64,000 nt of DNA from Akkermansia muciniphila. Lineage in GTDB: Bacteria > Verrucomicrobiota > Verrucomicrobiia > Opitutales > Opitutaceae. Location: contig CAMCZZ010000005.1 in the NCBI GenBank assembly GCA_945888375.1, positions 1 to 64,000 on the forward strand, given 5' to 3'. The notes under the pieces were generated by a model. That model was not told where the DNA came from. It searched no databases and saw nothing but the letters and a program-made list of their open reading frames with translations. The position numbers and the translations under genes are program-made. Positions 1 through 64,000 of this stretch are shown piece after piece. Position 1 is the stretch's first letter. Every line of letters starts with the position of its first letter.

Positions 1-12
1 TCCCGAGCGGGC

Positions 13-37
13 GGGGCGGGGGCCATGCCCCCGCCCC
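13..37 (+). terminator. GC-rich perfect hairpin at left edge
   Basis: An 11-bp perfect inverted repeat (GGGGCGGGGGC at 13-23, its complement at 27-37) has a 3-nt loop. On the plus strand it is followed about 15 nt later by ATTTTTAATCTTT. It may terminate a plus-strand gene lying left of the window, convergent with the LacI-type gene. The T-run is not directly adjacent, so the terminator role is uncertain. The rest of 38-222 holds nothing recognisable. Confidence 0.4.
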
Positions 38-222
38 TGCACCCCTCCCCATTTTTAATCTTTAGGTCTTCAATCCACCTACCAACCCAGACCCTTTTGC
101 TGAACTTGACGGACACAACTGGCTGCGCCATCTCCGCTTCGCTCCGTCCTATACTCGGTCCGCCCCGAAATCTACTCGCACCCTCGTCCCGCTGCTCCGC
201 CGTTCAACGGAATGACCCCGCC

Positions 223-1305
223 TCAGCTGAGCCGGTCCAGCAACTCCTCGGCTGGCGGGCCGATCCGTCTGGTCGTTTCGCCCTCGGTCCAACGGCCCTC
301 CACGAGCAAACGCAGCGGTGTGGCTGGCTCCCCGCGTTCCCCGCTTTGAAAGAGACTCACCAGTAGTTCCAACGCTCGCCGGCCTATCTCCGATTCTTGT
401 TGGTCGATGCCCGACCAGTTGGCGTCAAACGCGCGCGATAGCGTGGCCAGGGAGACATCCGTGGGGGCGATGATACCGGCGGTTTCCAGCCACTGCCGGA
501 CTTCGCTCAAATGGCAGACGATGGCGGTGGGGCGATGCCGGCGGAACCAGGCGAGGAAATCTTCGCGCGCCGTCGCCACATTGCGGGGATCTTCCCGGCC
601 GGGGATGGCAAAGAGCGGCATGCGGTGTTTCGCCGCCTGAACGGCCTGGAAAAAGTGGTAAGGTGATTCGAAACCGTGGTTAGCCCGCCTCAGGGTTTCA
701 GTGGCGGCGACCATGCCTATCCTCACGTGCCCCAGCCGCGCCAATTCGCGCAAGGCCTGCAGGCTGGCGTTGTGCTGGTGCGAGGCGACCACGTGAAGTC
801 GAGGCGAGGCCAGCGAGTGGCCGATCGCAACCGCGGCAAAAGGTTCGACATCAAAGCCCAGATCAGTGCCGGAGAGGGGTTGCGGCGGGAAAACCAGCCC
901 GCGTATTCCCCGGGCCAGAAGCACGTCGCGCGCCCGTTTCGGGGACATGCCGGGTTCCGCCAACCAGAATTCTTCCAGCTTGAAGCCCATCTGGGTGGCG
1001 AAGCGCTGCGCCCCTTCATGGTAGCCAGCGATATTGACCAGCGCCCGCCCTTCCTCCCGCGTGGAAAAATTGTTGATCCAGGAGAGGGTGGACTGAAACG
1101 CCACCGGGGCTTGCTTGCGGCGGTAATTGCTCAACGCGGTGAGCATGGGATCCGGTGCGTAGCCCATTTCCGTGGCGAGACTCCGGATGCGCGCGCGCTT
1201 GGCCGGCTCCACATATGTATCATTCTTGAGGGCACGCCACGCGGTGGAAACGTGCACTCCTGCCCGCTCGGCGACTTGTTTGAGAGTGACGCGGGCGTCT
1301 TGCAT
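223..1305 (-). CDS. LacI-family transcriptional regulator
   Basis: About 360 residues. The N-terminus carries the classic LacI helix-turn-helix (VTLKQVAERAGVHVSTAWRAL), followed by a type-1 periplasmic-binding-protein fold that would bind a sugar effector. I start it at the ATG at 1305 (MQDARVTLKQ), a few residues before the HTH as is usual. A longer GTG start at 1377 would add 24 residues without family resemblance and would run through the TTTAAA palindrome at 1313-1327. It is divergent from the Gfo/Idh-TIM barrel-UxaC operon, so it most likely represses that operon and itself. The effector cannot be read from sequence. Confidence 0.9.
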   Translation of the reverse strand: MQDARVTLKQVAERAGVHVSTAWRALKNDTYVEPAKRARIRSLATEMGYAPDPMLTALSNYRRKQAPVAFQSTLSWINNFSTREEGRALVNIAGYHEGAQRFATQMGFKLEEFWLAEPGMSPKRARDVLLARGIRGLVFPPQPLSGTDLGFDVEPFAAVAIGHSLASPRLHVVASHQHNASLQALRELARLGHVRIGMVAATETLRRANHGFESPYHFFQAVQAAKHRMPLFAIPGREDPRNVATAREDFLAWFRRHRPTAIVCHLSEVRQWLETAGIIAPTDVSLATLSRAFDANWSGIDQQESEIGRRALELLVSLFQSGERGEPATPLRLLVEGRWTEGETTRRIGPPAEELLDRLS

Positions 1306-1413
1306 GACCGTTTTTAAAGCATTTAAAGCGAATTCATGAAACAGTTTGCAGGCAAGCGCCTTCGCCGCCTCTTTCACTTCGTTTTTCCGTAACTTCTACT
1401 GTTGTTCTCTCCT
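1306..1413. promoter_or_regulatory. Divergent promoter region with TTTAAA-N3-TTTAAA operator candidate
   Basis: The 108-bp gap between the regulator (ATG at 1305) and the oxidoreductase (ATG at 1414) contains TTTAAAGCATTTAAA at 1313-1327, an inverted repeat with a 3-nt spacer. It sits only 8 bp upstream of the regulator start, fitting autoregulation. No clear Shine-Dalgarno sequence precedes either start. The operator role is inferred from position and symmetry. Confidence 0.45.
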
Positions 1414-2580
1414 ATGAAAAAAGTCCGCATCGGCATTGTCGGTCTCGGCAATATGGGCTTCGCCCATGCCCATAGCATCCTGGCCGGCAAAATCCCCCGG
1501 TTGGAACTCGGTGCTGTATCCGATGTGAATTCCGATAAAATCGCCCGCGTGCCGCAGGTGAAAGGTTTCAAGACGGCGGCCGGCATGATGGCCTCGGGGC
1601 TGATCGACGCCATCCTCGTCGCCACGCCGCATTACGACCATACCTCGCTCGGGATCGCGGCGCTGAAGGCCGGCCTGCACGTGTTGTTGGAGAAGCCCAT
1701 CTCGGTGCATCGGGCGGATTGCGAGCGGCTCATCGCAGCCCATCGCGGCCGCGAGGGCCGGCAGGTTTTCGCCGCCATGTTCAACCAGCGGACCGATTTG
1801 TATTACCAAAAGATCCGCGCGCTCATTCAGGCCGGTGAACTTGGGGAAATCCGGCGGGTCAACTGGATCATCACGAATTGGTTTCGCACGCACGCCTACT
1901 ATGCATCGGGCGGCTGGCGCGCCACTTGGGCGGGCGAGGGCGGCGGTGTTTTGTTAAATCAATGCCCCCACAATCTGGATCTGTTCCAGTGGATTTTCGG
2001 CATGCCGGTCGAACTGACCGCGCGATGCGGATTTGGCCGTTATCATGACATCGAGGTGGAAGACGACGTCACCGCGACCATGCGTTTTGCCAACGGCGCG
2101 ACCGGCGTCTTTATCACCTCCACCGGCGAGGCCCCGGGCACCAACCGGCTCGAGGTCGTGGGCGAGCGGGGCAAGCTGGTTTACGAGCAGGACCGGATTC
2201 TTTTTACCCGCAATGAGGTGCCGATGGGCGAGTTTTCTCGCACCACTCCGCACTCCTTTGCCACCCCCCCAATCTGGGATGTCTCGATCCCCGTCGCTGG
2301 TCATGGTGGCCAGCACAACGAAGTGCTGCAGAACTTCACGGATGCCATTCTTGACGGCACACCGCTCATTGCGCCGGCCCCCGAGGGCATTCACTCGGTC
2401 GAGCTCGCCAACGCGATGTTGCTCTCGGCTTGGACCGCCAAGCCCGTCGCGCTGCCCATCGATGGACGTAAATACGAGCGAATGCTCAAGGCCAAGATCG
2501 CCGAGTCGGCCAAACTCGGGAAAAAGAAAAAGTCAGTCGCCGCCGCCCCCGTCGACTTTGCCAAGTCCTTTGGCCGCTAA
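1414..2580 (+). CDS. Gfo/Idh/MocA family NAD(P)-dependent oxidoreductase
   Basis: About 388 residues. The N-terminal Rossmann fold opens with IGIVGLGNMGFAHAHS and is followed by the family's EKP motif (LLEKPISVHRADCE), whose lysine is normally catalytic. The C-terminal half is the alpha/beta substrate domain. Members oxidise or reduce a hydroxyl of sugars, inositols or glycosides with NAD(P). I chose the ATG at 1414, because the upstream TTG at 1402 adds only three residues. It is first in an operon with a TIM-barrel epimerase (11 bp downstream) and uxaC, so a sugar-acid or keto-sugar substrate is likely. The Lys-rich C-terminal tail is unusual but minor. The exact substrate is unknown. Confidence 0.92.
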   Translation: MKKVRIGIVGLGNMGFAHAHSILAGKIPRLELGAVSDVNSDKIARVPQVKGFKTAAGMMASGLIDAILVATPHYDHTSLGIAALKAGLHVLLEKPISVHRADCERLIAAHRGREGRQVFAAMFNQRTDLYYQKIRALIQAGELGEIRRVNWIITNWFRTHAYYASGGWRATWAGEGGGVLLNQCPHNLDLFQWIFGMPVELTARCGFGRYHDIEVEDDVTATMRFANGATGVFITSTGEAPGTNRLEVVGERGKLVYEQDRILFTRNEVPMGEFSRTTPHSFATPPIWDVSIPVAGHGGQHNEVLQNFTDAILDGTPLIAPAPEGIHSVELANAMLLSAWTAKPVALPIDGRKYERMLKAKIAESAKLGKKKKSVAAAPVDFAKSFGR

Positions 2581-2591
2581 ATTTTTACTCC

Positions 2592-3365
2592 ATGAAACTG
2601 TCCCAAGTCGCCCTTCAGCTCTATACCCTTCGCGATTTCTGCAAAACTGCGCCCGAGGTCGCAGCCACCGCCCGCCGGGTGCGGGAGATAGGCTACACCG
2701 CCGTCCAGATCAGCGGGGTGGGGCCCGTGCCCGAGGCCGAACTTGTTGCCATCTTCAAGGGCGAGGGTCTGACCATCTGCGCAACCCATGAGGACGGGCG
2801 GCGCATCCTCGACGAACCCGAGGCGATAATCGAGCGACTGCACAAACTCGGCACGACCCTTACGGCCTATCCCTATCCGGCGGGCATCGATTTTAATAAC
2901 CCGGCCCATCTGGACTCACTGCTGCGCAAACTGGATGCCGTCGGCGCTAAATTCCGCGCTGCCGGGCTATCGCTTGGCTACCACAACCACGCGAATGAGT
3001 TTTACCGCCCCGACGGCGGCCCCTGCTTCCTGGAGCGGGTCTACGCCGAGACCTCCCCGGAGAACCTTGTGGCTGAGCTCGATACCTACTGGGTGCAACG
3101 CGGCGGCGGCGATGTCGTGGACTGGGTCCGTCGCCTGAAAGGCCGCCAGCCCTTCATCCACCTCAAAGACTACAAGGTCAGCCCGGGTGGCGAGCCCACC
3201 TTCTGCGAGATTGGCGCCGGCACTTTGCCTTTCGCTCGTATCATCGCCGAGGCCGAGTCGGGTGGGTGTGAGTGGTTTATCGTCGAGCAGGATAGCTGCC
3301 CGGGCGATCCGTTTACCTCCATCCGGCAAAGCTACGACTACATCCGGGCTCACTTAGTGTCCTGA
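2592..3365 (+). CDS. Sugar phosphate isomerase/epimerase (xylose isomerase-like TIM barrel)
   Basis: 257 residues matching the AP-endonuclease-2/xylose-isomerase-like TIM barrel (IolE/IolI/Hyi type). Visible landmarks are the start VALQLYTLRDF, GYHNHANEF (metal-ligand histidines), VAELDTYWVQRGG and FIHLKDYK, which supply the usual Glu/Asp/His metal site, then FIVEQDSCPGDP near the end. The family isomerises, epimerises or dehydrates sugars and keto-inositols in the cytoplasm, and no signal peptide is present. It starts 11 bp after the oxidoreductase and precedes uxaC. Pairing of Gfo/Idh/MocA enzymes with such barrels is common in inositol and keto-glycoside pathways. The precise reaction cannot be decided here. 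Confidence 0.88.
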   Translation: MKLSQVALQLYTLRDFCKTAPEVAATARRVREIGYTAVQISGVGPVPEAELVAIFKGEGLTICATHEDGRRILDEPEAIIERLHKLGTTLTAYPYPAGIDFNNPAHLDSLLRKLDAVGAKFRAAGLSLGYHNHANEFYRPDGGPCFLERVYAETSPENLVAELDTYWVQRGGGDVVDWVRRLKGRQPFIHLKDYKVSPGGEPTFCEIGAGTLPFARIIAEAESGGCEWFIVEQDSCPGDPFTSIRQSYDYIRAHLVS

Positions 3366-3414
3366 TCCCCTCCTTTTTTCGCGTCATTTTTACCCACGTC
3401 TCCAGCTCTTGATC

Positions 3415-4833
3415 ATGTCCCCTTTTCTTCACGAAGATTTTCTGCTCACCACCGCAACCGCCCGCCGTCTCTACCACGAGGTGGCGAAGATGCAGCCGAT
3501 CTACGATTACCATTGTCACCTGCCGCCCGACCAGATCGCGGCCAACCGCAGCTTTCAAAATCTCACCCAGATCTGGCTGGGAGGCGACCATTACAAGTGG
3601 CGGGCAATGCGGGCCGCCGGGGTCGATGAAGAGCTGATTACCGGCACATCCACCTCCGATTACGACAAGTTCCTAGCCTACTGCCGGATCGTTCCGCAGC
3701 TGGTCCGCAATCCGCTCCATCACTGGTCGCATCTGGAGCTGCGCCGCTTTTTCGGCATCGACCTGATGATTAACGAGGCCAACGCACCCCGCATCTGGGA
3801 ACAGGCCAATGCCCGCCTCGCCACCCCCGCCTTCTCCACCCACGGCATCCTCACCGCCGCCGGTGTCGCCGTGGTCTGCACCACCGATGATCCCGCCGAT
3901 TCGCTGGAGCACCATCAGGCCATCGCCCGTTCCGGCCTGAAGACGCGCGTCTACCCGACTTTCCGCGCGGACAAACTCGTCGCCGTCGCCGTCCCGGCAG
4001 TGTTCAACGCCTGGTGCGACCAGCTCGCCGCCCGCGCCGGCCTGGCAGTCGATTCGTTGGTCGCCTTGCTCGAGGCGCTGGATCGCCGCCACGCTTTTTT
4101 CCACTCTCTCGGGGGGCGCCTCTCCGACCACGGATTGGAAAACCTCCCCGATGCCGACTGCACTGAGGCGGAGGCCGAGGCCATCTTCGTCCAAACGCGC
4201 GGGGGCCGGTCGGCTACGCCCGAACAGGCCGCCAAGTGGCTCTGGTTCGTGATGCTTTTCCTTGGCCGTCTGGATGCCAAACGAGGCTGGACCAAGCAAT
4301 TGCATCTCGGCGCACTCCGGAACAACAATGGGCGCCTGCTCAAGCGTCTCGGCGCGGATGCCGGCGTCGACTCGATCGGTGATTTTCCGCAGGCGCGCGC
4401 CCTTTCTCGCTACCTCGATGCGCTCGAGCGGGAAAACGCCCTGCCGCGCGTCGTGCTCTACAACCTGAACCCGGCCGACAACTACGTCTTCGCGTCCATG
4501 ACGGGCAATTTTCAGGATGGCACCTCGGCGGGCAAAATCCAGTTCGGCAGCGGCTGGTGGTTCCTCGACCAGAAAGAGGGAATGGAGTGGCAGATCAACG
4601 CGCTCAGCTCCCTCGGGTTGCTTTCCCGCTTCGTCGGCATGCTGACGGATTCGCGGAGTTTTCTGTCCTATCCGCGTCACGAGTATTTCCGGCGTTTGCT
4701 CTGCAAGTTGCTCGGCGAGGACGTCGAGGCCGGGCTCATCCCGGCCGACGACGAGGCCCTGGACGGGCTGGTTCGCGACATTTGCTTCGGCAACGCCGCT
4801 GCCTACTTCGGGCTCGAACTGGCCGCCGGCTAG
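3415..4833 (+). CDS. uxaC: Glucuronate isomerase
   Basis: 472 residues, close to the usual length of about 470. UxaC converts D-glucuronate to D-fructuronate, or D-galacturonate to D-tagaturonate, the first step of hexuronate catabolism. Recognisable stretches are FLLTTATARRLYHEVAKMQPIYDYHCHLPP (amidohydrolase-like HxH metal site), RSFQNLTQIWLGGDHYKWRAMR and, toward the end, MLTDSRSFLSYPRHEYFRRLLC. I start at the ATG at 3415; a TTG at 3409 would add two residues. It is last in the LacI-controlled operon. Its stop overlaps by 4 bp the stop of the convergent ligase gene, so no terminator separates them. The next genes of the classical pathway (uxaB, uxuA) are not in the window. Confidence 0.96.
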   Translation: MSPFLHEDFLLTTATARRLYHEVAKMQPIYDYHCHLPPDQIAANRSFQNLTQIWLGGDHYKWRAMRAAGVDEELITGTSTSDYDKFLAYCRIVPQLVRNPLHHWSHLELRRFFGIDLMINEANAPRIWEQANARLATPAFSTHGILTAAGVAVVCTTDDPADSLEHHQAIARSGLKTRVYPTFRADKLVAVAVPAVFNAWCDQLAARAGLAVDSLVALLEALDRRHAFFHSLGGRLSDHGLENLPDADCTEAEAEAIFVQTRGGRSATPEQAAKWLWFVMLFLGRLDAKRGWTKQLHLGALRNNNGRLLKRLGADAGVDSIGDFPQARALSRYLDALERENALPRVVLYNLNPADNYVFASMTGNFQDGTSAGKIQFGSGWWFLDQKEGMEWQINALSSLGLLSRFVGMLTDSRSFLSYPRHEYFRRLLCKLLGEDVEAGLIPADDEALDGLVRDICFGNAAAYFGLELAAG

Positions 4834-7568
4834 GCCTTTCCGGGGGCGCTGGCCTCGGCCAGCCGTCGGCAGGTTTCGAGGGTGTCGATGTCCGCCGGGG
4901 TCTTGTCCTTCCGGATACGCGAGATGCGGGGAAAACGCAGGGCGAAGCCACTGTCGTGGCGGGTGCTGGGCTGGATGCGGTCAAAGGCTATCTCCAGCAC
5001 GGTGTCGGGCACGACGCGGCGGAGGCGGCCGTGTTCCTCGGTCGTGTTTTGAGTGAAGTGCTCGGTGAGCTCGGCGATCTCGGCGTCGGTCAAACCGGAG
5101 TAGGCTTTACCCACGGTGCGCAGCGCGCCGGACTCCTCGTCGCGGACGGCGAAGGTGTAGTCGCTCAGCACGCCCTTGCGTTTGCCGTGGCCTAGCGCGG
5201 CCGCGACGACGACTACGTCCAGAGTGGCGTAGGCTTTTTTGAACTTCAGCCAGGCCTGCCCGCGCCGGCCCGGGGTGTAGGGCGAAGCCGGATCCTTGGC
5301 CATGAGGCCCTCGTTGCCGCGAAGGCGGGCGCGCAGGAAGGCGGCTTCAATCTCCTTGGCGGAGTTTGCGATGAACACCGGGGCGAGGTGGAGCGACGAA
5401 GGCGCGGAGGCGAACAGGGTTTCGAGGCGGGCGCGGCGGGCGCGGAGCGGGGATTGGAGGAGCGTTTCGCCCGCGTGCCACAGAAGATCGTAGGCGGAGA
5501 AGGCGAGGGGAATCTCCTGGCCGAGGAAGAGGTCATCGCCGTCGAGGCGGCGGTTCAGGCGTTTTTGGAGGTCGGTGAAGGGCAGGGCGCGGCCGTCGCG
5601 CCAGGCGAGGAGTTCGCCATCGAGGATACAGTCGCCGGGTAGCTCGCGTTGCGCGGCGGTGGCGAGGTCAGGGAACTGGCTGGTGATAAGTTTCAGTTCG
5701 CGGGAGAACAGCTCCACGCGGGATCCCCGCTTGTGGAGTTGGCAGCGGATGCCGTCGTATTTCTCCTCCAGCCAGACTGGTGCCCCGAGGCGGGCGAGCA
5801 GGGCCTCGGAGGTGGGCTCGGGGCTGGCCAGCATAAACTGGAGCGGATGGAAAACGCGCAGGGCGATGCCGTCGAGGCTGCCGGCGAAGGCGGCGAGCAC
5901 GACGGCGGGCAGGTCGCCGCAGAGCAGGTGGGCCTCGCGAACGGCTTCGAGGGGCCGGCCGGCGGCGGACGCGACGGCTTCCTCCACCAGCCCGTCGCGC
6001 AAGCCGATGCGGAGGTCGCCGGTGATGATTTTGAGCAGGTATTTTCCAGCGACGGGTGCAAGACGACGGAGCGTGGCGGAGAGCAGGTCCAGTTTGGCGG
6101 CGGGCGAGGCGGTGGTGGCGAGGCGGGCGAGCAGGCCGGCTAGACCGGAGAGGGAGAGCGGCTCGGCGGCGGCGGCGGGGGTTTTGGGCGTGGTGAGCAG
6201 GGCCTCGGCGGTATCGGCACCGTCACCGAAACGCCGATACGTGGTGCGGAATTCGCCTTCGTGGTGACCGGAAACCGCGAGCACGGCGCGGCGGAGCAGG
6301 GCCCAGCCGACCTGGAGCGAGCGCGGATCGGACTGGGGGAAGGCGCGGCCGGTGAGGTGCAGGGCGGCGCGGGCGGCATCGGCGGGCGCGAGGGCGGCGA
6401 GGTGGTCGCGCAGGAGGGTGATTTTCGCGGATTTTCCGGGGGTGGCGCGGATGCGTTCGCCGAGGGAGGCAAGGGCGTCGAGGGTGTCGGCGGCGGAGGG
6501 GCCGGGCACGGCGGAAGTGGGCGGCGGAGCGGGAGTTTTGGCGGCGGCGGGAAGGTGCGTGCCGGAGGAAAGGACGATTTCGAGCTGGTTGTCTTGGTTG
6601 ACCGCCCAAGCTTCGATCCCGCGTTCACGGAGGTCGCGGGCGAAGTCGGCGGCGTAACCGTGCAGGGTGAGCACGCGGCGCGGTTGGGTGAGCTCGACGA
6701 AGCGCAGCAGGTCGGGGTAGTCGGCGTGGTCGGAGAGGGGGAAGGCGGCGTCGCATTGGTAGCGAAAACGCGCCCCGGGATCGAGGGCCCAGCCGGTCAG
6801 CACGGCGGTGCGGCGGCGGGGAATTTTGCGCACGAAGGGGGCGTTGGCGGCCTGGGGGGGGCAGATGACGACATGGCCGGCGCAGGTGCCGGCGGCGAAG
6901 GCGGCGTAGGGCGGGAAGGCCAGGCCGAGGGACTCGTAGACGCGGGTGAGCTTGAGGGTCTGCGGGTGAAGCATGACCGGAAGCGCGGCACCCGCGAGGG
7001 CGCTGAGGATCTCCTGGCTCTTACCCAGGCTGTAGCCAAAAAGCACGGGCGTTTCCCCGTCTTCTAGCGCAGCGCGGCAGAAGGCGATCACGTCGGCCAG
7101 CACGGCCTCGGTGGGCGGCAGGGCGTAGTGGGGCCGGCCGTAGGTCGTCTCCATGATCACGAGGTCGGCCCGGGGCGGCGCGCAGGGCTCGGCGGAGCGC
7201 CCGGGGCGGAGCTTGAAATCGCCGGTGTAGAGCAGGCGCCCGTGCTCGGCGTGCTCGAGCAGGATCATGGCCGAGCCGTGGATGTGGCCGGCGTGGTGCA
7301 GTGACACCGCGATCTCAGGGTGGTCGGCGGAGAGCGGGGCGATTTCGCCAAAAGGGAGAATGTGCTCCACCCGAATACCGCCCCGGTCGGGCATACGGGC
7401 GCGCATCAACGCGGCGGTGCCGGGGGAGAGCAAGACCTCACGATGAGCGGCGAGGTGGTCGAAGTGGGCGTGCGATACGAAGCTCCTCCCTACCGGATGA
7501 TGAGCATCAAGCCACCAGTCGAGTTGAGGTAGATGGAGACCGTTGCGAAACTGAACCTCCCAAGGCAC
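4830..7568 (-). CDS. Fused MBL-fold DNA exonuclease / ATP-dependent DNA ligase
   Basis: 912 residues in two enzymes. Residues about 1-340 form a metallo-beta-lactamase exonuclease of the ligase-associated type: HxHxDH motif in SFVSHAHFDHLA, then HHAGHIHGSAM, LLYTGDFKL and FPLSDHAD. A Pro/Ala-rich linker (about 340-365) leads to an ATP-dependent ligase: helical N-domain, nucleotidyltransferase motif I EEKYDGIR with adenylated Lys603, then FSRELKLI, CILDGELLAWR, EGLMAKDP, WLKFKK and a C-terminal OB-fold. The start is GTG. In other bacteria exonuclease and ligase are separate neighbouring genes with an Lhr-type helicase and a PdeM/MPE phosphoesterase; neither partner is nearby. The likely role is DNA break repair. 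Confidence 0.93.
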   Translation of the reverse strand: MPWEVQFRNGLHLPQLDWWLDAHHPVGRSFVSHAHFDHLAAHREVLLSPGTAALMRARMPDRGGIRVEHILPFGEIAPLSADHPEIAVSLHHAGHIHGSAMILLEHAEHGRLLYTGDFKLRPGRSAEPCAPPRADLVIMETTYGRPHYALPPTEAVLADVIAFCRAALEDGETPVLFGYSLGKSQEILSALAGAALPVMLHPQTLKLTRVYESLGLAFPPYAAFAAGTCAGHVVICPPQAANAPFVRKIPRRRTAVLTGWALDPGARFRYQCDAAFPLSDHADYPDLLRFVELTQPRRVLTLHGYAADFARDLRERGIEAWAVNQDNQLEIVLSSGTHLPAAAKTPAPPPTSAVPGPSAADTLDALASLGERIRATPGKSAKITLLRDHLAALAPADAARAALHLTGRAFPQSDPRSLQVGWALLRRAVLAVSGHHEGEFRTTYRRFGDGADTAEALLTTPKTPAAAAEPLSLSGLAGLLARLATTASPAAKLDLLSATLRRLAPVAGKYLLKIITGDLRIGLRDGLVEEAVASAAGRPLEAVREAHLLCGDLPAVVLAAFAGSLDGIALRVFHPLQFMLASPEPTSEALLARLGAPVWLEEKYDGIRCQLHKRGSRVELFSRELKLITSQFPDLATAAQRELPGDCILDGELLAWRDGRALPFTDLQKRLNRRLDGDDLFLGQEIPLAFSAYDLLWHAGETLLQSPLRARRARLETLFASAPSSLHLAPVFIANSAKEIEAAFLRARLRGNEGLMAKDPASPYTPGRRGQAWLKFKKAYATLDVVVVAAALGHGKRKGVLSDYTFAVRDEESGALRTVGKAYSGLTDAEIAELTEHFTQNTTEEHGRLRRVVPDTVLEIAFDRIQPSTRHDSGFALRFPRISRIRKDKTPADIDTLETCRRLAEASAPGKA

Positions 7569-7610
7569 GTCGTGACTCTATTGCCCGGCTGGTTGAAGCA
7601 AATGGTTTGG

Positions 7611-7641
7611 CCGAAAATCCGCCCGGCGGTTTCCGGGCGGG
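7611..7641 (-). terminator. Intrinsic terminator after doxX-like gene
   Basis: CCGCCCGG (7619-7626) and CCGGGCGG (7633-7640) form an 8-bp stem with a 6-nt loop. On the minus strand the stem is followed by ATTTTCGG. It lies directly after the stop of the DoxX-like gene, so it fits that gene's Rho-independent terminator and separates it from the ligase gene downstream. Confidence 0.75.
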
Positions 7642-8052
7642 TCATCCGCGCTGAAACGAGTATTTACCCGGTCCGAGGATGACGAGGGCGAGGCAGGCAA
7701 CGCCCATGGTGGCGGGGTGAGCGGCGGAGTCCCAGCCGCCGAAGGGGTAGAACTTCCAGATCGTGGCGACCCCCATTGTGATGGTCAGGGCGAGGGCGGC
7801 GGGGCGGTGGAGATAACCGAGGATGAGGCAGACCGCGCCACCCGTCATGGCCACGATCGCGGCGAGGCCCCACCACGCGTGACCGGAATCAATCCCGAGG
7901 TAGGCCACGGCCCGCCCGACCCGAGACCAGGCCTGGGTGTCGGCGACTAAGCGCGGCAGGCCGTGGATGAAGAGGAAAATCGTGCCGATCCCGACCCGCA
8001 GAACGAGAAGGCCCAGGTCGGTGAAACGATCGAGGAAGGACCAGTGAAGCAC
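7642..8052 (-). CDS. DoxX family membrane protein
   Basis: 136 residues with about four hydrophobic helices, starting LGLLVLRVGIGTIFLFIHGLPRL, which matches the first helix of DoxX-family proteins. Later hydrophobic stretches are WWGLAAIVAMTGGAVCLILGYL, ALALTITMGVATIWKF and MGVACLALVILG. The family sits in the inner membrane and has been linked to oxidoreductase complexes or small-molecule stress, but its biochemical role is generally unclear. It lies 16 bp downstream of the AI-2E-type permease on the same strand, so the two may be cotranscribed. Confidence 0.85.
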   Translation of the reverse strand: MLHWSFLDRFTDLGLLVLRVGIGTIFLFIHGLPRLVADTQAWSRVGRAVAYLGIDSGHAWWGLAAIVAMTGGAVCLILGYLHRPAALALTITMGVATIWKFYPFGGWDSAAHPATMGVACLALVILGPGKYSFQRG

Positions 8053-8068
8053 GGTGGGCGGCCAGCAA

Positions 8069-9259
8069 TCAGGCGTGGGAGCCAGCGAGGGCCGGTAGGT
8101 ATTTATGTTTCAGCAGGCGCCAGGCGGTGACGAAAAAGGCGGTCAGCGGAATGGCCAGGACCATGCCGAGGATGCCGCCCAACGCGGTGCCCCAGAAGAA
8201 TATCGCGACAATGATCGCGACGGGGTGCAGGCCGGTGCGTTCTCCCATGATCTTCGGGGTGAGATACCAGCCCTCGATAGTCTGCACGAGGAGGAACACA
8301 CCCAGAGCCAGGCCCACGAGTTTCAGGTCGCCGCCGGGTTGGAGAAAGGCGAGCGGCAGGGCTATGCTCAGCCCGATGATGGTGCCGAGGTAGGGCACGA
8401 TATTGAGCACGCCGAGCATCAGACCGATAAACAGACCGAACTTCAGGCCGATGACGGTAAATCCCAGCGCGAGCAGTGCGCCCATGATCAGGCCGATGAT
8501 GAGTTGACCGCGGAAAAACGAGACCACGATGGCGATAAACTCGCGCATCAGGAAAATCAGGTCCTCGCGTAAACCGGGTTTCAGGAAGCTCAGGTGCTCC
8601 CCCAGGTTTTTGGTCGGGTCGCCGCTGGAGAGCAGGAAGAAAAAAAGGTAGATCGGAACGATGGCGAGGTTGGTAAAAAAGCCGAAGAGGCTGAGTGCGC
8701 CGGCCCCCGCGGCCTTTAGGGAGGGGACTGCCTGGGCAAGCAGGGCGCGTCCCTCGCCGAGCATGTGTTCCACGGCGTTTTTAATGGTAGGATTGGTGAG
8801 GTAACGCTGCCCGGAGGCGACCCATTCCGGATAGTGCAACTGGCCCTGCGCGAGGGCACGTTCCCACAGGGCGGGCAGAAAGGAGATTAAATCGAGCAAC
8901 TGGGAAACCGCGGGTGGAATGACCGTCACGATCAGCGCTGTGGCCGCCAGGAGGAAACCGCCGTAGATAACGGCCACGGCGATGATACGCCGGATACGGA
9001 GGCGTTTTTCGAGCAACAAAACCAGGGGCAATAGCACAAGGGCCATGATGCCAGCGGTGACCAGAGGCCAGAGGACGTTTGCAAATACTCCCAGAAGAAC
9101 CACTCCGAGCAGAGCTAGACCTGCAAGCAGGGCACCCGCGGCGATGAAGGCGAATAGCGCGAGGGCGAAGCCGGCAACACGGCGCTGGACGGGCGAGAGC
9201 AGCGGCACCAGCCCGCCAGCGGCGGGCGGGATCTGGGCGGAAGCGGGATCGTCGGCCAT
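8069..9259 (-). CDS. AI-2E family transporter (PerM-like permease)
   Basis: 396 residues of the AI-2 exporter/PerM superfamily. There are two hydrophobic N-terminal segments (ALALFAFIAAGALLAGLALLG and NVLWPLVTAGIMALVLLPLVLLLE), a helix near 75-95, an extracytoplasmic domain (about 105-190), then a block of membrane helices with the family-typical FFRGQLIIGLIMGALLALGF, GVLNIVPYLGTIIGL and a terminal FWGTALGGILGMVLAIP. It is an inner-membrane protein. Members export small molecules or ions, and autoinducer-2 export is shown only for a few, so substrate is unknown. The gene is divergent from uvrA across a 98-bp gap. Confidence 0.9.
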   Translation of the reverse strand: MADDPASAQIPPAAGGLVPLLSPVQRRVAGFALALFAFIAAGALLAGLALLGVVLLGVFANVLWPLVTAGIMALVLLPLVLLLEKRLRIRRIIAVAVIYGGFLLAATALIVTVIPPAVSQLLDLISFLPALWERALAQGQLHYPEWVASGQRYLTNPTIKNAVEHMLGEGRALLAQAVPSLKAAGAGALSLFGFFTNLAIVPIYLFFFLLSSGDPTKNLGEHLSFLKPGLREDLIFLMREFIAIVVSFFRGQLIIGLIMGALLALGFTVIGLKFGLFIGLMLGVLNIVPYLGTIIGLSIALPLAFLQPGGDLKLVGLALGVFLLVQTIEGWYLTPKIMGERTGLHPVAIIVAIFFWGTALGGILGMVLAIPLTAFFVTAWRLLKHKYLPALAGSHA

Positions 9260-9357
9260 GTGTCAGGGAAAGCCTGACGTGGCCGCGTGCGCGAGGAAAG
9301 TTTTCGGCGCAAGAGACTTTGCGCGGTGGTCGGAACCCGTAAGGTTATCCCCATCGT

Positions 9358-12243
9358 ATGACGCCAGTCCCTGCCACCCATATCCACATCAAGGGCGCCC
9401 GGGAGCACAACTTGAAGAACCTGGAGCTCCGCCTGCCCCGCGGTAAGCTCATTGTGATCACCGGCCCTTCGGGCTCGGGTAAATCCTCCCTCGCCTTCGA
9501 CACTCTGTATGCGGAGGGCTACCGGAAATACATGGAGTCGCTTTCTACCCAGGCGCGGCAGGTCCTGGAGCAACTCAAGCGGCCGGATGTCGATTTTATC
9601 CACGGGCTTTCCCCGGTGCTCGCGATCGAGCAGCGCACCGGCAACGGTTCGCCGCGCTCGACTATCGCCACGGTCACGGAGATCGCGGATTACGCGCGTC
9701 TTTTGTGGGCCCTGCACGGCGAGCAAAGGTGTCCGAAGGACGGCGGCCGCGTGGTGCAACGTTCACTAGACGACAATATCGCGCGAGTTCTAGCCGAGTG
9801 TGCGGGCGAACGCATCATGCTCCTCGCGCCGGCCTTGAAGGCCCGGCCCAGCGTCTTGCGCGACGAGTTGCCCCGGCTCCGCCAGCGAGGTTTCCAGCGG
9901 GTGCGGATCGACGGAGTGGTTAAAAACCTCGATGATCCCCAGCTTGTGCCCAACGGCCAGGGCACGCGCGAGTTGACTGTGGAGGTGGTGGTGGACCGCT
10001 TAGTGGCGTTGGCCGAGCAGCGTTCACGACTGGCGGACTCACTCGAGCTCGCCTTTCGTGAAGGCAAGGACCGCGTGGTCGTGCTCTCGCAAAAAGCCGG
10101 CGCCGCGCCTGACGCTTGGCGCGAGCTTGCCCTCTCGCAGTCGCTGGCTTGCGAGGTGTGCGGGGATGTGTTCGACAAGCTCACACCCCGGCATTTCTCC
10201 TTCAACCACCGCGAGGGCGCGTGCCCGGACTGCGAGGGGCTCGGGCGGAAGTTGCGTTTTGTGCCCGAGCTCATCGTGCCCGACCCGGCCAAATCGGTCC
10301 GTGAGGGCGCGCTCAAGCCCTGGCGTATCGGTGGAAAAAACCTCATTATTAAACACAACGCCCTGCTCAAGCAGCTGGCCGCCCAGCTGCCTTTCGATCC
10401 TGAGACGCCCTGGGCGGAGCTGCCGGAGGCGACGCGCCACGCCATTTTACACGGTGCGGGCGAGCGCGAGTTTGCGTTCAAACTCAAGCGCATGCGCGAG
10501 GCTCGCAGCATGCCCTTCACGGGGGTGATCGCGGACCTGGAGGAGAGTTTCCGCGAGACCGACAGCGACGGTTTCCGCGCGCGCCTGACGACGTTTATGG
10601 TCAGCGGCGGGTGCCCGACCTGCCGGGGCGGCCGGCTCAATGCCCGCAGCATGGCGGTAAAGGCCGGCGGGCTCGCGTTGCCGGAGTTTTTTGCCCGCGA
10701 CGTGGCGGCGGCGCACGCTTGGGCGGCCGGTTTACTCGGGGTGGCGAACGGAGATGCGCTGCGCGAGATCGCGGGCGGGATCGAGCAGCGCCTGCGTTTC
10801 CTGCTCGAGACCGGGCTGGGCTACCTGACTTTGAATCGTGAATACGACACCCTTTCCGGCGGCGAGGCCCAGCGCGTGCGGTTGGCGACCCAGCTCGGCA
10901 TGGGTCTGATCGGTGTCATCTACGTGCTCGACGAGCCCAGCATCGGCCTGCACCCAGCGGACAACGAGAAGCTGCTCGCCACCCTCGCCGAGCTGCGCGA
11001 TCGCGGTAATACGGTGGTGGTGGTCGAACACGACGAGGATACGATGCGGCTGGCCGACGAGATCGTGGAGCTCGGGCCGGGGGCCGGCGCGGAGGGCGGG
11101 CAGATTCTGTTTCAAGGCACGCCGGCGGACTTGATGCGTCTGCCGGCGCGGCTCTCGCGGACGGGTCCGTTTCTGGCCCGCAAGGCCGCGGTGACGCGCG
11201 CGGCCAAGGCCCTGGCGGGAGACGGGCTTTTCCTCACCGTGCGCGAGGCGCGGGAGAACAACCTCAAGGGCGTGGACGCGCGTTTCCCGGTCGGCTTGCT
11301 CACGGCGGTCACGGGTGTCTCCGGCTCGGGCAAGAGCACGCTGGTCAACGACGTCCTCGCGGCGGCGGCGGCCCGTAAACTCAACGGCGCGAAGGCCATC
11401 CCGGGCAAACACCGCCACATCGAGAATCTGGATGAATTCGATAAGCTGGTGCAGGTCGACCAATCGCCCATCGGGCGTTCGCCGCGCTCGAACCCCGCCA
11501 GTTACACCGGGCTGCTCGACCCCTTGCGCGATCTCTTCGCGATGGTGCCGCTGGCCAAGGTGCGGGGCTACACCGCGAGCCGGTTTTCCTTCAACGTGCG
11601 CGGCGGCCGTTGTGAGCGCTGCGCGGGCGACGGGGTGATCAAGCTCGACATGCAGTTCATGGCCGACGCCTACGCGCCCTGCCCAAGCTGCGCCGGACGG
11701 CGTTTTAATCGAGAAACCCTGGAGATCCTCTTCCACGGCCACTCGATCGCCGACGTGTTGAATATGACGGTCCGCGACGCGATCGGGGTGTTTAAAAACA
11801 TCCCCAAGATTATGGACAAACTCCAGACGCTCGACGCGGTGGGGTTGGGCTACCTCGCGCTGGGCCAGAGCGCGACCACGCTCTCGGGCGGCGAGGCGCA
11901 GCGGTTGAAGCTGTCGTTGGAGTTGAGCAAGCGCCAGCAGGGCCGGGTGCTGTATGTTTTGGATGAGCCCACCACGGGGCTGCACTGGGTGGACATCCAG
12001 CACCTCATGGACCTGCTCTTCAAGCTGCGGGACGCGGGCAACACCCTGATCGTGATCGAGCACAATCTGGACGTGATCAATCTGGCGGACTGGCTTATCG
12101 ACCTCGGCCCGGGTGGCGGCACGGCGGGCGGCGAGATCGTTTACGCCGGTCCGCGGGTGGGGATTGAACGCGATGCGGCGACCAAGAGCGGGCGCAGCCT
12201 CACCGGTCGGGCGTTGGCCAAGTGGGCGGCCGCGGGCCGGTGA
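9358..12243 (+). CDS. uvrA: UvrA-family excinuclease ABC subunit A
   Basis: 961 residues, the length of a full UvrA with two ABC ATPase halves. Half 1: Walker [10 protein letters not shown] near residue 40, zinc-finger cysteines in CEVCGD and [18 protein letters not shown], signature [11 protein letters not shown] and Walker [15 protein letters not shown]. Half 2: Walker [27 protein letters not shown], zinc module CERCAGDG and [10 protein letters not shown], signature [11 protein letters not shown] and [14 protein letters not shown]. UvrA binds damaged DNA and loads UvrB in nucleotide excision repair. Some positions depart from the common form ([24 protein letters not shown]), so it may be a second UvrA paralogue, not the main one. 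No uvrB or uvrC lies in the window. Confidence 0.93.
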
Positions 12244-12256
12244 GCGACGATCTCCA

Positions 12257-12631
12257 TCAGTAGTAAATCAGGTAGACCGTGAGGATGCCGGCGATGCCGA
12301 GCAGACCGAGGGCGAGGGCGAGTTGCAGGCAGCCTTGGCGGGCGGCGACGGGGTCAAGGCGCTCGGTCGCGGCGTAGTTGGCGATGATTTCGTCGGCGCG
12401 GGCGTTGGCGGCGGCTAGGGCTTCTGGGGCGGGCTCGATCAACGCGGGTGAATCTTGCCTGGTGGCCAGCGTGCCGGCGGCGGTGCTCCCGCCTTTTCCG
12501 TTCTCGGCAAAGGAGTTTCCGGGCAAAGATTGGAAGGGGGTCTGAGCGTGAATCTCGGCGTCGAGCCAGGCCAGGTGTTCGGCCACCAAGGCGCGTTGGT
12601 GGCGCAGAGCGGTGAGGCGATCGGGGGGCAT
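12257..12631 (-). CDS. Small tail-anchored hypothetical protein
   Basis: 124 residues, family not recognised. The first 30 residues (RLTALRHQRALVAEHLAWLDAEIHAQ) look like a short coiled coil, the middle is polar, and the C-terminus is one hydrophobic helix ending YLIYY (about residues 100-124) with no signal peptide. This suggests a cytoplasmic protein anchored in the inner membrane by its tail. It fills the space between uvrA (convergent, 13 bp away) and mutL and lies about 44 bp beyond the mutL stop, so it could be read after mutL's neighbours only from its own promoter. Coding status rests on the sensible hydrophobicity pattern and the filled gap. Confidence 0.6.
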   Translation of the reverse strand: MPPDRLTALRHQRALVAEHLAWLDAEIHAQTPFQSLPGNSFAENGKGGSTAAGTLATRQDSPALIEPAPEALAAANARADEIIANYAATERLDPVAARQGCLQLALALGLLGIAGILTVYLIYY

Positions 12632-12675
12632 GCAGGAGAACTCGGGAGTCGATTTTCGGAAAGGGCGGGAAGTTT

Positions 12676-14445
12676 TTAGGTCCGGCTGAAGCGGCGGGCG
12701 AGCTCCCCTTGGCTTAACTCGACTTGGGTGGGGCGGCCGCCGGGACTGGTGTGGGGGGCGCGGCAGGCGAAGAGACGGGTCACCAGGCGGCGCATCTCCT
12801 CGGCCGAAACCTGCGCCGGGAGGCGCACGGCGCGGGCGGCGGCGAGGCGGGCGAGTTGCTCGCGGGCGACCTCGGGCTGGCGCTCGGGCGAGCGGCCGTC
12901 GCGAAAGGCGTCGAGTAGGTCGCGTAGGCAGGCCTCGGCGTCGGCCGGCTCCAGGACGGCGGGCACGCCTTCCAAGCGGAACGTGTGGCGGCCGAATTCG
13001 GCCAGTTCAAAACCATGCGTCAGAAGAAACCGGATACGGTCGCGGAGCAGGGCGGAGGCGATAGGATCGAGTTCCAGCACGGCGGGGAGCAGCAGCCGCT
13101 GGGTCACGACTGCGCCAGCGGCGAACTGGGCCGCGAGATCCTCGAACACGATACGCTCCTGGGCCGCGCGGCGGTCGAGCAGAAGCAGGCCGGCGGGGGT
13201 CTCGAAGAGGGCGTAGACGGAGTGGGCTAGCGCGAGGAAACGCCAAGAGGAGGTGCTGGGGGGAGGTGGAGAAGCGGGGAGCGGGGGGCGAACGGAGGAG
13301 CTAGGAGCGAGGAGCGGGGAGCTAGAAGGCGGGAGCGGGGAGCGGGGGAGTTGGGGCGGGGTGGGGGGCGTGGGGAGCGGCGGCTGAAGTAGAGAGCGTA
13401 GAGCGGGGAGCGGAGAAGGTGGCAGAATGACTTCGGCGACGGGGGCGACGGGCGGGGCCTCGGTGCGGAGGAGGGCGAGCACGCTGCGGATCACGAAGGA
13501 GCGCACCTGGGCGTCGGCGCGGAAGCGGACCTCGCGCTTGGCGGGGTGGACGTTTACGTCGACGGCGGCGGGGTCGAGGTCGAGGAACACGAACGCGGCG
13601 GGGTGGCGGCCCTTGGGGAGGACCTCGTGGTAGCTCTCGATCAGGCCGTAGGCGAGGGTGCGGCTCTCGACCGGGCGGCGGTTGACGAAGGTGATGGTCT
13701 CGTGCCGGGTGGCGCGGCCGGGCGTGCCGGGGCGAGCGATGAGCCCGTGCAGGTGGAGGCCGCCCTCGCGGGCGTCGATGGGCATGAGGGTATCGGCCAG
13801 CTGGCGACCGAAGATCTCGGCCACGCGGTCGGCGAGGGCGGGGCAGGTAGGGGAGCGGAAAATGGTGCGGCCGTCCTCGATCAGGGTGAAGGCGCAGTGC
13901 GGGGCGGCGAGGGCGTGCAGGCGCACGGCCGCGACGATGTGGGCGGCCTCGGTGGCGTCGGTCTTGAGGAACTTGCGGCGGGCGGGGACGGAGTTGAACA
14001 ACTGGGCGACCTCGAGGCGGGTGCCGCGGGGGCGGCCGTGGTCGCGCACGTGGACGAGGCGGCCGCCGTTCACGACGATCTCGGTGCCGGGGCCCTCGGC
14101 GGGGGCGGTCTGGAGGGTGAAGCGGGATACGCTGGCGATGGAGGGCAGGGCCTCGCCGCGGAAACCGAGGGTGGCGAGGCGGTCGAGGTCGGCGGCTTCG
14201 TTGATCTTGCTGGTGGCGTGGCGTTCGAGGGCGAGGAGGGCGTCTTCGCGGTCCATGCCGGAGCCGTTGTCCTCGACCCGCATGAGGGCGCGGCCGCCGT
14301 GGGCGAACTCGACCTCGATGCGGGTGGCGCCGGCGTCGAGGGCGTTTTCCACCAGCTCCTTCACCACGGCGGCGGGGCGCTCCACCACCTCGCCGGCGGC
14401 GATCTGGTTGGCGACCCGGGCGGGGAGGATGCGGACCTTGGCCAC
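12676..14445 (-). CDS. mutL: DNA mismatch repair protein MutL
   Basis: 589 residues. The GHKL ATPase N-terminus is complete: AAGEVVERPAAVVKELVENALDAG, DNGSGM, RHATSKI, LGFRGEAL and GTRLEVAQLFNSVPARRKFLK. MutL couples MutS mismatch recognition to strand incision or removal. A low-complexity Pro/Ser linker (about residues 340-400) joins the C-terminal dimerisation domain. There the endonuclease motif, normally DQHA-x2-E-x4-E, reads DRRAAQERIVFE, and the usual ACR and CPHGRP metal-site segments read AAARAVR and SPGGRPT, so the Cys/His ligands are missing. The nuclease activity is therefore doubtful. The linker is encoded by a GGAGC-rich repeat shared with the gap to argH. Confidence 0.96.
   Translation of the reverse strand: MAKVRILPARVANQIAAGEVVERPAAVVKELVENALDAGATRIEVEFAHGGRALMRVEDNGSGMDREDALLALERHATSKINEAADLDRLATLGFRGEALPSIASVSRFTLQTAPAEGPGTEIVVNGGRLVHVRDHGRPRGTRLEVAQLFNSVPARRKFLKTDATEAAHIVAAVRLHALAAPHCAFTLIEDGRTIFRSPTCPALADRVAEIFGRQLADTLMPIDAREGGLHLHGLIARPGTPGRATRHETITFVNRRPVESRTLAYGLIESYHEVLPKGRHPAAFVFLDLDPAAVDVNVHPAKREVRFRADAQVRSFVIRSVLALLRTEAPPVAPVAEVILPPSPLPALRSLLQPPLPTPPTPPQLPRSPLPPSSSPLLAPSSSVRPPLPASPPPPSTSSWRFLALAHSVYALFETPAGLLLLDRRAAQERIVFEDLAAQFAAGAVVTQRLLLPAVLELDPIASALLRDRIRFLLTHGFELAEFGRHTFRLEGVPAVLEPADAEACLRDLLDAFRDGRSPERQPEVAREQLARLAAARAVRLPAQVSAEEMRRLVTRLFACRAPHTSPGGRPTQVELSQGELARRFSRT
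13256..13420. repeat. GGAGC/GGAGCTAG low-complexity repeat inside mutL
   Basis: This stretch of mutL is built from degenerate units such as GGAGCGGGGAGC and AGGAGCTAGGAGC and encodes the Pro/Ser/Leu-rich linker. The same GGAGCTAG units recur at 14451-14482 and, inverted, at 14517-14543, outside the gene. The pattern suggests a short genomic repeat family tolerated inside a flexible linker. Confidence 0.65.
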
Positions 14446-14545
14446 AGAAAGGAGCTAGGAGCTAGAATTTAGGAGCTAGAAGGCTGGACCCGGGGGCGAT
14501 GGGGGAGCGGCTTCTCGCTGCTCGCTCCTAGCTTCCAGCTCCTTC
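14446..14545. repeat. GGAGCTAG repeats between mutL and argH
   Basis: Three GGAGCTAG copies at 14451-14480 and inverted counterparts (CTCCTAGCTTCCAGCTCC at 14524-14542) could fold into a long imperfect hairpin. The inverted arm reaches into the last codons of argH (KEGAGS). It lies between argH and the mutL start, so it would be in the 5' leader of mutL if the two are cotranscribed. Confidence 0.6.
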
Positions 14546-15943
14546 TTTCAGTAGCTTGGTCCAGCGGGCGGTTTGTTTTTTGATTTGGGCGGGGCCGGGC
14601 ATGCCGGTGCCGCGGCGTTTGGCCATGGCGCGTTTCAGGTCGAACACGGTCGCCCAATCGTCGCCGTAGCCGGCGTGGCATTTTTTCACGTCGGCGGTGG
14701 CGAGCTGGTTCAGCGGTTTGCCCTGGGTCTCGGCGAGTTTCACGACCGCGCCGACGGCGTGGTGGGCCTCGCGGAAGGGGACGCCGCGCTCGACCAGGTA
14801 GTCGGCGAGGTCGGTGGCGAGGAGGGCGGGGTCGGCGACGGCGGCGGCGCAGCGGGTGGGGTGGACGGTGATGCCGGCAAGGGTGCCGGCGAGCACCTCG
14901 GCGCAGATTGCGACGGTGTCGAAGGTGTCAAATACGGGCGGTTTGTCCTCCTGGAGGTCGCGGTTGTAGGTGAGGGGCAGGCCCTTCACCATGGTGACGA
15001 GGGCGGAGAGGTTGCCCGCGAGGCGGCCGGACTTGCCGCGCAGGAGTTCGCAGGAGTCGGGGTTTTTTTTCTGCGGCATGAGGGACGAGCCGGTGCAGAA
15101 GGCGTCGGGCAGTTCGATGAATTTGAACTCGGTGGACGACCACAGGATGAGGTCCTCGGCGATGCGGGAGGCGTGCAGCCCGAACATGGCGCCGGCGGCG
15201 GCGAATTCGAGGAACAGGTCGCGATCGGCGACGGTGTCCATCGAGTTCTGGGTGACGCGGGGGCGGCCTTTTTCGTCGACGAAGCCGAGCTGGACGGCGG
15301 TGAACTCGCGGTCGATGGGCAGGGTGGTGCCGGCGATGGCGCCGGCGCCGAGGGGGCACCAGTTGGCGTGTTTGGCGACGGCGGCGAAGCGGGCGTGGTC
15401 GCGTTCGAGCATCTCTAGCCAGGCGAAGAGGTGGTGGGCGAGGAAGACGGGCTGGGCGCGCTGGAGGTGGGTGTAGCCGGGGATGAGCACGTGGCCCTCG
15501 CGGGTGGAGAGGTCGAGCAGGGCATGCTGGGTGGCGCGGAGGCGGGCCTGGAGCTCGGCGCAGGCCCATTTAAACCACAAGCGCATGTCGGTGGCGACCT
15601 GGTCGTTCCGGGAGCGGGCGGTGTGGAGTTTGGCGGCGGCGGGCACCTTTTTGGTCAGGGCCTGCTCGATGTTCATGTGCACGTCCTCGAGCTGGGTGCT
15701 CCAAGTAAACTTACCTGCGGTGATCTCGGCGAGGATGGTATCGAGCCCGGCGTGGATGGCATCGCGTTCCTTGGCGGTGATCAGGCCGACGTGGGCGAGC
15801 ATGGCGGAGTGGGCCTTGCTGCCGGCGATGTCGAAGGGGGCGAGGCGGCGGTCGAAGGACACGGACTCGCTGAAGCGGAGCATGAGGTCGGCGGGGCCGG
15901 CGGAGAAGCGGCCGCCCCAGGAGGCTTGAGAGGATTTTGCCAT
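14528..15943 (-). CDS. argH: Argininosuccinate lyase
   Basis: 471 residues. ArgH splits argininosuccinate into arginine and fumarate, the last step of arginine synthesis, as a cytoplasmic tetramer. The fumarase/aspartase superfamily signature [12 protein letters not shown] is intact, and the N-terminus [26 protein letters not shown] and the [17 protein letters not shown] stretch are typical of ArgH. I start at the ATG at 15943 ([13 protein letters not shown]); the longer reading to 15991 adds an unconserved MPGPQSRR extension. mutL begins 82 bp downstream. No other arg genes are present. Confidence 0.97.
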
Positions 15944-16072
15944 GGTGTGCGGGAAGGATCCGAGCACACGGCGGGACTGGGGTCCGGGCAACGCGAAAGG
16001 GAGGCGGGGCGGGTTCGGGCGGGGCGAATTCTTGAGGAGTGCTTTTCCGGTGTTAAACTAGACGCGCCAAAA

Positions 16073-16110
16073 TGAATTTAAAAGCCCGCCACGAGCGGTG
16101 AGGCGGGCCG
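16073..16110 (-). terminator. Intrinsic terminator after TonB-dependent receptor
   Basis: GCCCGCC (16084-16090) and GGCGGGC (16102-16108) form a 7-bp stem. On the minus strand the stem is followed by TTTTAAATTC. It lies about 30 bp past the receptor stop and fits its Rho-independent terminator. Confidence 0.8.
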
Positions 16111-16138
16111 TAGGGGGGTAAAATAGCGGCTACCGCGT

Positions 16139-18218
16139 TTAGAAAGTGGCTCGGACTCCGGCGGTGAAGGCGCGGCCGGGGAGCGGGGCGATGTCCTTGA
16201 GGAAGGACGTGTGCACCCGGGCGTCGGCGTTGGTCAGGTTTTCGGCGCGCACGAAGAAATCATAAACGACGTGCGCGGTGGAAAGGCGGTAGCCGGCGCC
16301 GGTCCCGAGCAGGGTGTAGCCGCCGGTCTCGGTTTCCCCGGGGGCGGTGTGGCTCTGGTCGGCGATGGCGACGAGATCCGCCCCGGCGTGCCAGGCTTGG
16401 TGGCGCCAATTGAGGGCGAGGCGGGCCTTTAGCGGCGGGATGCGGGGCAGGTCGGGACCGTCGTGTTCGGCGGCGAGGGTGGCGTCGAGCGCGGTGGTGA
16501 GATCGAGGGTATGGCCGGTGGTCGCGTGCAGGTGCCAGACCGCCTCGGCCTCGGCGCCGTAAAAGAGGGCGTCGCGTTGGACGAAACGGGTGCGGAGCAA
16601 CTTGACTTCAGGGGCGGCGGCATTGTTGGCGGCGTCGACAAGCACGCCGGTGCCCTGCTCGTAGAGATAGCCGTCGAAGGCGTTGACGTAGCCGGTGAGA
16701 CTGCCGGTGACAAAGCCGGTCACCTTGCGCAGGCTCAGTTCGTAGCCGAGGCTGAGTTCGTCGTCGAAGCCGGGGTCGCCGATCTCGTAGGCGGCGGTGC
16801 CGATGTGCGGGCCGTCGGCGTAGAGTTCCTGGCCGGTGGGGGCGCGCTCGGTGTAGGCGAGGCTCCAGGCGAGTTTGTAGGTCGGATTCAGGGTGTAGAT
16901 GGCGCCGAAGGAGCCGGAGAACGTGGTGCGGTCATCGGAGCGGGCGGCGTAGGCGGTGCCGCCGGGGCTGGCGAAGGGGTCGGCCTCGATCTCGCGGTGC
17001 TCGACCCGCGCGCCGACCTGCCAAGTCACGCGGTCGCGGACGAGTTCCTCGAACAGAAATAACGCGCCGGAGGCGGTGGTGTGGGTCGGGAGGAAGGCTT
17101 CGTCGCCGACGACGGACAGCTCGGCCTGGGCGGTTTGGAAGCCCAGCGCGCCGGACCAACCGAGGACCTCGCTCTGGAGCAGTTCGAGGCGGAAGTCGGT
17201 GCCGAGATTGGCGAGGGTAGTGCCGACGGCGCCCTCGTCGAGTTCACGGTGCTCGTAGTCGGCGTGGCCGAACTTGGCGCGGGCGCCGGTGAAGATCCCG
17301 AAATCGCCGGTGTAGTCGGCGGAGCCGTCGATGCGGCGCTGGCGGAGGTCGATTTTCACCCCGGTCTCGTTCGGCACGCCGTAGAGGGTGTCGAAGCCGT
17401 TGTAGTTGAGCCCGGCGTCGAAGGAGGGGCTCACGTAGCTCAGGCCGGCGGAGGCGCCTTGGGAATCGACGCCGGTGTTGACCAACTCGCCTTTGGGCGC
17501 GCCGGGCTGACCGGAAAAGCCCGGCACGGCGAGGTCGGCGGCCTCGCGCTGGAAGCCGTCGAGGTGGAGCACGAAGCCGGACGCGGCGTCGCGGTCGGGG
17601 GCGAGGGCGACGTCGAGCGAGCCGCCGGCGGCGTAGCCGGCGCCGTTATCGGTCGCGCGGGTGTCGAAGGTGCCGGCGAGCGGTCCGGCGGGCAGCTCGG
17701 TCTCGAGGCGGTGGTCGATGACGTTGACCACGCCGCCGACGGCGGCGGAGCCGTAGAGCAGGGCGGAGGGGCCGCGCACCACCTCGATGCGTTTCACGAG
17801 GAAGGGCTCGACCGACACGGCGTGGTCGGGGGAGGTGTTGGACGCGTCGAGGGTGTCGGTCGAGTTGGCCAGCACGCGCACGCGGTTGGCGCCGAGGCCG
17901 CGCAGGATGGGGCGGCTGGCGCCGGGGCCGAAGTAGGTCGAGGATACCCCGGGCAGGGCGGCGAGGGTCTCGCCGAGGCTGGGTTGCTGGTTTTCGAGCA
18001 GGGCGGTCCCGGCCAGCACGCTGGTCGAACTCAGGAGGTCGGCCTGGCTGCGAGCCATGGGCGACGCGGTGACGACGAGATTTTCCAGCAGCAGGGGCTC
18101 GTCGGTTCTAGTTTCGGGTGCGAAAGGCGCTGCGGGCGACGGAGGCGTTTGGGCGGGAAGGTCGGCGATGCACAGGGCGGAGCCGAGAAGGACGGTGGAG
18201 CGAAGGGGAAAGGACATG
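16139..18218 (-). CDS. TonB-dependent outer-membrane receptor
   Basis: 692 residues from the ATG at 18218 (MSFPLRSTVLLGSALCIADLPAQT, a signal peptide). The longer reading to 18283 puts Arg-rich sequence before the signal and is rejected. The plug domain is clear: LLLENLVVTASP, PSLGETLAALPGVSSTYFGPGASRPILRGLGANRVRVL and VEVVRGPSALLYGSAAVGGVVNVID-like segments, followed by a 22-strand-type barrel ending in Phe (GVRATF). It imports a ligand across the outer membrane using TonB energy. A small Cys/His-bearing exported protein is encoded just upstream, which hints at a metal or metal complex, but no ligand can be read directly. Confidence 0.93.
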
Positions 18219-18377
18219 ACGGATAACGGGGGGATGGACGGGGCGCGGCGCAGCGCGCGGTTGGACGGATACGATAAGGGCAACGCGCAAAAGCCGGGCG
18301 CGCAGGCTCGGATTGGCGGATGATCCGGTGCCCGCGACAGGTGGCGCGGTGCGATCCGGGTGCGAAAACGGGGCGGC

Positions 18378-18767
18378 TCAGGCGGCCGCGGGCGGAGCTT
18401 GGGCCGGCGGTAACCGGTGGGCGCGCGGTGAAATGGGCACGCGGGCCGTCGCCACGAGGGCGGGCGGCGCGGCCAAGAGGCGGGGAGAGGAGACGACGAG
18501 TGCGGTGGGCGCGGCGGTGAGCCCCTGGGCGAGGAGGGCGATGGCGCAGGTGTCGTGAGCGACGTGGTCGGGCGTCGTCGGGGCCTTATTTCCGGAGGAC
18601 GAATGGGCCCCGGCCGTGTCGGGGCAGGTGTGGAGCCGGGCGTGGACGGCGGGGGCGTAAGCGAGGAGGTGGGCGCCTAGAACCAGCAGTGCAAGCAGAG
18701 TCGAAAGCGCCCGCCAAGGGGCGGCGACGGCAGGCGAACGCGGGATCGGAGGCGGCGCTAGGGGCAT
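18378..18767 (-). CDS. Small exported Cys/His-containing protein (DUF2946-like)
   Basis: 129 residues from the ATG at 18767 (MPLAPPPIPRS). A hydrophobic segment LSTLLALLVLGAHLLAYAPAVHA serves as signal or anchor. Next comes a short Cys/His stretch (HTCPDTAGAH, DHVAHDTCAIALL), a second hydrophobic region and a Pro/Ala tail. The layout resembles DUF2946-type proteins often found next to metal-related TonB receptors, but the resemblance is loose. The upstream part of the long open frame (to 19034) overlaps rpmA and is not coding. It sits 159 bp before the receptor on the same strand and is likely cotranscribed. Confidence 0.6.
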   Translation of the reverse strand: MPLAPPPIPRSPAVAAPWRALSTLLALLVLGAHLLAYAPAVHARLHTCPDTAGAHSSSGNKAPTTPDHVAHDTCAIALLAQGLTAAPTALVVSSPRLLAAPPALVATARVPISPRAHRLPPAQAPPAAA

Positions 18768-18833
18768 CAAACTATTTTTCAGCAAGCAGCCAAATGCGTC
18801 TCGGGTCAAGGGGCGGGGTGAGGGAGCTAGACG

Positions 18834-18860
18834 CAAAAAAGCCGACCCGGAGGTCGGCTG
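18834..18860 (-). terminator. Intrinsic terminator of rplU-rpmA
   Basis: AGCCGACC (18840-18847), loop CGGA, GGTCGGCT (18852-18859) form an 8-bp stem followed on the minus strand by a run of six T (18835-18840). It lies 30 bp after the rpmA stop and is a textbook Rho-independent terminator. Confidence 0.9.
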
Positions 18861-18889
18861 GAGGAGTGGGGAGACGTATTGGGAACGTC

Positions 18890-19153
18890 TCAGGCGGTGG
18901 CGGTGGCCACTGGCTCGACGACCGCGACCTTGCGGCGGGCCTTGTCGAACTGGACGACGCCGTCCTTCAGGGCGAAGAGCGTCCAATCGCGGCCGATGCC
19001 GACGTTGTCTCCGGCGTGCAGCTTGGAACCGCACTGGCGGACGATGATATTGCCGGCGATGACCGACTGGCCGCCGAACTTCTTGACGCCGCGACGCTTG
19101 CTGTGGCTCTCGCGACCGTTGCTGGTTGTGCCTGCACCTTTTTTATGGGCCAT
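18890..19153 (-). CDS. rpmA: 50S ribosomal protein L27
   Basis: 87 residues. L27 is a large-subunit protein whose N-terminus reaches the peptidyl-transferase centre. The sequence [38 protein letters not shown] and [15 protein letters not shown] is diagnostic. The N-terminus begins directly with the mature AHKKG form, so no cleavable extension (as in Firmicutes) is present. It follows rplU with a 38-bp gap, the standard bacterial rplU-rpmA order, and ends in a strong terminator. Confidence 0.98.
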
Positions 19154-19191
19154 GACTTAGGATCTCCGGATTATGTTGGTTAAAGGGGGGA

Positions 19192-19506
19192 TCAGACCGA
19201 AATGGTCTGGATCTTGATCACGGACAGTTCTTGACGGTGACCGCGCTTGCGCTGGTAGCCCTTGCGCTTGCGTTTCTTGAACACGATGACCTTGTCGCCG
19301 CGTTTATTTTCGAGGATCTTCGCGGTGACTTTGGCACCGGCGAGGGTGGGGGTGCCGACCTTGAAGGAGGCGCCTTCACCGGAGGAGAGGACTTCGGTGA
19401 TCTCGACGATGGAACCGGCCTCGGTGTTCGGGAAACGGTTAACGAAAAGGACGTCGCCTTCGGTGACGGCGAACTGCTGACCTTGAGTTTTGATGGTCGC
19501 TTTCAT
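19192..19506 (-). CDS. rplU: 50S ribosomal protein L21
   Basis: 104 residues from the ATG at 19506 ([14 protein letters not shown]). The longer frame to 19605 adds unconserved sequence. L21 binds 23S rRNA in the large subunit. Family landmarks are [57 protein letters not shown], the basic C-terminal signature. It is the first gene of the rplU-rpmA operon; its promoter must lie in 19507-19612, where the terminator of the upstream gene also lies. Confidence 0.98.
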
Positions 19507-19570
19507 GGAAATAAAGGTGAGACAACAGAGTCTGTCGTCCCTCCGCGCAAGGACAATTTGAAGGCGCGGG

Positions 19571-19601
19571 GAAAAACTTTGGGTGAGGCTGCCCTCACCC
19601 C
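19571..19601 (-). terminator. Intrinsic terminator after GH128-like gene
   Basis: GGGTGAGG (19581-19588), loop CTGC, CCTCACCC (19593-19600) form an 8-bp stem; on the minus strand it is followed by AAAGTTTTTCC. It starts about 12 bp after the stop of the upstream glycosidase and separates that gene from rplU. Confidence 0.75.
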
Positions 19602-19612
19602 GCATGGGTCTG

Positions 19613-22600
19613 TTACGGACTAGCCAAGACCTTCAACCGGTAAAAGCCGGCTGGGACGGCCAGGGCGGACGTGACCGTGATCCGGTCAAGGTTTCCCTCG
19701 GGCGTCACGGAAGTCGTTTCTGGAGTAATCGCGGGCCAGGTGGCGGGATTGGCCAGATCTGTTCCATGGTGGAGGCTCCAGGTTAGTCGCGGGTCTAGTC
19801 TATTCCATCGAAACTGGAGGGTCACGCGTCCGGCTTTTGCTTCGATGATTTGAAAGGGACTCTGGTTGCTGATTTCGGGGTTGGTGCCGAAGGCGTATTC
19901 CAGCAGGTCTGGCAGTCCGTCGCCATCGGTATCGAGCACGGCGCTGGGAAGCGGAATTCGAACGTTTACCGCCACGGGTTGGTCGTGGGTGAGGGAACCG
20001 TCGGTTACCCGGATGGTGAAGGTGTAGGTGGCGGGGCCCTGGGCCTCGGTCGGGGTCCAGGTGAAGGCACCGGTTTCGCTGACGATGGCCGCGCCGGCGG
20101 GAGCGTTGAGCAGGCTGTAAGTCAGCTTGTTCGCGGGTAGGTCGGCATCGGTGGCGGTGGCAGTGAAGGCGAGGAGAACGCCTTCGTTCACGGTCTGGGC
20201 TGGGATGGGGGCGAGCACTGGGGCGAGGTTAGACTCTTTGACGGTCACAAACAAAGGTTGATCGTGGGTCAGGGAACCGTCGCTGACCTGCACGGTGAAC
20301 GAATACGTGCCGGGTCCCTGAGTTTCGGTCGGTATCCAAGTGAAGGCACCGGTTTCGCTCGCGATGGCGGCGCCGGCGGGAGCGTTGAGCAGGCTGTAAG
20401 TCAGGGTGTTCGCGGGGAGGTCGGCATCGGTGGCGGTGGCGGTGAAGGCAAGGAGAACGCCTTCGTTCACGGTCTGGGCCGGGATGGGGGTGAGCACTGG
20501 GGCGGCGTTGGCCTCGGCCAGCGGGACGATGAAGCGCCACTCGACCTGGTCTCCGGTCGTGGAATTGGTCGCCATTGAGTAGGTGGCTGCGGCGGTGGTG
20601 TTGTTATAGGCTAGTTGCAAACGGCGACCGGAGGCCGGATGGCCTAGATAATACCAACCGTTTTGGCTGACGGTGAGCGCCCATTCGACGTTCCCCCCGG
20701 TAGTTCCGGCGGAGACTAGAGTGGGTGCGGCGCCTGCTGCGGAGCTCAGTCGACGCCCGTCGCGGGCGGATACGACATGGTAGCGGTCCGCGACGCCCGT
20801 GGACACCAAGGTCCAATTGACGGGGTGGCCATCGATCCGAATGGATTGCCCGTCCGGTCCGGCGGCGAGGAGGTTGGCCAGGCGTTTTCGGGTGCCTTTA
20901 TGGTGAAGTAGATAAGTTTTATCGGGGCGGATCGTGGTGTCTCCGTCCCACGCGGTGTATAATTTTCCGAAGGCGGTGAGATTGCCCGATGTATCGTAGC
21001 TATTTGATCGGGGGGCGGGCGTATACCTTGTCCATGGGTTGGCGGGCTGGGGATTGTTGGTGTCGGCGGTAAAAATAAACAGGGCATATTTGCGTAAGGC
21101 GGTCAGGTTTTCCGCGCGCCAGAGGAATTCCGCGAGGCACTGGTAGTTGTCCTCTTCGCTCCAGGATTGGTTGCCGCCCCAATCCACAAACGAAAATTCG
21201 GTGAGCCAGATGGGGCGGCCGTAATCATTATACTCACTTTGCACCAGGTTTATTAGATTATTGGACGAGCCGCCGCTCGGGCCGGGATAGGTGTGTATGG
21301 CGTTATACTCGACCCGGTAGCCGAGTCGGGCTGCCTCGTTGTAGAAAAGTTGGTGCCAGCTGGGCGCGCCGGCCGGCGGGTTTAGCGTGCCCGGGGAGGG
21401 GCTGACCAAGGGCTGGTCCAGCGCCATCATCTGGGGCCAAAGTGCGACGCAATCTTCCAGCGAAACATTGGATTGGTCCACGCGATCGGGCTCGTTGAAG
21501 CCCAGAAAGTGAATGCCGTCTCCGCGTTTGCGCCAGGCGGAATAATACTGCCAGATCGGGCCCGGAGTGGTGCCGTAGGACCAGTTGTAGCTGCCCCACT
21601 GCATGGGATTGTAGACTAGGTCGGCCGGCAGGGTTAAAGAGGTGCTTTGTCCCCAGTTATAAAACCACTTCGCGTTCATTTGCTCCGCGAAGCTGCTGTG
21701 GCCGAGGCCTTTTTTGGGCGCCCAGGTAACCTGGTTAAATTTCCATTTTTGAGTGCTGGTCGTGCCTGCAGTATTTTGCACTAGGGCTGTGCCTTCAGCC
21801 GTGGCCCCGCTTTGGGTGTCGATGGCTAATCCGCTCCAAGCGTTTATAATTTGATAAAGCCCGCTGCCGAGTGGTTCGAGAATCCAGTCCTGATGGGGCA
21901 GGGCCTGATAGGTTGCGTCGGTGAGGGCCAAGCCGGCGGTTTTTGAGAGTTGCGCGCCCGAAAGGCAGTTGCCGGTGGCGCGGTTGCGCAGACGATAGGT
22001 GCCGTTGGATAAATTGAGTAATACCTGATACTGGGCTTGCGAGGCCGTGCTTGCGGGCTGGTTCAACGCGGGCTGGCCGCCGCTGGCGACGACGAGGTCG
22101 AGAGTGGCGGCGGGGCTGTGGATCCGGTAAAAGGCGTCGTTGAAGTCTTCGTAGTCCGCGTAGGTGCCGGAGGTGTTGAGGTTGGTGCCAAGCGGGTAGC
22201 CGACGTTGCCGGTGTTGGCCGGGAAGATCTGCAACTCGCGAATTACGGTGGCGGTAGTGCCTGTTTTGGTGAATTCCAGCCGCACTTTGGTGGTGGCGGT
22301 CGGCGTGCTGAATGGGATGATGAGTTCGGCGCTCGTGTTGCCGGTCACGGCGCCACCCGGCAGGTTGAGCCAGGCGCTCCCATTCCAGTATTTCAGGGTG
22401 AAATCCGCGATGGGCGCCACGCCGGTCGCTCCGGAATATAAATGGGCGCTTCCCACTTTCATATTGGAAACCAGCTCGATATCCAGGGTGGTCACACCTG
22501 CGGTTGTGGTTTGCCAGGAGGAGCCGACGTGGGTGCGGCCATCCACGGCATTGAGCGGATAGGCGCCGGGGGTGAAGGCGCTGGCGACGGCCGGTCTCTG

Positions 22601-23671
22601 GTAGGCAAGATTGACCGTAAGATCGGTGCCCAGGGGGTAGCCGGCGGGACCATTTGGCGGATAGAGGGCGAACTCGCGGAGTCGGATCGGGGCATCAAGG
22701 GCAATGAGCCGGAAGGCGCTCGCTGTAATGGAATTCGTAAAGACGAGGTTACGTTCGACGTTGGTATTACCGGTTACATTTGCCCCGGCGATGGTCACCC
22801 AGCTGCTTCCGTTTAAATATTGAATACTAAATTGAGCCAGCGGGGAGGCATCATCAACGCCGCTAAAAACCTGGGCGCTGCCGATCTCGACCGGGAAAGG
22901 AAAATCGATTCGGGCGGTGTTGTAGGCCCACGTTTCGCTCTGCCAGCGGCTATCGTTTCCGGTCTGGCCATCGGTCGCATAGGCGGCGAGCCGATTGCCG
23001 GCCACCGAGCCGGGTGTCATGGTTTGAAATTTGGCGAGGTTTACGCGCTGCGTTGAGACCAATGGGGATGCCATACCCGCCACGCTGAGCGTGGCGCTAG
23101 TGGTCGCGGTGGCTTCATAGGATATGGCGGACGATTTTAGTTTTAACGAGCCGTTGCCGCCGGCGTTAGTGGGTGTGACGGTTATTCTAAAACGTGTGCC
23201 GGTGATGGTTAAATTTGCGCTGAGCGGAGTGTCGAAGGCGAAGACGTATTCTCCGCCTACGGTGAAGGCATAGGTGCCCGTGGCGGTGCCGACGACAACA
23301 TCGTCGGTTCCGCCAATTACCTCGTCTGCCCCGAGATAGGTAAAGGAGACCGCCACGGTGGTGGCATCATTAGCCGCTGCGCTTGTATGGGCTGCGAAAC
23401 CGAAGCCGGTGAGGGTAACTTTTGTCGGTCCCTGGTTGCGTTTGAGCAGGCCGTTGAAGTTGCGATTAAATACGCCGATGCCGGGCTGGTTGATATCGGT
23501 ATCGCTGCCGCCATTGAGGGCGTCATCGATAAAAAATGTCGGCCCCAGGCTGGTTGTGACGTTGCCTGATTGGATGGTGGTGGCGGCGAGCGCGAGTGGA
23601 TTAAGGACGGCGAAAACAAGGGCCTGCCAGCGGGTTGAGAAACGAATAATACAGGATAAATAGTCGATCAT
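19613..23671 (-). CDS. Large secreted multidomain glycosidase, GH128-like (Asl1 fold)
   Basis: 1352 residues from the ATG at 23671 (MIDYLSC, then a signal peptide ending LALAATT); a TTG at 23713 would add 14 residues. Order: beta-sandwich N-terminus, two F5/8-type discoidin domains (about 220-480, each ending LREFALYP or IRELQIFP), a ricin-type lectin domain ([27 protein letters not shown]), the catalytic TIM barrel with acid/base candidate Glu727 (GFNEPD) and nucleophile candidate Glu825 (WLTEFSF), a second ricin-like region, two near-identical putative-Ig repeats, and a [20 protein letters not shown]-terminal module. GH128 enzymes are endo-beta-1,3-glucanases, but specificity here is inferred. 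It follows GH42 by 100 bp. Confidence 0.85.
19970..20510 (-). repeat. Tandem direct repeat encoding two Ig-like domains
   Basis: Two in-frame units of about 92 codons each, differing at only a few residues ([15 protein letters not shown] versus [15 protein letters not shown], and [14 protein letters not shown] in both). The DNA is also nearly identical, so the duplication is recent. The units are putative-Ig (He_PIG-type) spacers in the secreted GH128-like protein. Confidence 0.9.
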
Positions 23672-23771
23672 AAACCAGTGGGTTTCTGCGGGCGTGGATC
23701 TTTTTAAGAGCAAGACTTAGCGTCAGTTGGGTCAGTCCAAAATCCGGTCAATCTGCTTTCCGGCCGGGTTT

Positions 23772-25904
23772 TTAACGACGGGGCGATGCGGAAAGTTGGG
23801 GTTCCTCATGGGTGGGGTGGAGGGGAGTCGGGCTAGGCGGCGGGAGGCTGGCGGGTCGGCAGCCTTTGACGAGGCTGGCATAGGGACGAAGCGTGGTTTT
23901 TCCGTGGCACGCGTGCCCGTCCACGAGGCAGTGAAAGGTGTCTTCACCTAGATCAACCGATACTTCCTCGCGGGTGTAGTTGAACAAAAACTCGACCGGA
24001 CCGTCGGCGCCTGCGCGGGTTTTTCGAACGACCCCGCGCGGCAGGACTAGTCGAGGTAGATCCAGTTCGCTGGCGAGGTATTCGTAGAACGAGATGCAAC
24101 CTTCCTCGGCCAGGCGCGCGCCGATATAAAACGTGTTGCCCGCGCCGCAGTTGTTGCGGAGCACGATGGGGCGGTTGGCGTAAAACTCCGATGCCAGGGT
24201 GGCCAGCGTTTGGGCTCCTTCGGCGTTCAGTTGCTCGACGATGTCGGTGGCGGTGGCGCTTCCGCCCGGTCCGAACAATGCCCCCTCGATTCTGACGTTT
24301 TCGTCATCGAAAAGGTAGTCCACTTCTTCGTTCCAGAGTCCGAACACCTCGCGAAGATTGGGGCCTGGGAAACCCCCGCGCCAGCAGCGGTTGTGTTCAT
24401 CGACGTAGCCCGTAAGATAGGTGGCAACCCAAGCGCCGCCTGCGATCGTGAATTTCGTGAGCCGGCGAGCCGTTTCCGCGGAGAGGGAATATAGCGCAGG
24501 GCTGACGACCAAGCGATAGGCGGCGAGTTCTGCATTTGGAGCGATCAGGTCCACTTCAATTCCGGCGCAGCGCAAAGCACGGAAATGCTCCAAGCATGCC
24601 TCGTTGTGGCGATCGCTCTCCTCGGCTTTTTTCGGTCCCGCGGAGGCCTCCAGTGCCCAACGTGATTCCCAGTCGTAGATGATTGCGACTTTGGCGCGCT
24701 CGGGGGCAAGCCCTGCGACCGGGGCCAAGTCCCGGAGCACCTTGCCAACCTCGGCGCACTCCCGAAAGACACGAGAGTCGCTACTCCCCTCGTGATCGAT
24801 CACGGCGCCATGGTATTTTTCATGTCCGCCGAGCCCCTTCCGCCATTGAAAATAGTGGATCGCGTCTGCGCCGTTGGCCACGGCTTGCAAGACTTCCTGT
24901 AGATGCACACCGGGACGTTTCAGCTTGTTGATTCGGCTCCAGTTCACGGAACTGGGTGAGCACTCCATCAGCAGCCACGGGGCGCCGTCGGCGAGCCCGC
25001 GGACTAGGCTGTGGATAAAGTCTGTGCCTAGCGCTTTGCGCCAGCAGCCTGCGCGGTCGTCGGGCAGGGGGTAGTGGTCGTTTGCGATGCAATCGAGCGA
25101 GCCAGCCCACTGCCAGTAATTGGTCGAGCGGTTGGTGCCCATGAAGTTCGTGGTGCAGGGCACGTGTGGACAAAGTTCGCGGAGCGGAGCCATCTCGTTT
25201 TCGAGAAAAGAAACATGTTGGTCGTTCACGAAACGAAGCCAGTCCACGGTCAGGCCGTCGTTACCCGGATCTGTAGTTGGAATTTGTGTCCACTCTGTTA
25301 TAGTTTTGTTCCAGAATGAGTTCCACCATACCCGATTGAGTGTTTCGAGGCAGTGGTAGCGTTTTTGCAACCAAGCGTGGAAGGCGCTCCGGCAAAGGAG
25401 ACAATGGCATTCGCCATTGAGTTCGTTGCCTACGTGCCAGAGGGCAAGTGCGGGGTGCTTGCCATACCTCAGGGCAAGCTGACGATTAATGCGCGCCACT
25501 GCTGAGCGGTAAACTGGGGAAGTGGGGCAATGATTATGCCGCCCTCCGGAGGGTTCACGTCGGCCCTCGGCCGTCACACGGCGGACCTCGGGGTGTTGCT
25601 CGGAGAGCCACATCGGTTTGCTGCCGCTGGGGGTGGCGAGAAAAACCGACAAGCCGGCCTTAGCGAAGCGCTCCATCGTGTCGTCGAGCCAGGCAAAATT
25701 GTAATGGCCGGGACTGGGTTCTAAAGAGGTCCAGGCAAAAATCCCGATCGAAGCCGAGGTGGCCTGGACTCTCTGCATGAGTGAAATGTCCTCCTCTAAC
25801 ACCTGGACTTGATCTAACCATTGGTCGGGGTTGTAATCGGCGCCATAGCGCAAGCGATCAGCGCTGGGGAGTTGGCTTGGCCGTTTCATCGGGTGGGGCT
25901 TCAT
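23772..25904 (-). CDS. GH42 beta-galactosidase
   Basis: 710 residues. GH42 enzymes remove terminal beta-galactose by a retaining mechanism. The start LRYGADYNPDQWLDQVQVLEEDISLM is the family hallmark. Acid/base is Glu161 (LWHVGNELNGEC), nucleophile Glu314 (WLLMECSPSSVNW), and the zinc cysteines Cys126, Cys166, Cys168 and Cys171 are all present. The C-terminal trimerisation and beta domains follow (IIYDWESRWALEA). No signal peptide is visible, so it likely acts on imported galactosides in the cytoplasm. It is divergent from the AraR-like regulator and precedes the GH128-like gene by 100 bp, suggesting an operon. Confidence 0.95.
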   Translation of the reverse strand: MKPHPMKRPSQLPSADRLRYGADYNPDQWLDQVQVLEEDISLMQRVQATSASIGIFAWTSLEPSPGHYNFAWLDDTMERFAKAGLSVFLATPSGSKPMWLSEQHPEVRRVTAEGRREPSGGRHNHCPTSPVYRSAVARINRQLALRYGKHPALALWHVGNELNGECHCLLCRSAFHAWLQKRYHCLETLNRVWWNSFWNKTITEWTQIPTTDPGNDGLTVDWLRFVNDQHVSFLENEMAPLRELCPHVPCTTNFMGTNRSTNYWQWAGSLDCIANDHYPLPDDRAGCWRKALGTDFIHSLVRGLADGAPWLLMECSPSSVNWSRINKLKRPGVHLQEVLQAVANGADAIHYFQWRKGLGGHEKYHGAVIDHEGSSDSRVFRECAEVGKVLRDLAPVAGLAPERAKVAIIYDWESRWALEASAGPKKAEESDRHNEACLEHFRALRCAGIEVDLIAPNAELAAYRLVVSPALYSLSAETARRLTKFTIAGGAWVATYLTGYVDEHNRCWRGGFPGPNLREVFGLWNEEVDYLFDDENVRIEGALFGPGGSATATDIVEQLNAEGAQTLATLASEFYANRPIVLRNNCGAGNTFYIGARLAEEGCISFYEYLASELDLPRLVLPRGVVRKTRAGADGPVEFLFNYTREEVSVDLGEDTFHCLVDGHACHGKTTLRPYASLVKGCRPASLPPPSPTPLHPTHEEPQLSASPRR

Positions 25905-26318
25905 GTATATCTCGAAAATGGCGAGCCGTCACGAAGTCGGTCAGGCATAGCGTGAGCTCACTAGGCAGCGGGATCGGCGTTTGACGCATTTATGTTGAAT
26001 AATTGGCCCAGTCAGGGGCCTCAACCCGCCTGGTAGTCTCACCTGCCCATCGCGGCCGTAACGAAAATACTGCATGGTGATAATCATTTGTCTGAAAGCT
26101 GTCTGATACTCAAATCAATTTTCGATTTTCTTGCTTTTCTTAGGATCGGCATAATGACTTACGCTGTTGGCAGTTAAGATTTAGACCCTAAAGACCTGCA
26201 ATTTAATCATGGACTGCATGACTATTCCGCTTTTATCAGACTTCAGCACTTACTCTGATAGTTCTATGGTTAAAGCCTGAGACCTATCTGCTGAGGGTAT
26301 TTAGACCTGTTTCGCACC
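25905..26318. promoter_or_regulatory. Divergent intergenic region with AGACCT repeats
   Basis: This 414-bp AT-richer gap separates the GH42 gene from the AraR-like regulator and must carry both promoters. AGACCT occurs at 26192-26197, 26280-26285 and 26303-26308, with AGACCC at 26183-26188; ATTTAGACC appears twice (26179-26187 and 26299-26307). These may be operator half-sites for the regulator next to them. No ORF, RNA gene or riboswitch was recognised. Confidence 0.45.
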
Positions 26319-27413
26319 ATGTCCGCAATCACCAATATAGAACGCCCTCTTGCAATCAGTCCCGAATCCAATCGGCGTGATGCGGCGAGTGATCAGATTA
26401 AGCATTTTATTCGGTCCAACCGGCTCGGGCCGGGAGAACGTTTGCCGACAGTTCGAAAAATGTCCGAGCATTTTAGTATCACTCGAGACGCAGTTTGGCG
26501 CGCCTTGCGGCAGTTGCAAAAGGAGGATTGGCTCGATATTCTGCCTAACAAGCGTTACACTGTATCGGCCAAACTTTATACACGTATTCTTCGTTCGATC
26601 CGGGTAAAAGCGATTTTCTCGGGTGAGGGTTACATCTACTTTTCGGGCTTCCGTCGTTTGGCTGATGCTCTTAGCCGGGAGTGCCGCTACCATAATATTG
26701 ATCTCCACATTCAACTGCTGCCTTTAAAAGCCGCGCCGGAAAGTAAGGTATGGGAGAACTGCGATTTATTGATGACTGACAGCGATAGCAGCCGTGCTTT
26801 TCTCAATACGTTTTCCGCGTTTCCCGTGCCGGTGATTGGTCTCGATGCCAATTATAGTGATCTTTATCGGGCAAATATTGTGACAGATCACTATCTCGGC
26901 GGCCGGATCGCGGCCGAAGCGATATTAAAGCGAGGTGATCCCTTGGCCACCGTGCTTTATCACGCTGGCTCTGAGAAAAACCCCCGTATTTATGCACGCA
27001 TCGATGGGTTCCGGCAAACCTGGGTGGAGGGCGGACGATCCTTGGAATCGATGACTTTGGTGCCCATCGAATGGAGCCGCAGTTCGTTTGAAATTGCACT
27101 CAAGGTGCAGGCCTACCTTGAGAAGTTCCCGGCGAATGGAACTTATTTTATTACGGATGGCCGTTTGGCGACTAACTTTCTAGAGGTAATTGCTTATCAG
27201 CGTTTTGAAGTGCCTAGCACCGTGGCGGTAATCGGTTATGACGGCGCCCAACGGGGCGAGTTGACCGATCCGCCGATGACTACGATTCAACAAGACATGG
27301 ATCGCATCGCCTTGTCAGCCGTGCGCTGGATCCGCGAAATTGCCTCCGGTAACGAGGAGAGTAAAGTTCTGGAGCGCGTTGCCCCAGTCCTGGTAATGCG
27401 TGCTTCGTTTTGA
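26319..27413 (+). CDS. AraR-like GntR/LacI hybrid transcriptional regulator
   Basis: 364 residues. A GntR-type winged helix (about 20-85: DQIKHFIRSNRLGPGERLPTVRKMSEHFSITRDAVWRALRQLQ) is joined to a LacI-type sugar-binding domain (PVIGLDANYSDLYRANIVTDHYLGGRIAAEAI, then VAVIGYDGAQRGELTDPPMTTIQQDMDRIA). This is the layout of AraR-type repressors, which release DNA on binding a sugar. The start MSAITNIERP is an ATG just after the AGACCT cluster. It faces away from GH42-GH128 and toward the large minus-strand glycan block, so it likely controls one or both. The effector is unknown. Confidence 0.92.
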   Translation: MSAITNIERPLAISPESNRRDAASDQIKHFIRSNRLGPGERLPTVRKMSEHFSITRDAVWRALRQLQKEDWLDILPNKRYTVSAKLYTRILRSIRVKAIFSGEGYIYFSGFRRLADALSRECRYHNIDLHIQLLPLKAAPESKVWENCDLLMTDSDSSRAFLNTFSAFPVPVIGLDANYSDLYRANIVTDHYLGGRIAAEAILKRGDPLATVLYHAGSEKNPRIYARIDGFRQTWVEGGRSLESMTLVPIEWSRSSFEIALKVQAYLEKFPANGTYFITDGRLATNFLEVIAYQRFEVPSTVAVIGYDGAQRGELTDPPMTTIQQDMDRIALSAVRWIREIASGNEESKVLERVAPVLVMRASF

Positions 27414-27427
27414 ATGCGATCCCGATG

Positions 27428-27465
27428 TGCTTCCTGGCCGCGAAGCAGGACTGATTTTGTAAAGG
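27428..27465 (+). terminator. Weak hairpin after AraR-like gene
   Basis: TGCTTC (27428-27433) and GAAGCA (27442-27447) form a 6-bp stem with an 8-nt loop, followed by GGACTGATTTTGT. It lies 15 bp past the regulator stop. The stem is short and the T-run poor, so this is a weak candidate. The rest of the gap to 27656 holds nothing recognisable. Confidence 0.25.
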
Positions 27466-27656
27466 AAACGTAATCGGTTGCACTACACATAGGATATTCG
27501 CTGGTTGAGCGGCATAAACTATCGTTTTCCAGGCTATTCGTGCAACCACCTGCCAACGGTGTTACTGCCCATTCCATAGGTGCGACGCTGGATGAAGCGG
27601 ATTGATACTAGGCAGTGAGGGCGGAAAACGGGAAAAAGTGAGTCGGGCGGACGGAG

Positions 27657-28646
27657 CTATTGTATTCCGGAAGTGCCCTTTACGGGGATGATTCTGCCGT
27701 CCTGATCGAAGGTAAGCTCGTCGACGCAGACCGAGCGGCGGTAGCCGTTGCCGCCGGACAGATCTGCGGTGTGGTAAAAGATATACCACTTGTCCTGAAA
27801 CTCACCGACCATGCCGTGATGGGTGCTGCAGTTGACCGGAAACATGACGGGGCCCTTAAAGGTGAACGGCCCGGTGGGCGATTTTCCCATGGCGTAGACG
27901 AGGGTCGTGCCCGTCGCCCAGCCGTTGGAGTAGACGAAGTAGTAGCAGCCTTCGCGTTTGAAGATCGACGGGCCTTCGCCGTAGCCGGCGGGACGTTGCG
28001 GATCCTTTCCGGGCATCGCTTGGGGCACGGGTTCGCCCGACGGGTTCAGGATGACCAGTTGCTGCAAGGGGCCGGCGAGTTTGGTCAGGGAGGGATCGAG
28101 CTTCGCCACCATGGGTTGGCGGCAGCCAAAGTAGAGCCAGGGGGTGCCGTCGTCATCCACGAGAAGCGCGGGGTCGATCGGTTCGACACCCGCCTCGGGC
28201 ATGGTGGCGTTGTCAATCAGCGGGGCGCCGATGGCGTCCACGAAGGGGCCGTAAGGTTTATCCGATACAGCTACGCCGATCTTGCTCTGGTCGGTTGGAA
28301 GGAAGAGGTAGTATTTTCCGTTGTAGGCGATGGCGTCGGGCGCCCAGGCCTTCTTTCCGGCCCAGGCGAAATCCTTGAGCGTGAAGACCGCGCCGTGGTC
28401 CTTCCAGGTGACCATATCATCCGTGGAAAAGAGCCACCAGTCGATCATGTCGTAGCCCGTGGCGTCGTCTCGGTCGTGCGACGTATAGACATAGAGCCGA
28501 CCGTCAAAAACACGGGCCGAGGGATCGGCGGTGAATCGGTGGCGGACGATCGGATTGGGGGCTTTCATGGGTGACGGCGGGGCGGCGAAGGCGAACGTGG
28601 AAACGGTGAGCAGGGAGAGCGCGGCAAGCGCCAGGTGGGTTTTCAT
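27657..28646 (-). CDS. Secreted GH43-family glycosidase
   Basis: 329 residues with a signal peptide (MKTHLALAALSLLTVSTFAFA). The five-bladed propeller triad is visible: catalytic base Asp41 (TADPSARVF), pKa modulator Asp158 (VEPIDPALLVDDDG) and acid Glu224 (AGYGEGPSIFKREG). Blade motifs DMVTWKDHG and WAPDAIAYNGKYYLFLPT are typical. GH43 covers beta-xylosidases, alpha-L-arabinofuranosidases, arabinanases and exo-beta-galactosidases with inverting mechanism; subfamily cannot be set by eye. It is the last gene of the left glycan block, 41 bp after a GH29 fucosidase. Confidence 0.93.
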   Translation of the reverse strand: MKTHLALAALSLLTVSTFAFAAPPSPMKAPNPIVRHRFTADPSARVFDGRLYVYTSHDRDDATGYDMIDWWLFSTDDMVTWKDHGAVFTLKDFAWAGKKAWAPDAIAYNGKYYLFLPTDQSKIGVAVSDKPYGPFVDAIGAPLIDNATMPEAGVEPIDPALLVDDDGTPWLYFGCRQPMVAKLDPSLTKLAGPLQQLVILNPSGEPVPQAMPGKDPQRPAGYGEGPSIFKREGCYYFVYSNGWATGTTLVYAMGKSPTGPFTFKGPVMFPVNCSTHHGMVGEFQDKWYIFYHTADLSGGNGYRRSVCVDELTFDQDGRIIPVKGTSGIQ

Positions 28647-28687
28647 ATAAGATAAGATGGCGGTGATTGTGGGGGCGGGCGCGCGGG

Positions 28688-30421
28688 TTAACGGGCAAAA
28701 AGGACAAACTGGCCGAGCTGGAGGCTACCGGGGCGGGCGCTGAAATCGACCCATACGCGAACGTAGCGGGCGGGGACGCCGGGTTGTTGAATGCCAGCGA
28801 CGAAGCGCGTGACGGGGATCTCCCATTGCGCGAGTCCATAGGAGCCCTGGTAAACCTCGCTCCACGCTTCGCCGTCGGTGGAGATTTCGAGGTGGAGTTC
28901 CGCGTTGCTGTTGTGGGCACTGAAGTCGATCTGGACCGCGGAGAAGGCGGTGACATTTTGGGTGGTGCCGAGGTCGATGGTAAGGGAAGGCTTCGACTCG
29001 GCGGCGGTTTTAACCGTGAGGCTTTGGTCGTCGTTTTTGGTGATCGCGCCGGAAGAAGGCGTGATGACGGCGGTGGATTGGCGGGCAGTGCCGAAGGCGG
29101 ATTCATCCTCAAAGGCTCCGCGTCCGGCCCCGAGAGCCTGATACGGGGTGACGGGTTCGGCGGTGGTCAACTCCAAGGTGGTGACGGGGCCTGAGTAAGT
29201 GTTCGCGCCGATGTCGAGGGTAACGGCGGCGTCGGTTTGGGTGAAGGTGACCGGAGTGTCGCCGTGGAGCAGGCGGGCGGCGGTGATTTTATGCGGGAGG
29301 GCGGCGAGGCGGAGACGACCGTGTATCGGCGCTTGCTGGAGGTGGACGTAGATGGTGCGGTCGAGGTAGGTGGAGCCGCCCCAAGAGCCGTTTGCCCACG
29401 GTCCGCCTCGGGTGTTGTAAAGCGCGACGGCGTTCTTCGTGGTCCATGCGCCTATCTCGGTGAGGATGGAGACTTGGCGGGGCTCGATCCGGCCATCGGG
29501 CATGGGGCCGACATTGAGGAGCAGATTGCCGCCGCCGGTGACGGTGGAGACGAGGATGCGGATGCACTCGGCGGCGGATTTCAGCTTTTCGTTTGGATGC
29601 CAGCTCCAGCCGCGCCCCAGGGTCATGCAGGTTTCCCACGGGCGTTTGACCTCCATGGTGCCTACACGTTGTTCGGGAGTATCAAAGTCTTCGTGGCTGG
29701 CGTTGCGATTATTGATGAGCGCCTGGGGCTGGAGCTCGCGGATGGCTTTGGTGAGAGCGACGGAGCCGTATTCCGCGGCGGGTTTTCCGAGGCCGTCGAA
29801 CCAGACGATGTCGATCTGACCGTAGTTGGTCATGAGCTCTCTGATCTGTTTTTCGAGGTAGGCGAGGTAGTCGGCGTGACGATCGGTGAAGGCGTCGGGG
29901 TGCTTCCAATCGGGCTGCGAATAGTAGAGGCCGAAACGGAGGCCAGCAGCGCGGGTGGCATCGGCGAGCTGACGAACGACGTCTTTGCCGTAAGGACTGT
30001 TTGGGGAGGTAATCTTGTGATCGCTTGCCTGGGTGTCCCACATGCTGAAGCCGTCGTGGTGACGGGATATGAGCACGATGTATTTCATGCCGGTCGCCTT
30101 GGCGATGGCGACCCAGGTGGCGGGGTCGTAGTTTACGGGATTAAACTCTTTGTAGAGATTGTCGTAGCGCTCGACGGGAACCTCGGTGCCTTTGCTGTTC
30201 CAAAAACCCCGGCGAGCGGCGGCGCGGGACCAGCCGATCTCGGCGTCCGCCACGCTGCACGGTCCCCAGTGGATGAAGAGGCCGAACTTGGCGTCGAGCC
30301 ACCACTCGATGCGTTCGGCGGCTTCGCCTACGGGAGGTTCGGAAGGGCCTTTGGCGGGCGAGGAGAAGGCCGGAAGGGCGAAGAAGCCGAAAAGGGCTAA
30401 AGCGAGGGCTAGTTTTTTCAT
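28688..30421 (-). CDS. Secreted alpha-L-fucosidase (GH29) with C-terminal discoidin domain
   Basis: 577 residues with signal peptide (LALALALFGFFALPAFS). The GH29 barrel shows WWLDAKFGLFIHWGPCSV, the histidine pair in SRHHDGFSMWDT, GLYYSQPDWKHP, nucleophile Asp209 (DIVWFDGLG) and LLLNVGPMPDGRI. A beta-sandwich follows, then an F5/8-type C domain (about 440-577) for glycan binding. GH29 removes alpha-linked fucose by retention. The start codon overlaps the stop of the upstream sulfatase by ATGA (30418-30421), so translation is probably coupled. Confidence 0.95.
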   Translation of the reverse strand: MKKLALALALFGFFALPAFSSPAKGPSEPPVGEAAERIEWWLDAKFGLFIHWGPCSVADAEIGWSRAAARRGFWNSKGTEVPVERYDNLYKEFNPVNYDPATWVAIAKATGMKYIVLISRHHDGFSMWDTQASDHKITSPNSPYGKDVVRQLADATRAAGLRFGLYYSQPDWKHPDAFTDRHADYLAYLEKQIRELMTNYGQIDIVWFDGLGKPAAEYGSVALTKAIRELQPQALINNRNASHEDFDTPEQRVGTMEVKRPWETCMTLGRGWSWHPNEKLKSAAECIRILVSTVTGGGNLLLNVGPMPDGRIEPRQVSILTEIGAWTTKNAVALYNTRGGPWANGSWGGSTYLDRTIYVHLQQAPIHGRLRLAALPHKITAARLLHGDTPVTFTQTDAAVTLDIGANTYSGPVTTLELTTAEPVTPYQALGAGRGAFEDESAFGTARQSTAVITPSSGAITKNDDQSLTVKTAAESKPSLTIDLGTTQNVTAFSAVQIDFSAHNSNAELHLEISTDGEAWSEVYQGSYGLAQWEIPVTRFVAGIQQPGVPARYVRVWVDFSARPGSLQLGQFVLFAR

Positions 30422-31953
30422 GGGAGGCGGGTTTGGGAAAACAGACGCGGGGCGGAGTGGCCCCTAGTGCGAATCGTTTTGGCGAGGGCGCTCAGTTCGG
30501 CGACGCGCGCGGGTTCTGCGGCGGCGAGATTGTTTTTTTGCGCGAGGTCTTGGCGAAGGTTGTAGAGCTCGACGGCTTGGTCGTCGTCCGCCGGGTAGCC
30601 GTGGCGGGACTCCCAATCCGAGTTTTGCGCGGAACCGTAGCCGGTGGCGGCCTCGATCAGCAGCCAGTCGCCGTGGCGGATGGCCCAGGCCTTAGCGTAG
30701 GTGTTGTGAACGTGGGTCGTGCGGATGGGGGCGACCTCGGCGGAGCGGAGCAGGGGTAGAAGGTCGTGCGAATCTTCGGCGGCGTCAGCGGGAAGGGCGG
30801 CGCCGGTGACGGAGGCGAGTGTCGCCATCAGGTCGATCTGGGAAACGAGCGCATCGGACACGCGGCCGGGGGTGGTGACGCCGGGCCATTTTACCAGAAA
30901 CGGCACGCGGTGGCCGCCCTCGTAGAGGTCGCGTTTGGCGCCGCGAAGGGGGTGGGAAGACCAGTGGCCGAACTTTTTGTCGCGCGGGTAGGCGAACCAC
31001 TCTGGGCCGTTGTCTGCAGAGAAGATCACGATCGTATTCTGCGCCAGTCCGGCCTCGTCGAGGGCGTGCAGGAGTTGGCCGATGGAGGCGTCGGTCTCGA
31101 CGATGGAATCACCGTAGGCGCCGGCGCCGGATTTGCCGTCAAAGGCGTCGTTGGGGATGATCGGTTCGTGGGGCGAGGGGTAGGCGAAGTAGAGGAAGAA
31201 GGGCTCCTGGGCGTTCTGGCGGGAGCGGATGTAGTTGACGCCGCGCCGGGTGGTTTCGGGGATGTTTTGGTAGGGATTCCAGCCAGTCACCATGGGGCCA
31301 GGGCGGGTGCCCCAAGTGCCCTCTTTGACGGGCTTGAACGCCTTCGTGTCGAGCAGGGTGTCGGGCGCGGCGAGCACGTGGTCGTTCTCGATCCAAGTGT
31401 AGGGCGGGAAGTTGATGACATCGTCGCCGAAGTAGGAATCGAAGCCGTGGGCGAGCGGGCCGTCGGGGATGGGCTTTGACCAATCGAAGGCCTCGGGGCC
31501 CCAGACCTTATTTTTACCGGTGGTGCGCGGTTCGGCACCGGGACGTTTGATGGCGTCCCAGTCCCAGCCGAGGTGCCACTTGCCGATGTGGGCGGTGGCG
31601 TAGCCCTGGGCGCGGAGCATCTCGGGCAGGGTGAGGCGTTCCGGTTTGATGACGGAGCCCTCGAAGGCCTCGAGGTGGAGGTGGAAATCGCGCCAGTGGT
31701 GGCGGCCGGTGAGCAAGGCGTAACGGCTTGGCGTGCAGATGCCGGACGAAGAATGCCCGTCGGTAAAACGTAGGCCCTCGGCGGCGAGGCGGTCGAGGTG
31801 GGGCGTGGGGATTTTGGAGGCGGGGTTGTAGGCGCGCAGATCGCCATAGCCGAGATCGTCGGCGTAGAGGAGCAGGATGTTGGGCTTGGGGGGTTCGGCC
31901 GCCTGGGCGAGAGTGGCAAGGCACAGGGCGAGGAAACCGGGCAACGTCTTCAT
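30418..31953 (-). CDS. Exported sulfatase (FGly type, S1 family)
   Basis: 511 residues with signal peptide (MKTLPGFLALCLATLAQAAE). The alkaline-phosphatase-fold sulfatase start PNILLLYADDLGYGD gives the metal aspartates, and CTPSR (Cys73) is the formylglycine maturation site. KWHLGWDWD, IIFSADNGPEW-like (VIFSADNGPEW) and the C-terminal ELYNLRQDLAQKNNLA are typical. It would remove sulfate esters from glycans in the periplasm or outside. It is sandwiched between two GH29 genes, overlapping both by ATGA, which strongly suggests joint action on sulfated fucosides. No sulfatase-maturing enzyme is encoded in the window. Confidence 0.94.
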   Translation of the reverse strand: MKTLPGFLALCLATLAQAAEPPKPNILLLYADDLGYGDLRAYNPASKIPTPHLDRLAAEGLRFTDGHSSSGICTPSRYALLTGRHHWRDFHLHLEAFEGSVIKPERLTLPEMLRAQGYATAHIGKWHLGWDWDAIKRPGAEPRTTGKNKVWGPEAFDWSKPIPDGPLAHGFDSYFGDDVINFPPYTWIENDHVLAAPDTLLDTKAFKPVKEGTWGTRPGPMVTGWNPYQNIPETTRRGVNYIRSRQNAQEPFFLYFAYPSPHEPIIPNDAFDGKSGAGAYGDSIVETDASIGQLLHALDEAGLAQNTIVIFSADNGPEWFAYPRDKKFGHWSSHPLRGAKRDLYEGGHRVPFLVKWPGVTTPGRVSDALVSQIDLMATLASVTGAALPADAAEDSHDLLPLLRSAEVAPIRTTHVHNTYAKAWAIRHGDWLLIEAATGYGSAQNSDWESRHGYPADDDQAVELYNLRQDLAQKNNLAAAEPARVAELSALAKTIRTRGHSAPRLFSQTRLP

Positions 31954-33497
31954 GGCGTGATGCGCGTGGCGGCGGGCGGGCGGGTTCCCGGGGTCGAAAA
32001 CTCGCTGACCTCAATGTGGTAAAGACCAGCCGGGCGGTTCGCCTCGAGAATACGCACCCGAAGGTGCTCGGCGGTTTGCACGGGCGCGAACCGGATGGTT
32101 TTTACCGCGCCCATTTTTTCGCCCTCGTGGATGACGTGCCACTCCCCTTTGCGGAAGGCTTCGACGACGAATTTTTCTACGGCGAATTGGCGCAAGAAGG
32201 AGAATTTGTCGCCTAGATCTTTTAGCGTGCAGTGCTCGTGCAGCACGATGCGATCAAAGCGAAACGGGGTCGCGGGCGTGAGCGTGAGGGTGGCTGGCGT
32301 GGCGGCGGAAATCCAGGCGGGGCCTTCGAGTTTGGTGTCCACCGCCATCTCCGCCGTGTTTTCCGGACCTGCGGTGCTGTCGGCCTCGGCCTTGACGCCG
32401 AAGGCCTGGTTCACGGGTGCGGTCGGCAGGGACGTATGGCCACCTCGGATACCAAGCAGGTCGGCGGCCGCCAGCGCGGCCTCGACCTCGTTGGCGCGGA
32501 GTTGGCCGGTCTGGTCGGGCGGGATGTTGAGCAAGAGGACGTTGTCGTTGGCGGTGCACCAGTAGAACAAGGCCTCGAGCTCATCGGCGCTGCGGGCGGG
32601 GCGGACGGCCTTCTTTTGAAACCAGTTCGCCAGATCGGAGATGCAGACGGTGTGTTCGAACGGGAGATATACCAGACTCTGGTCCGGGGCGGTGTAGAGT
32701 TTCGGGTCGTCCCAGCGGACGAGATTCGGGTCCTTGGTGCGGAAGTCCACCGGCCAGAAACGCAGCACGCTGCCGCGCGTAAAATGCTCGGGGTTCAAGG
32801 ACTCACGCTTCAAGCTCGGGGGCAAAATCGTGTGATTCACCGTGACCGCGCAATCGGGTTGGAGCCGCCGAATCAACTCGCGCAGTTCCGGGTAACACCA
32901 ATCGGAGTCCTTCGGGGTGGCCCAAGGGGCATCGAACCAGAACTCGCAGACCGGACCATACTGGGTGAGTAGCTCCGTGATCTGCCCCTTCATATAGTCC
33001 ACATAGCGTGGCATATCATTTTTCTGGGAGGGCTCGCGGGCATCCCAAAGCGAATAATACAGGCCGAGCTTTACGCCGTATTTTTGGCAGGCTTTGGCGA
33101 CCTCGGCGACGATGTCGGTTTTGACCGGGGTGGACGCCACGTCGTAGGTGGTCAGGGCGGAGTCCCACAGGCAAAAACCGTCCACGTGTTTGGTGGTGAG
33201 CACGACGTGGCGGAAGCCGGCCTCCTTCGCGACGCGGATCCATTGGTCCACGTCGAGCGCGGTGGGATTGTAGGACTCGACGGGCAGTTTGCCGTAGGAC
33301 CATTCGGTTTCGTTAAAGGTGTTTATGCCAAAGTGGATAAACATGCCGTAGCCGCGGCTGATGAAGTCGGGTTGGAGGAGGCTGGGCTCGTGCTGGATGA
33401 TGGCCGGGGTTGAGGCGGGCATGGGCGGTGTAAGATCGGCGGCGGGCGCGGTGGCGCTGAGGCAGGCGAGGAGCGCGAAGGGCAGGCTGGTTTTCAT
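31950..33497 (-). CDS. Secreted GH29-family alpha-L-fucosidase
   Basis: 515 residues from the ATG at 33497 (MKTSLPFALLACLSATAPAAD, signal peptide); the open frame to 33806 extends into the decayed fragment and is not real. GH29 landmarks are FISRGYGMFIHFGINTFNETEW, TTKHVDGFCLWDS, GLYYSLWDAREPSQ and nucleophile Asp189 (CEFWFDAPW). Note KHVDG where most paralogues here have KHHDG/RHHDG. This layout resembles the branch of GH29 with tighter alpha-1,3/1,4 specificity, but that is inference. A C-terminal beta-sandwich ends the protein. ATGA overlap couples it to the downstream sulfatase. Confidence 0.92.
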   Translation of the reverse strand: MKTSLPFALLACLSATAPAADLTPPMPASTPAIIQHEPSLLQPDFISRGYGMFIHFGINTFNETEWSYGKLPVESYNPTALDVDQWIRVAKEAGFRHVVLTTKHVDGFCLWDSALTTYDVASTPVKTDIVAEVAKACQKYGVKLGLYYSLWDAREPSQKNDMPRYVDYMKGQITELLTQYGPVCEFWFDAPWATPKDSDWCYPELRELIRRLQPDCAVTVNHTILPPSLKRESLNPEHFTRGSVLRFWPVDFRTKDPNLVRWDDPKLYTAPDQSLVYLPFEHTVCISDLANWFQKKAVRPARSADELEALFYWCTANDNVLLLNIPPDQTGQLRANEVEAALAAADLLGIRGGHTSLPTAPVNQAFGVKAEADSTAGPENTAEMAVDTKLEGPAWISAATPATLTLTPATPFRFDRIVLHEHCTLKDLGDKFSFLRQFAVEKFVVEAFRKGEWHVIHEGEKMGAVKTIRFAPVQTAEHLRVRILEANRPAGLYHIEVSEFSTPGTRPPAATRITP

Positions 33498-33505
33498 TGG
33501 ATCAA

Positions 33506-33965
33506 CTAACGGATGACGCGGAGGCGGAGAAACCGCCGCGAGTTTATGGATACGGGATCGCTGAAGGTGACGGGCGCGGTGAGGGAGACGGCGCCGGGAT
33601 TGGTGGCGATCACGACCCAGGAACCGGAGTCGAGGGTGGGGCTGGCTTGAACCTCGTAGGTAACGTCGGCGCGGGCGCGAAGGAAGCTGAGCTGGAGAAA
33701 CAAGGGCTGAGACCGGAAACCTGAAGCAGCGGAGATGAGGAGAAGGCGGCGGAAAGCGGCTCTTGGGCGAGGGCGTATTCGAGGAGGTTGGTGAGGCCGT
33801 CGGCATCGGGGTCGGCGTTGGTGAGCTGGTCGGTGGGCGGGCGGGCGGAGAGTTTTTCCGCGACCCTGGTGGCGAAAGGATCGGGCGGCTGGAGGAGGGC
33901 AGCGGAGACGGTGGCCGAGGGCGCGGAGGGGTAGGCGAGCAGCGGTGGCCTGATCGACGGCCAGG
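33506..33965 (-). repeat. Direct repeat copy A flanking the SASA gene
   Basis: About 430 bp closely matching 35657-36090 in the same orientation (for example the stretch encoding VQASPTLDSGSWVVIATNPG is almost identical at DNA level). The two copies bracket the sialate-O-acetylesterase-like gene, so recombination between them could delete or amplify it. Confidence 0.8.
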
Positions 33966-33978
33966 AATGAAGTTTCAT
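33506..33978 (-). pseudogene. Decayed C-terminal fragment of a GH128-like protein
   Basis: Reading from 33978, MKL leads after about 10 codons into LLAYPSAPSATVSAALLQPPDPF, AEKLSARPPTDQL and DADGLTNLLEYALAQEP, then the frame shifts near 33700-33720 and continues as LSFLRARADVTYEVQ, LDSGSWVVIATNPGAVSL and INSRRFLRLRVIR. The same sequence without a shift is the C-terminus of the intact 1140-residue protein at 35657-39079. The fragment therefore keeps a start and the C-terminal module but lost the body of the gene and acquired a frameshift. It lies between the SASA and GH29 genes. Confidence 0.85.
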
Positions 33979-34032
33979 GAGGCGTTTTTTGGTGGGGTAT
34001 TCTTCGCGGCGGTTCGTTGGCGCACGCGCGAT

Positions 34033-35601
34033 TCAATCAAGCCCTTCGCGGCGTTGCGGGGCGTCGCTGCGGAAAGGCACTGCGGGCATTCCGTTGCGGT
34101 TGTATAAATTCACATCCGGCACTTTGGCGTTGCCGTAGTGGACGACGGCGGGCGTAGCGACCTGGTCGGAGGATACCACGACGGTCGAACCTTCGATCCC
34201 GGCTTTCGCGGGGAAGAATTTTCCGTCACGCCCGGCGACGACGAAGCCTTTGAGCGTATCGCCCTTGGCCATAAGGCCTTCCCCGAGGTGCGTGAACGAA
34301 ATGACGGCGTTCGAGCCGTTAACGCTCATGCTTTTGAAGACCGGGCCCGAATACTCGATTTGTTCTCCGTAACTTAACGCGCGCGCCGCCAAAGCCAGAC
34401 GTTCGCCCACGGGTTGCTTGCGGGTGGGATGGATGTCTTTGGCGTCACCGACATCGGTGGTAACGACCAGCGCCGTCTTTGGAGTTTTCTGCCAGATTCG
34501 ATCCTGGGCCTCGCGAAAAGCGGGGGCCGCACTTTCGTGCGGGGCGAGCTGCACGATGAGAAACGGCATTTCCTGCCCCCAGACCTTACGCCAGTCGGCG
34601 ATCAAGGCCGGTAGTAGTTTTTCATAAGCCGCCGGAGCGCCGACATTCGCCTCGCCTTGATACCAAAGGGTCCCGCGGAGCGCAAACGGTTGCAGGGGGG
34701 CGATCATGCCGTGGTGTAGTGCACCCGGACAGTCGTGGGGTCGCATGGCGGGCCGGGTGGGTGAGGGGGGGATGGGGAGCCCCTGACTCTTTGCCGTCCT
34801 GACCAGATCGGGATGCACTTTGTAGAGCTGATTTTGGTAGGCGCGATAATCTTCGTCCAGCTGCCGAAATTCCTCGGCTGAGACATCCTTCCACTTGTCC
34901 ACCAGCTGACCGGCCAAACCGAGGTCGGAGAGCGTCTTGGGCTGCATCCAGGTCTCGATCCGGGTGCCGCCAACCGAACTCAGGAGCAACCCAATCGGCA
35001 CGCCCAATTTCTGCTGCAAGTCGCGAGCGAAGTAATAGGCCACAGCCGAGCATTCACTGGCGGTTTCGGGCGAAACGGCCTTCCATTCGCCTTCGACGCT
35101 GGTCTTGGATGCTCGGGCGAATTGGGGGTTCACATAAAAGAAGCGAATGGCGGGATGCTTGGCGGCGGCGATCTCCTGATCGGCTTTGTAAACGCGCTTC
35201 ATGGTGAAGTGCATGTTGGACTGGCCGGAGCCGAGCCAGACATCGCCGACGACAACATCGGAGAGGTTGATTTTTAGATTTTCAGCGCCGGCAGATACGA
35301 CCAGTTCGCGTCCATCCAACGATGCCGGCATCGGGTCCAGTTTGACCATCCATTGGCCGTTCGCGTCCGCCGTTGTGGTCTGTTTTTGTTGGGCAAACTC
35401 GACGGTGATCTGCGCGCCGGACATCGACGTGCCCCAGACCGGAACCGGCTGTTCGCGCTGTAAGACCATGTGGTCGGTAAACAACGAGCCCAACTTCAAG
35501 CCTTCGGCACACGCCGACGACAAGAAGGCCGAGCATGTGAGGATTATAAGGAGGAAAAAGGTGGCGGGGGCACAGGGTGGCGTAGAGCGAAGGGTTTTCA
35601 T
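34033..35601 (-). CDS. Exported sialate O-acetylesterase-like (SASA) protein
   Basis: 522 residues with signal peptide (FFLLIILTCSAFLSSACA). The N-terminus has the family's LGSLFTDHMVLQREQPVPVWG and a beta-sandwich, followed by the SGNH-like esterase core with DVWLGSGQSNMHF (nucleophile Ser in GQSNM), GTLWYQGEANVG and a C-terminal DIHPTRKQPVGERLA containing the Asp/His pair. Such enzymes deacetylate sugars; in Verrucomicrobiota they are abundant in glycan loci and most are not sialate-specific. Here it probably removes acyl groups from the polysaccharide. Direct repeats lie on both sides. Confidence 0.9.
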   Translation of the reverse strand: MKTLRSTPPCAPATFFLLIILTCSAFLSSACAEGLKLGSLFTDHMVLQREQPVPVWGTSMSGAQITVEFAQQKQTTTADANGQWMVKLDPMPASLDGRELVVSAGAENLKINLSDVVVGDVWLGSGQSNMHFTMKRVYKADQEIAAAKHPAIRFFYVNPQFARASKTSVEGEWKAVSPETASECSAVAYYFARDLQQKLGVPIGLLLSSVGGTRIETWMQPKTLSDLGLAGQLVDKWKDVSAEEFRQLDEDYRAYQNQLYKVHPDLVRTAKSQGLPIPPSPTRPAMRPHDCPGALHHGMIAPLQPFALRGTLWYQGEANVGAPAAYEKLLPALIADWRKVWGQEMPFLIVQLAPHESAAPAFREAQDRIWQKTPKTALVVTTDVGDAKDIHPTRKQPVGERLALAARALSYGEQIEYSGPVFKSMSVNGSNAVISFTHLGEGLMAKGDTLKGFVVAGRDGKFFPAKAGIEGSTVVVSSDQVATPAVVHYGNAKVPDVNLYNRNGMPAVPFRSDAPQRREGLD

Positions 35602-35656
35602 TGGGTTGTTGGGGTAGCGTGACTTTTCGGGTGCCTGGCTTCGGGTGCCGGGTGGA

Positions 35657-36090
35657 TCAGCGGGTGACGCGGAGGCGGAGGAAGCGGCGCGAGTTTATGG
35701 GCTCGGAGTCGGTGACGGTGACGGGCGTGGTGAGGGAGACGGCGCCAGGATTGGTGGCGATGACGACCCAGGAACCGGAGTCGAGGGTGGGGCTGGCTTG
35801 AACCTCGTAGGTCACGGCGGCGCGGGCGCGCAGGAAGGTTAAGGTTAAAGATGAAGTTGAAGAGTTTAGGCCACACACAGGACTGGCTGTGCTACTGGGG
35901 GTTAGTGGATCCGAGCTGAGGGCGTATTCGAGGAGGTTGGCGAGGCCGTCGGCATCGGGGTCGGCGCCGGGGAGCTGGTCGGCGGGCGGGCGGGCGGAGA
36001 GTTTTTCCGCCGCCCAGACGACGAACGGATCGGGCGGCGGGAGGAGGGCGGCGGAGACGATGGCCGAGGGCGCGGAGGTGTAGGCGAGGA
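35657..36090 (-). repeat. Direct repeat copy B flanking the SASA gene
   Basis: The intact counterpart of the fragment at 33506-33965; it encodes the C-terminal LLEYAL module and the end of the FN3 domain of the GH128-like protein. Confidence 0.8.
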
Positions 36091-39079
36091 GAGTGGTGGC
36101 CGTGAGCTGGTAGTGATAGGTGGTCCCGGGCAGGGCGGTGGAGTCGGTGTAGGTGGTGGTGGTGACGTTTGCGTTTAACGTGGTCCACGGGCCGGACGGG
36201 CTGGTGGCGCGGGAGACGGTGTAGCGGGTCGCGGCGCTGACGAGCGTCCAAGATAGGGTGATCGTCGAGGAGTCGACCTGGGCGAGGACGCCGGCAGGGG
36301 CGGCGGGTGGGCCGACGGAGTCGGGGGCGGCAGGGCGGATGAAGCGCCATTTGAATTCGTCGGCGGTCGCGGTGCCGGAGCCTTGGAGCAGCGTGCCGCT
36401 CGAGTTGATTTGCAGCCGGGCGCCGGACTGGGGGTGGGTCAGGAAAAACCAGCCGTGCTGGTCGGCGACGAGGCGCCATTCGCTCTGGGCGGTGAAGTTG
36501 GTGGCGGGGGCGAGGCCGACGTAGGTGCCGGTGAAGTAACGCAGGCGGCGGGCGTCGCGGGTGGAGACTATGCGAACGGTGTCGGCGGTGATGCCGGGGA
36601 TGAGGAACCACTGCGCGCCGTCGGTGGCGCCTTCGGGAGAAGCGGCGGTGACGAGGTCGGTGGGGGCGGAAGGGGGCAGGCCGGGGTTGCGGGCGCGGCG
36701 GTATTCCTTCTTGTTGTGCAGGTGGTAGGCTCGGTCGTTCAAGACGGAGGTGACGCCGTCCCAGCCGGCGTAGAGTTCGCCGAGCGGGGTGAGGCTGCCG
36801 TCGTAACGGATGATGTTCGAGCGCGGCGCCTCGGGAGGGTCGGGCGAGACGGGCGGCGGGGCGTCGGGCGCCTCCTCAATGTATCCGAAGATGGAATACC
36901 GTTTCAACCAGGGCAGGCCCTCGGCGCGCCACATGAACTCGGCGAGGAAGTTGTAGCTTTGGGCCTCGGTCCAGGTGCCGTTGCCGGACCAGCGGGTGTT
37001 GCCAAACTCGGTCAGCCAGACGGGGCGGCCGAAGTCGTTGTAGGCCCGGGTGAGCAGGTTGATGAAGGTATCCGAGTTGGGCGGATAATAGAGGTGCATC
37101 GCGGTGTAATCACGACGGTAGCCGAGGGCATCGACCCGGGTGACAAACTCCGCAAACCAAGGGCCGAACGTGTTGGCGGCGGCCGGGGCGACCAGCGGGA
37201 CATCGCGGGCCTCGAAGCGGGGCCAGCGCCGGATGGCCTCCTCTACCAGAACGTTACCCTGTTCTTCGTGTTCGGGCTCGTTGAAGCCGAGGAGGGAAAC
37301 GGGTTTGCCGTTCGATTGAAGATCGCGGTGCAAGCGGTCGAGCGGAAGGCGCGTGCTGTCGCCATGGTTCCAGCCGGAACCGCCGCCCCAGAGCATGGGG
37401 TTGTGGGTGAAAGCGGCGTCGAGGTAGGGGAAGGTGTCGCTGCTTTGGCGGTTCCAAGTGTAGCTCCAACCGGCGTTGAAGCGGTGGTAGAAGTCCTGAT
37501 GAAACGTGAGGCCGGGTGCGGCGGTGTAGCGGGTGCCGATGATGCTATTCGTGGCGGCGATGCCTTTTTTGGGGTGGGGGCGTCGGAAGGATGCGGTCCA
37601 TTGCTGGAAAGGGTTTGCTGGTGAGTCGGTAGCGACGACCAGCGAGGTGCCGGGGGCGGAGGCTTTGCCGAGCGGCTGGAGGGCGTGGCCCGAGTAGGCG
37701 TTGAAGAGGGAGAACCGGGCCGGGTTGGCGGCGTCGTAGATCAGGCGCCAGTCCTGGTGAGGCAGGGCGGAGTAAGTCTCGGCCGTCACGGAAATGCCGG
37801 CGGTGCTGCTGATCTGGGACAGGGCAAGGCAGTGGCCCGTGACTGCATGGCGAATCCGGTAGGTGCCGTCGCGGTAGTTGAGCAGGAGCTGCCACATGGT
37901 GTGATCCGGGGAGGTCGGATTGTCGGCGGTGGCGGCCACGGAGTCTTCGACGAGCCCGATGTTCAGGCCGGAGCCGACGTTGTTCACGCGGTAGAACGAA
38001 TCGGAGTAGCGCTCAAACGTGTCGGAGGGGGGGGCGGCGTCGAGCACCCCCAGGCCCAGCGGGTAGCCGCCGGCGCGGGGAGGGAAGAGCAGCAATTCTT
38101 GAAGTCGGGCCGGAGTGGGGCTGGTCGTGACCATGCGGATACGCGTCGTGAATACGGGCGAGGCGAACGCGAGGGCGCGGGCGGTGTGGGTGTTGCCCGT
38201 AACGGTGGCGCCGGGGATGGGGAGCCAGCCCGTGCCGTCCCAGTATTCGAGTGTAAAGTCGGGGATGGGCGACGAGCTGGCGCGGGCGGCATCCATCACT
38301 CCCGAGTAGACATGGGCGGAGCCGACGCTGTGGAGGGACAGGAGATCGACCTCGATGGACTCGCCGCTGGCGTAGGCGTTGGCGACGGGGTTTACGAGCC
38401 AGCGGGAGCGGTTGTCGAGGTAGCCGTCGAAGGCGTTTTTGGCGTAGCCCGGGCCGTTGGCGTTGACCAGTTGCGCGGAGGAAGCGACGGCGGGGCGCTG
38501 GTGGGCGAGGTTGAGGGTGACGTCGGTGCCGAGTGGGTAGCCCTGCTCGACGCTGCCGGCGAGATTGGGCGGGAAAAAGGCGATTTCGCGGACGGTGAAG
38601 AAACCGTTGTTGATGCCGAGCAGGCGGAAGCGCGAGGCGGTGACGGACTGGGGGAAAAGGGTGGCGACCTCGGGGGCGGTGTTGTTGAGGACGGAAGTGA
38701 TGGTAACCCAGGCTGAGCCGTCGAAATATTGATAACGGTAGCTGCTCAGCACCTGAGTTGGGGTGGCGGTTTCGAACAGGCCGGAGTAAAGGTGGGCGCT
38801 CGCGATGGTGACCGGTCGCGGGTAGGTGAACTCCAGAGTAAAAAAGTTGGTGTTGATGTTATTGGTGCGCAGCGAGTGAAAGTTACTCACGATGCCGTCG
38901 GTGGCGAAGTCGGCGAGGTAGCTGGTGTTGACCGAGCTGGCGACGGCGGGCTGGAACTTGGCGAGGTTGAAGCGCTGCGCGTGGGCGGCGCTGGTGATCG
39001 AAAGAGCCAGGAACCAGAGAAGCTGAACCCCCTTGTGAATGAGAGTCGGGTGGCGAGGTAGGTGGGGGCGAAGCTTCAT
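35657..39079 (-). CDS. Large secreted multidomain glycosidase, GH128-like (second copy)
   Basis: 1140 residues with signal peptide (LLWFLALSITSAAHAQ). Order: two discoidin-like domains (about 35-340, each ending VREIAFFPP or LQELLLFPP), ricin-type lectin (QDWRLIYDAANPARFSLFN), catalytic barrel beginning KKGIAATNSIIG with acid/base candidate Glu601 (GFNEPEHEE) and nucleophile candidate Glu691 (WLTEFGN), a second ricin-like region, a fibronectin-III-like domain (about 945-1035) and a DPDADGLANLLEYAL C-terminal module. It parallels the 1352-residue protein at 19613 but has FN3 in place of the Ig repeats. GH128 suggests beta-1,3-glucan cleavage; the actual substrate is uncertain. Confidence 0.87.
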   Translation of the reverse strand: MKLRPHLPRHPTLIHKGVQLLWFLALSITSAAHAQRFNLAKFQPAVASSVNTSYLADFATDGIVSNFHSLRTNNINTNFFTLEFTYPRPVTIASAHLYSGLFETATPTQVLSSYRYQYFDGSAWVTITSVLNNTAPEVATLFPQSVTASRFRLLGINNGFFTVREIAFFPPNLAGSVEQGYPLGTDVTLNLAHQRPAVASSAQLVNANGPGYAKNAFDGYLDNRSRWLVNPVANAYASGESIEVDLLSLHSVGSAHVYSGVMDAARASSSPIPDFTLEYWDGTGWLPIPGATVTGNTHTARALAFASPVFTTRIRMVTTSPTPARLQELLLFPPRAGGYPLGLGVLDAAPPSDTFERYSDSFYRVNNVGSGLNIGLVEDSVAATADNPTSPDHTMWQLLLNYRDGTYRIRHAVTGHCLALSQISSTAGISVTAETYSALPHQDWRLIYDAANPARFSLFNAYSGHALQPLGKASAPGTSLVVATDSPANPFQQWTASFRRPHPKKGIAATNSIIGTRYTAAPGLTFHQDFYHRFNAGWSYTWNRQSSDTFPYLDAAFTHNPMLWGGGSGWNHGDSTRLPLDRLHRDLQSNGKPVSLLGFNEPEHEEQGNVLVEEAIRRWPRFEARDVPLVAPAAANTFGPWFAEFVTRVDALGYRRDYTAMHLYYPPNSDTFINLLTRAYNDFGRPVWLTEFGNTRWSGNGTWTEAQSYNFLAEFMWRAEGLPWLKRYSIFGYIEEAPDAPPPVSPDPPEAPRSNIIRYDGSLTPLGELYAGWDGVTSVLNDRAYHLHNKKEYRRARNPGLPPSAPTDLVTAASPEGATDGAQWFLIPGITADTVRIVSTRDARRLRYFTGTYVGLAPATNFTAQSEWRLVADQHGWFFLTHPQSGARLQINSSGTLLQGSGTATADEFKWRFIRPAAPDSVGPPAAPAGVLAQVDSSTITLSWTLVSAATRYTVSRATSPSGPWTTLNANVTTTTYTDSTALPGTTYHYQLTATTLLAYTSAPSAIVSAALLPPPDPFVVWAAEKLSARPPADQLPGADPDADGLANLLEYALSSDPLTPSSTASPVCGLNSSTSSLTLTFLRARAAVTYEVQASPTLDSGSWVVIATNPGAVSLTTPVTVTDSEPINSRRFLRLRVTR

Positions 39080-39105
39080 CTTTTAAGGGCGAGCGGGCGC
39101 GGGGG

Positions 39106-40491
39106 CTATTTCCTCGCTTCTAGTCCCTCGAAAGCGGGCGCGATGAGTTGCGTGTTCCACTGCTCGTAGTCCCGGCGCATCGCCTGCACTCGCTCGGGTT
39201 CGGTGGCGGCGAGATTACGCTTTTCGGAAACATCGCCGGCCAGGTCGTATAACTGAACGGCCGCCTCATCGTTCGAGTTTTTTGCCCGCTTGGAGCGAAT
39301 GATTTTGTAGTTCCCCTCGCGCATGGCGAAGGCGCCGTGATCGAACATACGAAGGTAGATCCTTTGGTGGGGCGCATCGGCGTTTTCACCCCGCACAAAC
39401 GGGGCGAGGTTCACGCCGTCGAGCGGGCGTTGCGGATCGGGTTGGAGGGCGTTGGCCGCGGCGATGGTGGCAAAGATGTCCATTGAAGAAACGGGTTGGG
39501 CATACTTGAGGCCGGCCGGAAACATCGAAGGCCAGCGGGCGGCCATGGGCACGCGCCAGCCTCCTTCCCAGGGCTCTGCCTTCGCGCCCCGCAGCGGGGT
39601 GTTGCGCGAGCCGTGGGTGTAGACTGCGCCGCCGTTGTCGGAGAGGAAAGCGACGAGGGTGTTGTCGGCCAGTTTTTGCTCGTCGAGCAGATCGAGGATT
39701 TGTCCGATGCCCCGATCCATCACCGAAATCAGGGCGGCGTAGGTGCGGCGCTTCTCGTCCTGGATGTGGCCGAACTTCGCGATCTCGTCGGCGGGGGCCT
39801 CGAGCGGGCCGTGGGGGGCGTTGTAGGCGAGGAAGAGGAAGAAGGGCTTCTGCGGCGCGGCGGTAGCGGCGCGACGGCGGATAAAATCCAAGGACTCCCG
39901 GGTGAACTCATCCGTCAGGTAGCCGGTCGTCTTCACCGGCGTGAACTCCCGCGTGATCCAAGTGTGGTAACTATCCCACTCGTTCTTAGCGTCGGTGGTG
40001 GTTTCCTTCGTGAGCAACTCGGGGAAGTAGCGCTTTCCTCCGCCCACGTGGCCGAAAAACTCGTCGAAACCGCGCTTGAGCGGGTGGTAGTCGTCATGCG
40101 CGCCGAGATGCCATTTACCCACCAGGGCCGAGGTGTAGCCGGCGGGGCGCAGGGCCTCGGCAAGGGTCTTCTCGTGACGGGTCAGCCCGATCTCGGGACT
40201 GTTTGGCTGGTAGGCCGGGTTTCGCTCGAAACCGAAGCGTTGCGGATAACGTCCGGTGATAAAGCCGGCGCGGCTCGGAGCGCAGACGGTGTAGGTCACG
40301 TAGGCGTCGGTGAACACGACGCCTCCTTTTGCGATGCGATCGATGTTTGGTGTAGGGATGTCGGAACACCCGTTGAATCCCACGTCCGCATAGCCGAGGT
40401 CGTCGGCCATGATGACGACGAGATTCGGCGGCTCGGCGGCATGCGTCAGGGCCGACAGCAAAAGGAGCGGAAGGACGCGGTAAATATTCAT
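39106..40491 (-). CDS. Exported sulfatase (FGly type, S1 family)
   Basis: 461 residues from the ATG at 40491 (MNIYRVLPLLLLSALTHAAE, signal peptide). PNLVVIMADDLGYADVG provides the metal aspartates and CAPSR (Cys70) the formylglycine site; GKWHLGAHDDYHPLKRGFDEFFG and FLSDNGGAVYTHGSRNTPLRGAK are strong S1 landmarks. Its motif set differs from the sulfatases at 30418 and 53156, so it likely attacks a different sulfate position. It lies between the GH50-like enzyme (37 bp upstream) and the GH128-like gene (26 bp downstream). Confidence 0.95.
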   Translation of the reverse strand: MNIYRVLPLLLLSALTHAAEPPNLVVIMADDLGYADVGFNGCSDIPTPNIDRIAKGGVVFTDAYVTYTVCAPSRAGFITGRYPQRFGFERNPAYQPNSPEIGLTRHEKTLAEALRPAGYTSALVGKWHLGAHDDYHPLKRGFDEFFGHVGGGKRYFPELLTKETTTDAKNEWDSYHTWITREFTPVKTTGYLTDEFTRESLDFIRRRAATAAPQKPFFLFLAYNAPHGPLEAPADEIAKFGHIQDEKRRTYAALISVMDRGIGQILDLLDEQKLADNTLVAFLSDNGGAVYTHGSRNTPLRGAKAEPWEGGWRVPMAARWPSMFPAGLKYAQPVSSMDIFATIAAANALQPDPQRPLDGVNLAPFVRGENADAPHQRIYLRMFDHGAFAMREGNYKIIRSKRAKNSNDEAAVQLYDLAGDVSEKRNLAATEPERVQAMRRDYEQWNTQLIAPAFEGLEARK

Positions 40492-40528
40492 GGGAGAGGC
40501 CGTCCTATCGCAACGGACTTGGCTGGGA

Positions 40529-42631
40529 TCAGCGTTTCTTTCCAAGCGGCGGTTGAGTGCGCCAGATGGTTTCCAGCAGGTGCAACAAGTCCACCTTCTC
40601 CTGTTCGGCCAAAGGATACATCACTTCGGCCAGGCGGCGGCTGTAAGAAGTGATTTCGGGGTAGGGGGTGTCGGTGACATCCACAAAACCGATTTGATAA
40701 TTCTCGCCGGGTTTGCCGACGGTGGGGCGGGCGGCGGCGGATTGATCGGGGAAGGCGAACCAGTGGGTGCCGATTACATCGGGCTGGATGACCGCATCCA
40801 AAACGTAGGCGGCATAGGCGCGGCTGCGTTGCAACTGGTCACCGACAAAAGTCAGCCCCACGCCGGGAACGCCACGGTCCGGCGCGCCAAAGTGAAACTC
40901 CGCGACCAAGGCGGGTTTATCAAACCCCGTGGGCACCCCGGCGGAGGGCAGGGGCATGTAGCGGTTCACGCTCACGACATCGCAATAGCGGGCGCACTCC
41001 TCCATGATCGCGAGCGGGGCCTTGTGGATGCGCGAGCCGAGGTAGAGGTGGTTGGGGAGAATCTTGCGCATCAGGTTGTGGCAGACTTTATAGTAACGAG
41101 CGCCGATCAGACGTTCGAGCTCCTTGCGGTCCTCGGCGAATCCCGCGGAATCGGCGGGTGTGGTCTTCAGGGTGTCCCAGGATTCATACTGGGTGGCCCA
41201 AGCGGCGTTGAGTTTTTCGAGCGTGGCGTATTTTTCCTGCAACACGGCCACCACGGCCTTGCGCGCGGGCATGTCGAGATCACCCGCAAGCGCGTTGCCG
41301 ACGATGTTTTCATACCAGGTGAGCTCGTTGTCGATGAACACGCCTAGGCACCAAGGGTCCGAGGCCACGGATGCCTGGAACGTCCGCAAGCCTTCCTCGA
41401 CGCGTTTTTCGAACTCCGTGGAGAAGGGATCGGCGACGTTTTTGCCGAGGGGATTACCGCCGCGCCAGACATGCAGAATCGGTGTATAGGGTGTTTTCGG
41501 GTTTTTATACAAAGCGGGGTCCGACCAGGCGCCGATCGTATTCATGCCCCACTGGCGCAGGCGGGTATGGACCCGGTCGTAGGCCTGGCTCCGCCAGTCC
41601 GGCCCGAAAGTCCGGTGCAAGTTGGCGATCATGAAGTTTAGGTTATCCTTTTTCCGCGCATCACCGATGTCCGATTCCGTGGGTATCCAGCTGAAAAGGG
41701 ATTCGCGGCCTTTGACCGAAGTAGGTTGTTCGAAGCCTATGGAATTCGCTCCATGGGAAAAAAACAATCGTCCCTCGGGGTCCACGAACCACCAGCGCCC
41801 TTTGTATTTTTCGGTGCGGAAAAACCCGGTGGCCTTTAACTGCGGGCCGTCGGCCCAGCCCCCGTAGCGGTTAAATGCTTTTGGACTGGAGGCCGTCGCG
41901 GTGGTTGCGGCTTCTTTTTTAGCGCGCGCCACGAGTTCCGCTTCGGAGTGCGTCTTCCCCGGCCAGCCGAGCTGGCGAACCTGGCCAAATCGGTCCAGGT
42001 AGGGCAGCTCCATGAGTTTGGGATTGGCGGCGATGCCGAAGGGCTGGGCCAGGCTGACCTCGATGTCGGCGAGATCGAGTTTTGTGGAGGTCGAGCGAAT
42101 GACTAAACGACAGGCCCGCACGTCCTCGGGTTTGAAGTGCATCCAGTGATAACGAAACCCGTTTGGCCGCGCGCCCATCGGATAATAAAGAGCCGGGGTG
42201 TCGTCCGCGCTTTGGTCGCGTTGGAAGGGGAAGCCCAATGTCGCCCGTTCCCCGGGGAGAATATAGGCCTGGGTCGAGGAGCTGTCCTGCCAATCGAGGG
42301 CACCTTCGTTGTCCAGACGCCCCCGGAGCCAGACGATCCCGTCGCTCCGGTTGGTGATATCCACCCGAAAATAGGAGAAGGCGGAGATATCCCACGTGCC
42401 AGCTATGGATTTTAATACGACGGTGCAGGACTTTTCCGGAAGCTCGCCGGAAAGTCGCAGGTTTCCTGTGCTTGATAGCGTGGTTTGCACGGAAGCGGGG
42501 GCGGTGACCGCGATGTCCTTGAGTTGAAGGTGCGGCTTTAATAAATCTTCCACCTGGATGGGCGCGTCCCCGCCCTTTATCAGCGAGGAAAAAAGAACGA
42601 AGAGCGTGATGGAGAATATATTAGTTTTCAT
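40529..42631 (-). CDS. Secreted GH50-like (beta-agarase-type) glycosidase
   Basis: 700 residues with signal peptide (FSITLFVLFSSLIKGG). The N-terminal half (about 30-220) is a carbohydrate-binding-like beta-sandwich. The catalytic part opens KGRWWFVDPEGRLFFSHGANSIGF, typical of GH50, with acid/base candidate Glu436 (GVFIDNELTWYEN) and nucleophile candidate Glu578 (LVAEFHFGAPDRG). Characterised GH50 members are beta-agarases, but many homologues in Verrucomicrobiota lie in loci without agar, so a related beta-galactan or other target is possible. It overlaps the upstream GH29 by 11 bp, suggesting coupling. Confidence 0.85.
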   Translation of the reverse strand: MKTNIFSITLFVLFSSLIKGGDAPIQVEDLLKPHLQLKDIAVTAPASVQTTLSSTGNLRLSGELPEKSCTVVLKSIAGTWDISAFSYFRVDITNRSDGIVWLRGRLDNEGALDWQDSSSTQAYILPGERATLGFPFQRDQSADDTPALYYPMGARPNGFRYHWMHFKPEDVRACRLVIRSTSTKLDLADIEVSLAQPFGIAANPKLMELPYLDRFGQVRQLGWPGKTHSEAELVARAKKEAATTATASSPKAFNRYGGWADGPQLKATGFFRTEKYKGRWWFVDPEGRLFFSHGANSIGFEQPTSVKGRESLFSWIPTESDIGDARKKDNLNFMIANLHRTFGPDWRSQAYDRVHTRLRQWGMNTIGAWSDPALYKNPKTPYTPILHVWRGGNPLGKNVADPFSTEFEKRVEEGLRTFQASVASDPWCLGVFIDNELTWYENIVGNALAGDLDMPARKAVVAVLQEKYATLEKLNAAWATQYESWDTLKTTPADSAGFAEDRKELERLIGARYYKVCHNLMRKILPNHLYLGSRIHKAPLAIMEECARYCDVVSVNRYMPLPSAGVPTGFDKPALVAEFHFGAPDRGVPGVGLTFVGDQLQRSRAYAAYVLDAVIQPDVIGTHWFAFPDQSAAARPTVGKPGENYQIGFVDVTDTPYPEITSYSRRLAEVMYPLAEQEKVDLLHLLETIWRTQPPLGKKR

Positions 42632-44636
42632 AGACGTCTTCGCTGAGGGTTACTTGCAGAATAGTCACGTAAGGGGTGGGAGCGTAGTCCACCTGCTCTA
42701 TGGTGAGGGTGTGGTCCTGGTTTTTCTTCCAAGGTAGTTCCCGGCCGGAATAGAGATCGACCACCTTGGTCGCTTGCTTGGTCCCGATGGACTGGGTGGT
42801 GAAGGTCCCGGTGGCCTTGTGGCGGTAGTCTTTGTAAACGTGGCAGTAAATTTTATCGCCGGCGTAGGTGAACCCATACTCGCCGTGCAGCGGTTGCCAG
42901 GGGCCACCCCGTGTTTTATAGATGGCGGGGCCGACTTTCTCGAGCCAACGGCCGGTCTGCCGCAGGACTTCCTGCTGATTTTCGGGGATGACACCTTCGC
43001 GGTCGGGCGCGACGTTGAGGAGCAGGTTCATATTGCGAACCACGCAGTCAGAGAGGAATACGGCGACCTGTTCGAAGCTGACTACCGGCGCGTTTGGAAC
43101 GTAGCCCCAACCGCCTTTTTGCACCGACATGCACTTCTCCATGTATTTCTGGCTGCGAATGTCGCCGGAGGTGGCGGCTCCGCCTTCTTCGCCGTGCACC
43201 TCGCCCACCCAGCCGAAGCGCTCGTTGACGATCATCCGGGGCTGATGTTTGCGGACCAAGCCCATGACGCCGAGGGCCTTGCCGGTGGTGGGTTCGCGTT
43301 CGACGAAAGCCTCGCCGACCGGCCAGTCGCCTTTCGGGTCCTGGTATTTACCGGCGTCCCAAAAGCGATACTCGAGGGCGCTGTCCTTGCTCTGCCCCAG
43401 CCAACCTCCGTCCCAGAACATATACTCGATCGGCCCGTAGTTGGTCAGAAGCGCGGAAACTTGTTCATAAACCTCCTCCTTCATGAGCCGGGCGTTTTCC
43501 TTGTGCCACGGTTGGGGGGTGTAGCCCCAGACGTTGGGCTTCATATTGTCTCCGGTTACGTTGTAGTAAGCGGGATAACGCCAGCTCATCGGCGAATAAT
43601 AAAGGCCGACATGGAGCCCGGCTTTTCTGACCGCGTCGGTATATTCTTTGATAAAATCCCGCCCCAGATGTTTAGCGCTTGTCCAGCTGTTGGGGTGTTT
43701 GCTGTCGAATAGGGCGTAGCCGTCGTGGTGGCGGGTGGTGAGGGCCATGTATTTCATGCCTGCGGTTTTGGCGAGTTCCGCCCACTTGGCGGGATCATAC
43801 TTGGCGCCGGTGAAGCCGGTCGTTGGGTCTTCGGCGCGGGCTCGATAGACGTCCGGGGTGATGACTTTATTGTGCATTACCCACTCGTTCCCCTTGTCGA
43901 TGGATGAATAAACGCCCCAGTGGATAAACATGCCGAATTTGGCGTCGAGATACCACTCCAGGGCTTCGTGGGGCAGTGTTTCGACCCCGCCTTGGGATTG
44001 TGGAGCGGGGATGGCGGGTGCCACAAATTCCTGGATGACCGGTTCCGGGGCCTCGCCGAGATACTCCAGTTCCAAGGAGTCGGCGTAGCCTTTGCCGGGG
44101 CCGTTGGGATGCTTGAGCATGACCAACAGGGTGGATGTTGCATGGGCGGAGGTGAATTCGAGTGATACCTGGGTGTATTCCGTCAGGGCGCTCGCTACCG
44201 ACTTGGCGGGTCCGCCGAAGTCTCTGGCGATGAGTTCGATCTGCTCAGCCCCGGATTCCGTTCTCAACCAAGCGGATAGGCGGTAACGACTGTTAGGGCG
44301 GATTTTAACCTCTTGGGTGCATTGTCCACTTTCCGGTCCGAGGGCGACCGCGTGTTTTCCGGAATGGGCGATGGGGGTGATTTCGGCCCGGCGGAGCCGC
44401 CAGTCCTTCCAGCCGCTTAGGTTCCCGGTTTCAAAGTCCGCATTGTGGATACGAGCCACGAAAGCCGGTTCGGCTGGACTGGAGGCTACGGTGGCGGCGG
44501 CCGGGCTCGACTCCGATAGAGGGGCGGCAAAGAGAGGCGCGGACAGCAGGGCGGCGAGAGAGGTGAAGGCGACGGAAAGGGTCCGGGCGCTGCGCTTGGT
44601 GGCGGGGAAGAAGGCCGGATGGTTTAGAATTGTCAT
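42621..44636 (-). CDS. Secreted alpha-L-fucosidase (GH29) with N-terminal CBM-like domain
   Basis: 671 residues. A signal peptide (SVAFTSLAALLSAPLFAAP) is followed by a carbohydrate-binding jelly roll of the CBM4/9 type (about 62-195: NADFETGNLSGW, SGKHAVALG). The GH29 catalytic domain begins EWYLDAKFGMFIHWGVYSS, with TRHHDGYALFDS, GLYYSPMSWRYP and nucleophile Asp409 (EYMFWDGGW), and LLLNVAPDREGVIPE late. The MFWDGGW surroundings and the N-terminal CBM separate it from the other four GH29 proteins here. It follows GH16 by 43 bp. Confidence 0.94.
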   Translation of the reverse strand: MTILNHPAFFPATKRSARTLSVAFTSLAALLSAPLFAAPLSESSPAAATVASSPAEPAFVARIHNADFETGNLSGWKDWRLRRAEITPIAHSGKHAVALGPESGQCTQEVKIRPNSRYRLSAWLRTESGAEQIELIARDFGGPAKSVASALTEYTQVSLEFTSAHATSTLLVMLKHPNGPGKGYADSLELEYLGEAPEPVIQEFVAPAIPAPQSQGGVETLPHEALEWYLDAKFGMFIHWGVYSSIDKGNEWVMHNKVITPDVYRARAEDPTTGFTGAKYDPAKWAELAKTAGMKYMALTTRHHDGYALFDSKHPNSWTSAKHLGRDFIKEYTDAVRKAGLHVGLYYSPMSWRYPAYYNVTGDNMKPNVWGYTPQPWHKENARLMKEEVYEQVSALLTNYGPIEYMFWDGGWLGQSKDSALEYRFWDAGKYQDPKGDWPVGEAFVEREPTTGKALGVMGLVRKHQPRMIVNERFGWVGEVHGEEGGAATSGDIRSQKYMEKCMSVQKGGWGYVPNAPVVSFEQVAVFLSDCVVRNMNLLLNVAPDREGVIPENQQEVLRQTGRWLEKVGPAIYKTRGGPWQPLHGEYGFTYAGDKIYCHVYKDYRHKATGTFTTQSIGTKQATKVVDLYSGRELPWKKNQDHTLTIEQVDYAPTPYVTILQVTLSEDVYEN

Positions 44637-44679
44637 AGTATAAGTTTCGGCGGCGAGGCTGGCGCGGTGCGGCCAGGGT

Positions 44680-45663
44680 TTAATCCAGATTGGCGGGGCG
44701 GGGCTCGGCGGCGGCCGCGTCTTTTTTATCTAAGGGCGGCAGCGGGATCAGGACCGCGGCGCGCACGGCGGCCTCCGCCTCGCGATACTTCGGATGTTGA
44801 TAAACCCGTATATAATCGCACAGCACGGCGTTCGGTAGCTTGGACTCATCCACCCAGCGGTCTCCCTTGAGGGTGCTGGCGATGACGCTCATCCAGACGC
44901 TCATCTCGTCGTGGGGAAAACCGGCTGAGCTGATCTCTTTGGTGAGGCGGCCGTTGAAATAGAAGCGCGTCACTTCCGGGGTAAACTCACAGCCCCAGAT
45001 ATTAAAGGAAAGGGAGGTGTCTGGTGCGTCCTCGATCACCCAGCGGCCGGCGTTCCAAGACTGGCGGTTTTTCCGCTGGTGCCAGCGGGACTGATTGATG
45101 ATGCCGAAGCTATAGAAATGGGGATCGCCGCCGTCCTGCTCGCAAAAGTCCAGTTCCAGGAGCGCAGGTGGTCCGGGAGGTTGATCGGGGAAGCGTTTCC
45201 GCATCGACCAGAACGCGGTATGCCAGCCCTCGACCCCAGGGGTTTGGAAACGCGCCTCGTAATAACCGTAAACAAAGGTCCGCCGGCTGATCACACCGCC
45301 GCCGGTGTAGTCCTTGCCACGGACTGACTCCTTGCGCAGGGCGATTTCGAGGTTGCCGTCCTTGACCGAGATATTCTCCGGCTGCTGCGTGCTCAACATC
45401 TTGCTGTCGATGCGGAAACCCCAGGTCGCGGTGTCGATTTTTTCACCATTGAACTCGTCGGCGAAAACCAACTCGTAACCGGCCGGGGGCAGGGGAGTGA
45501 CCTCGGCCGCGAGCTGCACCGGGATGTGGATCTTGCTGGTGAATTTTGGGCGCTTCGCGGTGCGATCTGACATCGCGGGAGCAGACTCCGCGGCGGTCAG
45601 CGCTGGGGTGACGAGGGCTACGGCAAGAGCCAGGCAACACAGTAGGACGCGGGGATATTTCAT
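44680..45663 (-). CDS. Secreted GH16-family endo-glycanase
   Basis: 327 residues with signal peptide (VLLCCLALAVALVTPALTAAE). The beta-jelly-roll shows ELVFADEFNGEKIDTATW, YGYYEARFQTPGVEGWHTAFW and the catalytic ExDxxE motif as Glu170-Leu-Asp172-Phe-Cys-Glu175, followed by GDPHFYSFGI. GH16 covers agarases, porphyranases, kappa-carrageenases, laminarinases and others; the ELDFCEQ motif with HxFY suggests a galactan-type enzyme, but this is a guess. It heads the left block, preceded by a 231-bp gap with hairpins and direct repeats. Confidence 0.93.
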   Translation of the reverse strand: MKYPRVLLCCLALAVALVTPALTAAESAPAMSDRTAKRPKFTSKIHIPVQLAAEVTPLPPAGYELVFADEFNGEKIDTATWGFRIDSKMLSTQQPENISVKDGNLEIALRKESVRGKDYTGGGVISRRTFVYGYYEARFQTPGVEGWHTAFWSMRKRFPDQPPGPPALLELDFCEQDGGDPHFYSFGIINQSRWHQRKNRQSWNAGRWVIEDAPDTSLSFNIWGCEFTPEVTRFYFNGRLTKEISSAGFPHDEMSVWMSVIASTLKGDRWVDESKLPNAVLCDYIRVYQHPKYREAEAAVRAAVLIPLPPLDKKDAAAAEPRPANLD

Positions 45664-45894
45664 CGGCTGGGGTAAGGGCTGAAGCGGGCCGGTGAGCTTT
45701 CGTTTGAAAACCCTGGGGAAAGTAAAATCGAGGCCTGATTGATTTTTGTCTGATTGTCGGGCAAGGCAAGGTCATTCTGTGTCAGGAAAATGAAAGCGGG
45801 GCGTTTCTCTGAGGCGCCCCGGCCAGCGGGCTGGGCCCGCGTCAGGCTCGGTCGCGCAAGAGGTTAGGACCTACGAAGGCGGTTTGAGTGGTGG
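45664..45894 (-). promoter_or_regulatory. Boundary between glycan blocks: double hairpin and probable promoter
   Basis: Minus-strand reading leaves the GH29 gene and meets GCGGGC/GCCCGC (45826-45840), then CGGGGCG/CGCCCCG (45797-45821) followed by GCTTTCATTTTCC, which resembles an intrinsic terminator. Closer to GH16, CTGATTG is directly repeated at 45735-45741 and 45750-45756, 15 bp apart in an AT-richer stretch. The gap thus looks like the end of one transcript and the start of another. Confidence 0.5.
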
Positions 45895-47733
45895 TTATTG
45901 GCCGAAGACTTTCACGGCCTGGAGGTGAAGGGCATCGGGCGTTTGCAGGCGGCGCTCGATTTTGATATAGCGAGCGGTCTTCCCTGGAACGTGCGCGCCG
46001 GCGATGAAACTCGTCACGGGGATTTCCCACCTGTCGCTGGAGTCGGGGGCGGTCCAGATTTGCTCCCAGGTTTTGCCATCGAGGGACACGGATACGGCGA
46101 CGCCGGAGTTGCGGCCGGGGTAGCCTACGCGGTTTTGGATCAGGATGCCGCGGAGGGACGGGGCGCGGCCGAGGTCGATGGTGACGTAAGGATTGAGTTC
46201 CTCTGCGGTGTGAAAGGCGAACTGGGCGCTGGTGAGAACACCCGTGAATAGTTGGGTATGCAGAGCGGGCTTATCCCACTGGGAACGGGAGCTGAGCGTC
46301 AGGGTGGCAGTGTCCGAGACCACGCTGCCGTAATCGGCGGAATCGAAGAGAGAATTCCGCTTTTTGGGATGGATGATTTCGGGGTTTGGCTGGTCGAGGG
46401 TGAGTTCGAGGACGGTGGCGAGCGGATCGATGCTCGCGGCCGGGATGTTGATTTCCAGGCGGTCGCCCGTTTGTAGAAAGGGGACCTCGGCACCGTGGTG
46501 GAGGCGGGCCGCGAGAACGGTGGATTCAAGCCCTTCAAGTTTTAATATATTTTCCTCGGGAGGCGCGGTGATATGTAGATAAACCGTGCGGTCGCGTTGC
46601 ACACTGCCGCCCCATTTGGCGGGCACCCAAGGGCCGGCGCGGGTGGCGTAGATGGCCCTGGCGTTTTTCTTTACCCAGGCGCCGGTGGTGTGGAGCGAGG
46701 CGATTTGATGGGGAGCGAACGCTCCGCTCCACTGCGGCCCCCAGCTCATGAGCATATTGCCATCGGCGCAGAGGGTGTTTATGAGCATTTCAACCAGGCG
46801 CTTCGGGGATTTTACGGGAGTCTCGCTGTAGGACCAGGTGGCGCAGAGCGTCATGCAGCTCTCCCAAGGACGGTGGGTCTGGAAGCTGCCGATTTTTTGT
46901 TCGGGGGTATCGAAGTCGCCCGGGAGGCTGGCGCGGTTATTTATGATAATGCCCGGTTGCAGCAGGCGGATCATCCGGGTGAGGTTTTCGGCGTCCCACA
47001 TTTCGGGGACGAACATGTCGCCCCAGGTGAGGGCATCGAACCAGAAGATGTCCACCTTGCCATAGCGGGTGCAGAGTTCGCGGACGGCCTCGTTTTGATA
47101 CTTGATATAACGCTGGTGCCGCTCTCCCTGCCAGTGGGTGGGTTCGTAGTCGGGGTGGATCCAATCGCGTTGCGAATAATAAATACCGAATTTGAGTCCG
47201 GCGGCGCGGCAGGCTTCGGCGGTCTCTTTGATAAAATCGCGGCCAAAAGGTGTGCGAGTGACTTTGAAGTCGGAGAGCTGGGTATCCCACAGGTGGAAGC
47301 CATCGTGGTGTTTCGCGATGACCACCACGTAGGTCATGCCGGCGTCTAAGGCGTGCTGGGCGAGCTGTTTGGCATCGAACTCGGGCAGGCGAAACTCGTC
47401 TTTCCAGGCCATCCATTCCGAGGCGGGATAGGGGCCGGCGCCCTTGTCGGGGGGGACGCGGACCTGACAGACGCCCCAGCTCAGTTCGGCGTTTTTAAAG
47501 GTGGAGAGGCCGAAATGGACAAACATGCCGTATTTGGCGTCGCGAAACCACTGCAGATCCTGGGGCGAGGCGAAGTTGCTCCGCTCCCACGCGGCCTTGG
47601 GAAAAACTTCGTAGGCATGGCGAGGCCGATTTGGGACGGGGTCGGATTCGCGGAGCGACCACATGGCGGAGAGTCGGAAAGGAGCGAAAAGCAGCAGGGC
47701 GACAATGGCGGACGTAAGCTGGGGGGCGCGCAT
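45895..47733 (-). CDS. Secreted alpha-L-fucosidase (GH29) with C-terminal discoidin domain
   Basis: 612 residues, signal peptide TSAIVALLLFAPFRLSA. The catalytic domain begins QWFRDAKYGMFVHFGLSTFKNAELSW, with AKHHDGFHLWDTQLSDF, GIYYSQRDWIHPDYEPTHW and nucleophile Asp233 (DIFWFDALTWGDMF). Late in the barrel MLMSWGPQWSGAF replaces the usual LLLNVGPMPDG loop, an odd change. A C-terminal F5/8-type domain (about 475-612) ends the protein. It is the last gene of the right block, 31 bp after the RbsD/FucU-like gene. Confidence 0.93.
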   Translation of the reverse strand: MRAPQLTSAIVALLLFAPFRLSAMWSLRESDPVPNRPRHAYEVFPKAAWERSNFASPQDLQWFRDAKYGMFVHFGLSTFKNAELSWGVCQVRVPPDKGAGPYPASEWMAWKDEFRLPEFDAKQLAQHALDAGMTYVVVIAKHHDGFHLWDTQLSDFKVTRTPFGRDFIKETAEACRAAGLKFGIYYSQRDWIHPDYEPTHWQGERHQRYIKYQNEAVRELCTRYGKVDIFWFDALTWGDMFVPEMWDAENLTRMIRLLQPGIIINNRASLPGDFDTPEQKIGSFQTHRPWESCMTLCATWSYSETPVKSPKRLVEMLINTLCADGNMLMSWGPQWSGAFAPHQIASLHTTGAWVKKNARAIYATRAGPWVPAKWGGSVQRDRTVYLHITAPPEENILKLEGLESTVLAARLHHGAEVPFLQTGDRLEINIPAASIDPLATVLELTLDQPNPEIIHPKKRNSLFDSADYGSVVSDTATLTLSSRSQWDKPALHTQLFTGVLTSAQFAFHTAEELNPYVTIDLGRAPSLRGILIQNRVGYPGRNSGVAVSVSLDGKTWEQIWTAPDSSDRWEIPVTSFIAGAHVPGKTARYIKIERRLQTPDALHLQAVKVFGQ

Positions 47734-47764
47734 GGAGTTTGGGACGGTTTGGCCGTCTTGCCGT

Positions 47765-48334
47765 TTACTTCGCTGGGGTCGGGCTGAAGGCTTGGCGCAA
47801 CCGGCGCTCCGCGTCGCCGCTCCAATAGCCGCAGTCGAGTTCGAGGAAGACGGAGGTGTAGGGCAGGGTGAGGTTGGTCTTCAGGATGAGGATGTGGAAG
47901 GTCGCGCCAGCTTGGTCGAGTTTGGCGATGATCTGCTCGTGCGGCAGGGTGTTGACCGTTCGTCCGGTCAACAATTCCGCGAGCTCCTTCCGGTAGGTGG
48001 CGATGCCTGGGGCGTCCGATTCGGCCACATGCGGCAGCTCGGCGTCGGTGTATACCACGGGGCGCACGTGCGATTGGCGGTCCAGGAGGGAGAGCACGTG
48101 GCGGAGCACCTCGGTCTGCCCGGCTTCGGTGGTGATGGTCTCGATGCCGGACCGGCTCTGGGCGGGGTAGGCGGCGTCGGCGATGACGATCCAGTTGCGG
48201 TGGCCGTAGAGTTGCGCCCGGGCGGCGACGATTTGCTGCCAGCCGGGGGCGGCGTCGGCGGCGCGGATGCCTTGCAAGACGGGGGTGAGCGGAGAAAGGG
48301 CAAGCAGCGCGAGGAGGAAAGTTTTGGCGATCAT
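47765..48334 (-). CDS. Exported RbsD/FucU-like sugar mutarotase
   Basis: 189 residues. After a signal peptide (MIAKTFLLALLALSPLTPVLQG) the segment LYGHRNWIVIADAAYPAQS (His45, Asp53) resembles the GHGD...VIADAN...P start of RbsD/FucU pyranases and mutarotases, and the C-terminal TNLTLPYTSVFLELDCGYWSGD resembles their terminal active-site segment. FucU interconverts alpha- and beta-fucose; RbsD converts ribose forms. Those characterised are cytoplasmic, so the clear signal peptide is unusual. Lying between GH116 and two GH29 fucosidases, it probably equilibrates freshly released fucose in the periplasm before import. The family call is by recall of motifs. Confidence 0.75.
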   Translation of the reverse strand: MIAKTFLLALLALSPLTPVLQGIRAADAAPGWQQIVAARAQLYGHRNWIVIADAAYPAQSRSGIETITTEAGQTEVLRHVLSLLDRQSHVRPVVYTDAELPHVAESDAPGIATYRKELAELLTGRTVNTLPHEQIIAKLDQAGATFHILILKTNLTLPYTSVFLELDCGYWSGDAERRLRQAFSPTPAK

Positions 48335-48367
48335 CGGGTGGAGTTGGGGGTTAGGGTTGGGGGCGTT

Positions 48368-51300
48368 TCAGTGGAGGATCACCACCAGGGATGTGCCGGC
48401 GGTAAGGGAAACAGTATCGGTAAATAGGATACTAGCGGTGCCCGAGCCGGGGGCGAGGGACGCGGTCACGGCGCGACCGTCGAGCGTGGCTTCGACGCGG
48501 GTGGGGGTTGAGCCGGGCGGCGGCACCAGCTCGAGCGATCGGAGCCGAAGACGGCCGAATTTCAGGTCGAGCGACGCCGTCATCCTTGTGCCGCTTTGGG
48601 TCTGGCTGAAGGAGCCCCAGCCTTCGGCGGCGGTGAATGGCGTCTTAAAAGCGTGGGCCTGCCAGCGGGGCGCGAAGCCGATCGCTGCCTGCGGGCCGTC
48701 GTAGGCGAAGCCACCGCTGGCGAGGAGGGTGGCGTAGCTGGCCATGGCGCGGGCGTAGTGTTCGCCGGCTTCGGGTTCGTTGAAGGGATTCCCCTTTTTC
48801 GGGCTGTCGGGTTGGTGGCGGTCGTGGACGGCCCGGGCCACGGCAAGGCCCTCGGGCCACAGGCCCTCGTAGATGAGGTGAGAGGCGAAGGCGTGCTCGA
48901 AGCCGGACATGGTTTCGTTGTAGAAGCCTTGGTGAAAATGGTGCCCGGCCGACCAAGGATGTCCGGGCCGGGTGCCATCCGGCCGATACGAGCCCGCGGG
49001 CCAAGTGGCCATCACCGTGCCGGCCATGCCCGCCTGCGCGAAAGGGCGGCTCGGCTTGTTTTCGGGTCGCGCGTAGTAGGGCCCGACGTCCGTCATGAAG
49101 TTGTGGCGGAACACCGAGGCGAGCGCGGCGCGGGTTTCCGTCTCGGGCACGATGCGCCCCAGGCCGGTGCGCCACGCCCACTGCTGGCCAAGCACCTGAT
49201 CGAGGTGGCTGCCGTCGTAGGAGCCGGGACGCCATTTCTCGGACTCGGGCGAGTGGTGGATGAAGCGTTCGCCGTTCCACAGGCGGGGGACGAAATTTTT
49301 GCGCCCGGTCGCGACGCGCTCGCCGCAAAGTTTGGCAAACGCTTGGTCGCCGGCGATGAGCGCCATGCGCTCGACGGCGGTGAGGGCGGCGAGGCTGAGG
49401 CTGGAAATCCACGGACTGGGACCGGCGATGTCTTCGTCGAGTGTGTGATGGGTGACGAGGTCGGGCAGACCGTCGGCGTCGCTGTCCTGGGCAAGCAGCC
49501 AGGTGGTCGCGAGACGGATTTGCGGCCAGTATTTTTTAACGAACTGATCGTCGGTGCCGAGCAGGTGGGTGCGGTAGGTGCGCAGGAGCAGGCCGCTTTG
49601 GCCGTCGATGGAGGCCCAATGCTTATACCCCCAGCCGAAAAGGGTGGGTTGCTTGGGCAGCGGATCGGGCGAGCCGGGCAGGCCGTCGATGCGCATGGCG
49701 ATGCTGCCATCGGATTTGATGCCCACGGCGGGGACAAAATCGGCCTGGGTGCGGAGGGATTTTTCCAACTCCGGGAAAAGCCGCGCCGCGCCCTCCTCGT
49801 AGTGCCATACGTGGTTGCAGGTGCCGGGGAAGGAATACACGCCCTCAAAGCCGTAGAAGCGGCCGTCGGCGAAGCGGAAGCAGGTGGCGGTGGCGAGGGC
49901 CGAGATGTTGGCGATGGAGCGGTCGAGCAACCAGCGGGGCAGGGTGGAATCGTAGTAGGTGCGGCGCCAGAGGTCGATTTGCGCGACGAGACCGGGCCCT
50001 TCGGCGGCGAGTTTTTCCACCACGGTGGAAGCCGAGCCATAATGCGTGGCATACCAACGGCCCTTGCCTTGGAGTTTGCCCCAGTCGTGCAGCTCGAAGT
50101 TCGGAAAATGCCACACGACCGCGAAGGTGTGGCGGCGCGACTCGCCCGGGGCGAGGCGGAAGGGCGCGGTGATTGCGCCGGTTTGTTCGCGGCCGAAGGG
50201 GAGCGTCGCGGCGGCTGGAACCGGTGCCTCGCCCTGGGCCAGATCACCGTCCACCGAGGGGAGGGCGCGGGCCTCGGCGGGAGGCGCGAGGAGCACGAGG
50301 GCCATCGTGCCGAAATCGGGACGTTGGGTGAGGGGGGCGAGTTTCTGATCGAGCTGCTCCACCTGGTCGAACACCAGCCCCGCCTTGGTCGATACGTCAG
50401 TGACGACGAGGCGGACTTTTTTCCCGAAGTGCGGACGCAGATCCCAAATCACTGGCCGTAGGGTATCCACCCGCCCGGGGCTGACGGAGAAAAGCACCTC
50501 CTCGCCGGCGAGTAGTTTCACCTGTAGAAGCTCGGCGTCGGTCGTAGGACCGGAGAGCAGGAAGCGCAGGCTGTTGCGCTCGATGACGAACTCCGGGGAC
50601 ACCAGGGTGCCGGTGGCGGCCGGACCGGCGGGGAGGGAACTGGCGCAGCCTTCGCCGGCACGACCCTTGGGGCCGCCTCCCGGCAGCGCCGTGAATTTTG
50701 CCGGTCCGATGCCGAAGGCGCCGCCCTTCGATTGCCAGCCCATGTAGTCGGTCGTTTCGAAATTCGCGAGGAGCACGGGTGGCGGCGCCTCGCCGCTGTC
50801 CGCCAGGCTGGCTTCGGAGGGAACCGCCGCGAACTCGATGGCCAGGGCGCCGGCCGGTTGGCGCACGGTGGCGGTGCGGGAGCCCTCTTTGGCTTCGAGG
50901 CCGGAGAGGTGGGCCGCGCCGTTTTGCAGCCAGCCGAGCACATCGCCCTCGACGGGATGTTCACTGGTGTTTTTCACCGTGATGCGGAGGAACGTCGCCG
51001 GGAGGCCGGAAGTCTCGGTGTCGAGCGGGAGGAAGGGAGCGATGCCCTCCAGGGTCACGGCCAAGGGAAGATTTTTGGCGCCTTGGTAGGCCACCACGCC
51101 GGCTGGGTAATCGGCGGTGAAGGTTAGGTCAGGGAAGCTCTCGGGCCTGAGGGGGAAACTCGTCAGCTTGCCGGTTTCGTCGCGGAGGCGCACCGCGAAA
51201 CCCTGCTCAAGACTGGCGGTGGGCCGGACGAGCGGAGACGAGCCGAAGGCGCGTCCGTTCATGATATCCCAATGCGCGAGGCGGCCTTCGCCCGTGAAGT

Positions 51301-51541
51301 AAAGCTGGCCGGCCAGAATGCCGCCCACCGGCATGGCAATGCTGGCAAGCTCCGCCCCCGAGTAGACTCGCGGGGAACCGGGTGCGGTGAGTTGCGTCAG
51401 CCGTTCTGCGGACAGGGTTGAAAGTGGCATGGAGTGGGTGGTTTCGAACTGGGCCGCGCGAGCCATCTCTGCAGGCAAGGACGGGACGACTCCAGGGAAG
51501 GCGGCGAGCATCAGTAGGAATTGCGTGGATAGGAGTTTCAT
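48368..51541 (-). CDS. Secreted GH116-like glycosidase with inserted beta-sandwich
   Basis: 1057 residues with signal peptide (LLSTQFLLMLAAFPGVVPSLPAE). The N-terminal domain starts PVGGILAGQLYFTGEGRLAHWDIMN, as in GH116 (bile-acid glucosylceramidase/DUF608). A separate beta-sandwich is inserted at about 255-397 (LLANFETTDYMGWQ, GPAKFTALPGG, GTLVSPEFVIERNSLRFL). The (alpha/alpha)6 catalytic domain has GTCNHVWHYEEGAARLFPELE with a candidate nucleophile Glu, and SHLDQVLGQQWAWR with the candidate acid Asp. GH116 includes beta-glucosidases, beta-xylosidases and N-acetylglucosaminidases; specificity is open. It is between a GH29 (112 bp upstream) and the mutarotase. Confidence 0.88.
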   Translation of the reverse strand: MKLLSTQFLLMLAAFPGVVPSLPAEMARAAQFETTHSMPLSTLSAERLTQLTAPGSPRVYSGAELASIAMPVGGILAGQLYFTGEGRLAHWDIMNGRAFGSSPLVRPTASLEQGFAVRLRDETGKLTSFPLRPESFPDLTFTADYPAGVVAYQGAKNLPLAVTLEGIAPFLPLDTETSGLPATFLRITVKNTSEHPVEGDVLGWLQNGAAHLSGLEAKEGSRTATVRQPAGALAIEFAAVPSEASLADSGEAPPPVLLANFETTDYMGWQSKGGAFGIGPAKFTALPGGGPKGRAGEGCASSLPAGPAATGTLVSPEFVIERNSLRFLLSGPTTDAELLQVKLLAGEEVLFSVSPGRVDTLRPVIWDLRPHFGKKVRLVVTDVSTKAGLVFDQVEQLDQKLAPLTQRPDFGTMALVLLAPPAEARALPSVDGDLAQGEAPVPAAATLPFGREQTGAITAPFRLAPGESRRHTFAVVWHFPNFELHDWGKLQGKGRWYATHYGSASTVVEKLAAEGPGLVAQIDLWRRTYYDSTLPRWLLDRSIANISALATATCFRFADGRFYGFEGVYSFPGTCNHVWHYEEGAARLFPELEKSLRTQADFVPAVGIKSDGSIAMRIDGLPGSPDPLPKQPTLFGWGYKHWASIDGQSGLLLRTYRTHLLGTDDQFVKKYWPQIRLATTWLLAQDSDADGLPDLVTHHTLDEDIAGPSPWISSLSLAALTAVERMALIAGDQAFAKLCGERVATGRKNFVPRLWNGERFIHHSPESEKWRPGSYDGSHLDQVLGQQWAWRTGLGRIVPETETRAALASVFRHNFMTDVGPYYARPENKPSRPFAQAGMAGTVMATWPAGSYRPDGTRPGHPWSAGHHFHQGFYNETMSGFEHAFASHLIYEGLWPEGLAVARAVHDRHQPDSPKKGNPFNEPEAGEHYARAMASYATLLASGGFAYDGPQAAIGFAPRWQAHAFKTPFTAAEGWGSFSQTQSGTRMTASLDLKFGRLRLRSLELVPPPGSTPTRVEATLDGRAVTASLAPGSGTASILFTDTVSLTAGTSLVVILH

Positions 51542-51653
51542 GCTTGTGGGGCCCTTTGTTAGGACACGGTCTGAAGCCGGCTGGGGCGGGCTGCCTTGAC
51601 CTGTAGGTATGTAAGGTGCGTTCGGAAACGGGACTGGGGATCGGTGCGCGGGG

Positions 51654-53159
51654 TTAGCGGCCGAAGGTGCCTGGGCGGACGGGCGTCACCGGGGTGCCGT
51701 CCTCGTAGAGGGCGGGGAGCGAGGAGGCGGGGCCGACGCGGATGACCGGGTGGTCGATCTGCGCGAGAGTGGCGGGGATGGTGAGGACGAGGCCTCTCGC
51801 GCCGTCGCGCTTCACGTCGAGCCACTGACGGGTTTCGAGCACCTGGGCGCGGAACTCGACCGCAGGGTCGGGCAGGACGAGCGGTTGGGGAAGCTTGAGG
51901 TCGCCGGCGGGGAGCGGTTTAAGCAGGAGAAGATTAAAGTGGGGCGGCGTGCCTTCGGGGTGGAGGGTGGCGCGGACGTTGACGGGCAGGGCGTCGGGCG
52001 CGAAGGGGCTACGGCGGGTGGGTTGGAGGGCGGATTCGTTGATCTCCATCCACGCAGCGAATTCGCGGAGTCGGCGTTTCGCGGCCTGTTGAAAGGAGCC
52101 GTCGGACATGGGGCCGACGTTGAGCGTTATGGCGCCGCCGAAGTGGGCGTTGGTGATAAGCGAGTCGAGGAGCTGGTCGAAGCCGCGCCACTGGAAGTCG
52201 AGGCGGTGGTAGCCCCAGGCGTGGTTCATCGTGGCGGGCGTTTCCCACGGGACCTTGGGGGCGTCGGAGGCGTCGGGAAATTGATTGTCGCCGAGCGAAA
52301 TGAAATCGGCGCCGGCGGGGTCGTGCGCGGCGATGCGGCCATTGATCATGCAGGCGGGTGCCTTGGCGCGGATGAGCGCGATCAGCTGGTCGCGGCGGGC
52401 GGCGGTGACCTGGTGGCGAGCGCCCTTACCCCAGGTGTCGAACCAAAACATGGCGGGTTGGTAGCGCTCAATCAGCTCGGTGACCTGGGGGAGGCATTTG
52501 CCGGTCCAGTAGTCTTCGAACTGTTCGTCGGTCGGCTGGACGAGGGGCGGATCACCGCGCATCTCGGGCCAGGGGGGCAGGGCGCCGCCGGGGTGTTCCC
52601 AATCCTGCCAATGCGAGTAATAGAAGCCGAGTTTCACGCCGTGTTTGCGGCAGGCGGCGGCGAGTTCACCGAGGGGATCGCGCCCGCCGGCACCGAAAGG
52701 GGTGGAGGCGATATCGTAGGTGGAGACAGCGGAGTCCCAAAGGGCGAAGCCGTCGTGGTGTTTGGAGGTGATGACGAAGTAGCGCATGCCGGCCCGGGCG
52801 GCCAGGCCGATCCACTCGTCGGCGTCGAAGCGGACGGGGTTGAACTGTGAGAGCAGGGAATCGTAGTCCGCGCGCGGGATGCCGCCGCCGGGCTGGGGCC
52901 AGCGCCACTGGGTGCGGATCCACTCGGAGTAGTGGTTGCGCCCCATCTCTTCGCCCTGCCAGACGCCGGCGGGCAGCGAGTAGAGGCCGAAGTGGATGAA
53001 CATCCCGAAGCGGGTGTGCGCCATCCAGTTTCCGCCTTGGTCATGGAGCGTGGTAGCGGGCGTGCTGGTCACCGTGTAGGGGGAGGCGGTTTCGGCGGCG
53101 TTGGCGGCTTGGCTGGCGAGGGTCATGAGGAGGAAGCCGAGGGTGCGGAAAGGCGTCAT
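51654..53159 (-). CDS. Secreted alpha-L-fucosidase (GH29)
   Basis: 501 residues from the ATG at 53159 (MTPFRTLGFLLMTLASQAANA, signal peptide); the frame to 53360 overlaps the sulfatase gene and is not used. GH29 landmarks: WMAHTRFGMFIHFGLYSLPAGVWQGE, TSKHHDGFALWDS, GFYYSHWQDWEHPGG, nucleophile Asp241 (AMFWFDTWGKG) and ITLNVGPMSDGSF. A short C-terminal beta domain completes it. The start overlaps the upstream sulfatase stop by ATGA, repeating the sulfatase-GH29 coupling of the left block. Confidence 0.94.
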   Translation of the reverse strand: MTPFRTLGFLLMTLASQAANAAETASPYTVTSTPATTLHDQGGNWMAHTRFGMFIHFGLYSLPAGVWQGEEMGRNHYSEWIRTQWRWPQPGGGIPRADYDSLLSQFNPVRFDADEWIGLAARAGMRYFVITSKHHDGFALWDSAVSTYDIASTPFGAGGRDPLGELAAACRKHGVKLGFYYSHWQDWEHPGGALPPWPEMRGDPPLVQPTDEQFEDYWTGKCLPQVTELIERYQPAMFWFDTWGKGARHQVTAARRDQLIALIRAKAPACMINGRIAAHDPAGADFISLGDNQFPDASDAPKVPWETPATMNHAWGYHRLDFQWRGFDQLLDSLITNAHFGGAITLNVGPMSDGSFQQAAKRRLREFAAWMEINESALQPTRRSPFAPDALPVNVRATLHPEGTPPHFNLLLLKPLPAGDLKLPQPLVLPDPAVEFRAQVLETRQWLDVKRDGARGLVLTIPATLAQIDHPVIRVGPASSLPALYEDGTPVTPVRPGTFGR

Positions 53160-54673
53160 GGCTGGCGGTTTTTTTGGGGTTTCCAGGGGGCGAGTCGGTT
53201 CATGTCCCGCCGCCAAAGCCGGAGGCGGTCCCACTCGGCGCCGGTGGCGGTGGCGGGGTCGAAAACGGAGGGGTCCACGTCGACGTAGACCTTGCGGTAT
53301 TCGGCTTCCTGAAAGGCGGGGTTGGGCTCGTTGTGTCGGGCATCGTTCGCGGTGCGCCAAGCGGCCAGCGCGGCGCGCATCGCGGTCACGCGGTCCGGGT
53401 GGCGGGTGGCGAGATCGTGTTTCTGGCCGGGGTCGGTGGGGAGGTGGTAGAGCTCGGTTTTGTCCGCGTCGTAAAACTCCACCAGCACCCAGTCGCCCGC
53501 GCGCATCACGCCGGAGGGGCGACCGCCTTGATTGGTGTAGTGCGGGTAATGCCAGAAAAGCGGACGGTCCGTGAAGGCCTGGCCGGCGAGGCCTGCGGCG
53601 AAGCTCACGCCATCCAGGCCCGGGGGGATCTCGAGCCCGGCGAGCGCGAGCAGGGTCGGCAGCCAGTCCACGTTATTCACCGGGCTGTCCACCACGCGGC
53701 CGGCGGGAATGCGGCCGGGCCAGCGCACGATTAGCGGCACGCGGGAGCCGCCCTCGTAGGTGTGGCCCTTGCCGGCGCGAAACGGGGTGTTGTGGGTGAT
53801 GCGCGCGTGGCCGCCCTCCGGCACGTGCAGGCCGCCGTTGTCGGAGGTGAAGACGACGAGGGTGTTGTCCGCCAGGCCGAGACGCTCGAGCTCGGCGAAC
53901 AGTAGCCCGACCGAGTCATCGAGGGTCTCGATCAGGGCGGCGTAAACCGGTTCGAAGGCGCGGGCGTTTTTCTCCACCAGCGCGGCGCGGGCGGTGAACG
54001 TAGCGTGCGGGGTGTAGTGGGAAAGAAAGGCTAGGAAGGGGCGGGAGCGATCGGCCTGGAGAAAGCGCAGCACCTCGCGGGTGAGCTCGTATTCCGCCTT
54101 GCCTCCTTCGGTCTCGGACGGGGTGGTGTTCTTGCTGTCGCCGGGATGGTAAACTACCTCGAAGCCGTGCGCGGCGGGTCCGGGGGACTCGCCCACATGC
54201 CATTTGCCGAAAAAGCCGGTGGCGTAGCCGGCCTCGCGGAAGTGGCGCGGCAGCATCGGCACGGAAAGCGGGACGGTCAGAGCCATCTCGGCCTGAAGCA
54301 CGCGTTGGGAGACGGCGTTGGGGCGGCCCGGGATCCAGTCCGTGATGTGCAGGCGGGCCGGGTTCAGGCCGGTGAGGAGCGCGGCGCGGGAGGGCGAGCA
54401 AACTGCCTGCGCGGCGTAGGCGGACGTGAAGCGCACGCCTTGCGCGGCGAGGCGGTCAAGGTGCGGGGTGTGGTGGTCGGCGCGCCCGTAGCAGTGGAGA
54501 TCGTTCACGCCAAGATCATCGCAGAGGATGAACAGCACGTTGGGTCGCGCGGACGCCGGGGGTTCGGCTGCGCGGGCGGTGGTCGTCCCGGCAAACGTGA
54601 GGCCCGCGCCGGCGAGCAGCGCTATAATGGCGCGAACTCGGGCGAGCCGGGGCGAAGCTAGCGGGCGGATCAT
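53156..54673 (-). CDS. Exported sulfatase (FGly type, S1 family)
   Basis: 505 residues from the ATG at 54673 (MIRPLASPRLARVRAIIALLAGAG, signal peptide); upstream residues to 54766 lie inside the neighbouring gene. PNVLFILCDDLGVNDLHCYG and CSPSR (Cys92, formylglycine site) define the sulfatase; FFGKWHVGESPG, FTSDNGGLHVPEGGHARITHNTPFRAGKGHTYEGG and ELYHLPTDPGQKHDLA are typical. It is coupled by ATGA overlaps to the clan GH-A gene upstream and to GH29 downstream, implying tight stoichiometry. It needs a maturation enzyme encoded elsewhere. Confidence 0.95.
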   Translation of the reverse strand: MIRPLASPRLARVRAIIALLAGAGLTFAGTTTARAAEPPASARPNVLFILCDDLGVNDLHCYGRADHHTPHLDRLAAQGVRFTSAYAAQAVCSPSRAALLTGLNPARLHITDWIPGRPNAVSQRVLQAEMALTVPLSVPMLPRHFREAGYATGFFGKWHVGESPGPAAHGFEVVYHPGDSKNTTPSETEGGKAEYELTREVLRFLQADRSRPFLAFLSHYTPHATFTARAALVEKNARAFEPVYAALIETLDDSVGLLFAELERLGLADNTLVVFTSDNGGLHVPEGGHARITHNTPFRAGKGHTYEGGSRVPLIVRWPGRIPAGRVVDSPVNNVDWLPTLLALAGLEIPPGLDGVSFAAGLAGQAFTDRPLFWHYPHYTNQGGRPSGVMRAGDWVLVEFYDADKTELYHLPTDPGQKHDLATRHPDRVTAMRAALAAWRTANDARHNEPNPAFQEAEYRKVYVDVDPSVFDPATATGAEWDRLRLWRRDMNRLAPWKPQKNRQP

Positions 54674-56088
54674 TTGAAGAACAGTTTTTTGGGGCGGCGC
54701 GAATCGGAGAGAGGATCGGTGGCGGGGGAAGGAATGGCGACCGTGTCGGTGTTGGCGGGCGGGCACGCGGCGGCCATGGCCTGCTCCTCGGCGGTCAGCA
54801 CCTTGAAGGGCAGCACGCTGGCCGAAGCGCCGCCGTGCCCGTCGAGGGCGTAGGCCATGACGAGGTATTCGCCGGGGGAGGCAGGCGCGACGGTGATGGC
54901 GTTATCGCCGGAGGTCTGGGGGAAGGGGCCGGCGAGAGGCGTGACCTTGCGGGTCTTGGCCTGGAGTATCCAGGTAACGAAGGTGACTCTGTCGCCGTCC
55001 GCGTCCTCGGCGGCGAGGTGGAGGGGCAGGGTTTCGCCGGGTAGGGCGGTCCGTGATTTGGCGCCGGCGGCAAATTCGATCCGCGAGAGGACGGGCGCGC
55101 GGTTGCCGGTGATGGGGCGGCGGGTGAAATGCTCGGTCATCAAATCGGCTTGCGGAGTCCAGAGCAGCTGGTCGAAGGAGGCCGTTTTTTTCGGCCCGGC
55201 GGGATCGGCGTCGAGCAGTGTGCTGAAATAGGTGGGGCGGTCGGCCACCCCGTAGTGTCCCCAGACAAAGATCGTCGAGCCGAGGCAGAGCGGCGACGCA
55301 TCGATCGCGGCGTAGCAATCCTTCAGGTCGGCCACCTTGCGCGTCACCGGCTCGTCCACCGGGCAGCCCCAGGCGGTTTTGGCAAAGTTCCAGGGGCCGT
55401 TGGTGTTGAACTCCGACAGGTAGAACGGTTTCCCCCAGTGCGTCTCGGCGTTTCTGATACCGCCGCGCACCGCGCCGCGCGAGTAGCATTGGATGCCCAG
55501 CACATCGAGATTGGGGGCGAAGCGTTTGATCTTCGCGATGTCGTCCGGCTTGGCGTTGATCATCGTCAGGCTGGTCAGGTGGTGCGGGAAACGCTCGTGG
55601 ATGGCGAGGGACAGGCGGTTCACGACGTGCAGGTAGGGCTCGTCGAGGTGGACCTCGTTGCCCAGGCCCCACATCAGGATGGCAGGGTGGTCGCCAACGG
55701 CCTCGAGTTTTCGGATAAAGTTGGCCGTCAGCTCTTCGCCTTTCGCCGAGTAGTCGAAGGTCCACGGGTAGCCGTCCTTTGTTTTGTTCACGCCGTGATG
55801 GGGCATCCATTCGCTCACGATCATCTTCAGGCCGAGGCGTTGGGCCTCGTCGAGTTTACGACGCATCGCGGCGTTGTTCTCAAAGGTGTAGCCGCGGACG
55901 GCGTTCACGCCGATCGAGGCGAGGCGTTCGAGGTCGACGTCGCCGCAGACGCCCTTGATTCGGAAATTCTCGAACGGGGCGTAGCGCAGGCGCTCGGCCT
56001 CGGTCGCGTCAGGCGGCACGACAAAGGCTCGGGCCAAGGCGGAGCAGCCCAGCGCGAGGAGGAAGAAAAGCGAGCGGGGGAGGATCAT
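54670..56088 (-). CDS. Secreted clan GH-A glycosidase, family unassigned (copy 1)
   Basis: 472 residues with signal peptide (RSLFFLLALGCSALARA). A short N-terminal part (FRIKGVCGDVDLERLASIGVNAVRGYTFE) leads into a TIM barrel with MIVSEWMPHHGVN, acid/base candidate Glu145 (MWGLGNEVHLDEPYL) and nucleophile candidate Glu226 (FYLSEFNTNGPWNF). An Ig-like domain follows (NRAPVLSRIEF to ASVLPFKV, about 345-440), then a polar tail ending KKLFFK. The layout recalls GH2-type or GH5-type barrels, but I cannot place it in a named family. Its neighbour at 56115 is a close paralogue. ATGA overlap links it to the sulfatase. Confidence 0.8.
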   Translation of the reverse strand: MILPRSLFFLLALGCSALARAFVVPPDATEAERLRYAPFENFRIKGVCGDVDLERLASIGVNAVRGYTFENNAAMRRKLDEAQRLGLKMIVSEWMPHHGVNKTKDGYPWTFDYSAKGEELTANFIRKLEAVGDHPAILMWGLGNEVHLDEPYLHVVNRLSLAIHERFPHHLTSLTMINAKPDDIAKIKRFAPNLDVLGIQCYSRGAVRGGIRNAETHWGKPFYLSEFNTNGPWNFAKTAWGCPVDEPVTRKVADLKDCYAAIDASPLCLGSTIFVWGHYGVADRPTYFSTLLDADPAGPKKTASFDQLLWTPQADLMTEHFTRRPITGNRAPVLSRIEFAAGAKSRTALPGETLPLHLAAEDADGDRVTFVTWILQAKTRKVTPLAGPFPQTSGDNAITVAPASPGEYLVMAYALDGHGGASASVLPFKVLTAEEQAMAAACPPANTDTVAIPSPATDPLSDSRRPKKLFFK

Positions 56089-56114
56089 CGCGGTGGGAGG
56101 ATGGGGCAGCGTGC

Positions 56115-57452
56115 TCAGGGCTGGGCGGCGCTGGATGTCGGGGCGACGTCACCGGTGACGGGCACGGGCACCTTGAACGGCACGGTGCTGGCGGAAGCGC
56201 CGCCGCGGCGATCGTGCGCGTAGGTCATGAGCAGGTATTCGCCGGGCGTCGCGGGGGCCGCGATTTCAGCGTGTGCGGCGGACGTCTGGGCGAAGGGGCC
56301 GCCGACGCGGGTGGTCTTACGGGCGGACGAATCGAGAATCCAGGTTACGAACTCGATCGGGTCGCCGTCGGGGTCCTCGGCGGCGAAGCGGATGGTCAAG
56401 ACCTCGCCGGGTTGGGCCAATCTGGCTTTCTCCCCGCCGTCGAACGCCAGATTTGTCAGCACGGGGGCGCGGTTTCCTTTGGGCGGCGAGCCGGTGAAAT
56501 GCTCGATCATCACCTCGGCTTGGGGTGTCAACAGCAGGTGATCGTAGGCGCTCGATTTGGGCCGGCCGTTGGGGTCGGGATCGAGCAGTAGGCTGAAATA
56601 GGTCGGCCGGTAGGTGGTGGCGTGGCCCCACAGGAAGATAGTCGAGCCGAGACAGAGCGGCGAGGCGTCGATCGCGGCGTAGCAATCCTTCAGGTCGCTG
56701 ACTTTTTTCGCCACCGGTTCGTCCAGCGGCACGCCCCAGGCGGTAGCGCCGAAATTCCACGGCCCGTTGGTGTTGAACTCCGACATGTAGAACGGTTTTC
56801 CCCACAACAGCTCGGTCTTCTTGATCGCACCGCGCACCGCGCCGCGGCTGTAGCTCTGCACCCCGAGCACGTCGATATCGGGCGCGAAGGCCTTGATCGC
56901 GGCGATGGCGGGCTCCTTGGCGTTCACCACGGTCAGGCTCGTCAGGTGATGGGGGAAACGGCGATGGATCTCCTCCGACATGCGGTTCACCACGCGCAGG
57001 TAGGGCTCGTCTAGGTGCACCTCGTTGCCCAGGCCCCACATCAGGAGCGCAGGGTGGTCCCCGATGCCCTCGACCTTGGCGATCAGGCTTTCGACCATCG
57101 ACTCGCCCCGTGTGTTGTAGTCGAAATCCCAGGACGATCCGTCTCGGCCCTTGTTTTTCCCCTGATGGGGCATCCACTCGCTTACGACCATTTTGATGCC
57201 CACGCGATGGGCTGCATCGAGCTTTGCGCAGGTTTCCTTGACGGAGGGGATGGAGTAACCACGCACGGTATTGACTCCCAAACTGGCGAGACGCTCAAGG
57301 TCGCGATCACCGCAGACGCCGCGAATCTGAAAGGACTCGAAACGCGCCAGCCTTTTGCGCTCGGGCTCGGTGCTGTCTTTGGGCACCGTAAAGATTTGGG
57401 CTGGAGAAGAAACAGCCAGGCAGAGCAGACCCAGCAGGGGGATAAGTTTCAT
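56115..57452 (-). CDS. Secreted clan GH-A glycosidase, family unassigned (copy 2)
   Basis: 445 residues with signal peptide (LIPLLGLLCLAVSSPAQ). It mirrors the downstream gene along its length: FQIRGVCGDRDLERLASLGVNTVRGYS, MVVSEWMPHQGKNKGRDG, acid/base candidate Glu144 (MWGLGNEVHLDEPYL), nucleophile candidate Glu225 (FYMSEFNTNGPWNF) and the Ig-like C-terminus NRAPVLTNLAFDGG to ASTVPFKV. It lacks the polar tail of copy 1. The 26-bp gap and same order show a tandem duplication. Retention of both copies suggests related but distinct substrates. Confidence 0.8.
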   Translation of the reverse strand: MKLIPLLGLLCLAVSSPAQIFTVPKDSTEPERKRLARFESFQIRGVCGDRDLERLASLGVNTVRGYSIPSVKETCAKLDAAHRVGIKMVVSEWMPHQGKNKGRDGSSWDFDYNTRGESMVESLIAKVEGIGDHPALLMWGLGNEVHLDEPYLRVVNRMSEEIHRRFPHHLTSLTVVNAKEPAIAAIKAFAPDIDVLGVQSYSRGAVRGAIKKTELLWGKPFYMSEFNTNGPWNFGATAWGVPLDEPVAKKVSDLKDCYAAIDASPLCLGSTIFLWGHATTYRPTYFSLLLDPDPNGRPKSSAYDHLLLTPQAEVMIEHFTGSPPKGNRAPVLTNLAFDGGEKARLAQPGEVLTIRFAAEDPDGDPIEFVTWILDSSARKTTRVGGPFAQTSAAHAEIAAPATPGEYLLMTYAHDRRGGASASTVPFKVPVPVTGDVAPTSSAAQP

Positions 57453-57473
57453 GATAAACCGGATTCGATTTCT

Positions 57474-59261
57474 TTAGCTTCCGTAGATGCGCACTTCAAA
57501 AATGCGCGCGACGGAGGCTCCGTGGGTGGCGAGGCATTCGATTTCCACTGTGCGACCGGTGATGCTGGGGGGCAGGCGGTGGATGCGTTTTCGAAGGATG
57601 TTGTTGGTTTCCTCCTGCACGACCACCCCGTCTATTTTCACGCGGTAATGGCGGATTAGCTGGGTTTGCGGGCCTCGTGGGGCGCTGATTTTTTGATGGT
57701 GATGGCTAGGAGTCAGGAGCAGCTCTTTTTCAAAGCCGCTATCGAAGGTAATATGGATTTCCCGGAGAGCGGCGGGCGCGGCCAGCTCGAGGGTCAAGGC
57801 GGCGGGAACGGTGGTGGCAGTCCAGCCGTGGTGGCTGGTGGAGGACCAAGAGCCGAAAGCGGAACGCAGATCCCGGCTCATGCCATCAAGAACGAGGGGG
57901 GCGGTGTCGTCACCGCTTGTCGCGCGGGCCTGGGCGGAGCGGGCGAGGTCGGCGGTGTCCTCGTGGCGAAGCTCGAGGAGGAACGCGTCGTCGCGGAGGA
58001 GTCGCTGCTGGAGTGCGCGGAGGTTGGCGGGGGTAGAAAGGACACGAATATCATTGGACTCTTCACGGAGCCAAAGGGCTGCGGCGGTGCCGATGGCCTG
58101 GCCTCCGACAGCGCAGGTGGCCATCACCCGGGTGCTGGCAAAAGCGATGTGCGTGGCGCTGATATTGCGGCCGGCGAAGAAGAGATTGGCGATGTTTCGC
58201 GAGTGGTAGCAGCGTAGTGGGATTGGGAACAGGTGGTCAAAGTGGTGCTGGATGCAGGGTGGTTCCTCCGGGGCGTCCACGCCCATGGGGGGGTGCGTAT
58301 CGACAAACCAACCTCCGTAGGCGACGGTGTCGTCGAAGCGTCCGGGTTTCAACACGTCCATTTCCGTGAGGCGGTAGGGGCCGTGGAAGCGGCGGGACTC
58401 GCGTTTACCGGGGATCGAGCCCACCCATTCCAGGCCCCAATGGGCGGCTTCGGGGAACTCGCCGGAGTTTTTGATGTAATCCCACACGCCAAGGGTGATA
58501 CGGAGCAGTTCGTGTCGGATTTCGGCGTTGTCTTTAAGGGTATTGAGTTGCCCGCCCCATTCGAACCACCAATAACCGTATTCGAAGCTCTTGATGGGGC
58601 GTAGCTTAAAGTCTTCTTTCTTAAAAGTTCTCGCCCAGGAAGGCCGCTCGAAAGGCTGCGCGGTATCGTGTTTGCGGCCGGTTAGCAGAATGGAGCTGCC
58701 GAGCGTCTGGCGGTCGGCTGTTTCCTGGGCGAGGGATTCGCCGTAATCAGCCTTGCTCTCCCGGCCGACGTGAAAGTCTGCGCCGGCTTCCGCCCCGAGG
58801 CGGCCGTCGCCGGTGCAGTCGGCGAAGAAGCGGGCATGGATGCGGAACTCGTCCTCGGTGGAGATGCGGAGGGCGCGGGCGGTATGGATGACGTTATCCG
58901 TGACCTCGACCCCGACTACATCGGTATCGAGCAGGAGGCGGATATTGGGCTCCAGAATGACTTTTTCGTAAAGCAGCAGATCCCATTGCGAGTAAACCCC
59001 GGCCGGGTTCCGGGCGGCGTCTTCAAGGCGGAGTTCCTCGATGATCCCGGACTCGCGACAGCCGGGTTTAGCCCCGTGGCAATCGGCGCCGACGACGTGC
59101 ATTTTGATTTCGCTGGAAGCGTTGCCGCCAAGGATGGAGCGGTCTTGGACGAGGACCACGCTGGCACCGTTTCGGGCCGCTGCGAGGGCGGCGCAGACGC
59201 CGGAAAGACCGCCGCCAGCGACGAGAAGATCACAGTGTAGGGTATGTAGGGTCATTTGCAT
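57474..59261 (-). CDS. FAD-dependent oxidoreductase with C-terminal beta domain
   Basis: 595 residues, no signal peptide, so cytoplasmic. The N-terminus has the FAD Rossmann motif (DLLVAGGGLSGVCAALAAARNGASVVLVQDR, glycines at 16-21) and GGNASSEIKMHVVGADCHG, typical of the FAD-dependent oxidoreductase group (PF12831-like). DCTGDGRLGAEAGADF and NLFFAGRNISATHIAFASTRVMATCAVGGQAIGTAAAL close the flavin fold. Residues about 460-595 form an extra beta-sandwich (LTLELAAPAALREIHITFDSGF). The reaction is unknown. Its place among glycosidases and esterases suggests oxidation of a sugar or glycoside. Confidence 0.82.
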   Translation of the reverse strand: MQMTLHTLHCDLLVAGGGLSGVCAALAAARNGASVVLVQDRSILGGNASSEIKMHVVGADCHGAKPGCRESGIIEELRLEDAARNPAGVYSQWDLLLYEKVILEPNIRLLLDTDVVGVEVTDNVIHTARALRISTEDEFRIHARFFADCTGDGRLGAEAGADFHVGRESKADYGESLAQETADRQTLGSSILLTGRKHDTAQPFERPSWARTFKKEDFKLRPIKSFEYGYWWFEWGGQLNTLKDNAEIRHELLRITLGVWDYIKNSGEFPEAAHWGLEWVGSIPGKRESRRFHGPYRLTEMDVLKPGRFDDTVAYGGWFVDTHPPMGVDAPEEPPCIQHHFDHLFPIPLRCYHSRNIANLFFAGRNISATHIAFASTRVMATCAVGGQAIGTAAALWLREESNDIRVLSTPANLRALQQRLLRDDAFLLELRHEDTADLARSAQARATSGDDTAPLVLDGMSRDLRSAFGSWSSTSHHGWTATTVPAALTLELAAPAALREIHITFDSGFEKELLLTPSHHHQKISAPRGPQTQLIRHYRVKIDGVVVQEETNNILRKRIHRLPPSITGRTVEIECLATHGASVARIFEVRIYGS

Positions 59262-59292
59262 TGTAGCGAGGAGTGTTCGGGTAAAGTCAGGG

Positions 59293-60882
59293 TTAGGGCG
59301 ACAGCGCGGCCTTGGTCATTTCGAATGGGCCGGCCGGGAGGCGTTGACGGTTGTAGAGATTTGCGCCGCGTGGATTGCGGGACCAAGCGTAGCGGACGGA
59401 CTGCGGGACGGGCACGGCGGGGCTGCGGACCTCGACGGTGTCCTTGCCCTTGATCGCGGCGCTGGCGGGGTGAAAGACGCCGTCGGCCCCGGCGAGGGTG
59501 AAGCCCTCCAGCGGGCCGCCGTCCAAAGCCCACAGGCCGGTCCCGACCGCTGCGAAACGGATGCGGGCGACCTCGGAAAAGGCGGTTTCGACGGGTTCGG
59601 GGCCGCCGCGCAGTTCGAGCTTCTTGTAAACGTCGGTAAGGGCCCAACGGGCCAGCCGCTGCCCGACGGTTTCCTTGTCGTAGGGGTGGATGGCGTTGGC
59701 CTCGCCGATGTCGATGGCGACGGCGAGACCGGCATGGCCGTCCTTGGCGGCAAAACGGCGCTGGCTCTCGCGTAGGCGGGCCCACTCGTCGTCGCCTATA
59801 CCGGCCACGGGCTGACCGTGGGCGGCGAGCTGCACGACGCCGAACGCGAGCGTGGGATTTTCCCACCACACGCGCCAGTCCTCCACCAGCAGGCGGAGGC
59901 GCTCGTCGTAGCGCTCGGGGAACCAGTTGGTGTCGTTCTCGCCTTGATACCAAATAACCCCGCGCAGGGCGAAGGGAGCCACGGGGGTCAGCATTCCGTT
60001 GGCTAGGTTGCCGGGGCGCTTCGAGCCCTCGGGGTCGTAGGGCGGGGGCTTGGGCGCGTCGCGGTGGGTCCAGTGGTCGACCTTCGCTTGGGGCGGGAAC
60101 CCCTTAGCCACGTTCCAGGCCTCGCACTTGGTTTTGTAGGCGGCGTAGCGTTCGGGGAAGGTCTTCATGCCCTTCTCCCACTCCGCGACTAGGGCAACGA
60201 ACAGCGGGTGTTTGTCCAGCACGGCGGGGCGGGTCCAGGCGATTGCGGGCGTCTCGCCCCAGGAGGCGTGGATCAGGCCGACCGGCACGCCGAGCGTTTT
60301 TCGCAGCGTGGCGCCGAAGTGGAAGCCGACGGCGCTGTAGTGCGTGATGGCCGCCGGGGTGGACGGTGTCCAAGAGGCGTTGGCGGAAAAGCGGGGTCGC
60401 GGGGAGGCGACCCGGTCCACGGTGTAGAGTCGCAGCAGCGAATGGCCGCCGCCCTGCGCGACCAGGTCGGCGTCGAGGCTCTCGCGAACCTGGATCTGCA
60501 TATTCGACTGGCCGGAGCACAGCCACACTTCGCCCACCAGCACGTCCGTGAAGGACAGGGTCTTTTCTCCGCTGCGGATTTGGAGGACGGCGGGAGTGGC
60601 GTTGGCGGGCTCCGGCGCGAGCCGGGCCGACCAGGCACCAGCAGGGTCGGCGACGGTCTCGACCGACTGCCGGCCGAAGATCACGGTCACTGCGGCGCCG
60701 GGGGCGGCGCGGCCCCACACCGGAAGCGGTTGATCTCGTTGCAACACCATGTGGTCGGAAAAAACGGTCGGCAGCTCGAGGGCGCGCAGCGGCAGCAGCG
60801 CGACGGCGGACCACAGCAAGCACCAGGCGGCCTGGGCGAGGAGGCCCGGAGGTGGGACGGAAACAGAATCGGGGCGGGGCAT
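59293..60882 (-). CDS. Exported sialate O-acetylesterase-like (SASA) protein
   Basis: 529 residues with a hydrophobic leader (AAWCLLWSAVALLPLRALE). The family's ELPTVFSDHMVLQRDQPLPVWGRA start, VWLCSGQSNMQIQV (nucleophile Ser), GVIWYQGENDTNWFPERY and NAIHPYDKETVGQRLARWAL are present. It likely removes acyl groups from glycans in the periplasm. It is a close paralogue of the next gene (60922-62457); the two are adjacent on one strand 39 bp apart, an evident tandem duplication. Confidence 0.92.
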   Translation of the reverse strand: MPRPDSVSVPPPGLLAQAAWCLLWSAVALLPLRALELPTVFSDHMVLQRDQPLPVWGRAAPGAAVTVIFGRQSVETVADPAGAWSARLAPEPANATPAVLQIRSGEKTLSFTDVLVGEVWLCSGQSNMQIQVRESLDADLVAQGGGHSLLRLYTVDRVASPRPRFSANASWTPSTPAAITHYSAVGFHFGATLRKTLGVPVGLIHASWGETPAIAWTRPAVLDKHPLFVALVAEWEKGMKTFPERYAAYKTKCEAWNVAKGFPPQAKVDHWTHRDAPKPPPYDPEGSKRPGNLANGMLTPVAPFALRGVIWYQGENDTNWFPERYDERLRLLVEDWRVWWENPTLAFGVVQLAAHGQPVAGIGDDEWARLRESQRRFAAKDGHAGLAVAIDIGEANAIHPYDKETVGQRLARWALTDVYKKLELRGGPEPVETAFSEVARIRFAAVGTGLWALDGGPLEGFTLAGADGVFHPASAAIKGKDTVEVRSPAVPVPQSVRYAWSRNPRGANLYNRQRLPAGPFEMTKAALSP

Positions 60883-60921
60883 GGAGCGGAGCGGGGTAAA
60901 GGATTTATGGTTACGCTAGGC

Positions 60922-62457
60922 TCACTGCTTCAGCTCAAAAGGGCCGGCGGGCAGGCGCTGGGTGTTGTAGAGATTCGCGCCGCGCGGGTTCATGGCCCAA
61001 GCGTAGCGCACGGTCTCGGGGGCGGGCACGGTGGGGCAGGTGACTTCGACGGCGTCTTTGCCCTTCAGTTCGGCCACGGCAGGGTGGAACACGCCGTCCG
61101 CGCCCGCGACGGTGAAGCCTTGCAAGGCGCCGCCATTAAAGACCCACAAACCACCGCCGATCGACGAGAAGCGAATGCGAACGGACCCGGTGAAGGTGGC
61201 TTCGACCGGCTCGGGGCCGCCGGGTAGTTTGATCTTCTTGTAGATATCCGCGAGGGCCCAGCGGGCGAGGCGCTGGCCGACGGTTTGCTTGTCCCAGGGG
61301 TGGATGTCGTTGGCCTCGCCCGTGTCGATCGTCACCGCGAGACCGACGAGGGGATCCTTTTCGGCCAGGCGGCGCTGGCTCTCGCGCAACCGGGACCAGT
61401 TCTCGTCCGTGGGTTCGGCGACCGGTTTTTTGAAATTAGCCAACTGGGCGATGCCGAAAGCGAGGTCCGGATTGCCCCACCAGACGCGCCAATCGTTCAC
61501 CATCACGGCGAGGCGCTCGTCGTAACGTTCGGGCACCCAACCGGCGTCGGCCTCGCCCTGATACCAGATCGCGCCGCGCAGCGCGTAGGGCGCCACGGGG
61601 GCGAGCATCCCGTTGGCTAGCACTCCGGGGCGTTTGGTCCCCCGGGGATCGTAGAGTTCGGGTTTGGGCGAGTCGTCGTAGGCCCAGACATTTATATCAG
61701 CGTTTGGAGAGAAGCCGCGGGATTTTTTCCAAGCGGCAAAACGGATTTTGTAGTCGGCTTGGCGTTCGGCGTAGGACGGCATGCCGGCCTCCCAATCGGC
61801 GGCGTGCTGCAAAAGGAGCGGGTGTTGCGGAAACGCGGACGGGCGGGTCCAGGCGATGGCGGGGGTGCCGCCGGCGTAGGCGCCGATCAAGCCGACCGGC
61901 ACGCCTAGGACGGACTGGACTGCGGTGCCGAAGTGGAAACCGGCGGCGCTGAATTTCCCGATGCTTTGCGCGTCGGTCTGGGTCCAGGTGGCCTTGGCGG
62001 AAAAGCGGGGCGTGGTGGAGGGCGTAATCTCCACTTGATACAACCGGATGAGCGGGTGGCCGCCGCCGAGTGTGACGAGGTCGCCGTTCAGGCTGCTTTC
62101 CACCTTTACCTGCATGTTGGACTGGCCGGAGCAGAGCCAGACCTCGCCGACAAGAACGTCGGAGAAGACGAGGGTTTTTTCGCCGCTGGTGATAGTGAGC
62201 GTGTCTGGGGTGGCGCTGGCGGATTCGGGAGCGAGTTTGGCGAGCCACTTGCCCTCGGCGTCGGCGACGGTCTCGACCGACTGCCGGCCGAAGGAGATTT
62301 TCACTGTGGCACCGGCGTCGGCCCGGCCCCACACCGGCAGGGGTTGGTCCCGCTGGAGGACCATGTGATCGGAGAAGATATTGGGCAGCTCGAGGGCCCG
62401 GAGAAAAACCGGCGCGGCGAAGAGGAGCAGACCAAGCAGGGGACGAAGCAAAATCAT
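60922..62457 (-). CDS. Exported sialate O-acetylesterase-like (SASA) protein, paralogue
   Basis: 511 residues from the ATG at 62457 (MILLRPLLGLLLFAAPVFLRALE, signal peptide); the frame to 62556 is inside the MFS gene. It has ELPNIFSDHMVLQRDQPLPVWGRA, VWLCSGQSNMQVKVESS, GAIWYQGEADAGWVPERY and NDIHPWDKQTVGQRLARWAL. The sequence is very close to the downstream SASA gene. The start overlaps the transporter's stop by ATGA, so it is coupled to sugar uptake. Confidence 0.93.
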   Translation of the reverse strand: MILLRPLLGLLLFAAPVFLRALELPNIFSDHMVLQRDQPLPVWGRADAGATVKISFGRQSVETVADAEGKWLAKLAPESASATPDTLTITSGEKTLVFSDVLVGEVWLCSGQSNMQVKVESSLNGDLVTLGGGHPLIRLYQVEITPSTTPRFSAKATWTQTDAQSIGKFSAAGFHFGTAVQSVLGVPVGLIGAYAGGTPAIAWTRPSAFPQHPLLLQHAADWEAGMPSYAERQADYKIRFAAWKKSRGFSPNADINVWAYDDSPKPELYDPRGTKRPGVLANGMLAPVAPYALRGAIWYQGEADAGWVPERYDERLAVMVNDWRVWWGNPDLAFGIAQLANFKKPVAEPTDENWSRLRESQRRLAEKDPLVGLAVTIDTGEANDIHPWDKQTVGQRLARWALADIYKKIKLPGGPEPVEATFTGSVRIRFSSIGGGLWVFNGGALQGFTVAGADGVFHPAVAELKGKDAVEVTCPTVPAPETVRYAWAMNPRGANLYNTQRLPAGPFELKQ

Positions 62458-63848
62458 GGGGAGGCCGGGGTGGGGGCGGGGGATGGGCGGGCGATGCCGC
62501 CAAACCAGAGCAGAGCGAGGGCGAGCGGGTGCAGGGCGGCCATGGCGAGGAACCACGGGCCGTAGCCCTGGCCGGACACCATCTCGAGCAGTGGACCGAG
62601 CAGTTTCTGGAAGGCGGCGTCGAGGAAGCCGGCGGCCTTGGTGGACGGGCCGGAGACCATGACCGCGACGATCATGTTCATGATGATGCCGCCTAGCGTG
62701 CTGCCCGCTGCCACCACGCTGAAAATCGTCCCGAGCGAGTGCTTGGGGGCGACGTCCACGATCAAGGCGCTGATGTTAATCAGCCAGGAAAGGGAGGCGA
62801 AGACCACGATGCTGGTCAGCACCATGGTGGGAGGCAGACCGCTCACGCTGGCGATCAGTGGGGAGAGGGGCGTTATGCACGCGCAGCCCAGCATGACCCA
62901 CAGACGGGCGCGAATGGGGGTGGCGCCGCGCTTGATCAACACGCCGGAGAGCCAGCCGCCGGCCAGGGAGCCGACGCCGGCGGCGGCGTAGACGATCCAG
63001 GTGATGGTGAGGTCGGACTGGGCGACGCCTCTGTCGGTATGCAAATACTTGGCGAACCAGAATTGATAAAAATACCAGACCGGATCGGTCAGCAGGCGGC
63101 CGACCAGCAGCAGCCAGAGGGGTTTGAAAGTGAGAACTTTTCCCCACGACCAGGCCTTCTCGTCGGTGGTGGGGTTGGGTGCAGGCGCGCCGTCCTGAAT
63201 ATAGTCCCTCTCGACCGGGGTGATAAACCGGCTCTCGGACGGCTTTCGATAAAGGAGAAGCCACGGGATGACCCAGAGCACGCCCAGCGCGCCGGTGATC
63301 AGAAACGCCATGCGCCAGCCGGTGCCGTGGCCGAAGAGCGAATTAACCCACGGCAGGTTCTCCGCGTAATCATAGGCGGCCAGGGGAATCACGATGTAGG
63401 GCGCGACGGTGGCGCCGATGGTGGCGCCCATGGTGTAGAAACCGATGGCGAGGGCGCGTTCCCGGGAGGGAAACCACTCCGAGACGATCTTCGAGGCGGC
63501 GGGCCAGATGCCGGCCTCGCCCAGGCCGAGCGAGAACCGCAGCGCGCTCATCGAGCGCATGCCCTGAGCCCAGGCGGTCGCGAGATTCGAGAGTGACCAC
63601 CAGACCACAAAAAGCAGGGTGCTGTTTCGGGTGCCCATTTTGTCCACCAGCTTGCCGGAAACGAGGTAGGCGAGCGTGTAGGCGACTAGGAAGATGTTCA
63701 GGATGTTCGCGTAGTCGCGGTTATCCAGGCCGAGGTCGGCCTGGATGGTCGGGGCGAGCACGGAGAGGACCTGGCGGTCCACGTAATTTAGGACCGCGGC
63801 GAGGAAAACCAGCACGACGATCCACCAGCGCATTCCTTTGATTTTCAT
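62454..63848 (-). CDS. MFS transporter, ACS (ExuT-like hexuronate) family
   Basis: 464 residues with about 12 transmembrane helices. The N-terminus MRWWIVVLVFLAAVLNYVDRQVLSVLAPTIQADL, GKLVDKMGTRN and LGLGEAGIWPAASKIVSEWFPSRERALAIGFYTMGATIG are hallmarks of the anion:cation symporter family, which includes ExuT and related acid-sugar and plant-metabolite importers. It sits in the inner membrane and likely imports an (acidic) sugar released by the locus using the proton gradient. Together with uxaC at 3415 this hints at hexuronate, though the two are 58 kb apart. It lies 3 bp after the partial gene at the edge. Confidence 0.9.
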   Translation of the reverse strand: MKIKGMRWWIVVLVFLAAVLNYVDRQVLSVLAPTIQADLGLDNRDYANILNIFLVAYTLAYLVSGKLVDKMGTRNSTLLFVVWWSLSNLATAWAQGMRSMSALRFSLGLGEAGIWPAASKIVSEWFPSRERALAIGFYTMGATIGATVAPYIVIPLAAYDYAENLPWVNSLFGHGTGWRMAFLITGALGVLWVIPWLLLYRKPSESRFITPVERDYIQDGAPAPNPTTDEKAWSWGKVLTFKPLWLLLVGRLLTDPVWYFYQFWFAKYLHTDRGVAQSDLTITWIVYAAAGVGSLAGGWLSGVLIKRGATPIRARLWVMLGCACITPLSPLIASVSGLPPTMVLTSIVVFASLSWLINISALIVDVAPKHSLGTIFSVVAAGSTLGGIIMNMIVAVMVSGPSTKAAGFLDAAFQKLLGPLLEMVSGQGYGPWFLAMAALHPLALALLWFGGIARPSPAPTPASP

Positions 63849-63851
63849 GAG

Positions 63852-64000
63852 TTATAGGGAAGGGGTGGTTTGTGAAGCGGAGTCGAACCGCAGGTAGGCC
63901 AGGCTGAGGCACCAGGCGGCGCCGTAGTTCACCCAGCCCTCGGCGTGGCGATAGGCGCCTTCCGGGTTGAAGGGGAACATCTCGCTGCCGGGCGCGGCGG
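63852..64000 (-). CDS. C-terminal end of an unrecognised protein (partial)
   Basis: Only the last 49 residues are in the window; the 5' part lies beyond 64000. The visible end contains FPFNPEGAYRHAEGWVNYGAAW, with a hydrophobic CLSLAYLRF and a polar tail ending TTPSL. The family is not recognised, although the Trp/His/Asn-rich stretch is what glycan-active enzymes often show. The stop is 3 bp before the MFS start, so it is the next upstream member of the operon. Confidence 0.75.
   Translation of the reverse strand, partial: AAPGSEMFPFNPEGAYRHAEGWVNYGAAWCLSLAYLRFDSASQTTPSL

Follow-up and report, generated by a model that had tools for sequence, protein, structure and literature searches.

Two adjacent genes in the 64,000-nucleotide stretch of DNA analysed here (the window) encode distant relatives of glycoside hydrolase family 158 (GH158). 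We consider it reasonably probable that the two proteins form a divergent GH158 subfamily of exported, retaining endo-β-glycanases that act, with reshaped subsites, on the backbone of a polysaccharide carrying fucose and sulfate.

Homology to GH158 and predicted catalytic residues

P0002 (56115..57452, 445 aa), a probably exported glycoside hydrolase that phmmer and its AlphaFold2 model relate to GH158, is separated by 26 bp from P0001 (54670..56088, 472 aa), classed by the same means as its paralogue. All window features given here with a coordinate range lie on the minus strand. The interval 54670-57452 given in the first-pass annotation corresponds exactly to these two adjoining open reading frames. 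The proteins are 61-62% identical in alignments, far above chance, and their models contain (β/α)8 barrels, which bears out the claim that they are clan GH-A paralogues. As the annotation had stated, they share the motifs GLGNEVHLD (starting at residue 141 in P0001 and 140 in P0002) and SEFNTNGPWNF (225 and 224); its numbering Glu145/Glu226 is right for P0001 but not for P0002, where the residues are Glu144/Glu225. Both N-termini are hydrophobic and inspection revealed no lipobox in either sequence, making export plausible and supporting the earlier export claim as probable.

The best sequence match in the PDB was GH158(Pro) (9oro; phmmer E=5.7e-33 for P0002 and E=1.3e-29 for P0001), followed by BuGH158 from Bacteroides uniformis (6PAL; E=2.1e-25 and E=1.5e-24), in each case over nearly the full length; these were the sole matches below E=0.001 in a profile search. 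GH158(Pro) is represented by PDB entries 9ORO, 9P25, 9P26 and 9P2F, with soaks of laminaritetraose and G4G3G. Identity of the pair to these solved enzymes is 24-26% (24% for BuGH158). The P0002 model superimposes on BuGH158 with Z 37.8 (rmsd 3.0, 370 aligned residues) and on GH158(Pro) with Z 37.7 (rmsd 2.5, 368 residues), the alignment extending to residue 430, while the best fold match outside GH158 was GH2 at Z 19.8; for the P0001 model, the top six Foldseek rows were all GH158. A profile of 41 canonical relatives detected all 15 members of the branch described below at 179-225 bits (E<=8.3e-52, database size 177,635). Window decoys gave no match (Glyco_hydro_cc, GH116, GH29, GH16) or 11.9 bits (GH42). 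Because this profile also picks up L030 at 207 bits and L031 at 78 bits, both of them highly divergent, a score of about 200 does not by itself mark a family border. Homology to GH158 over both the barrel and the Ig-like domain is thus well supported at the level of sequence and predicted structure. The annotation had suggested that the pair may represent an unassigned family; in that form this is unsupported, since a significant GH158 hit, named beforehand as counter-evidence, exists and the catalytic residues align. P0001 and P0002 are distant GH158 relatives, not a wholly unknown family.

No Pfam or NCBIfam model matched either protein above its curated cut-off. Membership of GH2 was rejected: PF02836 reaches 15.4 and 11.8 bits against a cut-off of 21, and the GH2 barrels of β-glucuronidase and β-galactosidase, although sharing the clan GH-A barrel, carry other accessory domains and give no significant full-length match. 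GH72 was likewise discarded (PF03198, 16.7 bits for P0002 against a cut-off of 25.9; unlisted for P0001), as was GH5: no GH5 family appears among the listed Pfam hits, from which HMMER's filters drop most with E > ~0.1, and GH5 structures reach Z ~19 at most against the P0002 model. The weak GH2, GH72 and GalB matches look like ordinary clan GH-A resemblance.

The AlphaFold2 models (mean pLDDT 87.7 for P0002 and 82.6 for P0001) feature a (β/α)8 barrel with two glutamates after strands β4 and β7, and a C-terminal β-sandwich, in agreement with the Ig-like domain noted in the first-pass annotation. This predicted arrangement is that of GH158, in which a (β/α)8 barrel precedes an eight-stranded Ig-like domain (PMC7157763). 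In P0002 the barrel spans approximately residues 32-322 (56487..57359; DSSP on the model and structural alignment ranges) and the Ig-like domain approximately residues 331-428 (56169..56462; model β-strands); the P0001 model places them at approximately residues 32-322 (55123..55995) and 333-430 (54799..55092), and Pfam gives a sub-threshold PKD match to residues 346-425 (E=0.0022). Alignment, with BuGH158 chain numbering verified by the 83-residue E137-E220 spacing, identifies Glu144 of P0002 (57021..57023) as the predicted acid/base, equivalent to E137 and preceded by Asn143 (N136), and Glu225 (56778..56780) as the predicted nucleophile, equivalent to E220; in P0001 these are Glu145 (55654..55656) and Glu226 (55411..55413). 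According to the excerpted text of PMC7157763, mutating N136, E137 or E220 abolishes BuGH158 activity, and the enzyme retains configuration. Both glutamates are conserved in 15/15 branch and 43/43 canonical sequences, and the preceding asparagine in all 15 branch sequences.

A PVC branch with an altered cleft signature

In a tree, P0001 and P0002 join 13 other PVC proteins in one branch with 100/100 support, beside the canonical GH158s. The tree is unrooted (it has no outgroup), only those relatives whose match came with a locus were used, and the founder Vvad_PD1638 is not in the set by name. Absent from the tree are the short or highly divergent L026, L029, L030, L031 and L075, as well as L032 and L046, which were used nowhere, and loci duplicating places already represented (L047, L052-L054, L056, L061, L064, L068 and L076, plus L033-L035 and L045 as duplicates of L004-L007); L015 and L017 were trimmed to 420 residues. 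An AU test, from which L024, L025 and L072 were additionally omitted, did not reject a grouping of BuGH158 with the branch (p-AU 0.245). The branch is fully supported, but its status as a separate family does not follow.

P0001 pairs with L039 (98/98) and P0002 with proteins from four other genomes (95/91). Since each protein has different foreign partners, the duplication is older than the present genome; the 'tandem paralogues' of the annotation are indeed adjacent, but a recent tandem duplication is rejected. Two other genomes carry two copies each, on different contigs. No characterised branch member was found, and among the titles listed for GH158, alone or combined with GH50, none dealt with the branch or named GH158(Pro).

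Every branch member departs from the canonical state at six positions that hardly vary among 43 canonical GH158s. In BuGH158 numbering, E139 is replaced by His or Pro, E228 by Asn, His or Trp, T278 by Arg and W281 by Tyr or Asp, together with the Lys and Glu of the β8 loop. E139 is found in 0/15 branch and 41/43 canonical sequences, E228 in 0/15 and 42/43, W281 in 0/15 and 43/43, and N195, also lost from the pair, in 1/15 and 43/43. The cleft signature formed by E139, E228, W281 and N195, which is our own description of 43 sequences and not a CAZy rule, is present in GH158(Pro) but absent from the pair and largely missing from the branch. The pair also has a longer β3 loop than BuGH158: the β3-α3 extension (residues 99-108 of P0002, 57129..57158) is filled at 10/10 positions in all 15 branch members, against 2/10 in 42 of the 43 canonical sequences and 7/10 in the remaining one. 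L044 shows a mix of canonical and branch states; one of the comparisons behind this result used a canonical set without L024. The substrate groove of the pair looks rebuilt.

The idea of a pocket for an anionic substrate had arisen from changes in which His replaces E139, Asn replaces E228 and Arg replaces T278. Net charge (branch versus canonical) was 0.93 versus 0.70 for the β1-β2 loops, -0.27 versus -0.35 for β3, -2.80 versus -2.77 for β4, -2.93 versus -2.51 for β7 and 0.00 versus -0.33 for β8. Because these five loop regions show no clear shift, the charge comparison lends no support to a pocket shaped for sulfated chains.

Gene neighbourhood

The window contains five genes for GH29 enzymes and three for sulfatases, which bears out the sulfatase-fucosidase block described in the first-pass annotation; it also holds a GH42 gene. 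A sulfatase gene (53156..54766; PF00884, E=3.1e-57) adjoins the pair, and a GH29 α-L-fucosidase is encoded at 51654..53360 (PF01120, E=2e-73). The same block holds Glyco_hydro_cc (GH128-type) proteins and a GH16 enzyme (44680..45663; PF00722, E=8.3e-10) whose best solved match is the laminarinase 8xph (E=8.8e-14); an agarase-like, GH50-type enzyme with no Pfam hit is encoded at 40529..42631 (6xj9 E=3.2e-71, 4bq2 E=2.3e-70). In L033, L034 and L045 the gene directly after the P0002-type one encodes a close relative of this GH16 protein (73-78% identical). One or more genes of GH29, sulfatase, agarase-like or GH128-like type occur in 10/13 branch loci versus 0/20 canonical GH158 loci, a comparison that favours the branch because the neighbour library was built from the window itself, and in which several of the branch loci are closely related to one another or come from one genome (13 of 14 loci were counted as branch; all 20 canonical loci retrieved, from the 41 canonical rows and two solved enzymes, were counted). 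The three basal members L042-L044 lack the fucosidase and sulfatase setting, which is therefore not common to all of the branch, and the co-encoded enzymes may target other glycans.

The locus of BuGH158 also contains a GH16 gene but is a SusC/D-GH3 glucan locus, and BuGH158 itself has a lipoprotein-type signal (PMC7157763), unlike the pair with its fucosidase and sulfatase context. The genome encodes a third GH158 paralogue (G000:C9:83769-84932), which aligns with residues 39-430 of P0002 (E=2.4e-41, 33% identical) but falls in the canonical group of the tree and is 42.5% identical to GH158(Pro); nothing else in its 17-kb locus (L079) matches the library built from the window.

Proposed activity and alternatives

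Given the apparently rebuilt groove and a gene context suited to stripping fucose and sulfate, the substrate is probably a polysaccharide other than β-1,3-glucan; we infer the backbone of a fucosylated, sulfated polysaccharide. The GH158 double-displacement mechanism would apply, with Glu225 (P0002) or Glu226 (P0001) forming the glycosyl-enzyme and Glu144 or Glu145 serving as acid/base. Changes in the β3, β4, β7 and β8 loops would reshape the subsites, and the enzymes would therefore cut a β-linked (most likely β-1,3-linked) backbone endo-wise rather than plain laminarin. They would do so alongside the co-encoded fucosidases, sulfatases and acetylesterases, with the work perhaps shared out between the two old paralogues according to backbone variant. 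For the PVC branch as a whole, we suggest only tentatively a position beside GH158, remodelled active-site loops and a novel specificity, namely endo-cleavage of such a backbone, for which we found no record in GH158; if true, this might warrant a new number for a GH subfamily or family.

It is unlikely that the pair are ordinary endo-β-1,3-glucanases acting on laminarin-like glucan in an incidental neighbourhood. β-1,3-Glucanase is the only activity we found for the family in the excerpts of PMC7157763, GH158(Pro) was soaked with laminaritetraose according to a PDB title, and GH16 and Glyco_hydro_cc proteins share the block; however, the cleft replacements occur in all 15 branch members, the genome already encodes a canonical GH158 elsewhere, and the two matches from a whole-genome search for GH3 lie on contigs C25 and C4 rather than on C5, the contig of the window. 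Similarly low is the likelihood that they are endo-β-galactanases degrading an agaran-like sulfated galactan that contains L-fucose or L-galactose. This would fit the agarase-like genes (5/13 branch versus 0/20 canonical loci), the GH42 gene and the GH29 protein at 42621, which matches an exo-α-L-galactosidase (7ljj, E=2.6e-26), but the latter is closer to fucosidase-named entries (6gn6, E=8.6e-46) and GH42 occurs in 0/13 branch loci, some of them short. We know of no galactan-cutting GH158.

It seems quite improbable that the branch constitutes a clan GH-A family of its own, with a CAZy number distinct from GH158. Its long stem (1.95 changes per site), full support, lost cleft signature and mean identity to the two solved GH158s (~25%, versus 34% and 40% for canonical relatives) would suit such a status, but the nearly full-length similarity, the shared Ig-like domain and catalytic residues, the intermediate L044 and the AU result weigh against it, and the founder of GH158 and BuGH158 are themselves only 29% identical (PMC7157763). 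A role as transglycosidases or binding proteins is very improbable: the sub-threshold likeness of P0002 to glucanosyltransferases (PF03198, E=0.0048) is set against a best solved GH72 match of E=0.25, far weaker than GH158, and against retention of both glutamates and the preceding asparagine throughout the branch.

To our knowledge, the enzymes that cut the backbones of fucose-rich sulfated polysaccharides are poorly known. Verrucomicrobia have been linked to the breakdown of these polysaccharides in excerpts of PMC8857213 and PMC5615132. We found a handful of characterised GH158 members, and at least one deep branch for which we found none. This branch supplies a specific candidate for which catalytic residues are predicted and a structural template exists, and it leads to a clear prediction, namely a specificity altered relative to laminarinase GH158s.

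A tandem pair with a predicted GH158 fold

The two adjacent paralogs described in the first-pass annotation are indeed encoded by two complete ORFs on the minus strand, P0002 (445 aa; 56115–57452) and P0001 (472 aa; 54670–56088), which are separated by 26 bp. The proteins align with 61–62% identity, share the motifs GLGNEVHLD and SEFNTNGPWNF, and both have a hydrophobic N-terminus that lacks a lipobox. The proposed numbering of the motif glutamates, Glu145/Glu226, is correct for P0001; the equivalent residues in P0002 are Glu144/Glu225. When the neighboring sulfatase (53156–54766, minus strand) is called as the longest possible ORF, its start shares 97 bp with the P0001 3′ end, and the true start of this gene seems likely to lie further downstream.

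Searches of Pfam and NCBIfam returned nothing above cut-offs for either protein. Sequence searches against solved structures matched P0002 to GH158(Pro) (E=5.7e-33) and BuGH158 (PDB 6PAL; E=2.1e-25), and P0001 to the same two enzymes (E=1.3e-29 and E=1.5e-24), with alignments covering the barrel and the Ig-like domain. A profile of six proteins from the branch formed by this pair and 13 other PVC proteins matched only GH158(Pro) and BuGH158 below E=0.001; the next match was a GH2-like entry (E=0.0059). AlphaFold2 models, built from 15-row alignments, reached a pLDDT of 87.7 and a pTM of 0.85 for P0002 (82.6 and 0.82 for P0001), and both feature eight barrel strands, two glutamates following β4 and β7, and a C-terminal sandwich. 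The first six Foldseek rows were GH158 entries for either model. In VIA-align, run with the P0002 model, the top scores were obtained with 6PAL (Z 37.8, rmsd 3.0, 370 residues) and the GH158(Pro) structure 9P25 (Z 37.7, rmsd 2.5, 368 residues), followed after GH158 by GH2 β-glucuronidase and β-galacturonidase (Z 19.8). The pair had been proposed to represent an unassigned GH family, with a significant match to a known family such as GH158 named as evidence to the contrary; the GH158 matches in sequence and structure are therefore precisely that evidence.

A divergent branch, probably a GH158 subfamily

We compared the 15 branch proteins to 43 canonical sequences, comprising 41 relatives and the two solved enzymes. 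In the resulting tree, from which the very divergent relatives L030 and L031 were omitted, the 15 proteins form one side of a branch with 100/100 support and a stem of 1.95. Identity to BuGH158 is 24.0% for P0002 and 23.7% for P0001; with GH158(Pro) the respective values are 25.8% and 23.9%. The branch as a whole averages 24.7% identity to BuGH158 and 24.9% to GH158(Pro), compared to 33.8% and 40.0% for canonical relatives; the GH158 founder Vvad_PD1638 is itself reported to share only 29% identity with BuGH158 (PMC7157763). Against a profile of the 41 canonical relatives, the branch proteins scored 179–225 bits, GH158(Pro) 477 bits, BuGH158 351 bits and a decoy, the GH42 of the window, 12 bits. 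This score alone sets no family border, because L030 reaches 207 bits and L031 78 bits. An AU test on the unrooted tree, which has no outgroup, did not reject a grouping of BuGH158 with the branch (p 0.245), and BuGH158 itself sits on a long branch. We therefore name the branch a divergent subfamily of GH158. No title describing it was found in the GH158 literature searched.

Barrels of this type build their active site from the loops after the barrel strands. In the P0002 model, positions 99–108, 146, 233 and 278–285 of the protein lie in these loops, and position 199 lies within strand β6. Several residues (BuGH158 numbering) separate the two groups: Glu139 (41/43 canonical) is replaced by His (13) or Pro (2) in the branch, Glu228 (42/43) is present in none of its members, Trp281 (43/43) is absent from all 15 and a tyrosine in 14, and Thr278 (42/43) is an arginine in all 15. 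Every branch protein likewise lacks the Lys and Glu found in the canonical β8-loop motif (41/43 and 42/43), and one retains Asn195 (43/43). In the β3 loop, all ten inserted positions are filled in 15/15 branch sequences, compared to two of ten in 42/43 canonical ones. Both catalytic glutamates, Asn, Gly230, Trp232 and Trp275 are conserved throughout the branch. The Verrucomicrobia subdivision 3 protein L044 (1191–2363) matches the canonical sequences at positions 65, 91, 199, 227 and 244 and the branch at other positions, for example 152 and 282; this mixture makes it look, by sequence, like an intermediate between canonical GH158 and the branch.

Distribution and gene neighborhood

Scanning genome_contigs (described as 84,980 species) with two branch peptide patterns, which would miss members lacking these peptides, returned 14 loci, 13 of them belonging to the branch. 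All 13 come from records titled MAG, labeled Opitutaceae (six, from four assemblies), Phycisphaerales (two), and Verrucomicrobia, Akkermansia, Verrucomicrobiaceae, Planctomycetaceae and Verrucomicrobia subdivision 3 (one each). Among 141 relatives, matches of at least 64% were confined to five genomes, all within the genus group of the window (15 genomes searched). The window's genome also encodes, on a different contig, a third GH158 that belongs to the canonical group.

The sulfatase–fucosidase block noted around the pair is real: the window holds five GH29 genes (at 28688, 31950, 42621, 45895 and 51654) and three sulfatase genes (30418, 39106 and 53156), accompanied by SASA-type esterases, one gene each for GH116, GH42, GH43 and GH16, and an MFS transporter. 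Two very large minus-strand proteins carry Glyco_hydro_cc behind RicinB lectin domains (35657–39079) or behind RicinB lectin and Ig-like domains (19613–23713). A 700-aa protein (40529–42631, minus strand), for which Pfam and NCBIfam gave nothing, matches the solved β-agarases 6xj9 (E=3.2e-71) and 4bq2 (E=2.3e-70), which we take to belong to GH50. An RbsD/FucU-like gene inside the fucosidase block (47765–48334, minus strand; Pfam E=9.5e-07) is consistent with fucose use. The CAZyme block runs on beyond the window, where positions 64000–83999 of the contig encode two further sulfatases, one GH43 and another protein whose GH42 match is marginal.

Using the window's own proteins as a library (E 1e-10), we compared 13 branch loci (mean 12.6 kb) to 20 canonical loci (mean 16.6 kb). 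GH29, sulfatase, agarase-like and GH128-like genes (the last named after what is presumably the family of their solved matches) each occurred in five branch loci and SASA in six, compared to none of the canonical loci; GH16 occurred in four and five. One or more of these first four gene types was present in 10/13 branch loci and 0/20 canonical loci, with the caveats that several loci belong to a single genus, that two pairs each share an assembly, and that a library taken from this window favors branch loci. The exceptions are the basal members L042, L043 and L044, the last being followed by a GH2 gene. At three loci (L033, L034 and L045), the gene immediately after the P0002-type one is closely related to the window's GH16, and agarase-like and GH29 genes come next; in L033 and L034, two agarase-like genes flank one GH29.

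Proposed reaction and substrate

Because the GH158 residues are conserved, the pair would act by double displacement with retention. GH158 ancestry points to a β-1,3 bond, and the gene context points to a fucosylated, sulfated and perhaps acetylated glycan. Plain laminarin is a less likely substrate in view of the altered subsites. A galactan backbone is a possible alternative, kept in play by the agarase-like and GH42 neighbors. An anionic pocket found no support in loop charge. Verrucomicrobia are already known to degrade fucose-rich sulfated polysaccharides, as reported in PMC8857213 and PMC5615132, and the GH158 subfamily described here is a new variant, not a new kind of system.
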